This document shows, piece after piece, positions 1 through 64,000 of a DNA stretch of 64,000 nt. Positions within the stretch are counted from its first letter, which is position 1; every line of letters begins with the position of its first letter. The DNA comes from Phoenicibacter congonensis (GTDB lineage: Bacteria; Actinomycetota; Coriobacteriia; Coriobacteriales; Eggerthellaceae). The translations under genes were made by a program, and so were the position numbers. The stretch is taken from positions 248,001-312,000 of the forward strand of contig NZ_LT821227.1 in NCBI RefSeq assembly GCF_900169485.1. The letters are read 5' to 3'. The notes beneath the pieces are model-generated. The model had not been told where the DNA came from. It ran no database searches and was given only the letters and a program-made list of their open reading frames with translations.

Positions 1-330
1 TGCATTAATGGAATCGGTGTTGACCTCATTTCCTTCAATTTCTAGCAATTCAAAAGTTGGCTCATCGCCGCGTAAAGGATGCTCAAGTTCATTGTTTTTA
101 TTTTTAGTTGAAGATAGATTGGGTTTTTCGAAAAAGAGAGAGCTAGTGCTCACTCCCATAGCGATAGCTATTTGTTCAACATTATCGATAGAAACGTTTA
201 CTCTCTCTTGTTCGATTGCACCAATGTAGGTTCTGTGCATGCCGCATAATTCTGCAAGTTTTTCTTGCGAAATTCCAAGCTCTTTGCGGCGCGCTCGAAT
301 GTTCTTAGCGAGTGTGTCCCTAACGCCCAT
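1..330 (-). CDS. XRE-family helix-turn-helix regulator, C-terminus cut by window edge
   Basis: The reverse strand reads an open frame from ATG at 330 to the window edge, at least 110 residues. Residues about 8-62 form a Cro/C1-type HTH: the stretch RRKELGISQEKLAELCG is followed by HRTYIGAIEQERVNVS and a third helix ending in IAMGVS. The start is supported by AAGGAG 7 nt upstream. The tail after residue 70 is Ser/Glu/Asn-rich and looks disordered. HTH proteins of this type often control restriction-modification or toxin-antitoxin genes or act as general repressors; the missing C-terminus and missing downstream neighbour prevent a choice. A perfect palindrome lies about 75 bp upstream of its start and may be its operator (inference). 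Confidence 0.85.
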   Translation of the reverse strand, partial: MGVRDTLAKNIRARRKELGISQEKLAELCGMHRTYIGAIEQERVNVSIDNVEQIAIAMGVSTSSLFFEKPNLSSTKNKNNELEHPLRGDEPTFELLEIEGNEVNTDSINA

Positions 331-717
331 TTATCGACTCCTTACAATCGAAGGCTTCAATAAATTAAACCGAACAAGCTACAAACATACGACAGTACAT
401 ATATAGCGAATTCGCTAGATATAAATAGCATTTGGGTATAAACAACCGCTTTAAAACAATTATTGAAAAGCTAATTTCTTTTCGATTAAATCAACTCTGG
501 CTAAATTACTAAAACTGTTACTAATAGATGCCAAATAGGAAAAACACTATCATTAACAACGAATCAAAAGTTAACTCGCACATAATAGGCAAAACTAACT
601 TGAAACTAAAATAGCGTTAAAGCTAAGAATGATAAATAGAAGAAGAGACAACCTATAAAGCAGAAAACTACCTAACAATCATAAAAAGTAAATGCCATGA
701 AGCTTCCCTCTGTCTAT
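331..717. other. Gene-free AT-rich gap between XRE regulator and M20 peptidase
   Basis: No open frame with a ribosome binding site was found. The left part is the upstream region of the XRE gene and contains the palindrome at 404-417. The right part lies downstream of the M20 peptidase stop and shows no convincing terminator hairpin. No RNA gene was recognised. Confidence 0.6.
404..417. promoter_or_regulatory. Perfect 14-bp palindrome, candidate operator
   Basis: TAGCGAATTCGCTA is self-complementary and flanked by ATA and ATAT. It lies upstream of the XRE gene, where an autoregulatory repressor would bind. The function is inferred. Confidence 0.4.
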
Positions 718-2181
718 TTAGAGTTCAATTTCATTGAGACGCAACAAAGCAAGAATATAAATTTTTAGCGATTTTTTCATAAGTTCAATGTTTGCAACCT
801 CGTTTGGACCGTGCATAGGACCGCCCCACACTGGCAATTCCATTCCTGGTTCCTCTGGCCCAAAACTCACAGCTCGCCTGAATTGACGCGCATATGTTCC
901 TCCACCCATTGAAAATGGTTTTGCATTTTTGCCCATTACTTCGTTGTAGGTGTCGATCAAAACTTGAACAGCCGCATCGTCAGCAGAAACCGAGAAAGGT
1001 GCTTTTGCACCTGTGCTTTCAAAAATCACGCCATACTTCGCAGAAAGAGTTGTCAACGAAGAAACTAGTTCATCAGAGGTTATGCTGTCTGGGAAACGAA
1101 TGTCGATAGTTTGCTCAATCACACCGTCAACAATGGAAATCGTTCCTGCATTTAACGTTAGAGGCCCAAATGCTTCATTTGATGTTGCGATTCCAATTTC
1201 CGAACCATCTGTTGAAGATAACAAGACTTCAAGAAAATAGAGAAATTGACGCTCTTGATCATAAAAACAAACACTGCTGGAATTGTCATAATAGTTCGAC
1301 ACTTGCTGGAGGTAGGATACTAACACCTTAATTGCGTTAAGGCTACCCTTCGGCATTGATGCATGTCCACCAATTCCATGAGCAGTAATCTTTACTTGTC
1401 CAGTTTTTACCCTTTGCACCTCTAAACGGCCGGAAAAGACACTTGGCACGGGTAAATCTTTCTCATCGACATTTAAAATGCACACAGCTTGCGATGGAAT
1501 AGCATTAGTAGCTTCAGCGCCGCTCAAAAACTCAATGCAGCCGTTCTTCACTTTTTCACTTCTAAAAATTCCCCCAAGCTGCCCTTTTTCCGCATTGCAA
1601 ACTGGAAACTCAGCATCAGGAGTAAAAAGAAAATCAGGTTCTTTGTTATTTTTTAAATAGTGATGAACATCTGACATTCCAATTTCTTCATCGCAACCTA
1701 AAATTGCACGGAATGAATACTCAGGTGTAATGTCCTTCTTTAGAAAAAAAGCACCAGCATAAAGAGACAATATCGCAGGGCCTTTATCATCAACCACGCC
1801 GCGACCAATCAACCAACCATCTTTTTGTTCTACGTGAAACGGATCCCACGACCAGCCAGGTCCTGCAGGCACCACATCGACATGACAAATCGTTGCCACC
1901 TGTTCTTCCCCTTTTCCAGGAATGTCAGCAAACCCAACATATCCTTCATCTGTTCCTGTCTCGTAGCCAAGTTTTTCGGCAATTTCAAGCGCACAGTCAA
2001 GAGCAAGGCGAACTTGCTTTCCGAAAGGAGCCCCTTCAGCAAACGAATCGTATGTTGAAATTGAAGGAATTGCCACTAGAGATTTAATGTCTTCTAAAAC
2101 TTCAGGCCAAACTTCTTCTATATATTCTTCAATTTCATTAACTACTAAATTACTATTTTTGATTTGAGATTCGTTTTCCAT
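718..2181 (-). CDS. pepV: M20-family dipeptidase, PepV type
   Basis: This is a 487-residue cytoplasmic zinc dipeptidase of the M20 family, expected to cleave dipeptides from peptide uptake. Metal and catalytic motifs are visible in order: HVDVVPAGPGW (His-x-Asp), GRGVVDDKGP with the bridging Asp, GCDEEIG with the catalytic Glu pair, TPDAEFP, and a C-terminal GGPMHGPNE His. A central dimerisation lid domain is present. The frame opens further upstream, but the ATG at 2181 is preferred because AGGAGA precedes it at normal distance. It is divergent from the M18 aminopeptidase gene next door, so two peptidases share one 216-bp intergenic region. PepV versus another M20 dipeptidase is judged from motif order and length only. 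Confidence 0.88.
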   Translation of the reverse strand: MENESQIKNSNLVVNEIEEYIEEVWPEVLEDIKSLVAIPSISTYDSFAEGAPFGKQVRLALDCALEIAEKLGYETGTDEGYVGFADIPGKGEEQVATICHVDVVPAGPGWSWDPFHVEQKDGWLIGRGVVDDKGPAILSLYAGAFFLKKDITPEYSFRAILGCDEEIGMSDVHHYLKNNKEPDFLFTPDAEFPVCNAEKGQLGGIFRSEKVKNGCIEFLSGAEATNAIPSQAVCILNVDEKDLPVPSVFSGRLEVQRVKTGQVKITAHGIGGHASMPKGSLNAIKVLVSYLQQVSNYYDNSSSVCFYDQERQFLYFLEVLLSSTDGSEIGIATSNEAFGPLTLNAGTISIVDGVIEQTIDIRFPDSITSDELVSSLTTLSAKYGVIFESTGAKAPFSVSADDAAVQVLIDTYNEVMGKNAKPFSMGGGTYARQFRRAVSFGPEEPGMELPVWGGPMHGPNEVANIELMKKSLKIYILALLRLNEIEL

Positions 2182-2397
2182 AGACTCTCCTAAAACGCAG
2201 TTGCTAGCTGTCAGACGAATTGTGAGTTTTGCTTTACAAAACAAGTCAGACTTAAATTGTAAATTGATTTGAGTCTTGACTGCGAAAGAGGATAGAAAAA
2301 TAATGCTACCTGGGGATTAGTTTAAGTCGAACATCTTGACATCATTTCAGCTAAATAAGAATATCTAACTAGTAACAAACGAAGAGAAAGGTCTTCT

Positions 2398-3810
2398 ATG
2401 GATAATAAGCAAGCATGGTTAAAATACAGTGAAGCCGAGCGGAAAGAGCTCGACTCTCTGTGTAAAGGCTACATTGATTTTTTGAGCAGTCATAAATCGG
2501 AACGCGAATTTGCTAAAGGCTCGATTGAATGTGCAGAAAATGCGGGATATAAATCGCTTGCCGAAGCCATTAAAAACAATGAGGCTTTAAAGCCTGGAGA
2601 TAAAGTTTGGGCATGCCACAAAAACAAAGCTGTTGCTCTCGTACAAATTGGCAAAAACAACATCGAAGAAGGAATGAATATCCTCGGTGCTCACATCGAT
2701 TCACCTCGTCTCGACATAAAACAAAACCCGCTATATGAAAAATGCGAATTCGCTATGATGGACACGCACTACTATGGCGGAATCAAAAAATATCAATGGG
2801 TAACTTTGCCACTTGCAATTCATGGCGTTATTGCACTCAAGAACGGCGAAACTATCAATGTTGTTGTTGGCGAAGATGAAAACGACCCTGTTTTTTGTGT
2901 CCCAGACATCTTGATACATCTTGGCAAGGAACAGTTGAAAAAGAACGCCGATTCAGTCATTGAAGGCGAAGATCTTGACATTCTTGTTGGCAATGAGACA
3001 ACTAAAGAGCTCAAAGACGACAAAGAAGTGAAAAATGCTATCAAGCAGCACACTCTCAACCTATTAAAAGAGAAATATGGAATTGAGGAGGAGGACTTCC
3101 TAAGCGCTGAACTTGAAGTGTTCCCTGCTGGTCGCGCGCGCGAAATGGGTTTTGATCGCAGCATGATTTTGGCATATGGACAAGATGACAAAGTTTGCGC
3201 CTACCCTTCACTTCTTGCTCAACTTAACGTTGCTACAAATGGAGAAGTTCCAGAGCGCACATGTGTTTGCTTCCTTTCTGACAAGGAAGAAATTGGGAGT
3301 GTTGGAGCTAGCGGCATGCAGAGTGCTTTCTTCGAAAACACAATAGCTGAAATTTGCAAGCTTCTTGGAAAAGACGATGCGATTTCTGTCAAGCGCGCAC
3401 TCAGTAATTCCAAGATGCTATCTTCAGATGTCAACGCTGGAGTAGATCCTCTTTATGAAAGCGTATTCGAAGAGAAAAATGCGTCATTTTGTGGGCGAGG
3501 ACTTGTGTTCAGCAAGTTCACAGGAAGCCGAGGCAAAAGTGGTTCAAATGATGCGAATGCAGAATTTGTCGCTGAAATCAGAAAAATTATGGACGACTCA
3601 AACATCACCTACCAATTCGCTGAGCTTGGAAAAGTCGACGCAGGTGGAGGCGGAACAATCGCCTACATCACAGCAAACATGGGAATGGATGTTATCGACT
3701 CTGGTGTTGCGGTTCTTTCAATGCACAGCCCATGGGAAGTAACAAGCAAATGTGACATTTATGAGGCCTACCGCGGATATCTAGCATTTTTACAGAAAGC
3801 TGGTCTTTAA
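2398..3810 (+). CDS. M18-family aminopeptidase
   Basis: This 470-residue protein matches the M18 (aminopeptidase I / aspartyl aminopeptidase) family, metal-dependent exopeptidases that form large oligomers in the cytoplasm. Visible motifs include GAHIDSPRLD near residue 99 (first metal His/Asp), SDKEEIGSVGASG (Asp and catalytic Glu pair), and the C-terminal MHSPWEVTSKCD with the final His. Its length is usual for bacterial M18 enzymes. The ATG follows GAGAAAGG about 8 nt upstream. An intrinsic terminator follows the stop, so it is probably a single-gene unit. Substrate preference (acidic or broad) cannot be read from the sequence. Confidence 0.9.
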   Translation: MDNKQAWLKYSEAERKELDSLCKGYIDFLSSHKSEREFAKGSIECAENAGYKSLAEAIKNNEALKPGDKVWACHKNKAVALVQIGKNNIEEGMNILGAHIDSPRLDIKQNPLYEKCEFAMMDTHYYGGIKKYQWVTLPLAIHGVIALKNGETINVVVGEDENDPVFCVPDILIHLGKEQLKKNADSVIEGEDLDILVGNETTKELKDDKEVKNAIKQHTLNLLKEKYGIEEEDFLSAELEVFPAGRAREMGFDRSMILAYGQDDKVCAYPSLLAQLNVATNGEVPERTCVCFLSDKEEIGSVGASGMQSAFFENTIAEICKLLGKDDAISVKRALSNSKMLSSDVNAGVDPLYESVFEEKNASFCGRGLVFSKFTGSRGKSGSNDANAEFVAEIRKIMDDSNITYQFAELGKVDAGGGGTIAYITANMGMDVIDSGVAVLSMHSPWEVTSKCDIYEAYRGYLAFLQKAGL

Positions 3811-3850
3811 TAAAGAAGATTGAATAACTTTTAATCAACTTACCAAGATG

Positions 3851-3886
3851 AAAAGGGGTGTCTTCCATGTGGTGCCCCTTTTTTTA
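3851..3886 (+). terminator. Intrinsic terminator after M18 aminopeptidase
   Basis: An AAAAGGGG...CCCCTTTT stem is followed by a T-run. The 3811-4115 gap between convergent genes holds this terminator and the gyrA terminator and nothing else recognisable. Confidence 0.75.
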
Positions 3887-4049
3887 TGTCTGCAATCAGA
3901 TCAGAAATAAGAATTCTTATATATACAAGAGACTAATCTCATGCGACCAAAAGATCCCACAACAATAGGAAAGAAGCAGCGAAAGGATAAGAGATAAACT
4001 ACTAGGCGAAATGAAAACTGAGAAGTGTTACTTTAAAGCTGCATTGGAA

Positions 4050-4084
4050 GAAAAAAGGCGCTATACGCTAGCGCCTCTTTTTTA
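4050..4084 (-). terminator. Intrinsic terminator of gyrA (A/T-flanked, possibly bidirectional)
   Basis: AGGCGCTA and TAGCGCCT form an 8-bp stem around a 4-5 nt loop, with A-run and T-run flanks, 31 bp downstream of the gyrA stop. Confidence 0.8.
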
Positions 4085-4115
4085 CGCTATTAAACTAAAT
4101 ACTTTCTCTTAAGAA

Positions 4116-6620
4116 TTATTCTTCCTCTTCAAAATCATCATCATCTTGGGATGTCACAGCGACAGCAGTAACTTTATCTCCAGAAGCAATGTTCATAACC
4201 TTAACACCTTGTGTGCTTCTTCCAAGCTTGCTGATGCCTGAAACAGGTGTTCTTGTGATGACTCCCTCTTCAGAAATAATCATGAGTTCATCGTCTTCGT
4301 GAACAATCTTCATACCAACCAAAAGACCCTTCTTTTGAGTCATTTGAATCGTGAACACACCCTGTCCACCACGGTGATGCTCTGGATATTCTGAAACATC
4401 GGTGCGTTTACCGTAGCCTTTTTCGGTTACTACGAACAAATCGCTGCCTGGTTTTGCAATTTCCATTCCAAGAACTTGCGCTCCTGCTGGAATTGTTATT
4501 CCTTTCACACCCATTGTTCCGCGTCCCATTGCGCGAACTTCGCTCTCATCCCAGAGAATAGCTTTTCCAAGCGAAGAAACGAGCAACACTTTTTCACCAG
4601 GGGACACTTTTCTAACAGAAATTAACTCATCGTCGTCTTTCAAATTAATCGCAATTAAACCGTTCTGACGATTTCTGTCATATAAATCTAAAGAAGTTTT
4701 TTTGCAAATTCCACTCTTTGTAGCGAACATTAGATATTCATCAGCTGGGAACTCTTTTGTTGAAATCACTGCAGTGATGCGCTCATCTTTATCAAGTTGC
4801 AGCAAATTGACAATAGCCGTTCCTCGAGCTTGGCGGCTTGCTTCAGGTATTTCATATACTCTCAAACGATAAACTTTGCCTTTGCTTGAGAACATCAATA
4901 GCCATGAATGTGCACTCGCAATGCCCATGTGAACAACAAAATCGCTGTCTTTGAGATTGACCCCCTGCATTCCTTTGCCTCCACGTTTTTGCTGGCGATA
5001 GGTTGTCGCAGGCAAACGTTTCACATATCCAGCATTTGTGAGAGTAACCACCATATCATCATCAGCAATCAAATCCATCACATCGATGTCGCGGCTTGCG
5101 TTGCCAATCTTAGTCAAACGAGGAGTGTTAAATTTCTTCTTAATCTCAAGAAGCTCTTCTTTAATAACACCTTTAAGCTTACCTTCGTCATCGAGAAGCG
5201 ATTGCAAATAGGCAATTCTCTCGCGAAGTTCTTTTAATTCCTCTTCTATTTTTTCACGCTCAAGACCTGTTAATCGGCGCAATTTCATTTCAAGAATTGC
5301 ATCTGCTTGTCGTTCACTCAAAGCAAAACGACTCATTAATTCAACTTTTGCAATTTTGTCAGTTTCACTTCCGCGAATAATTTTGATGACTTCATCAATG
5401 TTATCTAGAGCAATGATATAGCCTTCCAATATGTGGGCACGCTCTTCCGCTTTTTTCTTGTCAAAAATTGTTCTGCGAGTTACAACTTCAATTTGATGCT
5501 TGATGTAAAGTTGCAGAATCTCACGCAAGCTCAGAACTTTCGGGGTTCCTTCGACAAGCGCGAGCATATTGATGCCGATACCAGTTTGAAGTTGCGTGTG
5601 CTTGCACAATTTGTTGATAACAACCTCAGGCAGAGCTCCACTTTTTAGCTCAATAATAATGTCAATCCCATGACGATCAGCACCATCATGAATGTTTGAA
5701 ATTTCTGGGAATTCTTTTTCACGAACAAGCTCGCCAAGCTTTTCCATGAGCTTCTGGCGATTAACCATGTATGGAATTTCTTTTACGATAACTTGCTGGC
5801 GTCCGTTTTTCTTTTCAACAACTTCAAATTTTGCACGCAGAGTAATGTTCCCATGACCAGTCGCATAGGCATCCTTAATGCCTTTTGTGCCCATTATTTG
5901 ACCACCAGTAGGGAAATCAGGGCCAGGAAGAACAGTCATGAGTTCCTCAGTTGTAACGTCCTCATTGTCGAGCATCATCACTGTTGCGTCAATTGTTTCG
6001 CCAAGATTGTGAGGAGGAATGTTTGTTGCCATGCCGACAGCAATTCCATTTGAACCGTTCACGAGCAAACATGGAAATCTAGCAGGAAGAACTTCAGGTT
6101 CTTGCAATGTTTCGTCGTAGTTTGGCATCCACTCAACGGTGTCTTTATCAAGATCACGAAGGAGTTCCATTGCAGCTTTACCAAGACGCGCCTCTGTATA
6201 ACGCATAGCAGCAGCACTGTCACCATCGATTGAACCAAAGTTTCCATGTCCATCAATCAGTGGAACTCTCATTGAAAATGGCTGCGCTAGACGAACCATC
6301 GTGTCATAGACTGCACTGTCTCCATGAGGGTGATATTTACCAATAACATCACCGACAGTTCTTGCTGATTTCATGTGAGGTTTTGTTGGTAAATAACCAG
6401 ACTCGTTCATTGCATAGAGAATTCGACGATGTACCGGTTTTAAACCATCGCGCACATCAGGTAAAGCACGCGCGACGATAACACTCATTGAATACTCAAG
6501 AAATGATTGTTGCATTTCTCGAGCCATCTCAGAAGGCTCAATGTTGCCAATTTCGTTTTCTTCTATTTCAATTTCAGCCTGAGCTTTGTTTTCGTTTTTC
6601 TTTTTATTATCTTCGGTCAT
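4116..6620 (-). CDS. gyrA: DNA gyrase subunit A
   Basis: This 834-residue type IIA topoisomerase subunit cuts and rejoins DNA in the A2B2 gyrase that introduces negative supercoils. The N-terminal winged helix carries the catalytic region with RYTEARL (active-site Tyr). The quinolone-determining stretch [11 protein letters not shown] keeps the Ser and Asp equivalent to E. coli 83 and 87, so no classical resistance substitution is seen. A coiled-coil tower is followed by the C-terminal beta-pinwheel containing the GyrA box QQKRGGKG. The protein ends in an acidic tail (DDDDFEEEE). It lies 9 bp after gyrB on the same strand, a gyrBA operon, with a terminator behind. Confidence 0.98.
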
Positions 6621-6629
6621 TCTTTATCC

Positions 6630-8567
<1,938 letters not shown>

Positions 8568-8775
8568 TTATCCTCCTTAGATGGGGTTTAAAAAATGAAT
8601 TACATTTAACATCTGCTGTGAAAATGAAACTTAGACACATCATATGCAGTCATTATTTTAGCATTTAAAAGTCAAATATAGCATGAAAACACACGAGACA
8701 ACGCGATATAAGACGTTTTAAGCACTGTTTATTGTATTTTTTGACTTATTGTTAGGTTGAGGTTAATTTACAATG

Positions 8776-9939
8776 TTATTTAGGCTGAATAACAGGCATA
8801 ACAAGATACAAAAATTTGTTCTTTAACATGTTTCCATCGTTTTCAACAACACTCTCAAAATTTAAATTAGACCTATTTTCAACACAAGGAGCAATGTGAG
8901 CAGGTTGTTTCCCAGAAGAAATTGTTAGCAACACATCGTTTGTTCCAACTGACGAAATACCATCATTAATATACGAGACATCAAACCCTGCCACACAATC
9001 AATTCCACAGCATTTAACTTCATTAACAAATTCAGTTGCAGCACCATTTGAAGTTGTGTTTAGCTTAAGTTGTAACAAGTTTTCATCAACGTTTACTTCA
9101 AAAACTACTGCTGTGTTTTCTTCACGAAGGACTGAAACTCGCTTAAGAGCTTTTGTCAGAGACGATTTATCGACAACAATAGTAGTTTCATTGGAAGGAT
9201 TAATGAGTCTTCTATAATTTGGAAACTTTCCTTGAAGCTTTCTATTAATAAATGTAATGTTTCCAACTTTAATTAGCACTTGGTTGTCGTTGTAGGCAAC
9301 ACAAACATCACAGTCGTCAGCAGACATTGAAATGATTCCATTCAAAAAGTGAGGCGGAATAATTGCTTCAAATTCACATCCTTCTTCTACATCAACAGAC
9401 TCTTCCGCCACAGCTACACGAAAAGAGTCAGATGTTACAGCGCGAACTTTTCCTTCTTTAACCTCTAAAAAGACACCAGTAAAAATTCCTTTTGACTCAT
9501 CGCGCGACGCTGACTTAATAACTTTCTTTATCATGCTCTGAAATTTTGTAAAAGGAAAAGTCACACTTGCTGATGTTTCGATTTCGGGAAATCCTGGAAA
9601 TTCACTTGCATTTAAAACACTCGAAGTAAAAGCTGCTTGCTCACAAGTAATAAAAGCTGTCACGTCGTCAGCTGTGACATCTACCCTTGAATCTTCCATG
9701 ACTTTCGCGATGTCAAAGAATTTTTTTCCAGGCAAAACAGTGCAACCTTCTTCTTCTACTAAAGCGGGAGAAACGATTTTGCAAGAAGAATCAAGATCTG
9801 TTGCCTCAAAAGTTACATTCCCATCGCTAGCATTCACTAAAACACCAGACATAACAGGTAGAGTTGAATTTGTTGAAATTGCTGATACAGCTAACGAAAG
9901 GGCATTCGTTAATTCTTCTTTAGACATTGAAAATTTCAT
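8776..9939 (-). CDS. dnaN: DNA polymerase III beta sliding clamp
   Basis: This 387-residue protein has three repeated clamp domains. The N-terminal stretch with LPVMSGVLVNA, the central FPNYRRLINP and the C-terminal end VMPVIQP are characteristic of DnaN. It forms a ring that tethers the replicative polymerase. An ATG at 9951 is in frame, but the codons between 9951 and 9939 spell the ribosome binding site (GGGAGGT), so translation starts at 9939. It is transcribed away from the probable origin, opposite to dnaA, and heads a dnaN-gyrB-gyrA run without recF. Confidence 0.95.
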   Translation of the reverse strand: MKFSMSKEELTNALSLAVSAISTNSTLPVMSGVLVNASDGNVTFEATDLDSSCKIVSPALVEEEGCTVLPGKKFFDIAKVMEDSRVDVTADDVTAFITCEQAAFTSSVLNASEFPGFPEIETSASVTFPFTKFQSMIKKVIKSASRDESKGIFTGVFLEVKEGKVRAVTSDSFRVAVAEESVDVEEGCEFEAIIPPHFLNGIISMSADDCDVCVAYNDNQVLIKVGNITFINRKLQGKFPNYRRLINPSNETTIVVDKSSLTKALKRVSVLREENTAVVFEVNVDENLLQLKLNTTSNGAATEFVNEVKCCGIDCVAGFDVSYINDGISSVGTNDVLLTISSGKQPAHIAPCVENRSNLNFESVVENDGNMLKNKFLYLVMPVIQPK

Positions 9940-9973
9940 GATACCTCCCATTAATTCATATGAATTTATTATA

Positions 9974-10050
9974 ACTTCTGAATTTTTAGAGGAAAAAATT
10001 CAAAGAGATGAATTATTTTAATTTTTAGCGAAAATACTTCTGAATTTTTA
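9974..10050. repeat. 15-bp direct repeat pair upstream of dnaN
   Basis: ACTTCTGAATTTTTA occurs at 9974-9988 and again at 10036-10050, 62 bp apart, between the dnaN start and the DnaA-box cluster. A related gaatttttagaaattc inverted repeat occurs near 10476. Confidence 0.6.
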
Positions 10051-10057
10051 TAAAGAT

Positions 10058-10096
10058 TGTGTATCAAACGAAAAATGTTGTTAATAATGTTGATAA
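10058..10096 (-). promoter_or_regulatory. Cluster of three DnaA-box-like sites
   Basis: On the plus strand these read TGTGTATCA, TGTTAATAA and TGTTGATAA, each one or two changes from the complement of TTATCCACA. The first two are spaced 21 bp start to start and the last two are directly adjacent. They lie upstream of dnaN inside the candidate origin. Confidence 0.45.
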
Positions 10097-10270
10097 CTTT
10101 ATTACTTATGGTGATTTGTATGATATTTAAAGAGTTTTACGAGCAAAATGAATTGAATTTTAAATTTCTAGAGAAATTCTTGTTGTTAATATCTTTAAGC
10201 TAAATTTCTTCAATCATACGTTCTAACTTGGAAACTTAATTTATAAATCATCAACTCTATAATAATAGAC

Positions 10271-10390
10271 TATCAAACCACAATAGAATTAAAACAGCCA
10301 CACTATTCATTTACCAAATCCCAGTATAAATGCTAAATACATCTCTAAATCTTAATTTTATCAACCACAAGATAATTGAAACAGCCACTC
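10271..10390 (+). repeat. Imperfect 32-bp direct repeat in the candidate origin
   Basis: Copies at 10271-10303 and 10359-10390 share TATCAA(A)CCACAA and then AATT.AAACAGCCAC, with a few substitutions and one single-base indel. The copies start 88 bp apart. The repeated ATCAACCACA core resembles a DnaA box with one extra C. An iteron-like role is inferred. Confidence 0.6.
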
Positions 10391-10509
10391 AATTTAGAGA
10401 ATTTAGAAGTTATTAACAATCTATGAATAAAAAGTTAATAACTCGAAAAAAGTAAATCAGAATTCAATAAATCCCGAATTTTTAGAAATTCAGTCTAAAA
10501 TACTAGATA

Positions 10510-11304
10510 ATGAATTTTGAAGACAAACATAGCGATAAAAACACAACATCTTTGGATAATTCAAACATGCAGTGTTCTGTTAACACTCCAGCGCGAGTTG
10601 CTATCTATGATGATTTCAAATCTAGCCCTAGAATAATTGAGATTACACCAAAAGAACCAAAAGATTTTATCGGAGAACTTGCTGCTGTAATCTATGGAGA
10701 ATCTCAAAAATCAGGTGGAAAAATCGCCTACAGTGTCATCAAACAAATCACAGAAAATCTCATACATGCGCGTTTTAAAGAAATAGTAGTTTCAATATTC
10801 CCTGGCGGAAAAGAAATTCGTTTTTCTGACCAAGGACCTGGTATTAAGAATAAAGAAGACGTTTTCAGACCAGGATTTTCAACAGCAACTCATGAAATGA
10901 AAAAATATATTGATGGAGTTGGGTCAGGACTTCCAATTGCAAAAGAATATCTCGAATCAAATCATGGTGAAATTACAATAGAAAACAACCTTGATGCTGG
11001 AGTTGTTATAACTCTTAAAGAAGAAAAAAATAGCAACTATCAACAAAACACAATTAAATTACCAAATGCATTAGAGATTGATAATTCAACATCGAAAATT
11101 GTATCTAAGAGACAAGAATCTATCATGCGTCTATTAGCTGAAGAAGAAATAGCGGGCAATAAACAAATTTCGGAATCACTTGGAATTCCTCAGTCTAGTG
11201 TTCATAACGAATTATCAAAGCTAGAACAAATGAAATTTGTAAAAAAAGTAGGAACCAAACGTGCTCTCACTGCGCTAGGTAAAGAAATAACAGAGTCTCT
11301 TTAG
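10510..11304 (+). CDS. GHKL ATPase domain fused to winged helix, origin-linked
   Basis: This 264-residue soluble protein has an N-terminal GHKL (histidine-kinase/anti-sigma type) ATPase at about residues 65-175: N-box ITENLIHARF, G1 box DQGPGI, and G2 box VGSGLPIAKEYL. The C-terminal part (about 200-260) is a winged helix: RQESIMRLLAEEE, then NKQISESLGIPQSSVHNELS and a wing ending in ALTALGKEI. No dimerisation/phosphoacceptor His helix, receiver or membrane segment is present, so it is not a standard sensor kinase. No ribosome binding site precedes the ATG; a TAAAAT at 10496-10501 ends 8 nt before it, suggesting a leaderless transcript. It sits between the candidate origin and dnaA. The function is unknown; an ATP-switched DNA-binding regulator is plausible. 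Confidence 0.8.
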   Translation: MNFEDKHSDKNTTSLDNSNMQCSVNTPARVAIYDDFKSSPRIIEITPKEPKDFIGELAAVIYGESQKSGGKIAYSVIKQITENLIHARFKEIVVSIFPGGKEIRFSDQGPGIKNKEDVFRPGFSTATHEMKKYIDGVGSGLPIAKEYLESNHGEITIENNLDAGVVITLKEEKNSNYQQNTIKLPNALEIDNSTSKIVSKRQESIMRLLAEEEIAGNKQISESLGIPQSSVHNELSKLEQMKFVKKVGTKRALTALGKEITESL

Positions 11305-11320
11305 AATCTAAAAAATGAAG

Positions 11321-11350
11321 TTATCCACAATGATATAATCGTTATCCACA
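11321..11350 (+). promoter_or_regulatory. dnaA promoter with two perfect DnaA boxes
   Basis: TTATCCACA occurs at 11321-11329 and 11342-11350, spaced 21 bp (two helical turns) in the same orientation. TATAAT at 11334-11339 lies between them, so bound DnaA would cover the promoter. AGGAGG follows at 11355. Autorepression by DnaA is established in other bacteria; here it is inferred from the layout. Confidence 0.8.
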
Positions 11351-11364
11351 ATAAGGAGGCGATT

Positions 11365-12852
11365 ATGAATCAAGTTGTTTTAATGCAAACATGGGATCAA
11401 ATTTGTGAGACTATAAAAAACAACAACTTGGCCGATTGGAATCAATATTCTTCAATAAAAGATAAATTAGTCCCTCAGGCAATGAGTGATGGATTTCTTC
11501 TTTTGACAATTGATTCTGATTTTTTGCAACGGTGGACAATTCATAATTTTCAAGAACCTCTACAAAAAGCGCTTTATATCTTATTCAAACGTGAATATGT
11601 GGTTGAAATTGAGTTGGACGAAGTTACACCCCAACCAAAAGTAAATAAGCTAATTGACATTAATGTGCAAACTCAGTCTCCAAAACAAGAAAATATTTTT
11701 GAACAAGCAACAACTGAAATAAATACAACGAGTTTTAGTAGTGAGGATTTCGAAAAATCAAATCTAGAACCTGCTAGTGATGAGCAAAGACAAATCTTAG
11801 AGTCATTAGAACCAGACAAAACTTTTGAATCTTTTGTAATTGGCGAATCAAATAGACTTGCATATTCAATGGCAGTACAAGTAGCTGAAAATCCTGGAAA
11901 TCAGGTTTTAAATCCTTTATTTATTTATGGAAAAAGCGGATTAGGAAAAACTCATCTTTTAAGGGCGATTCAAAATTATGTAATAACAACACGACCACAA
12001 TTAAAAGTTATTTATGTAGACACAAACGAATTGGTTAATGACTACACACAAGCAGCAACAGAACATGACCGTTCAAAATTAAGCTTTCACCGCTTTAGAG
12101 AAAAATATGAAGCGGCAGATGTTCTCTTAATTGATGATGTTCAATTCTTGCAAGGCAAAAAACAAACTCTTGATAATGTTTTCCAGATTTTAAACAACTT
12201 AATCACTAGAGGAAAACAAATTATTTTTTCTGCAGACAGAGCTCCAAAAGTAATCGACGTAGACGAACGTTATACATCGAGATTTCTTCAAGGTGGAACT
12301 TGTGATATTCAACCGCCTGAAATTGAGACAAAAATTGCAATCATTAAACTATTTATAAAAGAATATAACCAGCAATCGATAAAAGATCAACTTTATATAC
12401 CAGAAGACATAATTACTTTTATTGCAGAAAACTCTGGTTCAAACATACGCGAATTGAAAAGCGCAATCACTTTAATTATTTATAAATACTCATTTTCCGG
12501 GTCTGATATTGATAAAGAAGAACTGAAAACCACCCTTCTTAATCACTTCACAATGGTTAAATCAAATCTAACAATAGAAGACATTCAAAAGACAGTCGAA
12601 GAATACTATAAGATTTCACATTCTGATCTAATTGGAAAATCAAGATCAAAAAACATAGCCTACCCAAGACAAATATGTTTTTATTTATGTAGAACAATTC
12701 TCGACATTCCATATGATGGAATCGGAAAAAAATTTAATAGAGATCACTCAACAGTTCTCCATGGAGCAAATAAAATAGATCAAGAAATCCTAAAAAATAG
12801 AAATCTTAAAGAACAAATCGAAGTTCTAAAAAAGATTATTAAAGACCTTTAA
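11365..12852 (+). CDS. dnaA: Chromosomal replication initiator DnaA
   Basis: This 495-residue AAA+ initiator has a short N-terminal domain I, a Gln/Asn/Ser-rich linker (about residues 85-150), the ATPase core with Walker A GKSGLGKTHL and Walker B LLIDDVQFLQ, sensor-type arginines in DERYTSRFLQGG, and the C-terminal DnaA-box-binding helix-turn-helix with RDHSTVLHGANKI. Start ATG is preceded by AAGGAGG. It binds DnaA boxes at oriC and opens the duplex. Two perfect boxes overlap its own promoter. dnaA is separated from dnaN and points the other way, unlike the common dnaA-dnaN operon. The domain V signature has Gly-Ala where Ala-His is frequent, a mild divergence. Confidence 0.98.
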   Translation: MNQVVLMQTWDQICETIKNNNLADWNQYSSIKDKLVPQAMSDGFLLLTIDSDFLQRWTIHNFQEPLQKALYILFKREYVVEIELDEVTPQPKVNKLIDINVQTQSPKQENIFEQATTEINTTSFSSEDFEKSNLEPASDEQRQILESLEPDKTFESFVIGESNRLAYSMAVQVAENPGNQVLNPLFIYGKSGLGKTHLLRAIQNYVITTRPQLKVIYVDTNELVNDYTQAATEHDRSKLSFHRFREKYEAADVLLIDDVQFLQGKKQTLDNVFQILNNLITRGKQIIFSADRAPKVIDVDERYTSRFLQGGTCDIQPPEIETKIAIIKLFIKEYNQQSIKDQLYIPEDIITFIAENSGSNIRELKSAITLIIYKYSFSGSDIDKEELKTTLLNHFTMVKSNLTIEDIQKTVEEYYKISHSDLIGKSRSKNIAYPRQICFYLCRTILDIPYDGIGKKFNRDHSTVLHGANKIDQEILKNRNLKEQIEVLKKIIKDL

Positions 12853-13050
12853 TTTTCAGAGGTTGATAAACCAAACAATTTTTAATGCATTTATTAATGT
12901 AAATAAAAGGCTTGTTTAATTGAATAATGAAGACTTATAAACAAATCAACAGTGTTTATTAATATTACTAATCTAAATAAAAACTAATTATTTACTACAT
13001 CTAGTAGTTATATAAAAAGAAAATAAGCTGTAAAACCACAATTATTAAGC

Positions 13051-13056
13051 TATAAT
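13051..13056 (+). promoter_or_regulatory. -10 box of the rpmH-rnpA promoter
   Basis: TATAAT lies 31 bp before the rpmH start in the AT-rich dnaA-rpmH gap. No good -35 hexamer is seen. TTGGAGGAATA before the ATG provides the ribosome binding site. Confidence 0.5.
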
Positions 13057-13086
13057 ATCTTGTTCCTGTGATTTATTGGAGGAATA

Positions 13087-13221
13087 ATGAAAAGAACATA
13101 TCAACCAAATATACGTAAAAGAGCAAAATGCCACGGATTTAGATCAAGAATGGCAACTAAAGGCGGCCAGAAAGTGCTTGCAAGAAGACGTGCGAAAGGC
13201 CGTAAAGTTTTAAGTGTTTAA
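13087..13221 (+). CDS. rpmH: 50S ribosomal protein L34
   Basis: This 44-residue basic protein ([14 protein letters not shown]..., ending [12 protein letters not shown]) is clearly L34, which sits in the large ribosomal subunit. A strong GGAGG ribosome binding site precedes it. Its stop overlaps the GTG start of rnpA by 8 bp, so the two are probably translationally coupled. Confidence 0.97.
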
Positions 13222-13561
13222 CACAATAAAGAGAAGTGATGAAATATCTCAACTTTTCAATAAAGGAAAGATGATATCGTTTCGTCACTTTTCTATTTTT
13301 TATGTTGATTCTACTGAATCACAAATAGCTTTTATTGCGGGCAAAAAGCTAGGAAATTCTGTAAAAAGGAATTATCTGCGTCGCAAGCTTAAGAGAGTAT
13401 ATTTAGAGAATCAAGATTGGTTTCTAAATAAGAAAGCAATTATCGTTGCAAAATATAAACTTCTCACGGCTAGTGACGATGATGTAAAAAGTGATTTTAG
13501 ACGAGTTTTAAAACGGTCATTTGAAAATTCTGATAAAAAAGACAGCTCTATTGCTGATTAG
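13214..13561 (+). CDS. rnpA: Ribonuclease P protein component
   Basis: This 115-residue protein subunit of RNase P helps the RNA subunit mature tRNA 5' ends. The RNP motif region [22 protein letters not shown] matches the family signature (K-x-G-N-A/S-V-x-R-N-x-x-R-R). The start is GTG at 13214 inside the end of rpmH; no later start gives a full-length protein. The end overlaps yidD by 41 bp. Confidence 0.95.
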
Positions 13562-13751
13562 ATTTTATCAAGTGGGGATTTCTCCACTTTTTCCATCTTG
13601 TTGCAGATTTACACCGACTTGCTCCGAATATGCGAAAATTGCTATTGAGCGTTTTGGTGTGTTACAAGGAGGAAAGCTCGCATTAAAGAGACTTAGTAAA
13701 TGTCGGCCACACTCGGATTATGGATATGATCCTGTGCCTGAAAAACTATAA
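13521..13751 (+). CDS. yidD: Membrane protein insertion efficiency factor YidD
   Basis: This 76-residue protein shows the family pattern [21 protein letters not shown] and KRLSKCRPHSDYGYDPVP. YidD assists YidC-dependent insertion and is membrane-associated through an amphipathic N-terminus. It starts with TTG at 13521 within rnpA. The rpmH-rnpA-yidD-yidC-khpB order is conserved in many bacteria. Confidence 0.93.
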   Translation: MKILIKKTALLLIRFYQVGISPLFPSCCRFTPTCSEYAKIAIERFGVLQGGKLALKRLSKCRPHSDYGYDPVPEKL

Positions 13752-13763
13752 GGAATTTAAGTT

Positions 13764-14546
13764 ATGTGGGAAGCCATTCTACAAGGAGTTTTTGGACTAG
13801 TCCAATTCTTCTATAACCTTTGTGGTGACTGGGGTTTAGCAATCATAATCATTACGATTATTTTTAGATTACTTGTTGCTCCTCTTATGCACAAACAGGC
13901 TAAGTCTAGCTACACAATGCAAAAGATTCAGCCTAAGATTAATGAACTGCAAGAGAAATATAAAAATGATCAAGTGCGTCTCTCACAAGAGATGCAAAAG
14001 ATTTATGCAGATGCGCATTTTAACCCTCTTGCCGGATGTGTGCCAATGCTCATTCAGATGCCAGTGTTTATTGCGCTTTTCCAAGTGTTACGAAGCATTG
14101 ATCAATATATCGGACAAACTGCTTCAAATATCAGCTTCTATCAGATAGTTCCTGACTTAATTAAAACTCCATCTCAAGCATTTAATGAAGGTTTCCTCAC
14201 CTTTATTCCATACATTGTGTTGGTAATTATTTTTGCCGGTGCCACTTTCTTCCCTATGGTTCAGCAACAGTTGAAAAACAAAGATAATCCTCAAGGAAAA
14301 ACAACTCTCATTATGGCTGCAGTTATGTCAGTGATGATGGTGTTTATCGCTTGGACATCGCCAGCTGGCGTTCTTTTGTTCTGGGGTGTTTCTTCTCTCA
14401 TTGGAATTGCACAGAACCAATTCACAATGGCTCGTTGTAAAAAGGCTGATCAAGAAAAAGAAGAACGAGAGCTTGAACTTTCTCATCCATACGATGTAGA
14501 TGTAATCAGAAAAGCGAAAAAAGCTCGTCCTAAGAAAAAGAAATAA
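13764..14546 (+). CDS. yidC: Membrane protein insertase YidC
   Basis: This 260-residue insertase has the five-segment core of Gram-positive YidC, without a large extracytoplasmic domain. The conserved groove arginine is at residue 35 (TIIFRLLVAPL). The cytoplasmic hairpin KIQPKINELQEKY and the PMLIQMPVFIALFQVLR segment are typical. The C-terminus is basic (KKARPKKKK), which favours ribosome contact. A lipobox is not evident at the N-terminus. It starts 12 bp after yidD. A second, very different YidC-like module is fused to a glycerophosphotransferase at 40-42 kb. Confidence 0.95.
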   Translation: MWEAILQGVFGLVQFFYNLCGDWGLAIIIITIIFRLLVAPLMHKQAKSSYTMQKIQPKINELQEKYKNDQVRLSQEMQKIYADAHFNPLAGCVPMLIQMPVFIALFQVLRSIDQYIGQTASNISFYQIVPDLIKTPSQAFNEGFLTFIPYIVLVIIFAGATFFPMVQQQLKNKDNPQGKTTLIMAAVMSVMMVFIAWTSPAGVLLFWGVSSLIGIAQNQFTMARCKKADQEKEERELELSHPYDVDVIRKAKKARPKKKK

Positions 14547-14557
14547 CGGGGCAAACT

Positions 14558-15052
14558 ATGGAATTTAAAACCGAAGTGTCTGACGAAGAGTTAGACAAAA
14601 TTGCTGACACTTCAATTGAAACCTTGAGAGAAATTGCGCAATTTTTCGAGCTTGGGGAAATTGAGGTTAGTGAATTTGAGGGAGATGAGGGAGAGCTCAT
14701 TCTTGATTTAGACGGCGAAGACTTGAGCGTTTTGATTGGACATCATGGTTCTACTATTCAATCATTTCAGCAAATGGTTTCTTTGATCACTTCAATCAAG
14801 CTTGGATATAAATATCCAGTAACAATTGATGTTCATGGATACAAGAGTCGTCAGAAGAATAAGCTTGAGGATCTTGCATATAAAATGGCAAATAAAGCAT
14901 TGAACCAAAATAGAAAAGTTAACCTTCGTCCTATGTCTCCTTATGACAGACGAATAATTCATATGGTATTAAGTGATGAACAAGATGTTGAAACATATTC
15001 CGTGGGCGAAGGAAAAGACCGTCACGTTGTAATTAAACCAATTCAACACTAG
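14558..15052 (+). CDS. khpB: KH/R3H RNA-binding protein KhpB (Jag/EloR)
   Basis: This 164-residue RNA-binding protein has a KH domain with the loop IGHHGSTIQSF (about residues 61-72) and a C-terminal R3H domain around NLRPMSPYDRRIIHMVL. In Gram-positive bacteria KhpB works with KhpA in controlling cell elongation and division. The N-terminal Jag_N domain found in Bacillota homologues is missing; an acidic stretch replaces it. It follows yidC by 11 bp and ends in a terminator. No rsmG or mnmE/mnmG follows before parA. Confidence 0.9.
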   Translation: MEFKTEVSDEELDKIADTSIETLREIAQFFELGEIEVSEFEGDEGELILDLDGEDLSVLIGHHGSTIQSFQQMVSLITSIKLGYKYPVTIDVHGYKSRQKNKLEDLAYKMANKALNQNRKVNLRPMSPYDRRIIHMVLSDEQDVETYSVGEGKDRHVVIKPIQH

Positions 15053-15076
15053 CATCTTTAACATTTCGGCTAATTG

Positions 15077-15104
15077 AAAGCACTCGGAAAGAGTGCTTTT
15101 TTAT
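15077..15104 (+). terminator. Intrinsic terminator after khpB
   Basis: AAAGCACTC and GAGTGCTTT pair around a 5-nt loop and run into six or more T. Confidence 0.85.
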
Positions 15105-15151
15105 TTTCACTGCTATACTAAAAGTATCAATTTGAGTGAAGGATTTTCTTT

Positions 15152-15940
15152 ATGAACTCTTCTTTAAAACCAGCAGGTCAAACTAAAATTATTGCCATAT
15201 TAAATCAAAAAGGTGGTGTCGGGAAATCAACTACTGCCATCAATTTATCTGCTGCTTTAGGGCAAGAAGGAAAACATGTTTTACTAATTGATTTAGACCC
15301 TCAAGGCAATTCCACAAGTGGAATTGGGGTTGAAAAAAGAGAAGTGAATCAGTGTATTTATGATGTGCTTCTAAACGATGTTGACATTAGAGATGTGATA
15401 ATTAAGGACATTTGTGAAAATGTTGACATTGTTCCTGCAACTATTAATCTTGCTGGTGCTGAAGTTGAATTAGTCTCAGAAATTGCTCGCGAAAATAGAC
15501 TTAAGAGTAAAGCGGGTTCACTAAGAGGTTTTTATGATTATATTTTTATCGACTGCCCCCCTTCTTTAGGACTTTTAACAATTAATGCTTTAGTAGCAGC
15601 CGATAAATTATTGATCCCAATTCAGTGTGAATTCTATGCACTTGAAGGTGTGACAAAGTTGTTAGATTCAATGAAGAGAGTTAGAGATTATCTTAATCCA
15701 ACGCTTGATATTTTAGGTGTAGTTTTAACGATGTTTGATGGACGTCAGCTTTTATCAAAACAGGTGGTTGAAGAAGTCAGAAACTATTTTGGAAGGCTGA
15801 TGTTTAATACAATTATTCCACGCAATGTAAAAATTGCGGAAGCTCCTGGATATGCGCAACCAATTACCGATTATGCGCCTCTGTCTAAAGGGTCAATTGC
15901 ATACAAAGAATTAGCAAAAGAGGTGATTGCTCGTGGCTAA
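15152..15940 (+). CDS. parA: Chromosome partitioning ATPase ParA (Soj)
   Basis: This 262-residue Walker-type ATPase has the deviant Walker A KGGVGKSTT, IDLDPQGNST, and the Walker B region FIDCPPSLGLL. It forms gradients on the nucleoid that move ParB-parS complexes and modulates DnaA in relatives. The ATG follows GAAGGA by normal spacing. The last codons overlap the parB start by 8 bp. Confidence 0.97.
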   Translation: MNSSLKPAGQTKIIAILNQKGGVGKSTTAINLSAALGQEGKHVLLIDLDPQGNSTSGIGVEKREVNQCIYDVLLNDVDIRDVIIKDICENVDIVPATINLAGAEVELVSEIARENRLKSKAGSLRGFYDYIFIDCPPSLGLLTINALVAADKLLIPIQCEFYALEGVTKLLDSMKRVRDYLNPTLDILGVVLTMFDGRQLLSKQVVEEVRNYFGRLMFNTIIPRNVKIAEAPGYAQPITDYAPLSKGSIAYKELAKEVIARG

Positions 15941-17072
15941 AGAACATAAGAGTGGCTTAGGAAGGGGCCTCTCGAACCTTCTTGGAAATAACATCGAAGA
16001 AAAAGAGTTTATTAACCCTTTAATTCAACCAACAGGTGAAAATACAATTGTTAAAGAGGTTGTTTCTGATGATGACTATAAAATTGTTTCACGTGAAACA
16101 CAAAAACCTACTCCAGCGACTTCAAAAATTAGTGAAAGAGATAATGTAGATTCGATTAAAGCTTTTAATTCTAAAGAAAGCGAAGATAAACATCAAAACA
16201 GTGGTGTTGTAAGTACATTTAATAATCAAGATCTTAAAGATAATGCTACAAATGATAATGAGAAAGAAATAAAGCTAGAAGATAATTCTAAACTTGTTGA
16301 GTTATCGGTTGAGTTAGTCGAACCGAATCCAGATCAACCTAGAACTAATTTTGATGAAAATAAACTTCAAGAGCTCGCTCATTCTATTAAAGACCAAGGT
16401 GTTCTACAGCCTATAGTAGTTCGTAAAAAAGGCGATAGATATCAAATCATTGCAGGCGAAAGAAGATGGCAAGCTTCGCGAATTGCAGGTGTAAAAACAA
16501 TCCCTGCTACAGTTATTGAGGCGAATGATTCAAAAGCTTTAGAACTTGCTCTGATTGAAAATATACAAAGAGATGATTTAAATCCAATTGAAGAAGCTTA
16601 TGCATATAAGCGTCTCATGGATAAGCTTAATTACACCCAAGCAGAACTTGCAAAAGCAGTTGCAAAAGGAAGATCTACTGTTGCAAATGCAATTAGACTT
16701 TTAGATTTACCTGAAAAAGCACAAGAAGCCATGTTTAACGGCTTAATTACTGCCGGACATGCGCGTGCTGTTTTGTCTGTTCCAAGCGCAAAAGGGCGTG
16801 ATAAGCTCACAGAAAAGATTATTGAGGAGAAGCTCACTGTTAGAGAAGCAGAATCGCTTGCTCGCCTACTATCCATTGACCCCGCCTCTAGAGCGAAAGC
16901 TTCTAACACTAAAAATATCCCACCTGCCTATTCAGCAATGGCAAAGTCTTTAAAAGAAGTTCTTGGAACCAATGTGAAGGTAAAAAAAGGTAAGAAAGAT
17001 AATAAGCTCGAGATTTCATTTAAAACTGAAGAAGAATTAAGAAAAATTTACGATAAACTTGCAGAAGAGTAA
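15933..17072 (+). CDS. parB: Chromosome partitioning protein ParB (CTPase)
   Basis: This 379-residue protein has a long acidic/Asn-rich N-terminal arm (about residues 20-115), then the CTP-binding N-domain with LAHSIKDQGVLQPIVV and the GERRWQASR box, then the helix-turn-helix (LNYTQAELAKAVAKGRSTVANAIRLL) that reads parS, and a C-terminal dimerisation region. A TTG at 15927 is in frame, but GTG at 15933 has AGAGGTG at proper distance. A perfect parS lies inside the gene at 16085-16100 and a cluster follows the stop. Confidence 0.96.
   Translation: MAKEHKSGLGRGLSNLLGNNIEEKEFINPLIQPTGENTIVKEVVSDDDYKIVSRETQKPTPATSKISERDNVDSIKAFNSKESEDKHQNSGVVSTFNNQDLKDNATNDNEKEIKLEDNSKLVELSVELVEPNPDQPRTNFDENKLQELAHSIKDQGVLQPIVVRKKGDRYQIIAGERRWQASRIAGVKTIPATVIEANDSKALELALIENIQRDDLNPIEEAYAYKRLMDKLNYTQAELAKAVAKGRSTVANAIRLLDLPEKAQEAMFNGLITAGHARAVLSVPSAKGRDKLTEKIIEEKLTVREAESLARLLSIDPASRAKASNTKNIPPAYSAMAKSLKEVLGTNVKVKKGKKDNKLEISFKTEEELRKIYDKLAEE
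16085..16100. promoter_or_regulatory. parS site within parB
   Basis: A perfect TGTTTCACGTGAAACA lies in the part of parB encoding the variable N-terminal arm. Confidence 0.9.
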
Positions 17073-17073
17073 G

Positions 17074-17089
17074 TGTTTCACATGAAACA
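17074..17089. promoter_or_regulatory. parS site 1
   Basis: TGTTTCACATGAAACA, one base from the consensus, starting 2 bp after the parB stop codon. Confidence 0.85.
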
Positions 17090-17390
17090 ATGAAATTCTT
17101 ATTTGTTTTAATATGTGGGTGAAGTAACTTATTCTTTATGCTTACTCTAAGATCAACTTTTTAAAGAAATAATTCATTTAAATTATGTAAAATTTACCTT
17201 TTTAATTATAAAAGAGAGTGTAATCTATGTTTCATGTTGAATATGAATTAATGAAGACATACTTTTATATTTCCAATCGAACTTATTAATTTAATAAATT
17301 TGGTAAATATTGTTTTTGTGATGTGTATTAAGCGCAAAGAAGCTATGTTTTTTTATAGAGAAGATTACATTTAGTTGTTAAATTAGTTTT

Positions 17391-17406
17391 TGTTTCACGT
17401 GAAACA
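17391..17406. promoter_or_regulatory. parS site 2
   Basis: TGTTTCACGTGAAACA, perfect consensus. Confidence 0.95.
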
Positions 17407-17541
17407 TATACAATTGAGGAAACAATAAACTGTAGTTGCTATTTCAATTATTGAGAGTATTTCAGATTCTTCAAAATCAAATTACGAATTTTTTAAAATT
17501 ATTAACCAGATTAGTAATAAATATTCTTATTTGTTTAGTTG

Positions 17542-17557
17542 AGTTTCACGTGAAACA
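17542..17557. promoter_or_regulatory. parS site 3
   Basis: AGTTTCACGTGAAACA, one base from consensus, 151 bp after site 2. Confidence 0.9.
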
Positions 17558-17693
17558 ATTATTTTTTTAATTATATAACTTTCTGAAGTAATTATCTCTA
17601 GAGATGTATTGAATTAAGACTTTTAGAATTAAGAGAAAGAACTTATTAAACTTAGTAATAAGTTAAAGTTGTTATTCCTTGTTTTTTTAATTA

Positions 17694-17709
17694 TGTTTCA
17701 CATGAAACA
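17694..17709. promoter_or_regulatory. parS site 4
   Basis: TGTTTCACATGAAACA, the same variant as site 1, 152 bp after site 3. Confidence 0.88.
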
Positions 17710-18000
17710 CTATCGTATTTAAAATAAATAGAAACTGAAGCAATTATTTTAAAGAAATTTTCTTGAAGTTTTTTTATTCATTAGGTTGAATCATTATTTT
17801 TTTGCATTGCGATTCAGTGTTTGTAATTTCCTCGTGAAGATTGTTTCGATTTGTGTATCAAAGATACGTTTTCTAAGCTGCTAAGTAACTGTAGGAATGA
17901 TTACTCAAGTTGTTTGATTCGGGTTTTTAGAATTAACAGAAGGAATTCTTGAACTTAGTAATAGAGATAAGATGTACATTCTTTTGTATTTTTTAAGTTG

Positions 18001-18016
18001 AGTTTCACGTGAAACA
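18001..18016. promoter_or_regulatory. parS site 5
   Basis: AGTTTCACGTGAAACA, the same variant as site 3. Confidence 0.9.
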
Positions 18017-18279
18017 TTTTTTAAAAGTTTAAAATCGGAATTTTTGCTCGAATAGTTGTTAGAAACCATATTCTTATCGATTAATAAGAATAATACTTTA
18101 ACCTTTATCAGAATTTAAACTCTTGCAAATGAAATACTTGTTTATAGAGCCTAGCTTATGATTTGTAAAGTAACAAGAGTTAATAATTAGTTTGGACTTG
18201 CTTCTTAATATTCTTTAGAATTAATAAGAGGAATTCTCTAGTTTATTAATGAGAATAAATAGTTATTTAATTGTCACAA

Positions 18280-18295
18280 TGTTTCATATGAAACA
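18280..18295. promoter_or_regulatory. parS site 6, overlapping a gene leader
   Basis: TGTTTCATATGAAACA, a perfect palindrome with a TA centre. It ends 6 bp before the ATG of the next gene and touches its AGGA ribosome binding site, so ParB binding could affect that gene. Confidence 0.82.
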
Positions 18296-18301
18296 GGAAT
18301 T

Positions 18302-18949
18302 ATGGTCGATATGGATAATTACTACGGTAAATATGTTGTTGGGTTGCCTACTTCATCTGAGGAAGCTGCGAAGTTAATGAATGCCGATAATGTGATCGGC
18401 GATATTTATAAAATCAAATGCGAAATGAAAGATGGTCAGCATAGGGCTGTTGTAATTAACAGATTTGGCGATTCACCTTGTTATTTTAAACCGACCCTTT
18501 CTCGAGAATTAGCCCTTAATGAAGCAAAAGGGTTTATCAGCTATGCAATCCTAACAATTGTTGGATTCACTACAAGCGATACAGGAGAAAATTACTGGGC
18601 TGAGTTCGCTTTGATTTCTTATCCAAAAATCAATCAAGAGACATTTTCAATTTTTGTTGAAGAGGTTTCTAAAGCAATCAAAAGTGATAAACGAGTTGAG
18701 GTAGATTTAACTAAAGATCAGCTGGATCTAGTAATTAAAAATAAAGGTCATTTTGTTCCTACAACTATTCATCCAAAACCTAAAAAGAAACGTGGTCAAG
18801 TAATTCTAAAATCACGTGTTAAATTAACTGACAAAATGGTAGAACAAGGGAGAAAAAAGAATCCTGGTTGCTATGTTTTGGGATGGGTTTTTCTTTTAGC
18901 TTTTGTGGCTTTATTTGTTTTATTAATAAAAACAATTTTCAACTTGTAA
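18302..18949 (+). CDS. Tail-anchored membrane protein of unknown function
   Basis: I do not recognise this 215-residue protein. Residues 1-150 are soluble and mixed alpha/beta with no catalytic motif I can name. A basic stretch (PKPKKKRGQ) at about 160 is followed by one strong C-terminal hydrophobic segment (about 191-213, YVLGWVFLLAFVALFVLLI). That topology implies a cytoplasmic domain held at the membrane by its tail. The ATG at 18302 is chosen because AGGA lies 5 nt upstream; a second ATG at 18311 is less well placed. parS site 6 sits directly in its leader. It lies between the centromere and rlmN. Confidence 0.7.
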   Translation: MVDMDNYYGKYVVGLPTSSEEAAKLMNADNVIGDIYKIKCEMKDGQHRAVVINRFGDSPCYFKPTLSRELALNEAKGFISYAILTIVGFTTSDTGENYWAEFALISYPKINQETFSIFVEEVSKAIKSDKRVEVDLTKDQLDLVIKNKGHFVPTTIHPKPKKKRGQVILKSRVKLTDKMVEQGRKKNPGCYVLGWVFLLAFVALFVLLIKTIFNL

Positions 18950-19001
18950 GAGTAGTCTCTTATCAAATTATTAAATTGAAATTTAAATACTGATTATCAT
19001 T

Positions 19002-20033
19002 ATGGAAGATAAAAATATATTTAATCAAAATCTCAACGAGCTAACAGACATTCTAGTCTCTGCAGGAGAAAAAAAATTTAGAGCTAAACAAGTGTATGAG
19101 TGGATTCATAATCATCCGATTACTAGTTATGATGATATGAATAATGTTCCAAAATCTGCTAGGGAGTTCCTTGCAATTAATTATCCAATTGATGAACTAA
19201 GAGTAACTGATATTCAATTTTCATCTGATGGAACTAGGAAATATCTATTCAAATTAAATGATGGTAATGTTGTTGAATCTGTCTTGATTCCAAACAGCGA
19301 CGGAAGAATAACAGCGTGCATCTCATCTCAAGTTGGTTGTTCTATGGGCTGCGCATTTTGTGCTACAGGTTTTCATGGTTTTAAAAGAAACTTGAGTTCT
19401 CAAGAGATTTTCCTTCAAATTTCTGCAATGGAAAAAGAAAATGGAGAACGTGTTGGTAATGTAGTTGTTATGGGTCAAGGAGAACCTTTTTTGAACTACG
19501 AAAACACTATAGAAGCAATAAAAGTTCTTAATCGGTTTGAAGCTTTTAAAATTGCGGCAAGAAAAATTACTGTGTCTACGTGTGGAGTAATTCAAGGAAT
19601 AAAAAAAATTAGCGAAGAGTCAGAACAATTCGGCCTCGCCATTTCGCTTCACAGCGCCGTTCAGAGCAGCAGAAATGTAATAATGCCAAATACTAAAAAC
19701 ATGCCTTTAAATGAACTCTCAGAGGCTATTAATAATTATGTTAAAAATACAAATCGTAGAGTAACGTTCGAATATATTCTTTTAAAAGGGATTAATGAAG
19801 ATGACGAGCATTTAAAGGCTCTGATTGATTTTTGCGATAATAAGTTATGTCATGTAAATCTCTTGCAATTTAATAAAGTTGATTGTTGCGATTTTCAACC
19901 TTCAAGTTCTCATCGCTTAAAAGAATTTGAACGTTGCCTTCATGATCACGGAATAGCATGTTCGATTAGACATTCAAAGGGAGCTGATATAGATAGTGCA
20001 TGCGGTCAACTCTCAAATAGAACAAGCGCTTAA
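19002..20033 (+). CDS. rlmN: 23S rRNA/tRNA adenine-C2 methyltransferase RlmN
   Basis: This 343-residue radical-SAM enzyme methylates A2503 of 23S rRNA and A37 of some tRNAs. The CSMGCAFCATG motif supplies the three [4Fe-4S] cysteines. GQGEPFLNY, STCGV (near 190) and the C-terminal Cys-containing SKGADIDSACGQL match the family, with the second mechanistic Cys in SACGQL. The length is normal. No clear ribosome binding site precedes the ATG. Confidence 0.95.
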   Translation: MEDKNIFNQNLNELTDILVSAGEKKFRAKQVYEWIHNHPITSYDDMNNVPKSAREFLAINYPIDELRVTDIQFSSDGTRKYLFKLNDGNVVESVLIPNSDGRITACISSQVGCSMGCAFCATGFHGFKRNLSSQEIFLQISAMEKENGERVGNVVVMGQGEPFLNYENTIEAIKVLNRFEAFKIAARKITVSTCGVIQGIKKISEESEQFGLAISLHSAVQSSRNVIMPNTKNMPLNELSEAINNYVKNTNRRVTFEYILLKGINEDDEHLKALIDFCDNKLCHVNLLQFNKVDCCDFQPSSSHRLKEFERCLHDHGIACSIRHSKGADIDSACGQLSNRTSA

Positions 20034-20115
20034 CTTTCTTTTCATATACATCTGTTCACAAATTGTAGAATTATAGTTGTTTTTAAACTCTCAACTTATT
20101 TTTATGGAGGCTAGA

Positions 20116-21063
20116 ATGCAAAAACTAACAGCTGCTGATGTTCGTGTCCCAATGGATGTTCCAGCAGAATCACGTGACACATATATAGCAAACTTTTTAA
20201 AAGCAACTCGTGAGACCGGCAGATTGATGCTTTTCGCTTGTGACCAAAAAATCGAGCACATGAACAAAGATTTTTATGGAGAAGGAATTGATATAGCTGA
20301 TTGTGAGCCACAACATCTTTTTGAAATTGGGAAAAATGGTGTAATTGGTGTTCTCGCGGGTCAGCGTGGATTAGTTGCTCAGTATGCTGCTGATTATCCA
20401 GAAATCAACTATTTAATCAAAATGAACAGTAAAACCAATCTTGTAAAAACTTCACAAGAGGATCCTTATTCACCACAGCTGACTGACCTGGAGGCTGTGC
20501 TGCAAATGCGCGAAAATGGCGTAAATGTCGTGGGTCTTGGCTACACAATTTATCTTGGCAGTGAATATGAAGCAACTATGATGGCTGAAGCAGGCCAGCT
20601 TATTGCTCAAGCACACGAACTTGGACTGCTTGTTGTCCTTTGGATTTACCCACGTGGAAAAGCCGTCACAGCAGAAAAAGATCCTGATTTGATTGCTGGT
20701 GCTGCTGGTGTTGCGCTTTGTTTGGGTGCTGATTTTGTAAAAGTTAATCCTCCAAAACCAGAAGATGGAAAAACTCCTGCAGAAGCACTTTCTATTGCTG
20801 CAAAAGCAGCTGGCAGAACCGGACTTGTTTGCGCGGGCGGTGGAACAGTTGACGCTAAGACATTCCTTACGCAACTATATGACCAAATCCATGTTGGTGG
20901 TGCCTGCGGCAATGCAACAGGCAGAAACATCCATCAACGCTCACTTGATGAAGCAGTTCGTTTAACTAAAGCTATTTCTACTATCACTCTAGCTGACGCA
21001 TCTGTAGATGAGGCTCTTGAAGTTTTCAACGGCGACAAAGACTTTGGTTATGAAAATATCTAA
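20116..21063 (+). CDS. Class I fructose-bisphosphate aldolase, DhnA/archaeal type
   Basis: This 315-residue TIM-barrel protein belongs to the DhnA/DeoC-like aldolase family, which cleaves fructose 1,6-bisphosphate or related ketose phosphates through a Schiff-base lysine. Visible features are the N-terminal FACDQKIEHM, WIYPRGKAV, the barrel strand GADFVKVNPPKP with a candidate Schiff-base Lys, CAGGG near 250 (phosphate-binding), and GNATGRNIHQR at the end. The ATG at 20116 follows GGAGG; an upstream in-frame ATG lacks one. A terminator follows. Glycolytic FBP aldolase is the likeliest role; a transaldolase-like LsrF/AroA' activity cannot be excluded by reading. Confidence 0.82.
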   Translation: MQKLTAADVRVPMDVPAESRDTYIANFLKATRETGRLMLFACDQKIEHMNKDFYGEGIDIADCEPQHLFEIGKNGVIGVLAGQRGLVAQYAADYPEINYLIKMNSKTNLVKTSQEDPYSPQLTDLEAVLQMRENGVNVVGLGYTIYLGSEYEATMMAEAGQLIAQAHELGLLVVLWIYPRGKAVTAEKDPDLIAGAAGVALCLGADFVKVNPPKPEDGKTPAEALSIAAKAAGRTGLVCAGGGTVDAKTFLTQLYDQIHVGGACGNATGRNIHQRSLDEAVRLTKAISTITLADASVDEALEVFNGDKDFGYENI

Positions 21064-21089
21064 ATAAATTTAAAAATAGACTTTTTTAT

Positions 21090-21126
21090 AAAGGGCTAAG
21101 AATATATTCTTAGTCCTTTATTTTTT
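21090..21126 (+). terminator. Intrinsic terminator after the aldolase gene
   Basis: CTAAGAA and TTCTTAG pair around a tata loop, extended outward by AAAGG/CCTTT, followed by a T-run. Confidence 0.85.
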
Positions 21127-21326
21127 GCTCCTATCTTTTGATTGACTTCTTCTCCTATTCTAGGCACAGAAAGAGCCAAGCCAATTACTAAACATATTTT
21201 GTAGCTTCTTTAACATCCTCAAAACAAAGAATTCAAAACAGTATTTGTCATGTGTAGTTTTTTAACAGTTAGGTTATTTGTTATTGTTGATGCATTATCT
21301 ATTTTTTGCTGCTTTAAAAATCAACG

Positions 21327-22196
21327 ATGTCGTTGTCTATAATTGAAATAGATGTTAATTCTGCATTTTTTTCTGCTCTGAGGAACAAGGCAAGAACCAA
21401 GGAGCCGTTTGTGGGGGAAGAAAAACAACATTTAATCACTAAATTAAAGAAAACACGCGACCACATTATTGAACTTGTGATGGAGCGAGAAGACATTCTT
21501 TTGCAACAAAACCCTGCTATTGAAGCTGACTATATGGTTAAAGTCGGAGCCTATGAATTAAAGTGTGCTGAGGCAGAATTGTCAGCAAGAAGAGCTAAAA
21601 GAAAGTTAGCACTGTGTCAGGCTCAAGTTAATTTGGGTAATCCAGTCGACGAGGACCAAATAGAAAATGAGTTAGATGCAGAGCTTGAGAAGTGGATGCT
21701 AGATGTCCAACAGAAACAGGTTCAAGTTTTTTCACTTTTGGATAGACGTTCTAGCTCAACAGTTATGAGCCAATCGGATTCAAAAAAACTAAAAGAGATT
21801 TATAGGAAGCTTTGTAAAAAACTGCATCCTGATTTAAACCCTCTTCTTACCGACTATGAGTTAAATTTATTTTCTGGAATTCAAAAAGCCTATGAGCGTG
21901 GAGATCTAGCCACTCTTGAGGCATATCTTTGGTTACTAGATGAACCTGAGGAAATCGATGACAGTAAAAAATGCGAGGAAGAACTCACTGCAGAAATTGC
22001 ACTTTTAGAAGCACAAGCAAGTGTTCAAAAAGAAATGCTAGAGGATTTAAAAAACAACTACCCATATAACTTAATTGACAAGTTGTCTAATGCTAACTGG
22101 GTTTTTGAAACAGTTAGCGTTTTTAAAACAAAAACCAAAGAATATCTAGATATTAAAGATGCATATGAAGAAGAGATTAAAAACCTCTTGTCTTGA
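21327..22196 (+). CDS. J-domain protein with coiled coil
   Basis: This 289-residue protein has a long charged helical N-terminal half (about residues 30-140), then a J-like domain at about 152-205: SKKLKEIYRKLCKKLHPDLNP carries the HPD tripeptide that stimulates Hsp70 ATPase. A second helical Glu/Leu-rich region ends the protein. It is not DnaJ/CbpA: no Gly/Phe region, zinc finger or C-terminal substrate domain. No ribosome binding site precedes the ATG; TAAAAA ends 6 nt before it, so the transcript may be leaderless. It is the first of three co-directional genes with a HIRAN protein and a Sel1-type protein. A co-chaperone role in that cassette is inferred. Confidence 0.75.
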   Translation: MSLSIIEIDVNSAFFSALRNKARTKEPFVGEEKQHLITKLKKTRDHIIELVMEREDILLQQNPAIEADYMVKVGAYELKCAEAELSARRAKRKLALCQAQVNLGNPVDEDQIENELDAELEKWMLDVQQKQVQVFSLLDRRSSSTVMSQSDSKKLKEIYRKLCKKLHPDLNPLLTDYELNLFSGIQKAYERGDLATLEAYLWLLDEPEEIDDSKKCEEELTAEIALLEAQASVQKEMLEDLKNNYPYNLIDKLSNANWVFETVSVFKTKTKEYLDIKDAYEEEIKNLLS

Positions 22197-22271
22197 GCTA
22201 TAAAATAGCATCTACGCTGGGAACTTGCTTATTCTTTGATTTTTTTGCCAATTTATTTAAAAGGAGTATTT

Positions 22272-22679
22272 TTGGAAAAAAACCTAATCGACACTAGAAA
22301 GAAATCGATAACTACACTTGCTGACACTAACAAGATGGGTTTTTCAAACATCTCCAAACCATTTAGTTCTGAAATTTTGTTATTCCGCAGGGTTAGAGTG
22401 GCTGGCACTAAAAACATTTTTAATATTGAAGAAATTATTAATGATTTAAAAGTTAATCAAAAAATGGTGTTGCTCAGAGATTCTAAACACTTAAGCGACC
22501 GGTGGGCAGTCAGAGTTATAGATTCTAAAGGCAGAAGTGTTGGATTTTTATCAAGTGATTGCAGCGAAGTTGTTTCTCGCCTAATGGATGCGGGAAAGAA
22601 GATGTTTGCAAAGATAGAAAACATTGAAAAAAGACCACACTGGAATCTGATTGAGCTTGAGGTGTATTTAGATGACTAA
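22272..22679 (+). CDS. HIRAN-domain protein
   Basis: This 135-residue protein is little more than a HIRAN domain at about residues 35-130: RVRVAGTKNIFNIEEII, MVLLRDSKHLSDRWAVRVID, and SKGRSVGFLSSD match the strand pattern including the L-x-R/D-x-x-N/H...D...AV.V...G..VG core. HIRAN domains bind DNA ends in HLTF-like helicases and occur alone in bacteria, often with repair or phage-response genes. The start is taken as TTG at 22272 because AAGGAG lies 7 nt upstream; an upstream ATG lacks it. It overlaps the next gene by 8 bp, indicating coupling. Confidence 0.75.
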   Translation: MEKNLIDTRKKSITTLADTNKMGFSNISKPFSSEILLFRRVRVAGTKNIFNIEEIINDLKVNQKMVLLRDSKHLSDRWAVRVIDSKGRSVGFLSSDCSEVVSRLMDAGKKMFAKIENIEKRPHWNLIELEVYLDD

Positions 22680-23547
22680 ATGGGTCAATGTTGACGACTT
22701 AAATGAATATGAATTCAAGCGAATAAAAAGTTCATTTTCTTTTGCTCCTGCAGGATTTAATCCTGACGAGAAAGGATTGGTGGAAATAACAATTTCTGAA
22801 CCTGTTCGCGATTGCAGAACAGGTAAATATCTTGGGCGTGAATATATTGACTACTATCCAAGAGATTTCTTAATGCCAGGTGACGATAGTTGTGGGCCAG
22901 AGATAGCGCTTAATGCTGGTGCTGCTTTTTACAATGAGGCTCTTGAATATGTAGATGAAGACATGAGAGATGTGCGTGTTGGTTGTTTTAAATCAGCAGA
23001 GCTACTTTATTTCCATGCTGCTTTGTGGGGAAACTGGGAATGCCTTAGCACATGTTGGCTAAACCTTGGTTATTTGTATGAATATAGACTTACAAATGAT
23101 GATTTATGGCCTTTGTGGATGGAAGATGTCCCAAAAACCTACCATCCTGTTTTGCAAATGCGAGATAGAGATAGTCGTGCTCATGCTTGTTATGGATTAG
23201 CGATGGAATCTGGGAGCATAGAAGCTATATATAAATATGCTGACACTGTGAGATGGGAAAAAGGGTGCAATCCAAACATTAAAGAAGCTGTCAAACTTTA
23301 TTCTCAAGCTTGGGAAAAATGTCAATATAGTGACCCTCACGTAATTGGAAGTGTTGCTTCTCGACTAGCAGGATGTTATGAGGACGAAGATGGTTGTGTT
23401 CGCGATTTAAAGAAAGCAAAAGACTTTTATGAGCGAGCAATTATGTGGTTTGAGATTTCGGCCGAATACACTTCACTTTATGAAAAAATGCTTTCTAAAT
23501 GCAAGAAAGGGCTTTCTAGAGTCGATCAAGAATTACAATTTGAATAA
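22672..23547 (+). CDS. Sel1/TPR-like repeat protein
   Basis: This 291-residue protein has about 90 N-terminal residues that I cannot assign, rich in Asp/Tyr, followed by helical repeats from about 95 onward of Sel1/TPR type (A-x-L-Y-F-H-A-A-L-W-G-N-x-x-C, L-G-Y-L-Y-E-Y-R, A-C-Y-G-L-A-M-E-S-G-S-x-x-A, and AVKLYSQAWEKC). Such repeats are protein-binding scaffolds. It is Trp- and Cys-rich for its size. The ATG overlaps the HIRAN gene stop by 8 bp, so both are probably translated together. Confidence 0.7.
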   Translation: MTKWVNVDDLNEYEFKRIKSSFSFAPAGFNPDEKGLVEITISEPVRDCRTGKYLGREYIDYYPRDFLMPGDDSCGPEIALNAGAAFYNEALEYVDEDMRDVRVGCFKSAELLYFHAALWGNWECLSTCWLNLGYLYEYRLTNDDLWPLWMEDVPKTYHPVLQMRDRDSRAHACYGLAMESGSIEAIYKYADTVRWEKGCNPNIKEAVKLYSQAWEKCQYSDPHVIGSVASRLAGCYEDEDGCVRDLKKAKDFYERAIMWFEISAEYTSLYEKMLSKCKKGLSRVDQELQFE

Positions 23548-23847
23548 ATGTTTATAAACTGTTGTTTATATTATTTCTCATTTTTTGTTTATAAATTATT
23601 TATATGCTTATTCAGTTTTTAGTTACTGTTTATTAATATTTTTTAAAATCATCTCTAGCTTTTTTATTAAAAATTCAAAGGCTAGCTTTCCCCATTTTTA
23701 TCGACCAAACAATAATTTGGCTAGTTAAAGAACTCTTTTAACTTTATTTGCTCAAGTTATGAGACCAGGATAAATAAACATCTTGCATTACATGTATAAT
23801 TTATCTGTTTGTTGCGCTTTTGTGCATAGAGTTTAAAGGGGAGAGCA
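23548..23847. other. AT-rich gap upstream of the dpp operon
   Basis: No gene was found in this stretch. The decamer TGTTTATAAA occurs at 23549 and 23586. TATAAT at 23795-23800, 48 bp before dppB, is a candidate -10 box without a recognisable -35. Confidence 0.5.
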
Positions 23848-24795
23848 ATGAGTAAATTGTTGCGTTTGATTGGGAACCGACTGATTTGGTTGCCAGTCAT
23901 GATCATTGGCGTTACTGTCCTTGTGTTTTTTATAATGTCTCTTTCTCCAATTGACCCAGCCTATTCGGTCCTTGGAGAAAATGCTACAGAAGCACAGGCT
24001 GCAGCATATCGTGCCGAACATGGGCTAGATTTGCCAGTTGTAGTTCAGTATTTCAATTTTATGGGTGGGCTTTTACATGGAGACCTCGGAACTTATGGTG
24101 CAAACAACGCCAGTGTAGCTGACCAAGTTATGCGTGCGTTGCCAGTCACACTTCAATTAACATTTTTCGGTCTCATCATCGGTGTGATAGCCTCTTTGAT
24201 TCTTGGTGTGATTTCAGCTCTTTACCGTGATCGTTGGCCCGACCACATCATTCGTGTTTTTTCCATCGCATGCATCGCAACTCCATCTTTCTGGCTTGCT
24301 GTTCTTTTAATTTTGCAATTCCAAGGAACGCTTCCTGTTGCTGGGAAGTTGCCAAGCATTTCGTCTGATTTCGGCGGTTGGTTTATGCGAATGCTTCTGC
24401 CAGCTATTTCTTTGGGAGTCCCAGTAACTGGCCAGTTAACTCGCGTAGTAAGAACTTCGATGGTTGAAGAACTTGACAAAGACTATGTTAGAACCGCGCG
24501 TGGAGCAGGCATTCCCTATGCTGTGGTTGTTGCGCGCAATGTTTTGCGTAACGCACTCATCACGCCAGTTACAGTCCTTGGTTTAAGAATTGGCTATTTA
24601 ATTGGTGGAGCTGTGATTATTGAGGTTATTTTTAATCTTCCAGGAATGGGCATGACAATTGTTTCAGCTATCCAATCTAACTACATTTATCTTGTTCAAG
24701 GCGTTGTTCTGACTGTGGCAGTTGCATTTATTTTGATTAACATCATCGTAGACATGCTCTACATTTTGATTGACCCAAGAATTAGGAGTGTTTAG
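23848..24795 (+). CDS. dppB: Dipeptide/oligopeptide ABC permease DppB-type
   Basis: This 315-residue inner-membrane permease has about six transmembrane segments: an N-terminal helix (WLPVMIIGVTVLVFFIM), then a periplasmic loop and the BPD_transp_1 core. The EAA-type loop appears around RTARGAGIPYAVVVARNVLRNAL, which contacts the ATPase. Start ATG has AAAGGGGAG upstream. It begins an operon with a permease-ATPase fusion and a second ATPase. No peptide-binding lipoprotein is encoded next to it. Confidence 0.92.
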   Translation: MSKLLRLIGNRLIWLPVMIIGVTVLVFFIMSLSPIDPAYSVLGENATEAQAAAYRAEHGLDLPVVVQYFNFMGGLLHGDLGTYGANNASVADQVMRALPVTLQLTFFGLIIGVIASLILGVISALYRDRWPDHIIRVFSIACIATPSFWLAVLLILQFQGTLPVAGKLPSISSDFGGWFMRMLLPAISLGVPVTGQLTRVVRTSMVEELDKDYVRTARGAGIPYAVVVARNVLRNALITPVTVLGLRIGYLIGGAVIIEVIFNLPGMGMTIVSAIQSNYIYLVQGVVLTVAVAFILINIIVDMLYILIDPRIRSV

Positions 24796-24796
24796 C

Positions 24797-26911
24797 ATGG
24801 CTGAATTAAACAAAACAAAAATTGCGGACGCAAAGGGTTCAATCGCTCCGAAAGGATTGCTGCGCGGAAACACAACTAATAAACTAAGTGCAGGTAAGGT
24901 TCTGCTTCGTCGATGGAACGCAATGAGCATCCGTGCGAGGATTTCACTCATTGTTTTACTATTAGTTGTCCTCACAGCAGTGTTAGCAAATTTCCTGGCG
25001 CCAATGTCTCCATATGAGATTTTCACTGCACGTCAGGCACCAGATTCTACTTTCTTGTTTGGCACCGATGACAAAGGTCGTGACGTTTTGTCAAGAATGA
25101 TGTATGGCGCGAGATATTCGCTCGTAATCGGTCTTGGGGCGACAACATTCGCATTGGTGTTTGGCTCTATCATTGGTTCTGTTGCAGCTGTTGTTCGTCC
25201 TTGGGTGTCAAATCTCATCATGAGAATTCTTGACATTATTATGAGCTTCCCGGGAATTGCATTAGCAGCAACTTTTGTCATCGTTTTTGGCAATAGCCTT
25301 CCATCACTAATTTTTGCGATTGGCTTTCTGTACATTCCACAGCTCGCGAGAATCGTTCGAGCCAACGTAATGAGTGAATATAATCAGGATTATGTTCGAG
25401 CTGTAGTTGTTAGCGGTGCAAAAGCTCCCTATATTCTTTTTAAACACGTAATCAGGAACTGCATTGCACCAGTTCTCGTTTTTACTATTGTTTTGGTTGC
25501 TGACGCTATTGTGTTTGAGGCTTCGCTTTCGTTTATCAGCGCAGGCATTCCTGAGCCAACACCAACATGGGGCAACATTTTAGCTGACGCTCGTGGTGGG
25601 GTTCTTGCTGGACAATGGTGGCAAGCGATGTTCCCAGGCCTTGCAATTATGATTACTGTTCTTTGCTTGAACATTTTCAGTGAAGGAATTACAGATGCAA
25701 TGGCAGCTCCAGCGAAAGCGCCAGTTGCCAAAGGTGATGACAAACTTGATTCTGATCGTGAAGCTGACATGTTTGTGTCTAACCCTAAACTTGCATATGA
25801 AGCGCAACGAGAAATGTTGACGAAGCGTTTGGCAGCCTTAAAAGAAACTGAAGAGAAGAGAAAAGACCGTTTCTCTGCTAAAACTGATGTGCCTCCAGTT
25901 CTTGAAGTTAAAGATTTGTGCATTCGATTCCCACGTCACGGAGAGGTTAATGTTGTAGATCACTTGAGCTTCGTAGTTCGTCCTCGCCAAACTATGGGTT
26001 TGGTTGGTGAGTCAGGTTGCGGTAAATCAATCACATCTCTTGCAATCATGGGTCTTCTTGATCGTAAAGCGCACATTTCTGGTGAAGTTCTATACAACGG
26101 AAACAACCTTCTTGCTCTAAATGAGAAAGACATGAATGAACTTCGTGGCAAAGAAATAGCGATGATTTATCAAGATGCTCTTTCTTCTTTGAATCCATCA
26201 ATGACAATTAAGGCTCAAATGAAGCAACTCACTGAACGTGGTGGAACTCGCAACGCTGAGGAGCTACTTACCTTAGTGGGTCTCGATCCTGAGCGCACCC
26301 TTCGTTCATATCCTCATGAGTTGTCAGGTGGCCAGCGCCAAAGGGTTCTCATCGCAATGGCTTTAACGCGCGATCCTAAAGTCGTGATTGCTGACGAACC
26401 CACAACTGCTCTTGACGTTACTGTTCAAAAGCAAGTTATCTCTCTTTTGAACAAACTTCAAGCTGAACTTGGATTCGCGATGGTGTTCGTGAGTCATGAC
26501 CTTGCTCTTGTAGCCGAAGTTGCAAATTCAATTACTGTTATGTATGCAGGACAAATTGTGGAGCAAGGTCCTGTGCGTGACATTTTAACTCACCCAATTC
26601 ATGAGTACACTCGTGGTCTTCTTGGTTCAGTGCTTTCAATCGAGGCAGGTGGAGATCGTTTGCACCAAGTTCCTGGATCTGTACCTTCTCCTAAAGACTT
26701 CCCTGAAGGAGACCGTTTTAGACCACGCTCGAGCCATCCTGATAAAATATCTCCTATTCCACCAATGCTGAAGCAGATTGAAGGAACTGATCATTATTAT
26801 GCCGAGCTTCCTGATTCTGAGTTGAAGCGTTTAGGAATTGAGCCCTACAAAATCAACGTTGAAGCAGCAAAGCTTGATGCACTTGAGGAGAAAGGAGCTG
26901 ACAATGACTAG
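24797..26911 (+). CDS. Fused peptide ABC permease (DppC) and ATPase (DppD)
   Basis: This 704-residue protein joins two normally separate subunits. Residues about 1-300 are a DppC-type permease: an N-terminal cytoplasmic extension, the OppC-N helix (SLIVLLLVVLTAVLANFLAP), and the EAA loop RAVVVSGAKAPYILFKHVIRN. A charged linker of about 60 residues follows. Residues about 360-610 are an ABC ATPase with Walker A GESGCGKS, signature LSGGQRQRV, Walker B VVIADEPTTALD and the H-loop SHD. The end has the oligopeptide-transporter C-terminal extension, but a CxxxxxC iron-sulfur motif is not evident. The start at 24797 has AGGAG upstream and lies 1 bp after the dppB stop. No internal stop or frameshift is present, so the fusion is real if the sequence is correct. 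Confidence 0.92.
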   Translation: MAELNKTKIADAKGSIAPKGLLRGNTTNKLSAGKVLLRRWNAMSIRARISLIVLLLVVLTAVLANFLAPMSPYEIFTARQAPDSTFLFGTDDKGRDVLSRMMYGARYSLVIGLGATTFALVFGSIIGSVAAVVRPWVSNLIMRILDIIMSFPGIALAATFVIVFGNSLPSLIFAIGFLYIPQLARIVRANVMSEYNQDYVRAVVVSGAKAPYILFKHVIRNCIAPVLVFTIVLVADAIVFEASLSFISAGIPEPTPTWGNILADARGGVLAGQWWQAMFPGLAIMITVLCLNIFSEGITDAMAAPAKAPVAKGDDKLDSDREADMFVSNPKLAYEAQREMLTKRLAALKETEEKRKDRFSAKTDVPPVLEVKDLCIRFPRHGEVNVVDHLSFVVRPRQTMGLVGESGCGKSITSLAIMGLLDRKAHISGEVLYNGNNLLALNEKDMNELRGKEIAMIYQDALSSLNPSMTIKAQMKQLTERGGTRNAEELLTLVGLDPERTLRSYPHELSGGQRQRVLIAMALTRDPKVVIADEPTTALDVTVQKQVISLLNKLQAELGFAMVFVSHDLALVAEVANSITVMYAGQIVEQGPVRDILTHPIHEYTRGLLGSVLSIEAGGDRLHQVPGSVPSPKDFPEGDRFRPRSSHPDKISPIPPMLKQIEGTDHYYAELPDSELKRLGIEPYKINVEAAKLDALEEKGADND

Positions 26912-27731
26912 AACAGATGCAACTCCAATCATTTTCCTTGATAACATTTCTGTTGATTTTAAAACGAGAACTGGGTCATTTATGCACCCAACGATTGTTC
27001 ACGCGGTTAGAGATTTGACAATTAAATTGATGCCAGGCGAGACGATTGGTATTGTTGGTGAGTCGGGTTGCGGAAAGTCGACCACTGCAAATGTTATGTG
27101 TGGATTGCAATCACCAACTAAAGGCAAGGTGTTCTTTAAGGGCAAAGATGTTACCCACAGAACAGCTGCTGACAGAAAAACAATTGGCCGCGTAATTTCT
27201 GTTGTTTTCCAAGATCCTGCTACAGCACTTAACGCTCGCATGACAATCTCTGACCAGTTAATGGACCCTATGAAAGTTCACAATGTTGGAACTCAAAAAG
27301 AGCGCGAGGCTCGTGTGCGTGAGCTGATTGGAATGGTTGGCTTGCCTGAAAGCTCACTTGATGCCTTGCCTGGGCAGCTGTCAGGTGGTCAGCGTCAGCG
27401 AGTTGCGATTGCACGTGCACTTTCATTGAAACCCGATGCGATTATTGCAGACGAACCAACCAGTGCACTTGATGTTTCTGTGCGCGCTCAAATTCTTAAT
27501 CTCTTGATGGATTTGAAAAAGGAGCTTGGTTTAGCCATGGTGTTTATTTCACATGACATCCAAACTGTTCGTTATATTTCAGACAGGGTTATTGTTATGA
27601 ATAAAGGTCAGATGGTAGAAACGGGCCCAACGAAAGACATCATGAGAAATCCACAGGATGATTATACGAAGTTATTGCTAGGTGCTGCTCCTTCGCTTTT
27701 GCATCCAGATGCAAGTGTGCTTGAGGGCTAG
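26904..27731 (+). CDS. dppF: Dipeptide/oligopeptide ABC ATPase DppF-type
   Basis: This 275-residue ATPase has Walker A GESGCGKST, signature LSGGQRQRVAIARAL, Walker B AIIADEPTSALD and an H-loop in FISHDIQTVRYISD. It would pair with the ATPase half of the preceding fusion. The ATG at 26904 lies in AAAGGAGCTGACA-ATG and overlaps the fusion's stop by 8 bp, so the longer frame opening upstream is rejected. Confidence 0.93.
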   Translation: MTRTDATPIIFLDNISVDFKTRTGSFMHPTIVHAVRDLTIKLMPGETIGIVGESGCGKSTTANVMCGLQSPTKGKVFFKGKDVTHRTAADRKTIGRVISVVFQDPATALNARMTISDQLMDPMKVHNVGTQKEREARVRELIGMVGLPESSLDALPGQLSGGQRQRVAIARALSLKPDAIIADEPTSALDVSVRAQILNLLMDLKKELGLAMVFISHDIQTVRYISDRVIVMNKGQMVETGPTKDIMRNPQDDYTKLLLGAAPSLLHPDASVLEG

Positions 27732-27745
27732 GTTGGAATAAATCT

Positions 27746-27763
27746 AAAAGTTATTTAACTTTT
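27746..27763 (+). terminator. Weak terminator-like hairpin after dppF
   Basis: AAAAGTT and AACTTTT pair around ATTT, followed by a broken T-rich tract. Confidence 0.35.
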
Positions 27764-27846
27764 ATTATTTGATTTGCAAAATGTTAGTAACTTGAAGTTT
27801 GAAATGAACTTCAGGGAGAACACTTTAAACAGGATCCTTTAGATTT

Positions 27847-27862
27847 TGTTTCACGAGAAACA
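27847..27862. promoter_or_regulatory. parS-like site between dppF and tadA
   Basis: TGTTTCACGAGAAACA is one base from the parS consensus and intergenic, 2 bp beyond the tadA stop, about 9.6 kb from the array. Confidence 0.6.
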
Positions 27863-27864
27863 GT

Positions 27865-28314
27865 TTATCTGCGTTTTTTGAAAAACTGAGACAACAAGGT
27901 GGCGCATTCTTTTTCAAGAACGCCACCTTTTACTTTAAAGTTGTGGTTTAGTCGCGCATCTTCTGCGACTTTATAAAGCGTAACAAGCGCTCCGGCTTTT
28001 TTGTCATATGCTCCGAAGACGCATCTGTCAATTCGCGCCTGGTGCATGAGGCCCGCACACATTATGCAAGGCTCTAGTGTGACATAGACTGTGCACCCAG
28101 TGAGGCGCCAAGCTTGTTTTATTTTGGAAGCTTTTTCAATCGCAATGTGCTCTGCGTGCGCAGCAGGGCTGTGAAGTTGTTCTCTCAAGTTGTGTGAGCG
28201 AGCGATGATTTTACCTTCAGCATCAACTACAATCGCTCCAATTGGCACTTCGCCTTCTATTTCCGCTTGCTTCGCTTCTTCAATTGCAATTTTCATGTAT
28301 TCTTCGTCGTTCAT
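27865..28314 (-). CDS. tadA: tRNA adenosine(34) deaminase TadA
   Basis: This 149-residue zinc deaminase makes inosine at the wobble position of tRNA-Arg(ACG). Zinc and catalytic motifs are HAEH (catalytic Glu) and the PCIMC pair in TLEPCIMCAG, and VPIGAIVVD is typical. Its length is usual. It is isolated on the minus strand between two ABC operons. No strong ribosome binding site is visible before the ATG. Confidence 0.93.
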   Translation of the reverse strand: MNDEEYMKIAIEEAKQAEIEGEVPIGAIVVDAEGKIIARSHNLREQLHSPAAHAEHIAIEKASKIKQAWRLTGCTVYVTLEPCIMCAGLMHQARIDRCVFGAYDKKAGALVTLYKVAEDARLNHNFKVKGGVLEKECATLLSQFFKKRR

Positions 28315-28550
28315 AACAACTAATTCTACTTGTGTGTTAGAAGTTTTATGAAATTAACTTGAAGTAGAGATGACTCATAATCATTAATAGGAGTGTGAAT
28401 CAGTAAAGTTTTAAGCAGAATAATATACATAGGAATTTTAATCAAACTCATTCAAATTGTTATTATTGCGTTAACTCCAATGATTAAAAGTTAATTCTAG
28501 CTGGTGCGCTATACTTAGCTAAAGTGCTCAAATTTTGGAAAGGGGAGATC

Positions 28551-29570
28551 TTGAGTAATTTAGCATCTAGTTGTAAGAAATCATTAGCCGCGGTCGTTGC
28601 GGTTTTAGCTTGTGTTGGAATAGCTTTTTCACTTTGGGGATGTTCAGGAAGTGGCTCAGGCAGTTCTTCTGATTCTGGAGACAAGAGTCGAGAGGTTAAA
28701 GTTTGCTTCGTAGAAATTGTAGAAAATGACGCATTTGTCACGATGATAGATGGATTTAAACAGGGCATGGAAGACGCCGGCTACACCAATGTAAAATATG
28801 ACGTTAAAAACGCACAGGGCGATTCTTCGACTTTGAACCAAATTGCAGCTCAACTTAAGAGCAGCGATTATGACGTGGTTGTGCCAATTGGAACACCACC
28901 TGCTCAAGCATGCGCAAATGCTGGAATTTCAACACCAATGGTGTTTATGAGTGTTACTGATCCTTTAAATGCAGGTGTGACAAATTCGATGGAGAATCCT
29001 GATAAAGGAATGACTGGTACGACAAACTTTGCAGATGTGGAGGCAATTTTTACAGCAGCCGAGGAATTGAAACCAAACATCTTGGAGAAAAAGGTTGGCA
29101 TCATCTATTGCTCCAGTGACAAAAATGCGCAGGTTACAGCAGAGCAAGCTCGTGACTATTTAACTTCTAGAAACATTGAGTCTGAAATTAAAACTGTAAC
29201 GAATTCAAGTGAAGTTCAGCAAGTAGGTCAAGCACTTGCATCAGATTGTGGAAGCATTTATGTCCCTGCCGATTCAATCGTTCAAGTTGCTATGGCTCAG
29301 TTGACTGACGTAGCAACAAAAGCTGGAATTCCAGTGCTGGGCACCGATCCAGTTATGACGGAGAACGGCGCACTTGAAAGCGTTTCATGCACAAATGACA
29401 ACTTGGGTGTTGAATCAGCGAAGCTTGCAATTCAACTAATCGAAGGAAAAGCAATTAAAGATGTCCCTATCTACGCTTTGCCTTCGACCGACCGTTCTGT
29501 AAACAAAAACACAGCTGCTGCTTTAGGAATTGAGATTCCAGCAAACAGCAACTTTAGAGTAATTGGCTAG
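28551..29570 (+). CDS. ABC substrate-binding lipoprotein, TrpX/ABC_sub_bind type
   Basis: This 339-residue lipoprotein starts with a signal segment (LAAVVAVLACVGIAFSLWGC) whose lipobox LWGC places it on the outer face of the membrane. A Gly/Ser linker and a two-lobed binding fold follow, with PIGTPPAQACANAG and MVFMSVTDPLNAG motifs of the family that contains tryptophan/tyrosine-type binding proteins. The start is TTG at 28551 with AGGGGAG upstream. The permease and ATPase of the same system follow. Ligand is not readable; aromatic amino acids are known for related TrpXYZ systems. Confidence 0.87.
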   Translation: MSNLASSCKKSLAAVVAVLACVGIAFSLWGCSGSGSGSSSDSGDKSREVKVCFVEIVENDAFVTMIDGFKQGMEDAGYTNVKYDVKNAQGDSSTLNQIAAQLKSSDYDVVVPIGTPPAQACANAGISTPMVFMSVTDPLNAGVTNSMENPDKGMTGTTNFADVEAIFTAAEELKPNILEKKVGIIYCSSDKNAQVTAEQARDYLTSRNIESEIKTVTNSSEVQQVGQALASDCGSIYVPADSIVQVAMAQLTDVATKAGIPVLGTDPVMTENGALESVSCTNDNLGVESAKLAIQLIEGKAIKDVPIYALPSTDRSVNKNTAAALGIEIPANSNFRVIG

Positions 29571-29771
29571 TTTTTTCAATATTTTTAATGTTTGGATGTA
29601 GGTTAAATTTAAGGCCTGGTTGCCATTTATTTGGAGATTAATTTGTTTTAGCGATAACAGCTAGATGTAAGGATTTTCTGATTGAACTTTTCTTAAATCG
29701 CATAAATTGGTGAAAGCTTTAAAGTCCAATTGAAAACCTGCTGATTGGTAGCTTGATATAAATAGCGACTT

Positions 29772-29812
29772 AGAGGGGTTGACCTGCTAAAATATGCAGG
29801 CAACCTCTTTTT
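29772..29812 (+). terminator. Intra-operon hairpin with T-run (attenuator or terminator)
   Basis: Long stem: AGAGG..GTTG pairs with CAACCTCT and the inner CCTGC with GCAGG, around an AT-rich loop, followed by five T. It ends 22 bp before the permease start, in the 264-bp gap after the binding-protein gene. It could reduce readthrough so that the binding protein is made in excess. Confidence 0.75.
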
Positions 29813-29834
29813 AGTTCTTAAGGATTAATAGCTC

Positions 29835-30839
29835 ATGAGTTTAACGATTTTATTTGATGCGACTTCTTTAGGCTTTGAATATGCATTATTGGCGGTCGGA
29901 ATATTTATCACGTTTAGAATTCTTGGCATGGCCGACCTCACCGTTGATGGGTCATTTTGCCTAGGAATGGCTGTTACATGCGTGTTTACTGTCGCTGGAC
30001 ATCCTGCCATTGGACTTGTGGCGGGCGCGGCAGCAGGTGCGCTCGCAGGCTGTGTAACTGGGCTTTTAGCTACAAAGGCACGAATTAACCCGTTGATTGC
30101 TGGTATTATCACATCAACTGGCCTCTATTCAATTAACGTTTATGTTTTAGGCTCCCCTAATTTAAGCCTACTTGGAATTTCAAAATTGTATGATGGGATT
30201 CATCGTTTATTGTTTCCTGGCCTTCCAACATCATCCGAGGCTCAAATGCCTGTGGCTCCTGGGGCAATTGCTCCAATTGACATCTCAAAGTTCATTTTCG
30301 TGATACTTATTGTGGTGGCAATTATTGCTGTTTTAATTTATTTCTTTAAAACCGAAAGCGGTCTTGCAATGCGCGCCGTTGGAGATAACGAACAGATGAG
30401 CGCTGCAAGTTCTATTAATGTTGACTTCTATAAAATAGGAGGTCTTGCCCTCGGCAATGCGCTTGTTGGCTTGACGGGTGGAATTCTTGCTCAATGCCAG
30501 GGATTTGGCGACATGACTAGCGGTACAGGCATGGTTCTTGTTGGTCTTGCTAGCGTTATTATTGGAGAAGTCTTTGGCGGAAGACGCGGAGTAACGTCCG
30601 GACTGATTTGCACCGTTGTGGGCTCTGTTGTCTATCGCATCATTATCCAAGTTGCAGTGGGGGTAAATCTCGACGCAAATTCATTAAAACTTATTAGTGC
30701 AATAATAGTTGGCACATTCATGTCTTTGCCGGCAGTTCGCGCTTTCTTCACTGAAAGAAAAACAAGAAAACATTCATATGAAGAAACCAACGGCGATACT
30801 TTAACCTCAGCAGACTTGAAGGGCGGCAAAAATGACTAA
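29835..30839 (+). CDS. ABC permease of the TrpX-type system
   Basis: This 334-residue membrane protein is a branched-chain-type permease (BPD_transp_2 family) with about eight to nine hydrophobic segments. GMADLTVDGSFCLGMAV near the N-terminus and the FKTESGLAMRAVGDNEQMS loop, the cytoplasmic ATPase contact, are typical. The single permease would work as a homodimer. It overlaps the ATPase gene start by 8 bp. Confidence 0.9.
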   Translation: MSLTILFDATSLGFEYALLAVGIFITFRILGMADLTVDGSFCLGMAVTCVFTVAGHPAIGLVAGAAAGALAGCVTGLLATKARINPLIAGIITSTGLYSINVYVLGSPNLSLLGISKLYDGIHRLLFPGLPTSSEAQMPVAPGAIAPIDISKFIFVILIVVAIIAVLIYFFKTESGLAMRAVGDNEQMSAASSINVDFYKIGGLALGNALVGLTGGILAQCQGFGDMTSGTGMVLVGLASVIIGEVFGGRRGVTSGLICTVVGSVVYRIIIQVAVGVNLDANSLKLISAIIVGTFMSLPAVRAFFTERKTRKHSYEETNGDTLTSADLKGGKND

Positions 30840-31641
30840 TCAGATGTTAAGTATTCAAGCGTTGAGGAAAACATTTAATAAAGGGCAAGCACTTGAGCAC
30901 AAGGCGCTTCAAGGCATCAATTTAAAAATGAATGAAGGCGAGTTTGTTTGTGTGGTTGGTTCAAATGGCGCGGGCAAATCAACTTTATTCAATTGCATTG
31001 CCGGCTCTGTAATGCCTGACTCTGGAAAAATTGTTCTCGATGGGAAAGACATTACTTTTGTGCGCGACTATCGACGTTCAAGGAATTTATCTCGTGTTTT
31101 TCAAGATCCGCTAAAAGGCACTTCGCCTAACCTAACGATTGCAGAAAATATTTCGCTTGCTTTGGGCAGATCAACTCATCAAAATCCCCTTGGGTTGGCA
31201 ATGAAAAAGTCGAAGCGAGAATTTATTGCAGATACGCTCGCGAAGTTTAACATCGGGCTCGAAAACCGTCTCGATGTTAAAGTTGGGAGCTTGTCGGGTG
31301 GGCAGCGTCAAACTGTCTGTTTGCTCATGGCCGTCATTGGAAAACCAAAACTATTGCTGCTTGATGAACACACTGCTGCTCTAGATCCACAGGCAACAAA
31401 AAACGTTCTTCAAATTACAAATGACGCCGTAAAGATGAATAATACGACGACAATTATGGTTACCCACAACATGGAAGATGCGCTCAGCTATGGTTCAAGA
31501 ACGCTTGTTATGCATGAAGGGCGCTTTATTGCAGACGTTACTGGCGATGTGCGCAAGAACATGTCGGTCGATGATCTTGTGGAGCTTTTTCATGAAGAAA
31601 CTGGCGAGACTCTTGCAAATGACGAGATGATGCTTGCATAG
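30832..31641 (+). CDS. ABC ATPase of the TrpX-type system
   Basis: This 269-residue ATPase has Walker A GSNGAGKST, Q-loop region RVFQDPLKGT, signature LSGGQRQTVCLLMAV, Walker B LLLLDEHTAALD (with His after Glu where Pro is usual) and the H-loop THNMEDALSYG. It powers the preceding permease. The start overlaps the permease stop. No terminator hairpin is obvious after it. Confidence 0.92.
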   Translation: MTNQMLSIQALRKTFNKGQALEHKALQGINLKMNEGEFVCVVGSNGAGKSTLFNCIAGSVMPDSGKIVLDGKDITFVRDYRRSRNLSRVFQDPLKGTSPNLTIAENISLALGRSTHQNPLGLAMKKSKREFIADTLAKFNIGLENRLDVKVGSLSGGQRQTVCLLMAVIGKPKLLLLDEHTAALDPQATKNVLQITNDAVKMNNTTTIMVTHNMEDALSYGSRTLVMHEGRFIADVTGDVRKNMSVDDLVELFHEETGETLANDEMMLA

Positions 31642-31810
31642 ACCATCTGTTTTTATTTCTAGGACAGATTTACAGAGCAAACTTGCAGACATGAATTTCT
31701 TCACTGCTATTATTGTGTAGAAAAAATCCGCAACAATTAGCAGATAGTTGCTTTCATAGCTTTAAATTCATTGAAGAGGGAAATCAGAGACCTCAACTTG
31801 TTCAACTTAT

Positions 31811-31840
31811 GGTTCATATTTGACCAAATTGAACATAACC
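31811..31840. promoter_or_regulatory. Inverted repeat upstream of the amino-alcohol cytidylyltransferase gene
   Basis: GGTT...AACC ends enclose GTTCA/TGAAC arms and an inner ATTTG-acc-AAAT core, about 30 bp overall. It lies 40-69 bp before the start codon. An operator role is inferred; the downstream protein carries winged-helix domains of its own. Confidence 0.45.
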
Positions 31841-31845
31841 TTTAC

Positions 31846-31871
31846 AATTCCTTTACAAACAGAAAGGAATT
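31846..31871 (+). promoter_or_regulatory. Leader hairpin covering the ribosome binding site
   Basis: AATTCCTTT (31846-31854) is the exact complement of AAAGGAATT (31863-31871), with an 8-nt loop. The right arm contains AAAGGA, the only ribosome binding site for the ATG at 31880. The hairpin would block initiation when folded. Confidence 0.55.
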
Positions 31872-31879
31872 AATTTAGC

Positions 31880-34549
31880 ATGATTTCTGAAAACGAATTC
31901 CTGATTTTATCGTCTTTGATAAATCAGCCTACTTTTAATCAACGTCAATTGGCCGAAATAACTGGACTATCTGTTGGCACAGTTAATAGCACCTATCGCA
32001 CATTAGAAGAAAAAGGTCTCACTTCTGATTATTCAGTAACAGATGATGGAACTAAAGAACTTGAACCTTTTAAAGTAAAAAATGCTGTGATTTTAGCCGC
32101 TGGACTTTCAAGCAGGCTGGCTCCCATCACATATGATCGTCCAAAAGGAATGCTCAAAGTTCGAGGCGAGATTTTGATTGAGCGCCAAATTGAGCAACTT
32201 CTTGATGCTGGTATAGATGACATTTATATCGTCGTTGGCTTTAAAAAAGAAGAGTTTTTCTATTTGGAAGAAAAGTATGGCGTAAAGCTAATCGTGAGCC
32301 CTGAGTATATGGAGAGAAACAACCATTCGTCCATTTGGGAAGCGCGACATGTTTTAGGCAACACATATGTTTGCTCTTCTGATAATTACTTCACAATAAA
32401 CCCATTTAATTCCTATGAATTTGCTTCTTTTACTGCTGCAACTGAATGTCACAGTGCGCCTCTAGAATATTTTTTAAAGACAAAAGGTAGCGTTAACAGA
32501 ATTGTTGGCGCAGAACTCAATGGTCAAGATGGCTTCGTAATGATGGGTCACACTTTTTGGAATGAAGAATTTTCTAAAAAGTTTATTGAAATTCTTCAAT
32601 CAGAATGGATGAAGCCAGAAACTGAAGACAAGCTTTGGGATGAGATTTTCTATGAACATGTAGATGAGCTCGTCATGAGAATGAAGGAATATCCACGTGG
32701 TGTAATCCAAGAGTTCGACTCTCTTGATCAAGTTAGTGCTTTTGACCCTGAGTTCATCCAAAATGTTGGATCTGATGTGCTTGACAACATTTGCAACACA
32801 CTTTCTTGCGAACGAAGCGACATTAGAAACATTGACCCCATTAAGCAAGGTTTAACTAATTTATCTTTTTATTTTGAGTGTCGTGGCGACGGTTATGTTT
32901 ACCGACATCCTGGTGCTGGAACAAATGAGATTATCAATCGCCCTGCTGAGGCTTTCGCGTGTAAAACTGCCGCCGATCTTGGCCTTGATGAAACATTTGT
33001 TACTGAAGATGCAACCAGCGGATGGAAGATTTCAAAGTTTGTTCCCGATTGCACTGGCTTTGATTATAGTGACACTTCCCAAGTTGAACGTGCTCTTGGC
33101 ATGGTTCGAAAGCTGCATCAAAGTGGCGTAATTTCTCCATGGAGTTTCGATTTTTATGATGAGTCTCTAAACATTGTGCACATTTTGAAGGAATCTGGCT
33201 GGACCTTCCCTTCTGGTTTTGACGAACTTCAAGCTAGAATTGCATCTCTTGTTGCTCCTATGCGTGCCGGTGCAGGTGAGCCTGTTTTGTGCCACAACGA
33301 CTTCTATGGTCCAAACTTGTTAGTTCATGGTAAAGATATGTGGCTCATAGACTGGGAATATTCTGCCATGGGCGATTATGGAAATGACTTTGGCAACTTC
33401 ATTGCCCAGAGTGATTATTATGATGTTGAGGGCGCAATAGAGGCAATGTCTCTTTATTTTGGTAAGAAACCGACACCTGACCAGGAGTTCCATTTAATAG
33501 CATGTTCAGCTGTTGTTGGCTGGTATTGGTATGTTTGGGCGATGTTTAAAGAGCTAAAAGGTGCGCCTGCTGGTGAGTGGCTTTATGTTTGGTATCGAGC
33601 GGCGAAAGAATTTTCGGCAAGAGCAATTGAGATGCTTGGCGGAAATTCATTCGAGAGAAACCTTTCCATGGACGAATTCCGCATTCTTGCAAAGGCAGAT
33701 GCTAGACGTGCTGGTCGAGATTATGAATATGGTGAAGTCTCCAACACAGCTGAGGCGAGTGAGAACCTTGAAAAGCGGGGTTTTTTGCGTGACGGCGAAA
33801 TTACTGCTCTTGGAGTTGCTGCGCTTGAGCCATACAGAGTTAAGCGCGGCGTTTTGCTTGCTGCTGGTTTCGGAAGCCGACTTTTGCCTGTGACTGTCAA
33901 CACTCCAAAACCTCTTGCGCGTGTAAACGGTTTGCGAATTATCGACCGTTTGATTGATGGTCTCCTTGCTGCTGGAGTTACTGAAATTTATGTAGTGCGT
34001 GGTTATCTGGCAGAAGAATTCGATCAACTTCTGAACAAATATTCTGACATTAAGTTCATTGAGAATCCACTCTATTCTAAGACCAATAACATTAGTTCGG
34101 CGCTCGCAGCAATCGACCATTTTGAAGATGCATATGTTTTTGAAAGCGATTTATTGCTGGAAAACCAATGTTTGCTCACACCCTACCAATATCGCTCCAA
34201 CTATTTGGGGATTGACGTTGATAGCACCGATGACTGGCGTTTCCTCACCGACGAAAACGAGAGAATTTGTGATCTTGCTAAAGGTGACGAAAATCGTTGC
34301 TGGCAAATGGTCGGCGTCTCCTATTGGGAAAAATCAGATGCGCATCGACTTGCTGAAGACATACGAGAAATCTTTGAGACCGAAGAGGGCAAACAAATAT
34401 TTTGGGATGAAGTTCCAATCCTTCATAAAAATGAACATTTTGATCTTTATGTTCGTCCTTGCAAAAGTGAAGACATCGTTGAGATTGACGATTTCGAGGA
34501 CTTGCAGAGAATAGACCCTTCATACATCGTTAAAAAGAAGGCCGTCTAA
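31880..34549 (+). CDS. Tripartite wHTH-nucleotidyltransferase / choline-ethanolamine kinase / wHTH-nucleotidyltransferase (LicC-LicA-LicC-like)
   Basis: This 889-residue protein is a fusion. Residues 1-60 are a winged helix (QRQLAEITGLSVGTVNSTYRT). Residues 67-295 are a LicC-type nucleotidyltransferase (LAAGLSSRLAPITYDRPKG). Residues about 320-590 are a choline/ethanolamine-kinase fold with the Brenner motif LCHNDFYGPNLL and metal-binding LIDWEYSAMGDY. Residues about 597-650 repeat a more degenerate winged helix. Residues 655-889 are a second nucleotidyltransferase (LAAGFGSRLLPVTVNTPKPLA, and YSKTNNISSALAA, FESDLLLE as in LicC). So the HTH-transferase unit is duplicated around the kinase. The expected chemistry is amino alcohol to phospho- to CDP-amino alcohol. 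An ethanolamine-type permease follows after 11 bp. The substrate, choline versus ethanolamine, is not certain. Confidence 0.85.
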   Translation: MISENEFLILSSLINQPTFNQRQLAEITGLSVGTVNSTYRTLEEKGLTSDYSVTDDGTKELEPFKVKNAVILAAGLSSRLAPITYDRPKGMLKVRGEILIERQIEQLLDAGIDDIYIVVGFKKEEFFYLEEKYGVKLIVSPEYMERNNHSSIWEARHVLGNTYVCSSDNYFTINPFNSYEFASFTAATECHSAPLEYFLKTKGSVNRIVGAELNGQDGFVMMGHTFWNEEFSKKFIEILQSEWMKPETEDKLWDEIFYEHVDELVMRMKEYPRGVIQEFDSLDQVSAFDPEFIQNVGSDVLDNICNTLSCERSDIRNIDPIKQGLTNLSFYFECRGDGYVYRHPGAGTNEIINRPAEAFACKTAADLGLDETFVTEDATSGWKISKFVPDCTGFDYSDTSQVERALGMVRKLHQSGVISPWSFDFYDESLNIVHILKESGWTFPSGFDELQARIASLVAPMRAGAGEPVLCHNDFYGPNLLVHGKDMWLIDWEYSAMGDYGNDFGNFIAQSDYYDVEGAIEAMSLYFGKKPTPDQEFHLIACSAVVGWYWYVWAMFKELKGAPAGEWLYVWYRAAKEFSARAIEMLGGNSFERNLSMDEFRILAKADARRAGRDYEYGEVSNTAEASENLEKRGFLRDGEITALGVAALEPYRVKRGVLLAAGFGSRLLPVTVNTPKPLARVNGLRIIDRLIDGLLAAGVTEIYVVRGYLAEEFDQLLNKYSDIKFIENPLYSKTNNISSALAAIDHFEDAYVFESDLLLENQCLLTPYQYRSNYLGIDVDSTDDWRFLTDENERICDLAKGDENRCWQMVGVSYWEKSDAHRLAEDIREIFETEEGKQIFWDEVPILHKNEHFDLYVRPCKSEDIVEIDDFEDLQRIDPSYIVKKKAV

Positions 34550-34560
34550 AAGGAGAGACA

Positions 34561-35979
34561 GTGGAAGAAAAGCTTGAAACATTTGAGAGCTCAGAATATT
34601 TTGAAAAGCGTTCATTGAAAACAGGAGCTGCAGGTTGGATGCTTCTGATGGGACTTGGAGTTGCCTATGTTATTTCTGGTGACTTTTCGGGCTGGAATTA
34701 TGGCATTGCACACGGTGGTTGGTTGGGTTTAGCAATTGCATTTGTCTTGATGGGAACAATGTATGTTTGCACAGTTCTTGGTGAGGCAGAAATGTCTTCC
34801 GCATTGCCAACTGCGGGAGCAGGGTTCGCATTTTCGAGATGTGCGATGGGAAGGTTTGGCGGATTTTTAACAGGTCTTGCAATTACAGTTGAATATGTTT
34901 GCGCCCCAGCTGCAATATCTACTTTTATCGCTAATTATTTCTTGGAATTGGGACTTCTCCCCGATGATTTTCCAAGACTCGTTTTGATTGCAATCATATT
35001 TTTCATTTTCTTAGGAGTGCACATTTTCGGCGTAGGTGAAGCGCTGAAATTGATGCTTTTAATCACACTTGTTGGCGCTGTTGCGCTTGTCGCGTTTGTA
35101 GTTGGAGCTGCTCCTGCTTTTGATCCAGCTGGACTATTTGACATTGCTCCAAATGGCGGAACTTCCACCGCACTTCCTTTTGGTTTTAGTGGCCTTCTGG
35201 CTGCTCTCCCTTTTGGAATATGGTTCTTTCTTGGTGTCGAGGGTGTTCCTCTGGCGGCGGAAGAAGCAAAGAATCCGAAGAAAGACATCCCCCGTGCCAT
35301 TATAGGCTCAATGGCTGTGCTCATTTGCACAGGTCTCGCTGTGCTCACTTTTGCTGCTGGTGTAACAGGTTCTCAGGTAATGGGCGAGTCTTCTGCTCCT
35401 CTCGTTGATGCTCTCAATGCAGCAGGGAATCCTGGGCTTGCATTCTTTGTAAACGTAGCAGGTTTATTCGGGCTCATTGCATCTTTCTTTTCTCTGATCT
35501 ATGCAGGTTCAAGAGAAGTGTTTGCACTTTCCAGAGCCGGTTATTTACCAACTTTTTTGTCTTTGACAGGAAAGCGTAAAACGCCTTGGGTAGCTCTTGT
35601 TGTTCAAGGAGTTATTGGTTTTTTGCTGGTTGTAGTTGTGGAGTCAGGCGACGTTTTGCTCAACATGGCAGTTCTTGGTGCTTGCATTAGTTATGCTTTA
35701 ATGAATGCTTCGCACATCATTTTTAGGAATAAGCAACCTGGTTTAAAACGTGGATGGCTTACGCCAGGAGGTAAAGTAACGACCTGTGTTGGGCTTGTTC
35801 TTTCTGTTATTGCAGTTTGTTCAACGTTCTTTGTCGACACGATTGCTTCAATTGGAATCATTTGCGTACTCATTGCAGGTTCAGTTTATTTCTTCGTCTA
35901 TGCAAAGAAGCGCCTCATTGCAAATGCTCCAGAAGAGGAGTTTGCCAAACTTGAAGATGCGAGTGCAGAAATTAGATAA
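34561..35979 (+). CDS. APC-family permease, ethanolamine/amino-acid type
   Basis: This 472-residue polytopic protein has about 12 hydrophobic segments. It resembles the ethanolamine-permease branch of the APC superfamily: ISGDFSGWNYGIAHGG in the first segments (glycine-rich unwound helix), PTAGAGFAFSRCAMG, and VEGVPLAAEEAKNPKKDIPRA in the loop typical of APC carriers. It starts at GTG with AAAAGGAGAG upstream, 11 bp after the tripartite enzyme, so the two are one operon. That link suggests it imports the amino alcohol used by the kinase. A plain amino-acid transporter remains possible. Confidence 0.82.
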   Translation: MEEKLETFESSEYFEKRSLKTGAAGWMLLMGLGVAYVISGDFSGWNYGIAHGGWLGLAIAFVLMGTMYVCTVLGEAEMSSALPTAGAGFAFSRCAMGRFGGFLTGLAITVEYVCAPAAISTFIANYFLELGLLPDDFPRLVLIAIIFFIFLGVHIFGVGEALKLMLLITLVGAVALVAFVVGAAPAFDPAGLFDIAPNGGTSTALPFGFSGLLAALPFGIWFFLGVEGVPLAAEEAKNPKKDIPRAIIGSMAVLICTGLAVLTFAAGVTGSQVMGESSAPLVDALNAAGNPGLAFFVNVAGLFGLIASFFSLIYAGSREVFALSRAGYLPTFLSLTGKRKTPWVALVVQGVIGFLLVVVVESGDVLLNMAVLGACISYALMNASHIIFRNKQPGLKRGWLTPGGKVTTCVGLVLSVIAVCSTFFVDTIASIGIICVLIAGSVYFFVYAKKRLIANAPEEEFAKLEDASAEIR

Positions 35980-36152
35980 TGCATACTTTTTCTGTAAAGA
36001 GTCACTCTGTTAACGATGTGGCAACATCCTAAATTCTGTGTCAGGAATTGTTAGAGAAACTTTCCATATTGATAGTTAATGCGAATAGGAACGTTTTTTT
36101 ATTAGTGAGAAGCATTTCCGGAGTTGTATTTTGAATAGACGAGGAGTTGGTT

Positions 36153-37712
36153 ATGAAAGCATATAAAGGAACAATTCTGACCGTAGACAAAAGTGACTCC
36201 ATTGCTAAATGGCTTGTTGAAGATACTGGTCAAATAGTTTATGTTGGAGATGAACTTCCATCTCAATTTAAAAATGCTGAAGTTATTAACCTTGGAAGAA
36301 AAACGCTTTGCCCAAGCTTTGTCGACACTCATGCGCATCTAGCAAGCTTTGCAACGTTTAATGCAGGCCTCAATGTGATGAATGCTCGTTCTAATTCAGA
36401 AATCGTTGAGCGTGTTGCTGATTTCTCTAAAAGAACGTCAGCTAAAGTCTTAATTGCATTTGGAGCTTCTCCCTACTCAGTGGAGGAAGGACATCTTGTT
36501 AGTCGTGAACAACTTGATTTAGCTTGTCCTGACAAACCGGTTATGCTTGTCAAATATGATGGCCATGCATGCGTTGTGAATTCTGCATTACTTAAGTTGA
36601 TAAATTCTGATGTAAAAGAACTTCGTGGATATCATCCTGATAGCGGAGAGATGAACCAGGAAGCATTTTTTAAAGTTTCTGACTTTATTACTAGTTCGCT
36701 CTCAATTCCAGAACTTGTAAGAAACATTCAAAAGGCCATGGATTATTATGCGTCACGTGGAATTGGAATGGTCCACACAGTAAGCGGTGTTGGTTTCGCT
36801 GGCGACATGGACATAACAATGGAACAATGTGTAGCAAAGAGCGCACAAAGCGGTTTCCAAATTCGAGTTTTTCCACAAACGCTTGATGTAAATGTTGCGC
36901 TAAAAAGAAAACTGCCAAGAATTGGTGGCTGCTTTGCATGCGCGCTTGACGGATGCTTTGGATCAGCCGATGCTGCTTTGAACGAACCTTATGAAGGAAC
37001 CAGTGACACTGGCGTTCTTTACTATGATGATGAGAAAGTTGCTTCATTTTGCAAGGCAGCTAACCGCGCTGGGCTCCAGATTGAAATGCATGCTATTGGA
37101 GATGCTGCTTTTGATCAAGCCGCTAGATGCATCAAGGCAGCGCTTGATGAATTCCCTCGAAAAGATCACCGACACGGCATAATTCATTCTTGCTTGCCAA
37201 CAGAAGAAGGCACCAAGATTTGCGCGGAATATGGAATTCAATTTCCTATGCAAACCTCTTTTATTGATTGGCCTCAAGAGCCAGATGAATATCTTTGCAA
37301 GTTGTTGGGCAATAAAAGAGCAAACAACCTCAATCCACTGCGCAAGTATTGGGATGCAGGAATCCGAATTTCTGCGGGATCCGATGCGCCATGCACTGAT
37401 CCTAATCCAATTCTCTGGATGGAAAAAGCCTGCAATCACTCTAATCCACATGAGTCTCTAACACCTGAAGAAGCACTTCGAATGTGCACGTTTAATGGTG
37501 CAGCTGCAACGTTTGACGATGATAAACGAGGATCGCTCGAGGAAGGAAAAATTGCTGACATGACAGTGCTCAATGGAAATCCCTATGATGCTGATTGGAA
37601 AAACCTAAAAGTTGAACAGCTCATTTTGCAAGGCAAGCCATATGAAAATCAAAGACAAGGTGCATTCTCTGCTCTGCTTAAAGGATTTGTTTCAAAAGCT
37701 AAGAACTACTAG
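36153..37712 (+). CDS. Metal-dependent amidohydrolase, YtcJ-like
   Basis: This 519-residue enzyme of the amidohydrolase superfamily (Amidohydro_3) has the metal-binding VDTHAHLAS (His-x-His), a candidate metal ligand in VKYDGHACVVN, HAIGD and RHGIIHS (later His ligands), and GSDAPCTDPNP (Asp). The C-terminal GSLEEGKIADMTVLNGNPYD returns to the small beta-domain. The ATG at 36153 is preceded by GAGGAG, so an upstream TTG is rejected. Members hydrolyse amides, carbamates or formamides. Its position 173 bp after the permease suggests, but does not prove, that it releases an amine for that pathway. Confidence 0.82.
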   Translation: MKAYKGTILTVDKSDSIAKWLVEDTGQIVYVGDELPSQFKNAEVINLGRKTLCPSFVDTHAHLASFATFNAGLNVMNARSNSEIVERVADFSKRTSAKVLIAFGASPYSVEEGHLVSREQLDLACPDKPVMLVKYDGHACVVNSALLKLINSDVKELRGYHPDSGEMNQEAFFKVSDFITSSLSIPELVRNIQKAMDYYASRGIGMVHTVSGVGFAGDMDITMEQCVAKSAQSGFQIRVFPQTLDVNVALKRKLPRIGGCFACALDGCFGSADAALNEPYEGTSDTGVLYYDDEKVASFCKAANRAGLQIEMHAIGDAAFDQAARCIKAALDEFPRKDHRHGIIHSCLPTEEGTKICAEYGIQFPMQTSFIDWPQEPDEYLCKLLGNKRANNLNPLRKYWDAGIRISAGSDAPCTDPNPILWMEKACNHSNPHESLTPEEALRMCTFNGAAATFDDDKRGSLEEGKIADMTVLNGNPYDADWKNLKVEQLILQGKPYENQRQGAFSALLKGFVSKAKNY

Positions 37713-37847
37713 AGTAATTATTTTTTTGCAAGGTGCATGCCTCTGAGTAGCCAACTTTGTTGAATTTAGGCACAGTTGCGCACGAATACCACCAGCATGA
37801 ATCCCTCTTGTTATAAGTGCGGAATCAACGAGTTCTGCTTGCTCCAA
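37692..37847 (-). CDS. Possible 51-residue ORF downstream of the sulfatase-fold gene
   Basis: A TTG at 37847 with AAGGA 6 nt upstream opens 51 codons that overlap the end of the amidohydrolase gene in antisense by 21 bp. The peptide has no signal, membrane segment or family I recognise. It may be a degraded gene remnant or chance. Confidence 0.2.
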   Translation of the reverse strand: MEQAELVDSALITRGIHAGGIRAQLCLNSTKLATQRHAPCKKIITLVVLSF

Positions 37848-37915
37848 ATCTTTTCCTTATAGAGCGTCTAAAAGTCCAGTTCGTGTGATGCGAGAGATGA
37901 GCAAAGCGTAGGTTA

Positions 37916-40030
37916 TTACGCTTTGCCTCCCACCAAAGTTTCTCCTGTGAAGTGCCAGTTGTTGAAATCGGTTGAGTCACCTTCGATTTTGTAGTGGAAC
38001 ATCGAGTGTGAATAACGTCCATCAGAAGAAATCATCCAAAAATCACGCACGTTCATGCTTGGGTCGTCTTCAAAAATGGTTGATCCATATTTAGAGTAGT
38101 TTTGCCCCATAGCGCTTAGTATTGTCGCCATTAGTTGCGAATGGCTAACTGGTGAGTCGGTTCTTACTACGTTTCCTTCCCCTGTTCCACTCTTTTTAGC
38201 GAACATAATTGGAGTAGTAGCGTAATCAGGCAAATCCTCTGAGGAATGCCAGTTGCCATGGTCTGAAGTAATAATTATTGTTGCGTTGTCATAAAGGCCT
38301 TTTTCCTTTAATTGTTTCAAGTATTCGTTGACGATGTGAATTGCGGCGCGCGCCTGCGTAGTTTCGTCGGAATTGCCAACACCAACATCTTCTGCATTTT
38401 CATTCAGATAATATGGATCGTGATCGCCGTTTAGGTGAATTAGTCTAAATGCGCCGTTGTAGCCACGGTCGTCTACTGTGATTCCTGAATCTTTGAGTTT
38501 TTCATAATAGCGAACATCATCTGTAACGTGGACGGTATCTGCTGGCGAGCCGTCGGATTGGTATGAGATAACGTTTCTGTTTATGTCATCGGTGTAGAAG
38601 CGGAAGCGCTCTTTGAAAACCCAAGGTGCATCACGATATAGAGAACACTTAATTAGCGACTTCACTGCGTTTTCAACGTTGATATTCATGCTGCTCAAAG
38701 GGTGAATGTTTATTGTGTTAGAAGCAACATACTTCTGTGAATCTTCGTCGCTCATTTTGTTTAGTTGCAGGTCGGGACTGTAAATTCCAACTGAATAGTT
38801 GGAATCATGCATGTCTTTGAGGAAAGTAGACCTTTTGTATCTAGTTTCTCTGTAGTGAACTAGGTCCTCACCCTCATCTGGATGAACTCCTGTCAGCATA
38901 TATGGAATGGCATTGTTCGTTGGAATCATTACGCTGTTTGAATTGTGGAAATAGGTAAATCCCTGCCACTCATTGAGTGCATCTGGATATTCTTGCAACA
39001 CCCTGTCCATTGTTTTTGTGTCAAATCTGTCAAGCACAAACATGATTACATTGTTTTTGCTTGAAACTTCGTTCATTCCATCTTCTGTAATTTGTGTTGG
39101 TCCCAAATCGCTTGAATAACTTCTCTCAGTAATTTGGTTTGCGAACAGGCTACCAACCCCAACGGCCTGCACGAAAATCAAAACGATGGAGATGGCGGCT
39201 GCAAAACCCTGGAAGCGACTGCGGTTTATGTTTGAAACTAATGCGATACCAACAATGAGAACAATCCAAACTATGAGTGAGACAATCATCATCGTTTTAT
39301 GGTCACCCCAGAAATCAACTTCGCGACCGTCTGCAGATGGAAGCCCATTGTTCATAAACATAGCTTGTATGTAGAAACAGAGGCTCACAGCAAAAGCAAG
39401 AGCAAGCAAAACTGTAAATAGTTTTCCTCTGAATAAAGACAGCACAATAGCTGTGATTAAAATTACAATTATTGTGAACACGGCCATTGGAATTGCGATG
39501 TCGCTTAACGCAAAACTTAAAGAGCCACCTGCACCTGCGACTATCTCATATGGGGCGACAATGCCGAGGGTAAATCCTCCAAACGTGCAAACTATTAAAG
39601 AAAGAATGAAACGACGGAACCATCCTGGTTCTATTCCCTTGTCCTCTTTTTTCTCTCCCTTTTCTTTTTTCACGAAGATAGAAGTTTTTCTTGCTTCAAT
39701 TGTGTGACGGTCCTCTTCAGCAATGATTGGGTTGCCGCTTTCGTCTACTCTGCACCATGCAGGGTCAACTTCTTTCCCCGCATTTTCATCAATTCCAAGC
39801 GCTTTAACAAGTTTTTTTCTTGTTCGACGAAATGCCACGCCAAGCACAGTGGATAGCGCAACAGCCACGCCTGCCAATGCCTGAATAGTGTAGGTCATAA
39901 CTGACGGATCTACATATGCCCAGGCAACGTTTGAGAACAACGGCAGTGTTGTCGCGGCAAGCACTAAACATGCGAACACATCAAAAGAAATGAGCACTAG
40001 GCGCCTGCAGTCTAAATTAGTTTTCTGCAT
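37916..40030 (-). CDS. Membrane-anchored sulfatase/LtaS-fold phosphotransferase
   Basis: This 704-residue protein has an N-terminal segment (about 12-40), a helix with the AYVDPSVMTYTIQALAGV motif, a charged cytoplasmic loop, then four to five membrane segments (about 140-300) and an outside catalytic domain (about 330-690). The domain begins NNVIMFVLDRFDTKTMD, as alkaline-phosphatase/sulfatase folds do, with FDT offering a candidate nucleophile Thr, and it carries the late metal motif TSDHGNW. LtaS-like and phosphoethanolamine-transferase enzymes share this plan. The start at 40030 is 1 bp after the stop of the YidC-TagF fusion and has AAAGGTG upstream. Polymer assembly or tailoring of a teichoic acid is the likeliest role; a true sulfatase is less likely given the membrane plan. 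Confidence 0.8.
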   Translation of the reverse strand: MQKTNLDCRRLVLISFDVFACLVLAATTLPLFSNVAWAYVDPSVMTYTIQALAGVAVALSTVLGVAFRRTRKKLVKALGIDENAGKEVDPAWCRVDESGNPIIAEEDRHTIEARKTSIFVKKEKGEKKEDKGIEPGWFRRFILSLIVCTFGGFTLGIVAPYEIVAGAGGSLSFALSDIAIPMAVFTIIVILITAIVLSLFRGKLFTVLLALAFAVSLCFYIQAMFMNNGLPSADGREVDFWGDHKTMMIVSLIVWIVLIVGIALVSNINRSRFQGFAAAISIVLIFVQAVGVGSLFANQITERSYSSDLGPTQITEDGMNEVSSKNNVIMFVLDRFDTKTMDRVLQEYPDALNEWQGFTYFHNSNSVMIPTNNAIPYMLTGVHPDEGEDLVHYRETRYKRSTFLKDMHDSNYSVGIYSPDLQLNKMSDEDSQKYVASNTINIHPLSSMNINVENAVKSLIKCSLYRDAPWVFKERFRFYTDDINRNVISYQSDGSPADTVHVTDDVRYYEKLKDSGITVDDRGYNGAFRLIHLNGDHDPYYLNENAEDVGVGNSDETTQARAAIHIVNEYLKQLKEKGLYDNATIIITSDHGNWHSSEDLPDYATTPIMFAKKSGTGEGNVVRTDSPVSHSQLMATILSAMGQNYSKYGSTIFEDDPSMNVRDFWMISSDGRYSHSMFHYKIEGDSTDFNNWHFTGETLVGGKA

Positions 40031-40031
40031 T

Positions 40032-41945
40032 CTAATCACCTTTCTCTTCCTCATGTTTTTCTGCCTGCTTAGTTAATATTTCCTGCAGTAAATATTCGCC
40101 TGCAACGTTGGCAGATTCACCGATGTTAAAAATCGTTTTATTGCGAATTTCTTTGATTTTGTCATGCCAGCTGCTTTGATGCTCAATCATTTCAGCAAGC
40201 ACATCGCCAATTTCGTTTGCTTTAGCAGGGTCAAGTGATTTTCCAATCTCATTGCGAAGTGTGATGTCGACTGGTTCAATTCCTAAATCTTTCCAATTAG
40301 GATTTGAAACCTTCATTTTAGTGTCCATGAAAACGACTGGTTTGCATGTTGAAAATGCGAATTCTGCTGAGACTGAAGACCAGTCAGTGATCAAAATGTC
40401 GGAAGAAAAAATTGTTTTGTTTGACGAAAAGTCTTTTTCGAAATAGAGTTCATCTTCTGACACATTTTCATAATTTGCTTGAAGTGCTTTCCAACGTGCT
40501 CCATAACGTTTTGTGTATTCTGGATGTGGTCTCACAATAATTTTCCAACCACGTCCGAGCATCGATTTGAGCATGTCATCAATGCACGAGTCTAAAATGC
40601 AATCCTCTTGCCATGATGGTGCAATCAAAATTGTTGGCTTGTCATTACCCGAAGTCAGTTCTGAGAATGCTTCAATCTCTTCGTCAAGCAACGGATAACC
40701 GCACTCGACAAGGTTTTTTGCAGACAGGTTATATATTTTTTCTGCTTGTCTAACTTCTTTTACTTGATGAGGTCCTGTGCAAAGCAGAGTGTCGAATTTG
40801 TCATAGGCTTCTTTTCTAGCTGCCAAATGAGTTGAAGTCATGTGATGGAAGAAGAAAACATATTCAATGTCATCGCGAACATAGGAGCGCTTAATGTAGT
40901 AGTTGTCAAAATCTTCAAGTGTCATCGCGACAACATCGGCGTCCATTTTCATCATGAGCGTGATGGCTTTCTTTTGACCGATGTAGTAGGGGCGAATTCG
41001 AGGTTCCGTTTCCGCAATTTTAAAAATTTGATCGTCTGGGTCGTTGGTTACATAATGAATGTTGCCTTTTGAATTCTTTAAGAGATATTCAATTGCGCCT
41101 TTGAAATATTTATAGAAACCACTTCCTTCAGAATAAAAAACCATGTGTTTATCAACAACATGCAAGAATTTCTTGTAATCTCGTTTTTCACGTTTTGCAA
41201 GCGGATCTTTCTGATACCACTTCTTTTTCTCTGCTCCGTCAAGGGACTCTAGCGCTTCTAGTTCTTCGCGACTTGCTTGCAAATCTTCGTAGTCAATGTA
41301 TTTTTTAGGTTTGATACAAATGTTGCAAATTGCCTGAATGATAATTGCTGAGAAGTTAGAGACAATCCAATAAAAGCACATTCCTGCTGCAACAAAAACG
41401 CCAAGAAACAATGACAAGCCAATTGACAAACCGTTGGTCATGTTCTTTTCGGCTTTTGATTGTTCTTTTTGAAGAGGGTTGATTCTGTTTTGCGCGAAGC
41501 CCATAATAACAGCAGAAAGCCCTGCAAGAACAGGCATTATCCAAGAAACTCCGCCGTCTTCAATCGGGACGAGTCCTAAAAATTCTGTTCCTGGCGCGCC
41601 ATTGTCGGTTATGACATGAATCACGTCAACAAGGCCAAACAAAATTAGAACTTGCACTGCAAGGGGGATTAGAGAAAGCATTGGGTGGTAGTGCTTTTCT
41701 TTGTACATCTCATTTTGCTTTTCGCCAATTGTTTCTTTATCGCCATAATATTTTATTTTCAGGCGGTTGAGGGCTGGCATGATTTTTACCATTACGATGC
41801 TGTTCCATTGGCACCAAAGTGACATTGGGAACAGAATTACTTTTGTAATGAGTGTAAATAAAAGGATTGAAATCCACCAGTTTCCAGAAATGTCATAACA
41901 TGGCTGCACTATCAGCATTAGTGCATTGGTGATTGCTTCTATCAA
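40032..41945 (-). CDS. YidC-like membrane module fused to CDP-glycerol glycerophosphotransferase
   Basis: This 637-residue protein is a fusion. Residues 1-215 align with YidC: five hydrophobic segments, SLIPLAVQVLILFGLVDV, and the helix WISILLFTLITKVILFP, in which Lys35 takes the place of the Arg35 of the housekeeping YidC. A charged linker (about 220-265) joins it to a TagF/TagB-type transferase (about 270-620) with KIIVRPHPEY, FSSDILITDWSSVSAEFA and KPVVFMDT, the family's RPHP and D-W/Y-SS motifs. It begins at TTG with GGAG 7 nt before. The enzyme would polymerise or prime glycerol phosphate at the membrane. The membrane module may anchor or channel it rather than insert proteins. Confidence 0.88.
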   Translation of the reverse strand: MIEAITNALMLIVQPCYDISGNWWISILLFTLITKVILFPMSLWCQWNSIVMVKIMPALNRLKIKYYGDKETIGEKQNEMYKEKHYHPMLSLIPLAVQVLILFGLVDVIHVITDNGAPGTEFLGLVPIEDGGVSWIMPVLAGLSAVIMGFAQNRINPLQKEQSKAEKNMTNGLSIGLSLFLGVFVAAGMCFYWIVSNFSAIIIQAICNICIKPKKYIDYEDLQASREELEALESLDGAEKKKWYQKDPLAKREKRDYKKFLHVVDKHMVFYSEGSGFYKYFKGAIEYLLKNSKGNIHYVTNDPDDQIFKIAETEPRIRPYYIGQKKAITLMMKMDADVVAMTLEDFDNYYIKRSYVRDDIEYVFFFHHMTSTHLAARKEAYDKFDTLLCTGPHQVKEVRQAEKIYNLSAKNLVECGYPLLDEEIEAFSELTSGNDKPTILIAPSWQEDCILDSCIDDMLKSMLGRGWKIIVRPHPEYTKRYGARWKALQANYENVSEDELYFEKDFSSNKTIFSSDILITDWSSVSAEFAFSTCKPVVFMDTKMKVSNPNWKDLGIEPVDITLRNEIGKSLDPAKANEIGDVLAEMIEHQSSWHDKIKEIRNKTIFNIGESANVAGEYLLQEILTKQAEKHEEEKGD

Positions 41946-42139
41946 TTGTTACTCCGTAATACTTCTTAGCAAGGAACACACTTGTGCTCAATTAACATAT
42001 TCAACCTTATGAGTTTACCAAAGCGAGCACAGCAATTAAGAAATTAGACCGTGCAGCCCTTTTGTTATCCTCTCACATCTTGTTTATTTTTCAGCAAATC
42101 TTTGTAGCAAGCGAGGTTTGCGCGGAAATCTTTGCTTGT

Positions 42140-43156
42140 TTAGAAGCGATGCTTTTCACTAGAGTTCATTTGGTTTTCGCTCGTCAGTTCATGCCAACTG
42201 GTGAGCAGTCTTTCGCTCACAGCATTTATAACAGCACATCCTGGTTCAGATGTGTGAGTGCAATCGCGAAATTTGCATTGATGTGATAGTTTTGCTATTT
42301 CTGGAAAAGCTTTTTCAATCCCATTTACGCAGTCAATCATTCCTATTGAGCGAAGCCCAGGCATGTCAACAACTCTGTGATTGTCTGTTAGCTCGATTAT
42401 TTCACGTGAAACAGTTGTGTGACGACCTTTGTCGTCAAATTCACGCACTTCGCCTCGCAGGCACAATTCTTCTTCTGCTATTCCGTTGATTAATGATGAT
42501 TTTCCTGCTCCCGATTTTCCAACTAAAATTGTTGTTACGCTTTTTTCGAATAACCTCTCTATTTCAAAATGTTCTTCTTCAATCGTCAAATTATCGTTAC
42601 TCTCTATTTCACAAATTGTAAGACGCTTGCATTTTGCTGACAGTCCATTTAATTCAGTTTTGTAAATGTTGTCGAAAGCAGGCAGAAATTCTTTCACTTC
42701 GCCTAGGTTAGGTTTTGATAGGTCGCATTTAGTAATTATTAAATCTGTTGGGATGTTTGCGTTTTTAGATATTACGAGCATTCTTGCGATATGAGAGAAA
42801 TTTAGTTCGGAAGCAACAGAGCAAATTGCAATTCTGTCAAAATTTGCTGCTAGTGCTTGTTTTTTATTGCGATTAACTGGGTCGTTTCGATACAGTTCAG
42901 TTTTTCGCGGAAGAATTCGATTTATGATTGCGTTTTCTTGGTTGTTGGTAAGCGTGACTTCAACCAAGTCCCCTATTGTTAGCGCCTGCTTTTTTTTCGA
43001 CATTTTCGCACAGAATTCCGCTCGCAGTTTTTTCGAAACACATGTCTTTCCGGTTTGCAATTCACCCTTTAAATCGTTGAAGCCTTCGTCCCTAGATTGC
43101 AGTTCCACTAAGGGGAGACCACGATCGAGCTTGATTACTTCAGCAACTTTTTCCAC
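42140..43156 (-). CDS. rsgA: Ribosome small-subunit GTPase RsgA
   Basis: This 338-residue circularly permuted GTPase checks 30S maturation. The order is OB domain (about 35-90), the G4 TKCD before G1 (GKSGAGKSSLIN), G3 DMPGL, and a C-terminal zinc knuckle with CKFRDCTHTSEPGC. It starts at GTG, sharing bases with the stop of the lipoprotein gene upstream (one-base overlap). A parS-like sequence lies inside the coding region. Last gene of the trkH-lipoprotein-rsgA run. Confidence 0.95.
   Translation of the reverse strand: MEKVAEVIKLDRGLPLVELQSRDEGFNDLKGELQTGKTCVSKKLRAEFCAKMSKKKQALTIGDLVEVTLTNNQENAIINRILPRKTELYRNDPVNRNKKQALAANFDRIAICSVASELNFSHIARMLVISKNANIPTDLIITKCDLSKPNLGEVKEFLPAFDNIYKTELNGLSAKCKRLTICEIESNDNLTIEEEHFEIERLFEKSVTTILVGKSGAGKSSLINGIAEEELCLRGEVREFDDKGRHTTVSREIIELTDNHRVVDMPGLRSIGMIDCVNGIEKAFPEIAKLSHQCKFRDCTHTSEPGCAVINAVSERLLTSWHELTSENQMNSSEKHRF
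42398..42413. promoter_or_regulatory. parS-like site inside rsgA
   Basis: TATTTCACGTGAAACA is one base from the consensus and encodes part of the TTVSREI sequence of RsgA. It may be a real outlying parS or a codon coincidence. Confidence 0.4.
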
Positions 43157-44037
43157 TAGTTGTCCTCAATATCTTCATCTGTCTCAGCTTGGGCAAGTTC
43201 TGCCCTTTTTCGTTTCGCGAGGTAGAGATAAAAACCAGACATAATTCCGCCGAAAATTAGCATACAAATTCCAAAAGAGAGTCCTTGTGCATCAAATTCA
43301 GGATTGACTTCATTGCCTACTGCTTTTATACTTGAGCTCTCTGCATGTACATCGCATAGTCCGTCGTGCTGAGGGCATGCGATATTAAACACACCTCGCA
43401 CTTTTAATGTGGTCCCACGTTTCCCATAGGCACCATATGTGTCTATTAAATTGGTGGTGTTTTCGGTGCAATAAACTGATATTGTGCTGAATTTATCCTT
43501 TTCCTCTGCCTGCAATGTTATCCAATAGTGACCTTCTTCAAAGCCTACTGTGCGTCTGTCGCCAATCACTTCTCCCACGATTTGCACTGTTTGCCCATCA
43601 AGGATGTTAGCGGAAGAGTCCTGCAACTCAGCAATTGACGTGTCATAGAGAAAAGAAGAATCTGCATCTTGCGATGGATTCACTTTGTTTGTTGGAGTTA
43701 GGGCTTGCGGATCTGCAATTCCACCTGCGTCATTTCTTGCTTTTAATTCACAACCAGTGAGTGACATTGTCATTAAAAGCGATAGGAATGCGAGCGCTAT
43801 GGGTTCAAAAAATCTTTGCTTAGTAGATGAGCGATGTTGAGTCTTTGTAGTTTCAGCGTTCCAGCCAGTGAACTTGCAATTTTGAGCAGTGTTATTGCTA
43901 ATTACTGCGCTCAAAGAAAATCTATTCCTATCTTTATTTTCAGAAAAGTTTTCTTTCTGAAAATTTGTGCGCTTCCTGAGTACGCTTAATTTGCGTGAAT
44001 TGAAAAACTCTTTATTTTTAGAAGTCCTTAAACTCAT
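43156..44037 (-). CDS. Lipoprotein with OB-like domain and C-terminal membrane helix
   Basis: This 293-residue protein has an unusual 75-residue Ser/Lys/Arg-rich leader before a hydrophobic signal (PIALAFLSLLMTMSLTGC) with lipobox LTGC. Residues about 125-235 look like an OB-fold strand set (LDGQTVQIVGEVIGD, HYWITLQ, STISVYC, TLKVRGVF), ending before a second hydrophobic segment (SFGICMLIFGGIMSGFYLYLA) and a charged tail. So it could be held at both ends. The ATG at 44037 has AAAGGT upstream, which supports the long leader. It sits between trkH and rsgA. The function is unknown. Confidence 0.65.
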   Translation of the reverse strand: MSLRTSKNKEFFNSRKLSVLRKRTNFQKENFSENKDRNRFSLSAVISNNTAQNCKFTGWNAETTKTQHRSSTKQRFFEPIALAFLSLLMTMSLTGCELKARNDAGGIADPQALTPTNKVNPSQDADSSFLYDTSIAELQDSSANILDGQTVQIVGEVIGDRRTVGFEEGHYWITLQAEEKDKFSTISVYCTENTTNLIDTYGAYGKRGTTLKVRGVFNIACPQHDGLCDVHAESSSIKAVGNEVNPEFDAQGLSFGICMLIFGGIMSGFYLYLAKRKRAELAQAETDEDIEDN

Positions 44038-44049
44038 GACAGTTGACCT

Positions 44050-45630
44050 TTAACTCTTCTGCAACTCGTCATCTGAAAACTTGGGGTTCATGAATTTAGA
44101 TGATCGTCCCTCACGCTTAAGTATTCGTTTATTAGGCTTAAAGCTCGCTATAGATTGGGCAATGATTGCCAGCAACGCGATAAATTCTAAACGTCCAGCC
44201 CACATTAAAATAATGTAGATGACCTCAAGGCTAATTGGCATTCCAGCATTTGCGATGCCACATGTGATTCCTCCATTTGATGTCAGCGTAATCGATTCAA
44301 ACATCGACTTTGTTGCGTCGTATCCATGGGTGATTCCTGCAAGAGTTCCAATCACAAATGCAATGATGAACAAGACAAAAATCGTCATTGAATTTTTAAC
44401 GGTGGTCGCGTCTAGAACTCGCCTTCCTGTGTGAAGGTAGTGCATTGATAGTTTTGCTGTTGATGGCGAAACGGCTTCTTTTATCGTCAGCACAAGTGAT
44501 TTGAAAATAACCCCAATTCTCACAAACTTGATGCCGCCCGCGGTGCTTCCTGCAGATCCACCGACAGCCATAATCAAGGCAAGTGTGATGAAAGCCCCAG
44601 ACGACAGAACCGCGTTTAGTTGAGTCTGGTTTAAAACGGTTAGGCCTGTGGTTGAAAAAGCCGTGATAATCGTAAATGTGCCGCGGTGTATCAAAGATGG
44701 TAGCGTGTTGAAATAGTTGCTTTGTGTTGCCGTAGCGGTGAATATAATCATCATTATTACGAGCCAGATAGCACCCGTTTTCGTTTCGATGTCATTAAAA
44801 AACATCATTGGCTTGCCCTTGAAAATCCAATATATGATGTTGAAGCTCACAGTGCCAATAATCATTACAAGCATGCACACAAATTCAATCGACAGTGAGT
44901 TGTAATACATTAGCGAATCACTCATTGGTGAAAACCCACCTGTTGTATACGCTGAAATTGACATCCACAAAGATTGCAGAAAAGCGCGCGATGGCTCAAG
45001 TCCGTCGTGAACCATCAGCAAAAAAAGCACAAGTGTTGAAAACATAACAATGATTAATGTGATTCTAATGATGAAACGCGTGGCGGCGACTATGTTGGGG
45101 ATAACGTGTTCATCTCTTCCTTCGCCTTGGAATAGAGCCGTAGAGGTTCCTTTTCCGAAGATTCCGAGCGAAAGTGCAACTACAATAATTCCAAGGCCCC
45201 CGGTGAAGTGCATCATGAAACGAAACATGTTGTCGGCGTTAGATAGATGATCAAGGTCGACCAAAACTGAGGCACCTGTCGTGGTGTAGCCTGAAACAGC
45301 ATCGAAAAGTGCGTCGGTGTATTGCACAAAATGCCCTGAATAGTAAAGCGTAAATGAAGCAGCAATTGACAAAAACATCCAGGAAAAACCTGTGACTGCA
45401 ACTGCCTGCTGTTTGGTGAGTTTTTCGGGCGACACTTTGGCAAGGCTTAAAATGGCACCTATTGCAATGCATGCCCCAATTGAAGTTGTGTATCTTGCCA
45501 ACGGATTCCATTCTTGGAAAACAATCGCTGTTACAACTGACGGCAGCATTATTACTGCAGATCCGATTAGCAAAAACCCAAGGTAGTGCACAATCACTCT
45601 CACATCTTCAAATGTATAACGTGACCACAT
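44050..45630 (-). CDS. trkH: Potassium uptake channel subunit TrkH/KtrB type
   Basis: This 526-residue protein has the four M1-P-M2 repeats of the Trk/Ktr family. The four filter loops can be read as SGYTTTGAS, SAYTTGGFS, AFSTTGL and TSNGGITCG. The C-terminal tail is basic. It would move K+ with Na+ or H+ and needs an RCK regulatory ring (TrkA/KtrA), which is not encoded in the window. Its ATG immediately follows the stop of a 47-codon membrane peptide (TAAATG) with GGTGA 9 nt upstream. Confidence 0.93.
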   Translation of the reverse strand: MWSRYTFEDVRVIVHYLGFLLIGSAVIMLPSVVTAIVFQEWNPLARYTTSIGACIAIGAILSLAKVSPEKLTKQQAVAVTGFSWMFLSIAASFTLYYSGHFVQYTDALFDAVSGYTTTGASVLVDLDHLSNADNMFRFMMHFTGGLGIIVVALSLGIFGKGTSTALFQGEGRDEHVIPNIVAATRFIIRITLIIVMFSTLVLFLLMVHDGLEPSRAFLQSLWMSISAYTTGGFSPMSDSLMYYNSLSIEFVCMLVMIIGTVSFNIIYWIFKGKPMMFFNDIETKTGAIWLVIMMIIFTATATQSNYFNTLPSLIHRGTFTIITAFSTTGLTVLNQTQLNAVLSSGAFITLALIMAVGGSAGSTAGGIKFVRIGVIFKSLVLTIKEAVSPSTAKLSMHYLHTGRRVLDATTVKNSMTIFVLFIIAFVIGTLAGITHGYDATKSMFESITLTSNGGITCGIANAGMPISLEVIYIILMWAGRLEFIALLAIIAQSIASFKPNKRILKREGRSSKFMNPKFSDDELQKS

Positions 45631-45774
45631 TTAAAATTTCACCGTTGTAATGATTGTTGTGATTGCGGTTACTGCCCAAAGGACAAATATTAAACAAATG
45701 ATTGAAAGCAAAAAAGAAGCAATCGAAAAAACAACTTCTCTAGCTGGGATTTTTGTCTTCTTTGTTTTTGGCAT
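45631..45774 (-). CDS. 47-residue single-pass membrane peptide upstream of trkH
   Basis: ATG at 45774 opens 47 codons ending directly against the trkH ATG. The peptide is basic at the N-terminus (MPKTKKTKIPAR) followed by one hydrophobic segment (FSIASFLLSIICLIFVLWAV) and a short Thr-rich tail ending KF. No ribosome binding site precedes it; TAAAAT on the minus strand at 45789-45784 is placed for a nearly leaderless transcript. The abutting stop/start implies translational coupling. Small subunits of K+ transporters such as KdpF offer a precedent, but no homology is claimed. Confidence 0.6.
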   Translation of the reverse strand: MPKTKKTKIPAREVVFSIASFLLSIICLIFVLWAVTAITTIITTVKF

Positions 45775-45783
45775 AGCAAGAAC

Positions 45784-45822
45784 ATTTTACATCACACGCT
45801 GGTAAAATGATTGGGTTATAAT
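45784..45822. promoter_or_regulatory. Divergent -10 boxes between trkH operon and CBS gene
   Basis: TAAAAT on the minus strand (45784-45789) serves the trkH side, and TATAAT on the plus strand (45817-45822) serves the CBS gene. Only 63 bp separate the two start codons, and neither has a good -35 hexamer. Confidence 0.5.
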
Positions 45823-45837
45823 GTAGTGACGCTTCTC

Positions 45838-46581
45838 ATGGAACTAACTTTCACGTTAAACGATGTTGACATATCCAGTTTGAGCGACACGCAACGTCGC
45901 ATGATTGAAGACATTGTGCATCTGGGCAGCACAGTGGCTAGTGAAATTTGCACGCCTCGCGTTGACATGATAAACGTTGACTGCGATGAAAGCGTGAGAG
46001 TTGCCATGGAGCGTATGCGCGGAACTGGATATTCTCGTCTACCAGTCACACATTCCGACAGCGATGAGATTGTTGGAATTGTTCATTACAAGGATTTAAT
46101 ATCGGCCGCCCTCGACGGCGATTCTGATATTTCATGTTCAAAATTCATGTATCGACCGAAATATGTTCCGGAGTCAAAAGATGTAATTAAGCTTCTTGAA
46201 GAAATGCAAGTTGAGCATTGCCAGATGGCAATTGTGATTGATGAATATGGTGGAACAGAGGGTCTCATCACCGTTGAAGACATTGTGGAAGAAATTGTTG
46301 GCGAAATTGTAGACGAAACTGACGATGAAGAAGCTCTACTCGAGCGCATTAACGACACAACGTGGCGAGTTGACGGAAAATGCCCTGTTAAGTTTGCTGA
46401 GCAGTATGGATGGCCTGTTAAAGAAGCTGAAGATTATGAAACAATTGCAGGGTGGTTGCTCGATGAAATTGACTCTGTCCCAACGGCTGGCGAAGAATTT
46501 GAATTTGATGGATATTCTTTCAAAATCGAAAAGATGAGACGAAACAGAATTCAGTCAATACGCATTGAAAAGCAGGCTTAA
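45838..46581 (+). CDS. CBS-pair / CorC_HlyC protein without membrane domain
   Basis: This 247-residue protein has two CBS domains (about 35-160; TPRVDMINVD, GYSRLPV, IVGIVHYKDL, then CQMAIVIDEYGGTEGLITVEDIVEEIVGEI) and a C-terminal CorC_HlyC domain (about 175-240, ETIAGWLLDEI). The DUF21/CNNM membrane domain of the full exporters is missing, as in CorC. CBS domains bind adenine nucleotides or Mg-ATP. The ATG at 45838 is preferred to an upstream TTG because a TATAAT box overlaps the codons between them. There is no ribosome binding site, so translation is probably from a very short leader. A role in Mg/Co homeostasis is inferred. Confidence 0.8.
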   Translation: MELTFTLNDVDISSLSDTQRRMIEDIVHLGSTVASEICTPRVDMINVDCDESVRVAMERMRGTGYSRLPVTHSDSDEIVGIVHYKDLISAALDGDSDISCSKFMYRPKYVPESKDVIKLLEEMQVEHCQMAIVIDEYGGTEGLITVEDIVEEIVGEIVDETDDEEALLERINDTTWRVDGKCPVKFAEQYGWPVKEAEDYETIAGWLLDEIDSVPTAGEEFEFDGYSFKIEKMRRNRIQSIRIEKQA

Positions 46582-46671
46582 TCGACTTTTTTGGGTTCTC
46601 TCAAAAAAGCACGAGTATACATACTGTGATAAAATCATTAAAACTAGTTCGACCAAATTGAGGAGGATAAA

Positions 46672-47085
46672 ATGTCTAAATTTGGATGCTTTGCAAGCGG
46701 AGTAGTTGTTGGTGCTCTGGGCGGTGGAATTGCAGCCCTTCTCTTAACTCCAAAAACAGGTGAAGAAAATCGTGCGCTCGTGGCTGATTACGCCACTAAT
46801 ATTGCAAACAATGCTCAAACTTACAGCGACCAAGTTGCTGCTTCTTTCCAGGACGGCATTAAACAAGCAAGCACTGTAGGTGGCAATTTTGTTGGCAACG
46901 TAAAGAGCACAGTGGAAACTGCAGGAACGCAATTTAACGACAGAAACGATGAGCTTCGCGCAAAAATTGAAGCTGCCCGAGATCGCATAGCTCAACAGGT
47001 AAAGAAAAATGCTGAGCAGGATGAAGCTGAAGACGATGAAGTTTCTCCAGCAGAAGTTGAGTCTGAAGAGACTGCTGAAGAATAG
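46672..47085 (+). CDS. YtxH-like membrane-anchored protein
   Basis: This 137-residue protein has an N-terminal glycine-rich membrane helix (FASGVVVGALGGGIAALLLTPKTGEENR), the YtxH signature, followed by an amphipathic helical region with apolipophorin-like heptads and an acidic C-terminus. YtxH proteins are stress-related in Bacillus, with unknown activity. TTGAGGAGG gives a strong ribosome binding site. It is followed 2 bp later by a PRC-barrel gene, an apparent pair. Confidence 0.8.
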   Translation: MSKFGCFASGVVVGALGGGIAALLLTPKTGEENRALVADYATNIANNAQTYSDQVAASFQDGIKQASTVGGNFVGNVKSTVETAGTQFNDRNDELRAKIEAARDRIAQQVKKNAEQDEAEDDEVSPAEVESEETAEE

Positions 47086-47087
47086 AG

Positions 47088-47903
47088 TTGTCATTCAAGA
47101 CATCTGAATATCTTGGCAAATTAGCCTATTTAACGACCGACGAAAGTGACGAAGAGGTAACCGTCAAAAAAGTCGGTCGTGTCCATTTTTTCGTTTTTCA
47201 TCAACGGAAGTGCGTCGGAGTGCTCGTTAAACGCCCTGATCTTGCGATGATGATTCACAGGAAAGACATTTTCGCTCCACTAAATGCAATCTATTTTCAA
47301 GATAAGGCAATTATTCTTGATTCCGACTATGAAGATAAAGCAAATGCATACCTAAAAGAGAACAAAATCAAGCTTTCGCAAACTTTTGTTTGGGATGGAA
47401 TGACGGTTAACTGCGAAAACGATAAAAGCCTTGGTACTGTTGATTGCGTTGTTTGTTCAGAAAAATCAGGAAAGCTCATCGAGCTGCATGTCTCTGACGG
47501 CGTTACTTCTGACAAGTTGCTCGGGGTTCGTGTTTTGCCATCTGACCTTGTTTTAGGAATGAGAATGGGCACTGGCACGGCTCGTTTGATGACTGTTGAC
47601 GACAAAGAGGATGAAGGCTGTGGCGTTTTGTGCGTTAAAAATGAGGCTTCAACAATTCCTCTCACTGGAGGAGCTGCCGAAAAGTTGGCTGTGAGCAGTG
47701 CAAAAGCTAAAGACAAAGCGATAGAAACTGCTATCGATGTTAAGAAGAAGGCGGTTCCAGCAACAAAGAAAGCTAAAGCAGCCGCTTCAACTGTTATAGA
47801 TGCGGGAGTAAAAAAAGCTGGTCGTGATTCTGCAACTATTAAAAAAGGTGTTGTTGGATTTAAAGACGAATTTATGAAATCCTTTAATGGGGAAGATAAA
47901 TAA
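47088..47903 (+). CDS. PRC-barrel-like protein with Ala/Lys-rich helical tail
   Basis: This 271-residue protein seems to contain two PRC-barrel-like halves: about residues 1-85 (KKVGRVHFFVFHQRKCVGVLV) and 95-170 (SLGTVDCVVCSEKSGKLIEL, then LPSDLVLGM). The tail from about 200 is Ala/Lys-rich and helical (AKAKDKAIETAIDVKKKA), resembling histone-H1/YtxH-type regions and possibly binding nucleic acid or membrane. TTG is the start, 2 bp after the YtxH stop. The function is unknown; PRC barrels occur in RNA-processing and photosynthetic proteins. Confidence 0.65.
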   Translation: MSFKTSEYLGKLAYLTTDESDEEVTVKKVGRVHFFVFHQRKCVGVLVKRPDLAMMIHRKDIFAPLNAIYFQDKAIILDSDYEDKANAYLKENKIKLSQTFVWDGMTVNCENDKSLGTVDCVVCSEKSGKLIELHVSDGVTSDKLLGVRVLPSDLVLGMRMGTGTARLMTVDDKEDEGCGVLCVKNEASTIPLTGGAAEKLAVSSAKAKDKAIETAIDVKKKAVPATKKAKAAASTVIDAGVKKAGRDSATIKKGVVGFKDEFMKSFNGEDK

Positions 47904-47973
47904 CTATCTTTCCTTTTTTGTTAAATTCTTTTTCTGAAGAACTTTTAAATAATTGATTGCCTTAAAAGCAATT

Positions 47974-48948
47974 CTAGAATTCTTTTTTAATTGTTGCTCG
48001 CATGTTCACGCAGCTGCAAGCCCGTGTCCAATAACCATTCTCTTGAGCAACGGAGGCAATTTTTCTTGACTGCTCGAAAGATTTGCAAATTGCAAAACAT
48101 GTTGAACCACTTCCGCACAGGAGGGTGTTATCTTCGCCCGCAGCTTCTGACAGCAATTTAAGAACATCTGTGACGGCAGGACACATTTCCTTTGCAACTG
48201 GCTGCAAGTCGTTATGCAAGCACATTTCTTCTTGAGTTGAGGTGGCAACATAAGTGCTGCCTGGAAGATCTAATTCATCAAATTTTTGGTAGGCCTCTGC
48301 TGTTGAAATTCCAGCTTCAGGTCTAACAAGGACTATCGGCATTTTCTTCGACCGCAATTCTTTAGAGAAAATTGAGCCGTCGCCACTCATTGATGCACAG
48401 CCACCCTTTAAAAAGAATACAACGTCTGAACCTAGTTCTTTTGCAACTTCTGTGATGTCTTCATCTGATAGGCTAAACAGTTCTTTTGAGATTATTAGAG
48501 CAGCTGCGGCGTCGCTAGACCCCCCACCTAGCCCGGCCTGCACAGGTATGTTTTTTTCTAACAAAACTTCTATGTGCATTTCATCTTTAAAATTTGCTTT
48601 TTTTGCGCAAGCAATGAAAGTTTTCTGAACCAGGTTTTCTGAAATAGGAATCTTAATGTTTTGACCAGTTAGGTCATCTACAACAATGCAGACCTCGATG
48701 TTTTCGCATTTAATGATTTGGGCAGTTGACTCTTTTATTCCATATGCATCATTTATTTTCCTATTTCGTTTATTTATGACTTCTTGAGTGTCTTTTTCAT
48801 TTTCAGGAACAGAAACATTTAATGTGTCATGTAGAGTAATTGTTTGAAGAATAGTTTCGACCGCATGTTTTTCATCAGTTTCATTTTTTCTGCTTACATG
48901 CAGTGTTAAGTTAATTTTTGCTGGTGCTATCGCACTAAATCTCTTCAT
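47974..48948 (-). CDS. ispE: 4-diphosphocytidyl-2-C-methyl-D-erythritol kinase
   Basis: This 324-residue GHMP kinase phosphorylates CDP-methylerythritol in the MEP isoprenoid pathway. Motifs are APAKINLTLHV at the N-terminus, the ATP loop PVQAGLGGGSSDAAAAL, and the C-terminal LLCGSGSTCFAI. A region around residues 52-95 is longer and more charged than usual (NEKDTQEVINKRNRK), a family insert. dxs of the same pathway is at the right end of the window. Convergent with the PRC-barrel gene. Confidence 0.93.
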   Translation of the reverse strand: MKRFSAIAPAKINLTLHVSRKNETDEKHAVETILQTITLHDTLNVSVPENEKDTQEVINKRNRKINDAYGIKESTAQIIKCENIEVCIVVDDLTGQNIKIPISENLVQKTFIACAKKANFKDEMHIEVLLEKNIPVQAGLGGGSSDAAAALIISKELFSLSDEDITEVAKELGSDVVFFLKGGCASMSGDGSIFSKELRSKKMPIVLVRPEAGISTAEAYQKFDELDLPGSTYVATSTQEEMCLHNDLQPVAKEMCPAVTDVLKLLSEAAGEDNTLLCGSGSTCFAICKSFEQSRKIASVAQENGYWTRACSCVNMRATIKKEF

Positions 48949-49094
48949 TTTATTCCTTGGTCACAAACTTTAAAGCGAGGATGAATTTACCTATGCTTTC
49001 GATGCTACTGTCATAAGTTTACTAGGACAGCACAAAACAGGCAAAGCTATCTTGTAGTTTTAAATTTTGGATTTGAGCAAAACTTGTTTTTTGC

Positions 49095-50195
49095 CTATGA
49101 CACAGTTAGAGTCACAACTCCATTGACAACTGAAATTGTGCCGTTCACAGCCCCTGATGTTTGTCCAGCTAGGCTTGATGTGTTGCCTGTTAATGCTATC
49201 TGGTTAGTAACGTAGTCAATCCCATCAATTGTGTATCTTGTCACGGCATTAGTTGTGAGTGTGTTGCCGCTAATATTGCCAGTGAGTTGCACATAGGCTC
49301 CACTCGATACAGCAAGTTGCATCGTGGCTTCTGCCGCTTCTTTTTCTTTTTTGATAACGTCATCACTCAGGGTTTCCCCGGTTGTTCCAAGCCAAGTAAC
49401 GCTTGCTACCCAACCGGAAACCTCGCTCCAACCGACGCGAACTTTCATTGTTTTTACTAAATTTCCACCATTTGCGCCAGCTCCTGGTTTTGTGAAGATA
49501 ATTGTGAGCTCTCCACCATCATCTCCCAGTTCGCCTTCTCTTGAAATGCTCGCTCCTTCCATTTTTGCTGCGGAATCGGCATCATATTCTTCGAGAAGCG
49601 TCATTGCGTCCTCTTCTATTTTGTCGGCGTCTGGTCCGCTGTTCGGGTGGTAGTTTGAACTTTCAATCTCGCTTTGTCCTGCACTCCACGAATGAAGCAG
49701 GCTGTTATAGGTATATTTAATACGCATTTTTGATGTAGAGGTGATGCTTTCATTAGAGAATGTGACTTCTGCGGAGGCATCACAAATGTAGCTAGAAGAA
49801 CCTTCGCCAGTAGAAGTGACAACGCGTCCAATTTTGACATTTTTCACGTCAGGGTTGCTCGCAGTTGTTTCTTTTAGGTATTTTAGGGAATCATATGCTG
49901 GAGGAGAAACCTTTTTAAAGTCAGCTTCAACTGTTGATTGGCTTGGACCATCTGGGGCAAGCAATGAACCTCCAAAGTTCATTGTCAACGCAATTGTGTA
50001 ACAAATGTAAATGAGTGCAAGAATTCCCAAAACAGCAAGGATTCTTCTTCTCCACTTTGTGATTGAGGTGTATTTATCACCACCAGGCAGACTTGCTGTC
50101 GCCTTGTGATGAGATTTTGCCTTATCCACTCTGGGATTTGTGGGCGCTGGGCGAAGAGTAATCTCTTCCTTTTCAAATGAAGTCTTATCTTCCAC
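49095..50195 (-). CDS. Single-pass membrane protein with large outside domain, unknown
   Basis: I do not recognise this 366-residue protein. Residues 1-48 are cytoplasmic and charged, about 49-72 form one membrane helix (ILAVLGILALIYICYTIAL), and the remainder is outside, Ser/Thr/Gly-rich. Two halves are seen: about 95-180 with STSKMRIKYTYNSLLHSW and about 215-285 with KTMKVRVGWSEVSGWVASVTWLG, which may be repeated domains (each a strand pair with a central Trp). The C-terminus is Thr/Gly/Val-rich and beta-like. It is alone between ispE and the flippase on opposite strands. A surface or envelope role is likely. Confidence 0.7.
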   Translation of the reverse strand: MEDKTSFEKEEITLRPAPTNPRVDKAKSHHKATASLPGGDKYTSITKWRRRILAVLGILALIYICYTIALTMNFGGSLLAPDGPSQSTVEADFKKVSPPAYDSLKYLKETTASNPDVKNVKIGRVVTSTGEGSSSYICDASAEVTFSNESITSTSKMRIKYTYNSLLHSWSAGQSEIESSNYHPNSGPDADKIEEDAMTLLEEYDADSAAKMEGASISREGELGDDGGELTIIFTKPGAGANGGNLVKTMKVRVGWSEVSGWVASVTWLGTTGETLSDDVIKKEKEAAEATMQLAVSSGAYVQLTGNISGNTLTTNAVTRYTIDGIDYVTNQIALTGNTSSLAGQTSGAVNGTISVVNGVVTLTVS

Positions 50196-50320
50196 TAGGT
50201 CTTCCGCCTATCATTTTCACTAATGGTGGCAATTGTAGAAACGCGCCCCCGTTTTCAACTAGAATTATTATATTAGACAAAAGCCCTGTTTGCAGTTATA
50301 TAAGAGGTGTCGCGTAAACA

Positions 50321-51775
50321 ATGAAATTAAGAGCTGAGAGGAAAGCTTTTAGCAGCAAGCCTCGCAAGCAAAACTGGATAACACGCCAGGTTAATCAATG
50401 GTTTGATCGCGTTGTTGGCGCGATGAAGGGTGATGGTCTTGCTGAGCAAGAAGCAATTTATGGTTCTCATCAAACAACCCGAGATTTCCTTTGGAATTCC
50501 ATTGGTACTGCCTGCTGGTCTTTTGTTTTTCCAGTAGTTACGATGGTTTCAACTCAACTAGTTGGTGTTGAGCAAGCCGGCAGAATTTCAATGGCGTTTG
50601 TCATTGGTCTTTTGCTCATGTTTGTAGGCAATTTTGGAACCCGTGCCTATCAAGCATCTGACATTAAACGCGAGCATTCCTTCATGGATTATCAAGCCAC
50701 ACGTTGGGTTACGTGTGTTTTAATGCTGTTGGCGGGCTGGTGGTATTGCGGTTTTCGTGGATACACCGGTGACATGAACGCAATTGTCACCGCTGTGCTT
50801 GTTTACAGATGTGTTGATGCTTTGGCAGATGTTTACGAAGGGCGACTTCAACAGTGCGACAAACTATATCTTGCAGGCATTTCGCAGGCGGTTCGCTCAA
50901 TTGCAGCGCTCTTTTTCTTTTGTATTTTCCTTTTGATAACAAGAAACTCAGCAACTGCTTGCTGGGCAATGGCTATTGTTGCCGCAATTACTTTTTTTGT
51001 TTTGACTTTGCCTCTGGCACTTCTTGAAACACAGAAATCTCATGGATTTAGTCTTAGTAGCGTTTGGAAACTCCTAAAAATCACGGCGCCGCTATTCTTG
51101 GCGGTGTTTCTTTTCAATGTCATCGAAAACATGCCAAAACTCGTGATGGAGGGAGCGCTTGACTACGACGCCCAGCTCTACTTCAATGCTCTATATTTCC
51201 CAGCTCAATGCATATTAATACTGGGTCAGCTTGTCTATAAACCTTTGATTTTGCGAATGGCCGACGTTTGGCAAGATGACAAAAAGAGACGCAAATTTGA
51301 TGTTCTGATTCTTGCTATATTGCTGGTGATAGTTGCGATTACAGCAGGAGCTTGGGCTTTTATGGCTTCATTTGGAATTCCAGTTATGAGCTTTTTTTAT
51401 GGTGTCGATTTCGAGAATTATCGCAAACTTTCATATGTCATGATTGCAACTGGTGGTGTCACTTGTGCCATCGATTTTATTTATCAAGTGATTACTGTAA
51501 TGCGCCGTCAAAAGGATGTTATGACGCTGTATTGCGTTACTTTTGCTTTCTCTCTCTTTATTCCGTCGTTGCTCATCGGATTTGAAGGTCTTGACGGTGC
51601 TATTCTGTCCTATTTAATAATAGAATCTATTTTGTTGGTGCTTCTTGTTTGGGAATATTTCAGAATCAGGGGCGATTTAACCAGGGAATCTCAAATTCGC
51701 AAAGAGACTGAAGAAAAGGTTCGCAAGTCTTTTCTTGATTTGATGGAAGACCAGCCAATGGGTGAGGGGAAATAA
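50321..51775 (+). CDS. Polysaccharide flippase (Wzx/MATE-type, MOP superfamily)
   Basis: This 484-residue protein has about 12-14 hydrophobic segments in the Wzx/RfbX arrangement after a basic 40-residue cytoplasmic N-terminus. FVFPVVTMVSTQLVGVEQAGRIS at segment one and YFNALYFPAQCILILGQLVYKP in the middle match polysaccharide exporters. It probably moves lipid-linked saccharide or teichoic units across the membrane. It abuts the next gene directly (TAAATG), an operon with a Na/Pi transporter. No glycosyltransferase is adjacent. Confidence 0.8.
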   Translation: MKLRAERKAFSSKPRKQNWITRQVNQWFDRVVGAMKGDGLAEQEAIYGSHQTTRDFLWNSIGTACWSFVFPVVTMVSTQLVGVEQAGRISMAFVIGLLLMFVGNFGTRAYQASDIKREHSFMDYQATRWVTCVLMLLAGWWYCGFRGYTGDMNAIVTAVLVYRCVDALADVYEGRLQQCDKLYLAGISQAVRSIAALFFFCIFLLITRNSATACWAMAIVAAITFFVLTLPLALLETQKSHGFSLSSVWKLLKITAPLFLAVFLFNVIENMPKLVMEGALDYDAQLYFNALYFPAQCILILGQLVYKPLILRMADVWQDDKKRRKFDVLILAILLVIVAITAGAWAFMASFGIPVMSFFYGVDFENYRKLSYVMIATGGVTCAIDFIYQVITVMRRQKDVMTLYCVTFAFSLFIPSLLIGFEGLDGAILSYLIIESILLVLLVWEYFRIRGDLTRESQIRKETEEKVRKSFLDLMEDQPMGEGK

Positions 51776-53578
51776 ATGAACGGATATCTGCAAACAGGCT
51801 TCGCTCTGTTTGGTGGTCTTGCACTTTTCCTTTTTGGAATGAATGCAATGAGTGACGCTCTTCAAAAAGCTGCTGGAGACAGGATGAAGCAGGTGCTCGG
51901 ATTTTTGACCAGAAACCCAATTATGGGTGTTCTAGCTGGCACTTTAGTTACAGCTCTTCTTCAAAGTTCTTCGGCGACATCTGTTATGGTGGTAGGGTTT
52001 GTTTCCGCTGGACTGATGACTTTGCGTCAAGGAATCTCTGTTACTCTTGGTGCAAGCATTGGTACCACAATCACTGCACAAATCGTCGCGTTCAATTTAA
52101 CTGACTACATCATGCCGATTATTTTTGTCGGCTTTTTTATTTTCTTTGTTTTCAAAAAAGAAACAATAAAAAACGTCGGCATGGGAATTCTGGGATTCGG
52201 TATTTTATTCTTGGGCATTGAGATTATGGGCGATGCCATGGGGCCTTTAGCTTCCAGTCCCGTTTTTCTTAACTTAATAGAATCGGTAAAGAACATTCCA
52301 GTGCTTGGGCTTCTTGTTGGAACTGGAATGACTCTCATTGTTCAAAGTTCTTCAGCAACAGTTGCAGTTTTGCAGAATTTTGCAGCGGCACCTGGGTCAG
52401 ATGGCAATGCTACTTTGTCGCTTGCGCAGTCAATGCCAATTTTGTTTGGCGATAACATTGGAACAACAATCACTGCGCTAATTGCTTGCATTGGGCAGTC
52501 AAAAGATGCGAAGCGAGTCGCAGTTGCGCACACGCTTTTTAAGATTATCGGGTCAATAATTTTCATGTTTTTGATCCCTGTTTTTGCACCACTAGTCATT
52601 GCAATATCACCTGGAAATCCAGTCGATGTCTTGCCAAGACAAATTGCAAATGCTCACACAATCTTTAACATTATCAACACTTGTTTTTGGCTTCCACTAA
52701 TTGGTGTGCTTGAAAAGAGCGTTATGCTCATCATCCCTGGCAAAGACAAAGCTACTTCAATGGGAGACATTCTTCCTCCTTTCTTGAACAATTCAGTGGT
52801 TAACCAACCTGTTGCTGCAATGTATCTTTTGTCTCTTGAACTTGAAAGAAGCGGTCGCCTGGTTGGCGAAATGATGAAAAAGACAGAAGTTGCGCTGATT
52901 GGTCCAAAGCGGCGGGCAACAATTCTTGAGGTTCAAGATCAAGGTCAAGAAATTAGAGAAATACAGAGACACATTTCTTCCTATATTGCTGCTTGTTTGA
53001 GCGGAACTTCTGTGACTGAAAGTCAATCTGAGCAAATTGCAAGTTTGCTTTCTATTAATAATGACATTTCTAGAATTTCAGAACGCCTTGTTGAGGTTGC
53101 TAATGTGGCAGGGTCGCAGCGCGAGGGAAAAATGGTGTTTTCAGAGGCAGGACAGTCTGAAATCCATGATATTTTCAGAGTGGCAATTCAAGCATACACA
53201 AACGTCATCACTGCTCTTTCTGAAAAAGATAAAGGTCTCGCTGAAACAGTTGTGACAGACATCACGAAATATCACAAATACATTAAACGCTCTAACAAAA
53301 ACCATCTTAAACGCTGGAAAAATAAAGAGTGTGATGAAAGTTTGGTAAATGCCTACCCAGAGATATTGACATCATTGCAAAGAATCGGCGACAATTGCTT
53401 GAGTCTAGCTGAAGAAGTTCTCGAAGACACAGAACTAAAGATTCTTGAACCTCAGCGTCCTGAAGAAAATCATGATGAGAATACAGAAACTGAGGTTTTG
53501 ACCACTAAAGATTTAGATGCTGGAGCAAGTGTCGACTCTGATAAAAACACTGAAACTGAAGCTAGAGTAAAAGAATAG
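51776..53578 (+). CDS. Na+/phosphate cotransporter with PhoU-like tail
   Basis: This 600-residue protein holds two Na/Pi cotransporter repeats, each with a QSSSAT motif (LLQSSSATSVMVV and IVQSSSATVAVLQ) and GDNIGTTITA / GASIGTTITA. The C-terminal 200 residues are a helical PhoU-like domain (about 340-550), then an acidic tail. It imports phosphate with sodium (NptA/YjbB type); YjbB-like members may export it. It starts directly at the flippase stop. The pairing may supply phosphate to polymer synthesis (inference). Confidence 0.9.
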   Translation: MNGYLQTGFALFGGLALFLFGMNAMSDALQKAAGDRMKQVLGFLTRNPIMGVLAGTLVTALLQSSSATSVMVVGFVSAGLMTLRQGISVTLGASIGTTITAQIVAFNLTDYIMPIIFVGFFIFFVFKKETIKNVGMGILGFGILFLGIEIMGDAMGPLASSPVFLNLIESVKNIPVLGLLVGTGMTLIVQSSSATVAVLQNFAAAPGSDGNATLSLAQSMPILFGDNIGTTITALIACIGQSKDAKRVAVAHTLFKIIGSIIFMFLIPVFAPLVIAISPGNPVDVLPRQIANAHTIFNIINTCFWLPLIGVLEKSVMLIIPGKDKATSMGDILPPFLNNSVVNQPVAAMYLLSLELERSGRLVGEMMKKTEVALIGPKRRATILEVQDQGQEIREIQRHISSYIAACLSGTSVTESQSEQIASLLSINNDISRISERLVEVANVAGSQREGKMVFSEAGQSEIHDIFRVAIQAYTNVITALSEKDKGLAETVVTDITKYHKYIKRSNKNHLKRWKNKECDESLVNAYPEILTSLQRIGDNCLSLAEEVLEDTELKILEPQRPEENHDENTETEVLTTKDLDAGASVDSDKNTETEARVKE

Positions 53579-53613
53579 CTGTTGGGTTTAATTTGTGATC
53601 TCTAGGGATAACC

Positions 53614-54426
53614 ATGGAAGTAATAGATAAATTCAAAGGGGAGGAAAGCCTTGAAGATTTAAAGGTTACCCGCATTTATCCCGATGGGAAAAAAAATGAA
53701 CAAATTCAGAGTGTTGCTTTGGAACATCACATGGACGTGATAATTAACACGGTTCCCACTTTTGAGGTAGTTTGTTCTCCTGACAATCTTTCAAATTTGG
53801 TTATTGGGAGATTGATTACTCAGGGGATTGTTGATGGTGCTGATGAAATTGAACAGGTCTATGTTTGCGATTATGGAAATCGCGCAGAAGTCATTTTGAA
53901 AGATTCAAACAAAGCCGACTTTTCAAAAACTCAACTTGAAAGTGTTCCCACCTGTTGCACTGGGAACAAAACACTAAATTCTTTTTTTCAAACGGAAGAA
54001 ATGCCAGGAGTTGTGAGCCCAATAGATTGGGATTACGATTGGTTGTTTAAAATCACTAGATTTTTCAAGGAAGATTCTCCTGCCCACAAAAAGAGCTTTG
54101 GCACACACAGCTGCTACATTTCACAAAAAGGACAGAATTTCGATTCTTCCAAACCAATTGTTTGTGAGGATCTTGGAAGGCACAATGCTTTTGACAAAGC
54201 AGTTGGAACGGCAGTTTGTGCTGGTTTTGATTTGAAGCAATGCATGGTTTTTACTAGTGGTCGTCTTCCTGTTGACATGGTGACTAAAGCAATCCGAGCG
54301 AAGATACCGATTCTTGTATCAAAGGCGGTGCCAACTGATTCGGCGATTGATCTGGCGATGCAATCAAAACTCACGTTGATATGTAGTGCCTATCCTGATT
54401 CAGCTGATGTCTATCTTGATTTCTGA
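53614..54426 (+). CDS. fdhD: Formate dehydrogenase accessory sulfurtransferase FdhD
   Basis: This 270-residue protein matches FdhD/NarQ, which transfers sulfur to the molybdenum/tungsten cofactor of formate dehydrogenase. The C-terminal half is well conserved: VCEDLGRHNAFDKAVG, FTSGRLPVDMVTKA, PILVSKAVPTDSAIDLA. The sulfur-carrying Cys region reads TCCTGNK, not the CGxCG pattern of E. coli, but two cysteines are present. No formate dehydrogenase or Moco-synthesis gene is in the window. AGGGA is just upstream of the ATG. Confidence 0.9.
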   Translation: MEVIDKFKGEESLEDLKVTRIYPDGKKNEQIQSVALEHHMDVIINTVPTFEVVCSPDNLSNLVIGRLITQGIVDGADEIEQVYVCDYGNRAEVILKDSNKADFSKTQLESVPTCCTGNKTLNSFFQTEEMPGVVSPIDWDYDWLFKITRFFKEDSPAHKKSFGTHSCYISQKGQNFDSSKPIVCEDLGRHNAFDKAVGTAVCAGFDLKQCMVFTSGRLPVDMVTKAIRAKIPILVSKAVPTDSAIDLAMQSKLTLICSAYPDSADVYLDF

Positions 54427-54730
54427 TTTCATGATTTCCAAAGCCGCTGTTTTTGCCAATTTTGTCTTTCCTTAATAGGTTTAATTTTTATGCTACGTTT
54501 GACTCATTTTTTATTGAAGAAACTGATTCCTGCAAAGACTCATTTGACTTTTGAATAAAAGTTTCTATAATTCGATTAAAAATTATTTTAATCTAAATTA
54601 AGTTGTAAAAGTCTCGATTAATTATTTGTTTAGAGTATGTTCGACAATTTCGAAACACTACTAACAGTCAATAATGGATAACTGTATTTAATCTGAGTTA
54701 ACAACATGGTGCCAAATAGGGAGCGTTTTT
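54427..54730 (+). other. AT-rich gap upstream of copA
   Basis: No gene, copper-box operator of CopY or CsoR type, or terminator was recognised. The copA ribosome binding site is GGGAG near 54720. Confidence 0.5.
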
Positions 54731-56725
54731 ATGGCAAATCAAGAAGCTTTTAGGATTCTCATTGATGGAATGCACTGCGGCAATTGTGCAATGAATGTTG
54801 AGAATCATTTGAATGGCGTTCCTGGCGTCGTAACAGCCACTGTTAGCCTTGCTTCTAATTCAGGAAAAGTTGTTTATGATACAACGCTCACGACTCCTGA
54901 AGATGTTTTGAAAGTCTTTAATGATCTGTCTTTTTCTGCCAAGATCGTCGAGGGCGACAACAAGATGAAAATATTAAAAGAACGAAAGGCGAAAGCGCAA
55001 AAACAAGAAAAACGCGACCTCTCTGCATTTGTGATATCAGCTGTTATTACAGTAGTTGTTGTCTCGATTTGCATGATTCCCGGGTGGCACATGCACACCG
55101 GGAAACTGATTTATGATGCCCTAGCTTCTGCAGGTTTTGGAACTTCTGCATCAGGAGATGCGATGGCAATGCACATGTTTTGTGCGAACGTGCTCGTGAT
55201 GTTGTTAACAATTCCAGTTCAGTTTGTTTTTGGGGCTAAGTTTTACAAAGGAGCTGTTGCTTCAATCAAAAGTGGCATGGCGAACATGGATGTGTTAGTT
55301 GCGGCGGGCACAACAATTGCATTTCTTTTTTCTATCTACATTACTTTTGGTGATTCGACAATAAATGATGGAATGCCCTATTTTGAAACATGTGACATGT
55401 TGATAACTTTTGTAATGTTAGGCAAACTTCTGGAATCGCGTGCTAAAACTCATGCTGGAGACGCAGTTGAAAAGCTCATTCGTCTGACACCAGACACGGT
55501 TACAGTTATCTCTAAGACTGGAGAAACTCACGAGGCTTCAATTGAGGACGTTTTCCCAGGTGAGATGTTGATTATCAACAAGGGTGATAATTTCCCTGTT
55601 GATGGAGAAGTGAAAAATGGCACGAGCCAAGTTGATGAGAGCATGCTTACAGGTGAAGCCGAGCTTGTTGAGAAGAAAAAGGGTGATCAAGTTTCAGCTG
55701 GAACACTGAATTTGGGTTCGAAAATTGTGATTGTTGCAAAAAGCGTTGGTGGCGACACTCAATTAGCGCACATCATTCAAGCTGTTGAAGACGCCGAAAG
55801 CTCAAAGCCTTCAATTCAGAGGATTGCTGACAAAATTGCTGGAATTTTTGTGCCTGCGATTTTTATTATTGCTGCGATTACCTTTGTTGGTTGGCTCATT
55901 TATGGTTTTTCTCAAAGTGGCACCCCTGGAGACATTCTCAAAAATGCAATTTTGCCTGCAATTGCGACCATTTGTGTTGCCTGTCCTTGTGCTCTTGGAC
56001 TGGCGACTCCAACTGCACTCATGGTTGGAATGGGAAAAGGAGCAGAACTTGGCATACTCATTAAAGATGGCGAGATGCTTGAAACTGCGTGCAAAATCAA
56101 CACCTGCGTTTTTGATAAAACTGGCACTTTAACGACTGGAGTTGTGCTTGACACCGAGGATGCCAGCATAGTTGTAAAAAATGACAAGATCAAACCAGAC
56201 GCAAAGGACGCAATCTCTGCTTTGAAAAACATGGGCGTCACGCCTTGGATGGTTTCTGGAGACAAGAGAGACCGTGCAGAAGAGATTGCTGGTCAGGTGG
56301 GAATTTCTCCTGACAATTTAGTGTGCGAAGTTCTTCCTACAGAAAAGGGTGAGCATGTCGATGAGATTAAGGCAAGCAGACCGGCTGGAATTCTTGCATT
56401 TGTCGGTGATGGCATAAACGATGCTCCTGCTCTTGCAAAGGCCGATGTTGGAATCGCAATGTCGAGTGGCACCGATGTCGCAATCGACGCAGGTTCAATT
56501 GTTTTAATGCACAACAAAGTTACCGACGTTGTAAAGGCGATTGATCTTTCAAAGGCGACTTTAAGAAAGATTAAGCAAAACCTGTTTTGGGCCCTCATAT
56601 ATAACTGCATTATGATTCCATTGGCAGTATTCGGAATTTTGGCACCAGCAGTTGCAGGTGCAGCAATGGCTTTATCTTCTGTGACTGTGGTTTCAAACTC
56701 TCTTTTGTTGAAAAGTTTCAAGTAA
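54731..56725 (+). CDS. copA: P-type copper-transporting ATPase
   Basis: This 664-residue P1B-type ATPase has one N-terminal HMA metal-binding domain (GMHCGNCAMNVENH), membrane segments, the actuator motif DESMLTGEAE, the CPC metal site in ACPCALGLATP, the phosphorylation motif DKTGTLTTG, and GDGINDAPALAKAD. It would export Cu(I). It is somewhat shorter than the about 740-830 residues of CopA proteins because it has only one HMA domain; the ATP-binding domain also looks compact, and HP-locus residues were not securely located. No copper chaperone or regulator is adjacent. Confidence 0.92.
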   Translation: MANQEAFRILIDGMHCGNCAMNVENHLNGVPGVVTATVSLASNSGKVVYDTTLTTPEDVLKVFNDLSFSAKIVEGDNKMKILKERKAKAQKQEKRDLSAFVISAVITVVVVSICMIPGWHMHTGKLIYDALASAGFGTSASGDAMAMHMFCANVLVMLLTIPVQFVFGAKFYKGAVASIKSGMANMDVLVAAGTTIAFLFSIYITFGDSTINDGMPYFETCDMLITFVMLGKLLESRAKTHAGDAVEKLIRLTPDTVTVISKTGETHEASIEDVFPGEMLIINKGDNFPVDGEVKNGTSQVDESMLTGEAELVEKKKGDQVSAGTLNLGSKIVIVAKSVGGDTQLAHIIQAVEDAESSKPSIQRIADKIAGIFVPAIFIIAAITFVGWLIYGFSQSGTPGDILKNAILPAIATICVACPCALGLATPTALMVGMGKGAELGILIKDGEMLETACKINTCVFDKTGTLTTGVVLDTEDASIVVKNDKIKPDAKDAISALKNMGVTPWMVSGDKRDRAEEIAGQVGISPDNLVCEVLPTEKGEHVDEIKASRPAGILAFVGDGINDAPALAKADVGIAMSSGTDVAIDAGSIVLMHNKVTDVVKAIDLSKATLRKIKQNLFWALIYNCIMIPLAVFGILAPAVAGAAMALSSVTVVSNSLLLKSFK

Positions 56726-56730
56726 CCGTC

Positions 56731-56749
56731 AACCGCGCGGTTTATTTTT
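56731..56749 (+). terminator. Terminator-like short hairpin after copA
   Basis: AACC-GCGC-GGTT is followed by TTATTTTT, starting 5 bp after the copA stop. The short stem lowers confidence. Confidence 0.4.
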
Positions 56750-56811
56750 CTCACGTGTGCCCTGTGCTAAAATTAGCTATTGCATTATTGACAATCTAGA
56801 AGGGAGAGCAA

Positions 56812-57375
56812 GTGGCCCAAATTTCGACCGCTGATTTCAGAAACGGAATGTGCATCGAATATAACGGTAAGCTTTGCACTATCGTTGAATTTCAGCATGT
56901 AAAACCTGGAAAAGGAAGTGCGTTTGTTCGCACAAAACTGAAAGACATCAGAACGGGCCGCGTAGTAGACTACACCTTCAATTCAGGCGTAAAATTCGAA
57001 AATGTTCGTCTTGAAACTAAGAAGATGCAATATCTCTACAACGATGGCGCTGATTATTATTTCATGGACAATGACACCTATGAGCAGATGTCAATGCCAA
57101 AAGAAACCGTTGGCGAGGCAGCCAAATGGTTGAAAGAAAACGACGATGCTTCACTGCTTTATGCGGGTGATGATTTGATTTCTATTGAACCTCCAATGTT
57201 TGTTGAGCTTGAAGTTACAGCAACTGAACCTGGATTTAAAGGAAACACAGTTCAAGACACTTTAAAGCCTGCAACTCTTGAAACGGGTGTGGAAGTTCAA
57301 GTTCCTACATTTATCGAAATTGGGGATGTTCTTCAAATGGACACCCGCGACGGTCGTTTTGTTAAAAGAGTCTAG
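56812..57375 (+). CDS. efp: Translation elongation factor P
   Basis: This 187-residue three-domain protein rescues ribosomes stalled on polyproline. The N-terminal loop that carries the modifiable residue reads KPGKGSAFVRTK with Lys. The C-terminal signature appears as GLEVQVPTFIEIGD-like (VEVQVPTFIEIGDV), ending DTRDGRFVKRV. GTG start with AAGGGAG upstream. It opens a co-directional block. No EpmA/B is seen. Confidence 0.97.
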   Translation: MAQISTADFRNGMCIEYNGKLCTIVEFQHVKPGKGSAFVRTKLKDIRTGRVVDYTFNSGVKFENVRLETKKMQYLYNDGADYYFMDNDTYEQMSMPKETVGEAAKWLKENDDASLLYAGDDLISIEPPMFVELEVTATEPGFKGNTVQDTLKPATLETGVEVQVPTFIEIGDVLQMDTRDGRFVKRV

Positions 57376-57397
57376 TCATATTAGAAAAGGGAAGAAG

Positions 57398-59278
57398 ATG
57401 TCACGCTTGAAGATAATGGATACGACGATTCGCGACGGGCAACAAAGCTTGTGGGCGACTCGTATGACCATTGGCGACATTTTGCCGATTTTGCCAAAAA
57501 TGGACAAAGTTGGCTATTGGGCAATCGAAGCTTGGGGTGGTGCTACATTTGACTCATGCTTGAGATTTTTGGATGAGAATCCATGGGAGAGGCTCCGCTC
57601 GATAAAAGCAATGACGCCAAACACCCCACTTGCAATGCTATCTCGTGGCCAAAACCTCGTTGGATACAAACACTATTCAAAAGACATTGTCACACGCTTC
57701 ATTCACGCAGCCCACACTAATGGTGTTGAAGTTTTCCGTGTTTTCGATGCGTTGAATGACATTCGAAACATCACAGACAACGCTGAGGCAATTCTAGAAT
57801 GTGGTGGTCTTTTTGAAGGCGCAATTTCTTACACAATTTCGCCAGTTCACACACTTGACTCCTATCTTGAATATGCTCAAAAGCTCAAGGATTTGGGTGC
57901 ACACACCATTTGCATAAAGGACATGGCAGGCATGCTCACACCATACAGAACTGAGCGAATTGTTACGGCTTTCAACAAAGAGATTGGCCTTCCAGTTCAT
58001 GTGCATTCTCATTATGTTGGTGGCATGGCTTCCACAAACATCATTAAAGCAGCAGAAGCTGGTGCAGAAATTGCTGACACTGCTCATGCCCCATTGGCTT
58101 TTGGAAACTCACACCCAGCCGTTGAAATGATTGTTGCTTCACTCAATGAAAGCAAATTTAACACCGACCTTGACCTCGATCTTTTGTTTGAGATTAGCGA
58201 TTATTGGGAAAATGTGAGAAAGAAGAATCACTACAAGCAAGGCGTTTCTTCTTTGATGCACATGAAGGTTTATTCTCATCAAGTTCCTGGCGGCATGATG
58301 AGCAACTTGGTTAGCCAGCTTGAGGCTCAAAAAGCATCGGATCGTCTAGAAGAAGTGATGGAAGAGATTCCACGCGTTCGTGCAGAGGTTGGTTACCCAC
58401 CACTTGTAACTCCAATGTCACAAATTGTTGGCACGCAAGCTGTGTTTAATGTTCTAACAGGTAAACGCTGGAGTGTTATTTCTGCAGAAATGAAGGATTA
58501 TCTAAAGGGCTATTACGGAAAAGCTCCAGGAGAAATTGATAAAGACATCTTGTTGAAGGCAACTGGCGGTGAAGGAATTTTGCCACCCGACGTTGCTCCT
58601 TGCACACTCGCAACGACAACGTTTGAAGACTTCAAAGAAGAAATTGGTGATTTAGCGAAATCAGACGAAGACGTTTTGATGTATGCGCTTTTCCCTAATT
58701 CTGCAAGAACATATCTCTCAAAACATCAAGCACAAGAAAATGTCGACTTCATGCCTGAAAGTGAAGTGTCGTCAGCAAAAGAGGAGGATTACGTGGATAT
58801 TCAACAAATTAAAGAGCTTGTTAATGTTGTTCAAGAGACCGGCGTTGGCGAGATTGTAGTTGAAGAGGCTGGCACAAAAGTTGCTGTGAGAATGCCTGGA
58901 TGCTGCGGAGTAGCTGCACCGGCAGTAGCAGCTCCAGCTCAAGCAGCGCCTGCACCTGCAGCAGCGCCTGCACCTGCAGCAGCCCCAGCTAGTGACAAGC
59001 CATCACACTGGATTCCTGTAAAAGCTCCAATGGTGGGCACATTCTATGAAGCTCCTGCTCCTGGCGAGGCACCTTTTGTAAAGGTCGGCGACGAAGTGGC
59101 AGCTGGTGAGACACTTTGCATCGTAGAGGCAATGAAACTCATGAATGAAATTACTGCTGACGAAGTTGGAGTTGTTAAAGAGGTTTGCTTGAAAGACTCA
59201 ACACCTGTTGAATTTGGAACAGTTTTGTTCTGGCTTGAGCCAATTTCAAGTGCCCAGTCAATCTCACAAAACGTATAG
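57398..59278 (+). CDS. Carboxyltransferase-biotin carrier subunit (PycB/OadA type)
   Basis: This 626-residue protein has an HMG-lyase-like TIM barrel (about 1-280; MDTTIRDGQQSLWATRM, KDMAGML with the carbamylated-Lys position, and HVHSHYVGG metal His pair), the PYC_OADA helical region (about 290-470), an Ala/Pro linker and a C-terminal biotinyl domain with EAMKLMNEI, biotin on Lys. With the biotin carboxylase gene 9 bp downstream it should form a two-subunit pyruvate carboxylase making oxaloacetate. The membrane subunits of oxaloacetate decarboxylase are not nearby. The ATG at 57398 follows GGGAAG; the longer frame overlapping efp is rejected. Confidence 0.9.
   Translation: MSRLKIMDTTIRDGQQSLWATRMTIGDILPILPKMDKVGYWAIEAWGGATFDSCLRFLDENPWERLRSIKAMTPNTPLAMLSRGQNLVGYKHYSKDIVTRFIHAAHTNGVEVFRVFDALNDIRNITDNAEAILECGGLFEGAISYTISPVHTLDSYLEYAQKLKDLGAHTICIKDMAGMLTPYRTERIVTAFNKEIGLPVHVHSHYVGGMASTNIIKAAEAGAEIADTAHAPLAFGNSHPAVEMIVASLNESKFNTDLDLDLLFEISDYWENVRKKNHYKQGVSSLMHMKVYSHQVPGGMMSNLVSQLEAQKASDRLEEVMEEIPRVRAEVGYPPLVTPMSQIVGTQAVFNVLTGKRWSVISAEMKDYLKGYYGKAPGEIDKDILLKATGGEGILPPDVAPCTLATTTFEDFKEEIGDLAKSDEDVLMYALFPNSARTYLSKHQAQENVDFMPESEVSSAKEEDYVDIQQIKELVNVVQETGVGEIVVEEAGTKVAVRMPGCCGVAAPAVAAPAQAAPAPAAAPAPAAAPASDKPSHWIPVKAPMVGTFYEAPAPGEAPFVKVGDEVAAGETLCIVEAMKLMNEITADEVGVVKEVCLKDSTPVEFGTVLFWLEPISSAQSISQNV
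58942..58977 (+). repeat. 18-bp tandem repeat in the Ala/Pro linker
   Basis: AGCAGCGCCTGCACCTGC occurs twice in tandem, followed by a partial third copy. It encodes the flexible Ala/Pro hinge before the biotinyl domain and is far richer in GC than its surroundings. Confidence 0.8.
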
Positions 59279-59287
59279 GAATTACTT

Positions 59288-60643
59288 ATGTTCAAAAAAA
59301 TCCTGATTGCTAACAGAGGTGAAGTTGCTCTGCGCGTTATTCGTGCAGCCAAAGAGCTTGGAGTCAAAACTGTTGCTGTTTATTCTGAGGCCGACAAAGA
59401 CTCTTTGCCTGTAAAGCTTGCTGATGAAGCAGTTTGTATTGGACCTGCTCCAGCGACTAAAAGCTACCTCGTTATGTCAAATATTATTGCTGCTGCCGAA
59501 AACACTGGTGCAGAAGCAATTCATCCAGGCTATGGCTTTTTAGCAGAAAATGCTGATTTTGCGAAAGCTTGCGAATTAAATGACATCAAGTTTATTGGTC
59601 CTTCCGCTGATTGCATTTCAATGATGGGAGACAAGGCGACAGCTCGCGAAACCATGATTAAGTGCGGTGTGCCGGTTGTTCCTGGAAGTGACGGAATTTG
59701 CGAAACTGTTGAAGAAGCTCGCGAATTTGCCGAGAGCGTTGGCTATCCTGTTCTTATTAAGGCCACTGCTGGTGGCGGTGGAAAGGGTATGCGTGAAGTT
59801 CACAAACCTGAAGATTTAGAATCTCAGTTTACGCAGGCTCAAGTTGAGGCTAAGGCTGCTTTTGGAAATGGTGATGTTTATCTTGAAAAACTTGTCTTGA
59901 GACCAAGACATGTTGAAATTCAAGTTTTGGCAGACGACTTCGACCACAGAATCGCACTTTGTGAGCGCGATTGTTCAATTCAGCGTAGACATCAGAAACT
60001 ATTGGAAGAAGCACCAAGCCCTGCTCTGACAGATGAACTTCGTCGTGAAATGGGTGTTGCTGCCACTAAAGCTGTTAGAGCGGTTGACTATCGCAACGCT
60101 GGAACGATTGAGTTTTTGCTTGATGAAGACGGCAAGTTTTATTTCATGGAAATGAACACTCGTGTTCAAGTCGAACACCCTGTGTCAGAGTTGATTACAG
60201 GTACTGACATCATCAAAGAACAGATTCGCATTGCTGCAGGTGAACCAATCAGCTGTGCTGACAGAGCTCCTTTCTCACCACAAGGCGCAGCAATAGAGAT
60301 GAGAATTAATGCAGAAGACGTTGACAACAAGTTCATGCCCACGCCTGGAAAAATCACGAAGTTTAGAATTCCTTCTGGGCCAGGCGTTCGTGTTGACACC
60401 TACCTCACAGAAGGCGCAAGCGTTTCTCCATTCTATGATTCGCTTGTTGCAAAACTCATTTGTTATGGTCAAGACCGTGAAGAGGCAGTTGCTCGTGCAA
60501 AGCGTGCCTTGGAAGAGTTTGAAGTTGAAGGAATTAAAACAACAATTCCTTTTCATCAAAGAGTTCTTGAGAATGAAGCATTTGTTGCAGGGGATGCTCA
60601 CACTGATTTTATAGACACTCAAATGCCAGACATTTTGGAATAG
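59288..60643 (+). CDS. Biotin carboxylase subunit (PycA/AccC type)
   Basis: This 451-residue ATP-grasp enzyme carboxylates biotin. It begins KILIANRGEVALRVIRA, has the ATP loop KATAGGGGKGMREV, ERDCSIQRRHQKLLEEAPSP, and EMNTRVQVEHPVSELITG. Its length is that of a stand-alone biotin carboxylase. Being 9 bp after the biotinyl/carboxyltransferase gene, it most likely completes the two-subunit pyruvate carboxylase, although it could also serve acetyl-CoA carboxylase. Confidence 0.93.
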   Translation: MFKKILIANRGEVALRVIRAAKELGVKTVAVYSEADKDSLPVKLADEAVCIGPAPATKSYLVMSNIIAAAENTGAEAIHPGYGFLAENADFAKACELNDIKFIGPSADCISMMGDKATARETMIKCGVPVVPGSDGICETVEEAREFAESVGYPVLIKATAGGGGKGMREVHKPEDLESQFTQAQVEAKAAFGNGDVYLEKLVLRPRHVEIQVLADDFDHRIALCERDCSIQRRHQKLLEEAPSPALTDELRREMGVAATKAVRAVDYRNAGTIEFLLDEDGKFYFMEMNTRVQVEHPVSELITGTDIIKEQIRIAAGEPISCADRAPFSPQGAAIEMRINAEDVDNKFMPTPGKITKFRIPSGPGVRVDTYLTEGASVSPFYDSLVAKLICYGQDREEAVARAKRALEEFEVEGIKTTIPFHQRVLENEAFVAGDAHTDFIDTQMPDILE

Positions 60644-60659
60644 AATCTGGAGGCTGGTT

Positions 60660-61016
60660 ATGGCAAGAAATTTTTCGTCACCTTCAATGTCAATTGCACC
60701 TGGTGTTGTTGATCGCGTAATTACAATAGCGGCAAGCGAAGTTGAGGGCGTTGCTTCAGTGTGCTCTTTCCGCTCATGCAATGTTGTTTCGCAATTCATT
60801 AGTTGCGCAAAAATTGCGCCAGTTGAAACTGCCGTTAATGAGAATGGCAAGCTAGATGTAAAAATTCACATTGCTTGCAAATATGGTTATTCAATTCCAG
60901 AGGTTGCGAATAAAGTTCGCGAAAACATTGCAGACGCTCTTTTCCTTCAAACTGGTATTGAGATTGGAAAAGTTGACGTGTCGGTTGAGGGCGTTACTTT
61001 TAGCAAAGTAGCCTAA
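60660..61016 (+). CDS. Asp23/Gls24-family envelope stress protein
   Basis: This 118-residue protein shows the family pattern: SIAPGVVDRVITIAASEVEGVASV near the N-terminus and VDVSVEGVTF at the end. Asp23-family proteins lie under the membrane and respond to cell-wall stress. It is preceded by GGAG and located between the carboxylase and nusB, an order common in Gram-positive genomes. Confidence 0.88.
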   Translation: MARNFSSPSMSIAPGVVDRVITIAASEVEGVASVCSFRSCNVVSQFISCAKIAPVETAVNENGKLDVKIHIACKYGYSIPEVANKVRENIADALFLQTGIEIGKVDVSVEGVTFSKVA

Positions 61017-61041
61017 ATACTAACAGTAGGGCTAAAAGAAT

Positions 61042-61491
61042 ATGGCACACAAACACGAGAGAAGTCTTTCCCGTCGAACAGCTGTGCAAGTTTTGTTCGC
61101 ATGGGAGATGAGAAAATCAACTGAAGAGGGTAAAAAACTTGAAGTGACACCCGATTCTTTGATGGAAAATGGCGAGTTAGATTTAATTGAAGGACCCATG
61201 GATGATTATGCTCAAATGCTGATTCATGGTGTGATGAATAACATAGATGAAATTGATGAGAGACTTTCAAATTTGTCAAAAAATTGGTCTATTGACCGTA
61301 TGTCCCTCGTCGATTTGAACATTATTCGCGTTGCCATATTCGAAATGCTTCACGTTGATGATGTTCCAGTTTCTGTGACGATTGATGAAGCAGTTGAGCT
61401 TGCAAAAGGGTTTGGTGGCGCTGAGTCACACAAATTCGTAAATGGAATTCTTGGCGCTATTGCACAAGGTATCGAGGGCGAAGAGGCTTAA
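61042..61491 (+). CDS. nusB: Transcription antitermination factor NusB
   Basis: This 149-residue all-helical protein has SLSRRTAVQVLFAWEM at the start and the conserved VPVSVTIDEAVELAKGFGGAESHKFVNGILGAI at the end. It helps rRNA transcription with NusE. The last base pair overlaps the ATG of xseB (TAATG). Confidence 0.96.
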   Translation: MAHKHERSLSRRTAVQVLFAWEMRKSTEEGKKLEVTPDSLMENGELDLIEGPMDDYAQMLIHGVMNNIDEIDERLSNLSKNWSIDRMSLVDLNIIRVAIFEMLHVDDVPVSVTIDEAVELAKGFGGAESHKFVNGILGAIAQGIEGEEA

Positions 61492-61706
61492 TGGCTTTAG
61501 CGGATTTTTCGAAAGAGCTTTCACAAAACAAAGAGCGACTTCAGGAAATTGGCGAGCAAGTGGATTCTGAAAATGTTTCCACAGACGATCTTTTGTCTAT
61601 GCTTGAAGAGGCAGTAAACATTGGCATGGATGTTTGTGAACAGGTTAAAGAAAAAGTTGTTCTTGACGAAAAATCGGAGCAAGATAAGAACGATGGCGGA
61701 GAATAA
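61491..61706 (+). CDS. xseB: Exodeoxyribonuclease VII small subunit-like protein
   Basis: This 71-residue helical protein fits XseB in size and in the pattern SFSKELSQNKERLQEI... with LLSMLEEAVNIGMDVCEQVKEKV at positions about 33-55. ExoVII degrades single-stranded DNA; the large subunit XseA is not in the window. Its ATG overlaps the nusB stop and its end overlaps dxs by 14 bp. Confidence 0.7.
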   Translation: MALADFSKELSQNKERLQEIGEQVDSENVSTDDLLSMLEEAVNIGMDVCEQVKEKVVLDEKSEQDKNDGGE

Positions 61707-63561
61707 CCGTATACTCGATGTAATCTCACGACCTTCTGATGTTCAATTTTTAACTGATGAAGAACTTGAGATTCTTGCGAATGAAATCAGAGAGGAAATA
61801 ATTTCTGTTACCTCAACTAACGGAGGCCACATTGCGCCTTCGCTCGGTGCGGTCGATTTGATTCTTGCAGTTCACAGCGAAATTGATGTTCCAAAAGATA
61901 AATTGATTTTTGATGTTGGGCATCAATCCTATGCTCACATGTTATTGTGTGGAAAAGTTGATAGTTTTAAAACACTTCGTGAGTTTGGTGGTTTTCCTGG
62001 CTTTCCGCGACCAAGTGTTAGTCAATATGACAGTAATGTTGCGGGGCATGCTTCTGATTCGCTTTCAGTTGCAGCAGGTTATGCGCTAACAAATCGTCTG
62101 AACAACACCGACTCAAAAGTTGTGACAATCATTGGAGACGCCGCAATTGAAGGTGGGATGGCACTCGAAGCGCTGAATTATATTGGCTCAAAACAGCTGA
62201 AAATGATTATTATTCTAAATGATAATGCGATGGCAATTTCAGCTTCTGTCGGGGCAATAACAAGACATTTAAGCAACATTCGTGCAACAAAAAACTATCG
62301 CAACGCTCGCAGTGCAATGAAACAACGGCTTTCAGAACGAGGCGAATTTGGCAAACGTGCGATTGATTTTGTTAGCAGAACGAAATCTTCTTTAAAATCG
62401 ATGCTATTTCCGCAATCTATGGTTTTTGAAAAGATGGGAATCATGTGCACACCTCCCATCAATGGAAATTCAATATCAGAAGTTCGCGAAATGATTGATC
62501 TTGTGAAAGATGTCGATGGGCCTGTGCTCATTCATGCGATCACTCGTAAAGGAAAGGGCTATGCACCTGCTGAACTTGACCCTGAAGGCTTTCACGGAGT
62601 TGGCAAGTTTGATGTTGCAACTGGAAAGCCGATTTGTCGCGTGGCGACAAAATGGACAGATGTTTTTGGTGATGAGTTAGTTGAACTAGCGAAAGAAAAC
62701 GAAGACATTGTTGCCATTACTGCTGCAATGGAAGGTGGCTGCGGGTTAAAGAAATTTCATAGGGAATTTCCTGATCGCTTTATTGATGTGGGAATTGCAG
62801 AGGAAAATGCCGTAGGCATAGCTTCTGGTCTTGCATATTCTGGAAAGCTTCCTGTGGTTTGCATATATTCGACATTTTTACAGCGTGCCATCGATCAGAT
62901 GATGATTGACATTTGTCTAGAGAAAAAGCACGTGATTTTTGCTATTGACAGAGCTGGACTTGTGGGCGACGATGGGCCAACTCATCACGGTGAGTTTGAT
63001 TTGGCCTACCTCAGAATGATGCCAAACATGACAGTCATTGCTCCTAGTGGAGAAGTTGAACTTCAAAAAGCTCTCAAATTCGCAGTTGAGTGTGACGGCC
63101 CTGTTGCAATTCGTTATCCCAGAGGAAATTGCCCGCATTATGCTGTCCATCATCCGGAGTTTAAAATGGGAAAGTCACGAGAAATCAAACCTGGTGATGA
63201 TGTCAAAGTTTTAGCTTTTGGGAAAATGACTAAGACCGCTGTGGAGACTTCTAAAATCCTAGAAATGAATGGGATTTCTTGCGGTGTTTTTGACATGCGT
63301 TTTGTAAAGCCTTTAGACAAAGATGCGATAGCGCAGGCTTCTCGAGCACAGGTAGTTGTGACAATTGAGGATGGCATTTTGCAAGGAGGAGCAGGCGAAG
63401 CTGCTGTAGCTGAACTTGCAAAAAATTGTGAAAAAATGCCGAAAGTTTTAACTTTTGGATTTGATGATCAATTTGTTGAACATGGTACGTGCGGGGAATT
63501 ATTTACATCTCTCGGTTTACATCCTGGCAGTATTGCTGACAAAATAATGAATTCCCTATAA
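61693..63561 (+). CDS. dxs: 1-deoxy-D-xylulose-5-phosphate synthase
   Basis: This 622-residue thiamine-diphosphate enzyme makes DXP from pyruvate and glyceraldehyde 3-phosphate, the first MEP-pathway step. Motifs include GGHIAPSLGAVDL, DVGHQSYAHM, the ThDP motif GDAAIEGGMALEALN..LNDN, and VGIAEENAVGIASGLAY and DRAGLVGDDGPTHHGEFDL. The start ATG at 61693 replaces a longer frame; it overlaps xseB. IspE of the same pathway is at 48 kb. Confidence 0.96.
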   Translation: MAENNRILDVISRPSDVQFLTDEELEILANEIREEIISVTSTNGGHIAPSLGAVDLILAVHSEIDVPKDKLIFDVGHQSYAHMLLCGKVDSFKTLREFGGFPGFPRPSVSQYDSNVAGHASDSLSVAAGYALTNRLNNTDSKVVTIIGDAAIEGGMALEALNYIGSKQLKMIIILNDNAMAISASVGAITRHLSNIRATKNYRNARSAMKQRLSERGEFGKRAIDFVSRTKSSLKSMLFPQSMVFEKMGIMCTPPINGNSISEVREMIDLVKDVDGPVLIHAITRKGKGYAPAELDPEGFHGVGKFDVATGKPICRVATKWTDVFGDELVELAKENEDIVAITAAMEGGCGLKKFHREFPDRFIDVGIAEENAVGIASGLAYSGKLPVVCIYSTFLQRAIDQMMIDICLEKKHVIFAIDRAGLVGDDGPTHHGEFDLAYLRMMPNMTVIAPSGEVELQKALKFAVECDGPVAIRYPRGNCPHYAVHHPEFKMGKSREIKPGDDVKVLAFGKMTKTAVETSKILEMNGISCGVFDMRFVKPLDKDAIAQASRAQVVVTIEDGILQGGAGEAAVAELAKNCEKMPKVLTFGFDDQFVEHGTCGELFTSLGLHPGSIADKIMNSL

Positions 63562-63574
63562 TTTTTCTCAGGTG

Positions 63575-64000
63575 ATGAACCAAGAAAATGAACATACTCA
63601 GTTTGTGCCAAGGGTGCAGCGCATTTGGTCAGGAGAAGAAATCTCTCGCAAAATTCTGCCCTGTATTCTAAACATTGGCGAATCTTTAATGCGAGCAGGC
63701 GCCGACGTTAATCATGTGGAACGCTTGATTGAACGTTTGGGCATTGCCTATGGCGCAAAGCACATGAATGTTTTTGTTATTACCGAAAGCATAATTGTCA
63801 CAATGACTATTTCTGATGGGCGAGAATATACTCAAACTCGAAGAGTTGGTCCAACTGAAATTAACTTTTACAAACTTGAGTGTTTAAACAAACTTTGTCG
63901 CTCAGTTCACCACATGCCTCTACCGCCTGATGAGTTGCAGGCGAGGTTTAGAGAGATAGATGGCGAAGCTCGCACAACAAGCTGGATTTATGTTGGAGCT
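63575..64000 (+). CDS. ThrE-type threonine/serine exporter, N-terminal part
   Basis: The frame starts with ATG at 63575 and runs to the window end, giving 142 residues. LNIGESLMRAGADVNHVERLIERL and MNVFVITESIIVTMT match the conserved N-terminal (DUF1212) domain of ThrE/YjjP exporters, which precedes the membrane helices. AGGTG is very close to the ATG, so the exact start is not certain. It follows dxs after 13 bp. Confidence 0.8.
   Translation, partial: MNQENEHTQFVPRVQRIWSGEEISRKILPCILNIGESLMRAGADVNHVERLIERLGIAYGAKHMNVFVITESIIVTMTISDGREYTQTRRVGPTEINFYKLECLNKLCRSVHHMPLPPDELQARFREIDGEARTTSWIYVGA

Follow-up and report, generated by a model that had tools for sequence, protein, structure and literature searches.

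How the immune system and choline-binding proteins recognise bacteria depends on the phosphocholine and phosphoethanolamine of the cell surface. The closest described route to such decoration is the Lic pathway of Streptococcus pneumoniae, in which LicA, LicB, LicC, LicD1/D2, and TacF serve to place phosphocholine on teichoic acid. Several other described systems bear on the present locus. TagF is a poly(glycerol-phosphate) polymerase, and LtaS, EptA, MCR-1, and PbgA/YejM are membrane enzymes of the alkaline-phosphatase fold. EptA and MCR-1 transfer phosphoethanolamine, and EptA-type enzymes draw it from phospholipid, not from CDP-ethanolamine. YidC/Oxa1 proteins are insertases. PntC of Treponema denticola is a 2-aminoethylphosphonate cytidylyltransferase whose ESD motif positions its Glu for contact with the primary amine of the substrate (PMC6697681).

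Here we describe an island of five genes in a 64,000-nucleotide stretch of the genome of Phoenicibacter congonensis, of the family Eggerthellaceae (the window). The host genome is a single contig of 1.45 Mb, 99.7% complete. A sequence-only reading of the window had described a tripartite cytidylyltransferase-kinase-cytidylyltransferase, an ethanolamine-type permease, an amidohydrolase, a YidC-TagF fusion, and a membrane sulfatase-fold enzyme, and all five proved to be intact open reading frames where they had been placed, with both fusions real and conserved. The fusions had also been called unprecedented-looking; no paper on the YidC-TagF fusion or on phosphocholine polymers of Coriobacteriia was found in the open-access literature, but the fusions occur across the lineage and are not unique to this genome, since they are conserved in many Coriobacteriia. 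We propose that the island encodes a LicD-independent pathway that would put an amino-alcohol phosphate on a cell-envelope polymer by means of YidC-TagF and an LtaS-like enzyme, a reading on which our confidence is evenly divided. An envelope polymer is probably where the activated amino alcohol goes; the most likely candidate for this alcohol is ethanolamine or a compound closely derived from it, ahead of choline. The features are:

31880..34549, + strand: 889-aa LicC-LicA-LicC activation protein (Pfam, structure-sequence matches, residue alignments, C2-clade placement)
34561..35979, + strand: ethanolamine-type APC-family permease (TIGR00908 above cut-off)
36147..37712, + strand: Amidohydro_3 metal-dependent hydrolase (Amidohydro_3 match, 8e-58)
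37916..40054, - strand: membrane alkaline-phosphatase-superfamily (sulfatase-fold) enzyme, 712 aa (Pfam, model, invariant residues)
40032..41945, - strand: YidC-TagF fusion, TTG start (Pfam 60KD_IMP and Glyphos_transf, model)
50321..51775, + strand: possible MOP-superfamily (TacF-like) flippase, a tentative member (relatives adjoin LicD and LicCA elsewhere)

The five island genes form two convergent units, three genes on the plus strand and two overlapping genes on the minus strand. The permease gene begins 11 bp after the activation-protein gene, and the stop of YidC-TagF overlaps the start of the sulfatase-fold gene by 23 bp. Directly upstream, on the same strand as the first unit, lies a three-gene ABC transporter (TrpX-like binding protein, permease, and ATPase; 28524-31641). 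An Rfam search of 27000-46000 and a search of the island region against a phage collection returned no match.

The activation protein is composed of a winged helix (about residues 1-50), a LicC-type NTP transferase domain, C1 (66-290), a LicA-type APH/choline kinase domain (304-576), a winged-helix-like linker, and a second LicC-type domain, C2 (652-889). C1 matched pneumococcal LicC (1jyk) at 4.6e-35; C2, searched as the last 250 aa, matched the same structure at 8.5e-28 and also PntC. The kinase domain matched two choline/ethanolamine kinases, 3dxq (3.8e-24) and 4r77 (LicA, 6.5e-16). In residue alignments the equivalents of the LicC metal ligands D107 and E216 are retained, as are the Brenner motif CHND...N of the kinase and the equivalents of its aromatic-cage residues W251, W254, and Y197, and Gln occupies the position of E213 (LicA reference residues from PMC4364537). 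Homology makes a strong case that the LicA-type domain would phosphorylate, and the LicC-type domains convert to CDP-amino alcohol(s), a substrate that is putatively an amino alcohol. C1 carries the motif SSD and C2 the PntC-like ESD, the latter in 34/34 C2 copies; at C1 position 192, LicB-type copies have Glu and C2-type copies are mixed. Calling choline or ethanolamine from single residues was rejected, there being no clean split at SSD/ESD or at C1 position 192. A winged-helix-like segment precedes each LicC domain (31880-32030 and about 33650-33830), and only the first is Pfam-significant.

The permease scored 430.2 bits against TIGR00908, an NCBIfam equivalog with a cut-off of 381.75, and a homologue (80%) sits at the same place in L001/L070. 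No match to the choline transporter LicB was found in 22001-54500 of the window, where the ethanolamine-type permease is present instead. Uptake and CDP activation of an amino alcohol, as proposed beforehand, is the best reading of LicC and LicA domains accompanied by an ethanolamine permease. The amidohydrolase has no apparent signal sequence; our guess is that it releases or processes the amino alcohol. The TacF-like protein at 50321-51775 has relatives at 49-50% in G250 and G204, near LicCA, an ethanolamine-type permease, and C2. PF01943 matched 8 of the 16 members of its family, the window protein not among them, and a search of solved structures (PDB) with this protein, alone and as a profile, gave no match. 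For the L071 member, a 1,164-aa open reading frame that seems to be extended in the wrong frame over its first ~650 aa, the TacF-like part alone was used. A Na/Pi cotransporter gene directly follows the TacF-like gene.

A tree of 118 C1-kinase regions (LicC-LicA, or LicCA) separated two classes: a clade of 25, 24 of them with C2 as neighbour or fusion (support 87), holding an inner group of 24 rows that includes the window (support 97), and a second clade of 65, 56 with LicB (support 100). C2 and LicB were largely exclusive across the 118 copies (6 both, 34 C2 only, 57 LicB only, and 21 neither; p 1.4e-9). An amidohydrolase lies beside 15 of 40 C2-bearing copies versus 1 of 78 others (p 1.4e-7), and an ethanolamine-type permease beside 8 of 40 versus 1 of 78 (p 7e-4). 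This exclusion and these linkages suggest that C2-class LicCA likely handles something other than choline, for which ethanolamine is the simplest guess.

Other gene neighbours were seen at C2-type loci. An octopine-dehydrogenase-like gene adjoins C2-type LicCA in L011 (1011-2087), L069, L090, L098, and L100, and an ornithine-cyclodeaminase-like gene does so in L051 (5176-6126); such neighbours hint that the headgroup of some species may be an N-carboxyalkyl amino alcohol. In the island, too, the substrate of the kinase and LicC domains could be a different small alcohol, such as an N-carboxyalkyl-ethanolamine of opine type or some other amino alcohol that the amidohydrolase sets free, and differences between the C2 and LicB clades at choline-pocket positions would fit this as well. 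Since the island has no such dehydrogenase and its permease is clearly of the ethanolamine-permease type, we regard such a substrate as improbable here and keep to ethanolamine or a close derivative.

The second unit of the island encodes the proteins that might use the activated alcohol. YidC-TagF matched 60KD_IMP (YidC) in Pfam at 2e-27 (96.7 bits, cut-off 35), TIGR03592 with 86.0 bits (cut-off 84.3), and, over cut-off, Glyphos_transf (PF04464, TagF) at 3.8e-14. Its YidC/Oxa1-like domain covers residues 23-208, and the TagF domain 269-540 by Pfam and about 250-630 in the predicted model. The model (mean pLDDT 89) has TagF 3l7k as its top structural match (1.7e-11), and it also matches YidC structures 6al2 and 3wo7 (target TM 0.65 for 3wo7). 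The YidC groove Arg is replaced by Lys in 25/25 aligned YidC-TagF copies; a separate standard YidC at 13764-14546 of the window retains the Arg. The YidC domain of the fusion may have a non-insertase transport role, which we think rather unlikely.

The sulfatase-fold protein has N-terminal membrane helices followed by a sulfatase/alkaline-phosphatase catalytic domain that is predicted to be extracytoplasmic. Its model (mean pLDDT 83) matches PbgA/YejM, MCR-1, EptA, and LtaS. Residues D342, T379, H545, D598, and H599 are invariant across 26 homologues, which is what one would expect if the protein is an active phosphotransferase or hydrolase that depends on metal; T379, D342, D598, and H599 were tentatively equated, by inspection, with nucleophile and metal-ligand residues of LtaS. 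Its score against the NCBIfam LtaS equivalog, 18.4 bits, lies below the cut-off of 970. No other PF00884 member was found in the genome. At L043, L054, L055, L045, and L046, two to three sulfatase-fold paralogues adjoin one YidC-TagF gene.

Among 258 Coriobacteriia genomes, YidC-TagF was found in 45, LicCA in 93, and LicD (by PF04991) in 107. The families named by the sequence-only reading co-occur and are co-operonic in these relatives. LicCA is present in 42 of the 45 genomes with YidC-TagF (Fisher p about 8e-19, phylogeny ignored), and LicCA and LicD are common to 83 genomes (p 7e-34, phylogeny ignored). At L041, L045, and L046 a single same-strand operon, its genes spaced by about -50 to 115 bp, combines LicCA and a transporter with YidC-TagF and either one or two genes of the sulfatase fold; the order is LicCA, LicB, YidC-TagF, sulfatase, sulfatase at L045 and L046 (G219 and G232), and LicCA, permease, small orf, YidC-TagF, sulfatase at L041 (G126). 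At L049 (G145) the order is YidC-TagF, sulfatase, and LicCA fused to C2. L011 and L069 have nearly the gene set of the window in one tight operon (amidohydrolase, LicCA, C2, YidC-sulfatase, TagF), with the YidC domain shifted from TagF to the sulfatase.

The two halves of the island could still be unrelated neighbours, a LicCA-permease-amidohydrolase unit with one envelope or metabolic purpose beside a separate YidC-TagF/sulfatase unit. They are transcribed convergently in the window, and in many relatives they lie far apart: YidC-TagF is within 12 kb of LicCA at only 14 of the 46 loci listed, the window's own included. Both observations also count against our main reading. Same-strand operons uniting the halves in at least L041, L045, L046, L049, L053, L011, and L069, and the strong co-occurrence of YidC-TagF with LicCA, make a chance neighbourhood distinctly unlikely. 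In the window itself the five genes are not one operon.

Within the second half, domains have moved between chains. A YidC-sulfatase protein with a separate TagF is encoded at L011, L012, and L069, and YidC, TagF, and sulfatase are one chain of ~1,400 aa at five loci (L047, L058, L060, L061, and L068). This shuffling is the best evidence for one machine, and together with the conserved adjacency it supports the view that the YidC-like, TagF-like, and sulfatase-fold domains would act as one functional unit, which is conserved and apparently undescribed so far.

LicD, noted beforehand as missing from the window, is missing from the whole genome as judged by PF04991 and a profile of eight relatives' LicD, profiles that would miss an unrelated transferase. 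TIGR01518 (TagD) had no match in the genome, where PF01467 members are of CoaD, NadD, and RibF type. TarI was not found there either: the PF12804 matches were read from sequence, length, and neighbours as MobBA-like, GlmU-like, GalU-like, IspD (adjoining IspF), and the two LicC domains. A CDP-ribitol route through TarI was rejected, all these matches being otherwise assigned with no extra IspD-like enzyme among them. Apart from YidC-TagF, the genome yielded no PF04464 member, and so no second TagF. In the absence of TagD, TarI, and a second TagF, the two LicC domains are therefore the only CDP-alcohol makers found for TagF. Two further fusions were seen in this genome, an Obg-like GTPase with a NadD-like domain (L019:1411-3399) and PgsA with a CinA/PncC domain (L015:937-2085).

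The sequence-only reading had the amino alcohol used on a glycerol-phosphate polymer, which is unsupported because no source of CDP-glycerol was found. In that model TagF builds the polymer, the CDP-amino alcohol decorates it, and the sulfatase-fold enzyme replaces LicD. TagF and LtaS folds in the predicted models agree with it, as does the presence of the phosphoethanolamine transferases EptA and MCR-1 among the structural matches; yet a TagD-like match stronger than 1e-30 is absent from 37 of the 45 YidC-TagF genomes, and EptA-type enzymes use a phospholipid donor and not CDP-ethanolamine. We consider this model unlikely. A sulfatase-fold enzyme in the place of LicD is possible and is not the simplest solution, because the enzyme belongs to the same unit as YidC-TagF, the only CDP-alcohol-type polymer transferase found.

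In some bacteria the same activation enzymes serve lipids (PMC7368946), so the island could in principle feed CDP-ethanolamine or CDP-choline into a Kennedy-type synthesis of membrane phospholipid. Of CDP-alcohol phosphotransferases the genome has two, PgsA, which scored over its cut-off, and one that resembles ClsA/PgsA, and the gene neighbourhood is that of an envelope polymer, not of lipid. A Kennedy-type pathway was accordingly rejected as the main reading, and we think it highly improbable.

LicD adjoins these families in many relatives, and seven genomes have YidC-TagF and LicCA without LicD (G000, G126, G219, G232, G248, G250, and G256). Five of the seven have no TagD match at all (G000, G126, G219, G232, and G250), and G126, G219, and G232 have a single LicC-bearing match at 1e-50, without C2. 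In these genomes the LicC product would be the only CDP-alcohol found for YidC-TagF, an argument from absence, with TarI checked in the P. congonensis genome only.

LicC also recurs in other fusions. In G086, where LicCA gave no match at 1e-50, LicC is fused at L067 to a threonine-phosphate-decarboxylase-like domain (L067:3388-5199) near a sulfatase gene; the partner is phosphoserine/phosphothreonine-decarboxylase-like (CobD-like), with 6oux as best solved relative. At L060 (G251), LicC fused to a PsrA-like Fe-alcohol dehydrogenase (L060:10800-13082) overlaps the single-chain YidC-TagF-sulfatase gene, and as G251 has LicCA elsewhere (L117) this fusion is an addition, not a replacement. Either fusion would suit the activation of some small phospho- or phosphonate alcohol, so that LicC for such an alcohol appears to recur beside the machine. 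LicC-CobD-like fusions were also seen in L008, L069, L098, and L100, near sulfatase/YidC-TagF genes or adjoining C2-type LicCA; starting from an amino acid phosphate, fusions of this kind would yield CDP-ethanolamine or CDP-aminopropanol.

In the pathway that we favour, the permease would import the amino alcohol, and the amidohydrolase might free or process it, an opening step that we put forward tentatively. The LicA-type domain would then phosphorylate the alcohol and the LicC-type domains form CDP-amino alcohol(s). Because no other user or donor was found, we assign the next step to the TagF domain, which the YidC-like domain would keep at the membrane and which would move phospho-amino-alcohol units from the CDP donor to a putative lipid-linked acceptor on the cytoplasmic side; for YidC-TagF as user of CDP-ethanolamine or a related CDP-amino alcohol, the case for and the case against are about equally strong. 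The LtaS/EptA-fold enzyme of the same machine, whose fold and conserved residues are evident, would carry out a second phosphotransfer or trimming outside the membrane. A bolder version makes YidC-TagF a new polymer machine, in which TagF polymerises or transfers phospho-amino-alcohol directly from CDP-ethanolamine or CDP-choline, the Oxa1-family domain is an anchor or path for the lipid-linked product and not a protein insertase, the sulfatase-fold partner completes transfer outside, and LicD and an ABC exporter are unneeded; this we doubt. Further points speak against the main reading. LicD is also present in most relatives, so YidC-TagF may have another job there; LicD may simply have been lost here, leaving the pathway partly idle; homology of the TagF domain suggests CDP-glycerol or CDP-ribitol as donor; and synthesis of CDP-glycerol by C1 or C2 is conceivable.

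If true, a LicD-independent route across Eggerthellaceae and Atopobiaceae, commensals of gut and mouth, would help explain how envelope polymers are built in little-studied bacteria, would add a donor to those of TagF, and would show the YidC/Oxa1 fold in a role beyond protein insertion. One candidate was found for most steps in this genome, which makes the question directly testable.

Compared with known systems, the island shares PF04464 and its best structural match with the TagF polymerase, but its TagF is fused to a YidC-like membrane domain in a genome with no TagD or other CDP-glycerol source found. With YidC/Oxa1 insertases it shares PF02096, TIGR03592 over cut-off, and the YidC fold of the model, and it differs by the groove Lys, the attached TagF domain, and the separate standard YidC. 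The sulfatase-fold enzyme has the alkaline-phosphatase fold and membrane helices of LtaS, EptA/MCR-1, and PbgA/YejM, with conserved residues of putative metal-site type, but falls below the LtaS equivalog cut-off and belongs to a family fused to or co-encoded with YidC-TagF. C2 has the LicC-like fold and the PntC-type Glu (ESD), and is joined to a LicA-type kinase instead of a phosphonate aminotransferase. With the Lic pathway the island shares a LicA-type kinase and a LicC-type cytidylyltransferase, and its relatives have LicB, LicD, and TacF-like genes adjoining; unlike that pathway, it has the kinase between two LicC domains of a single chain, an ethanolamine-type permease and an amidohydrolase where LicB would stand, a genome that lacks LicD, and a link to the YidC-TagF/sulfatase-fold machine. 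We read the island as a variant form of Lic-type decoration that includes a YidC-TagF-sulfatase unit.
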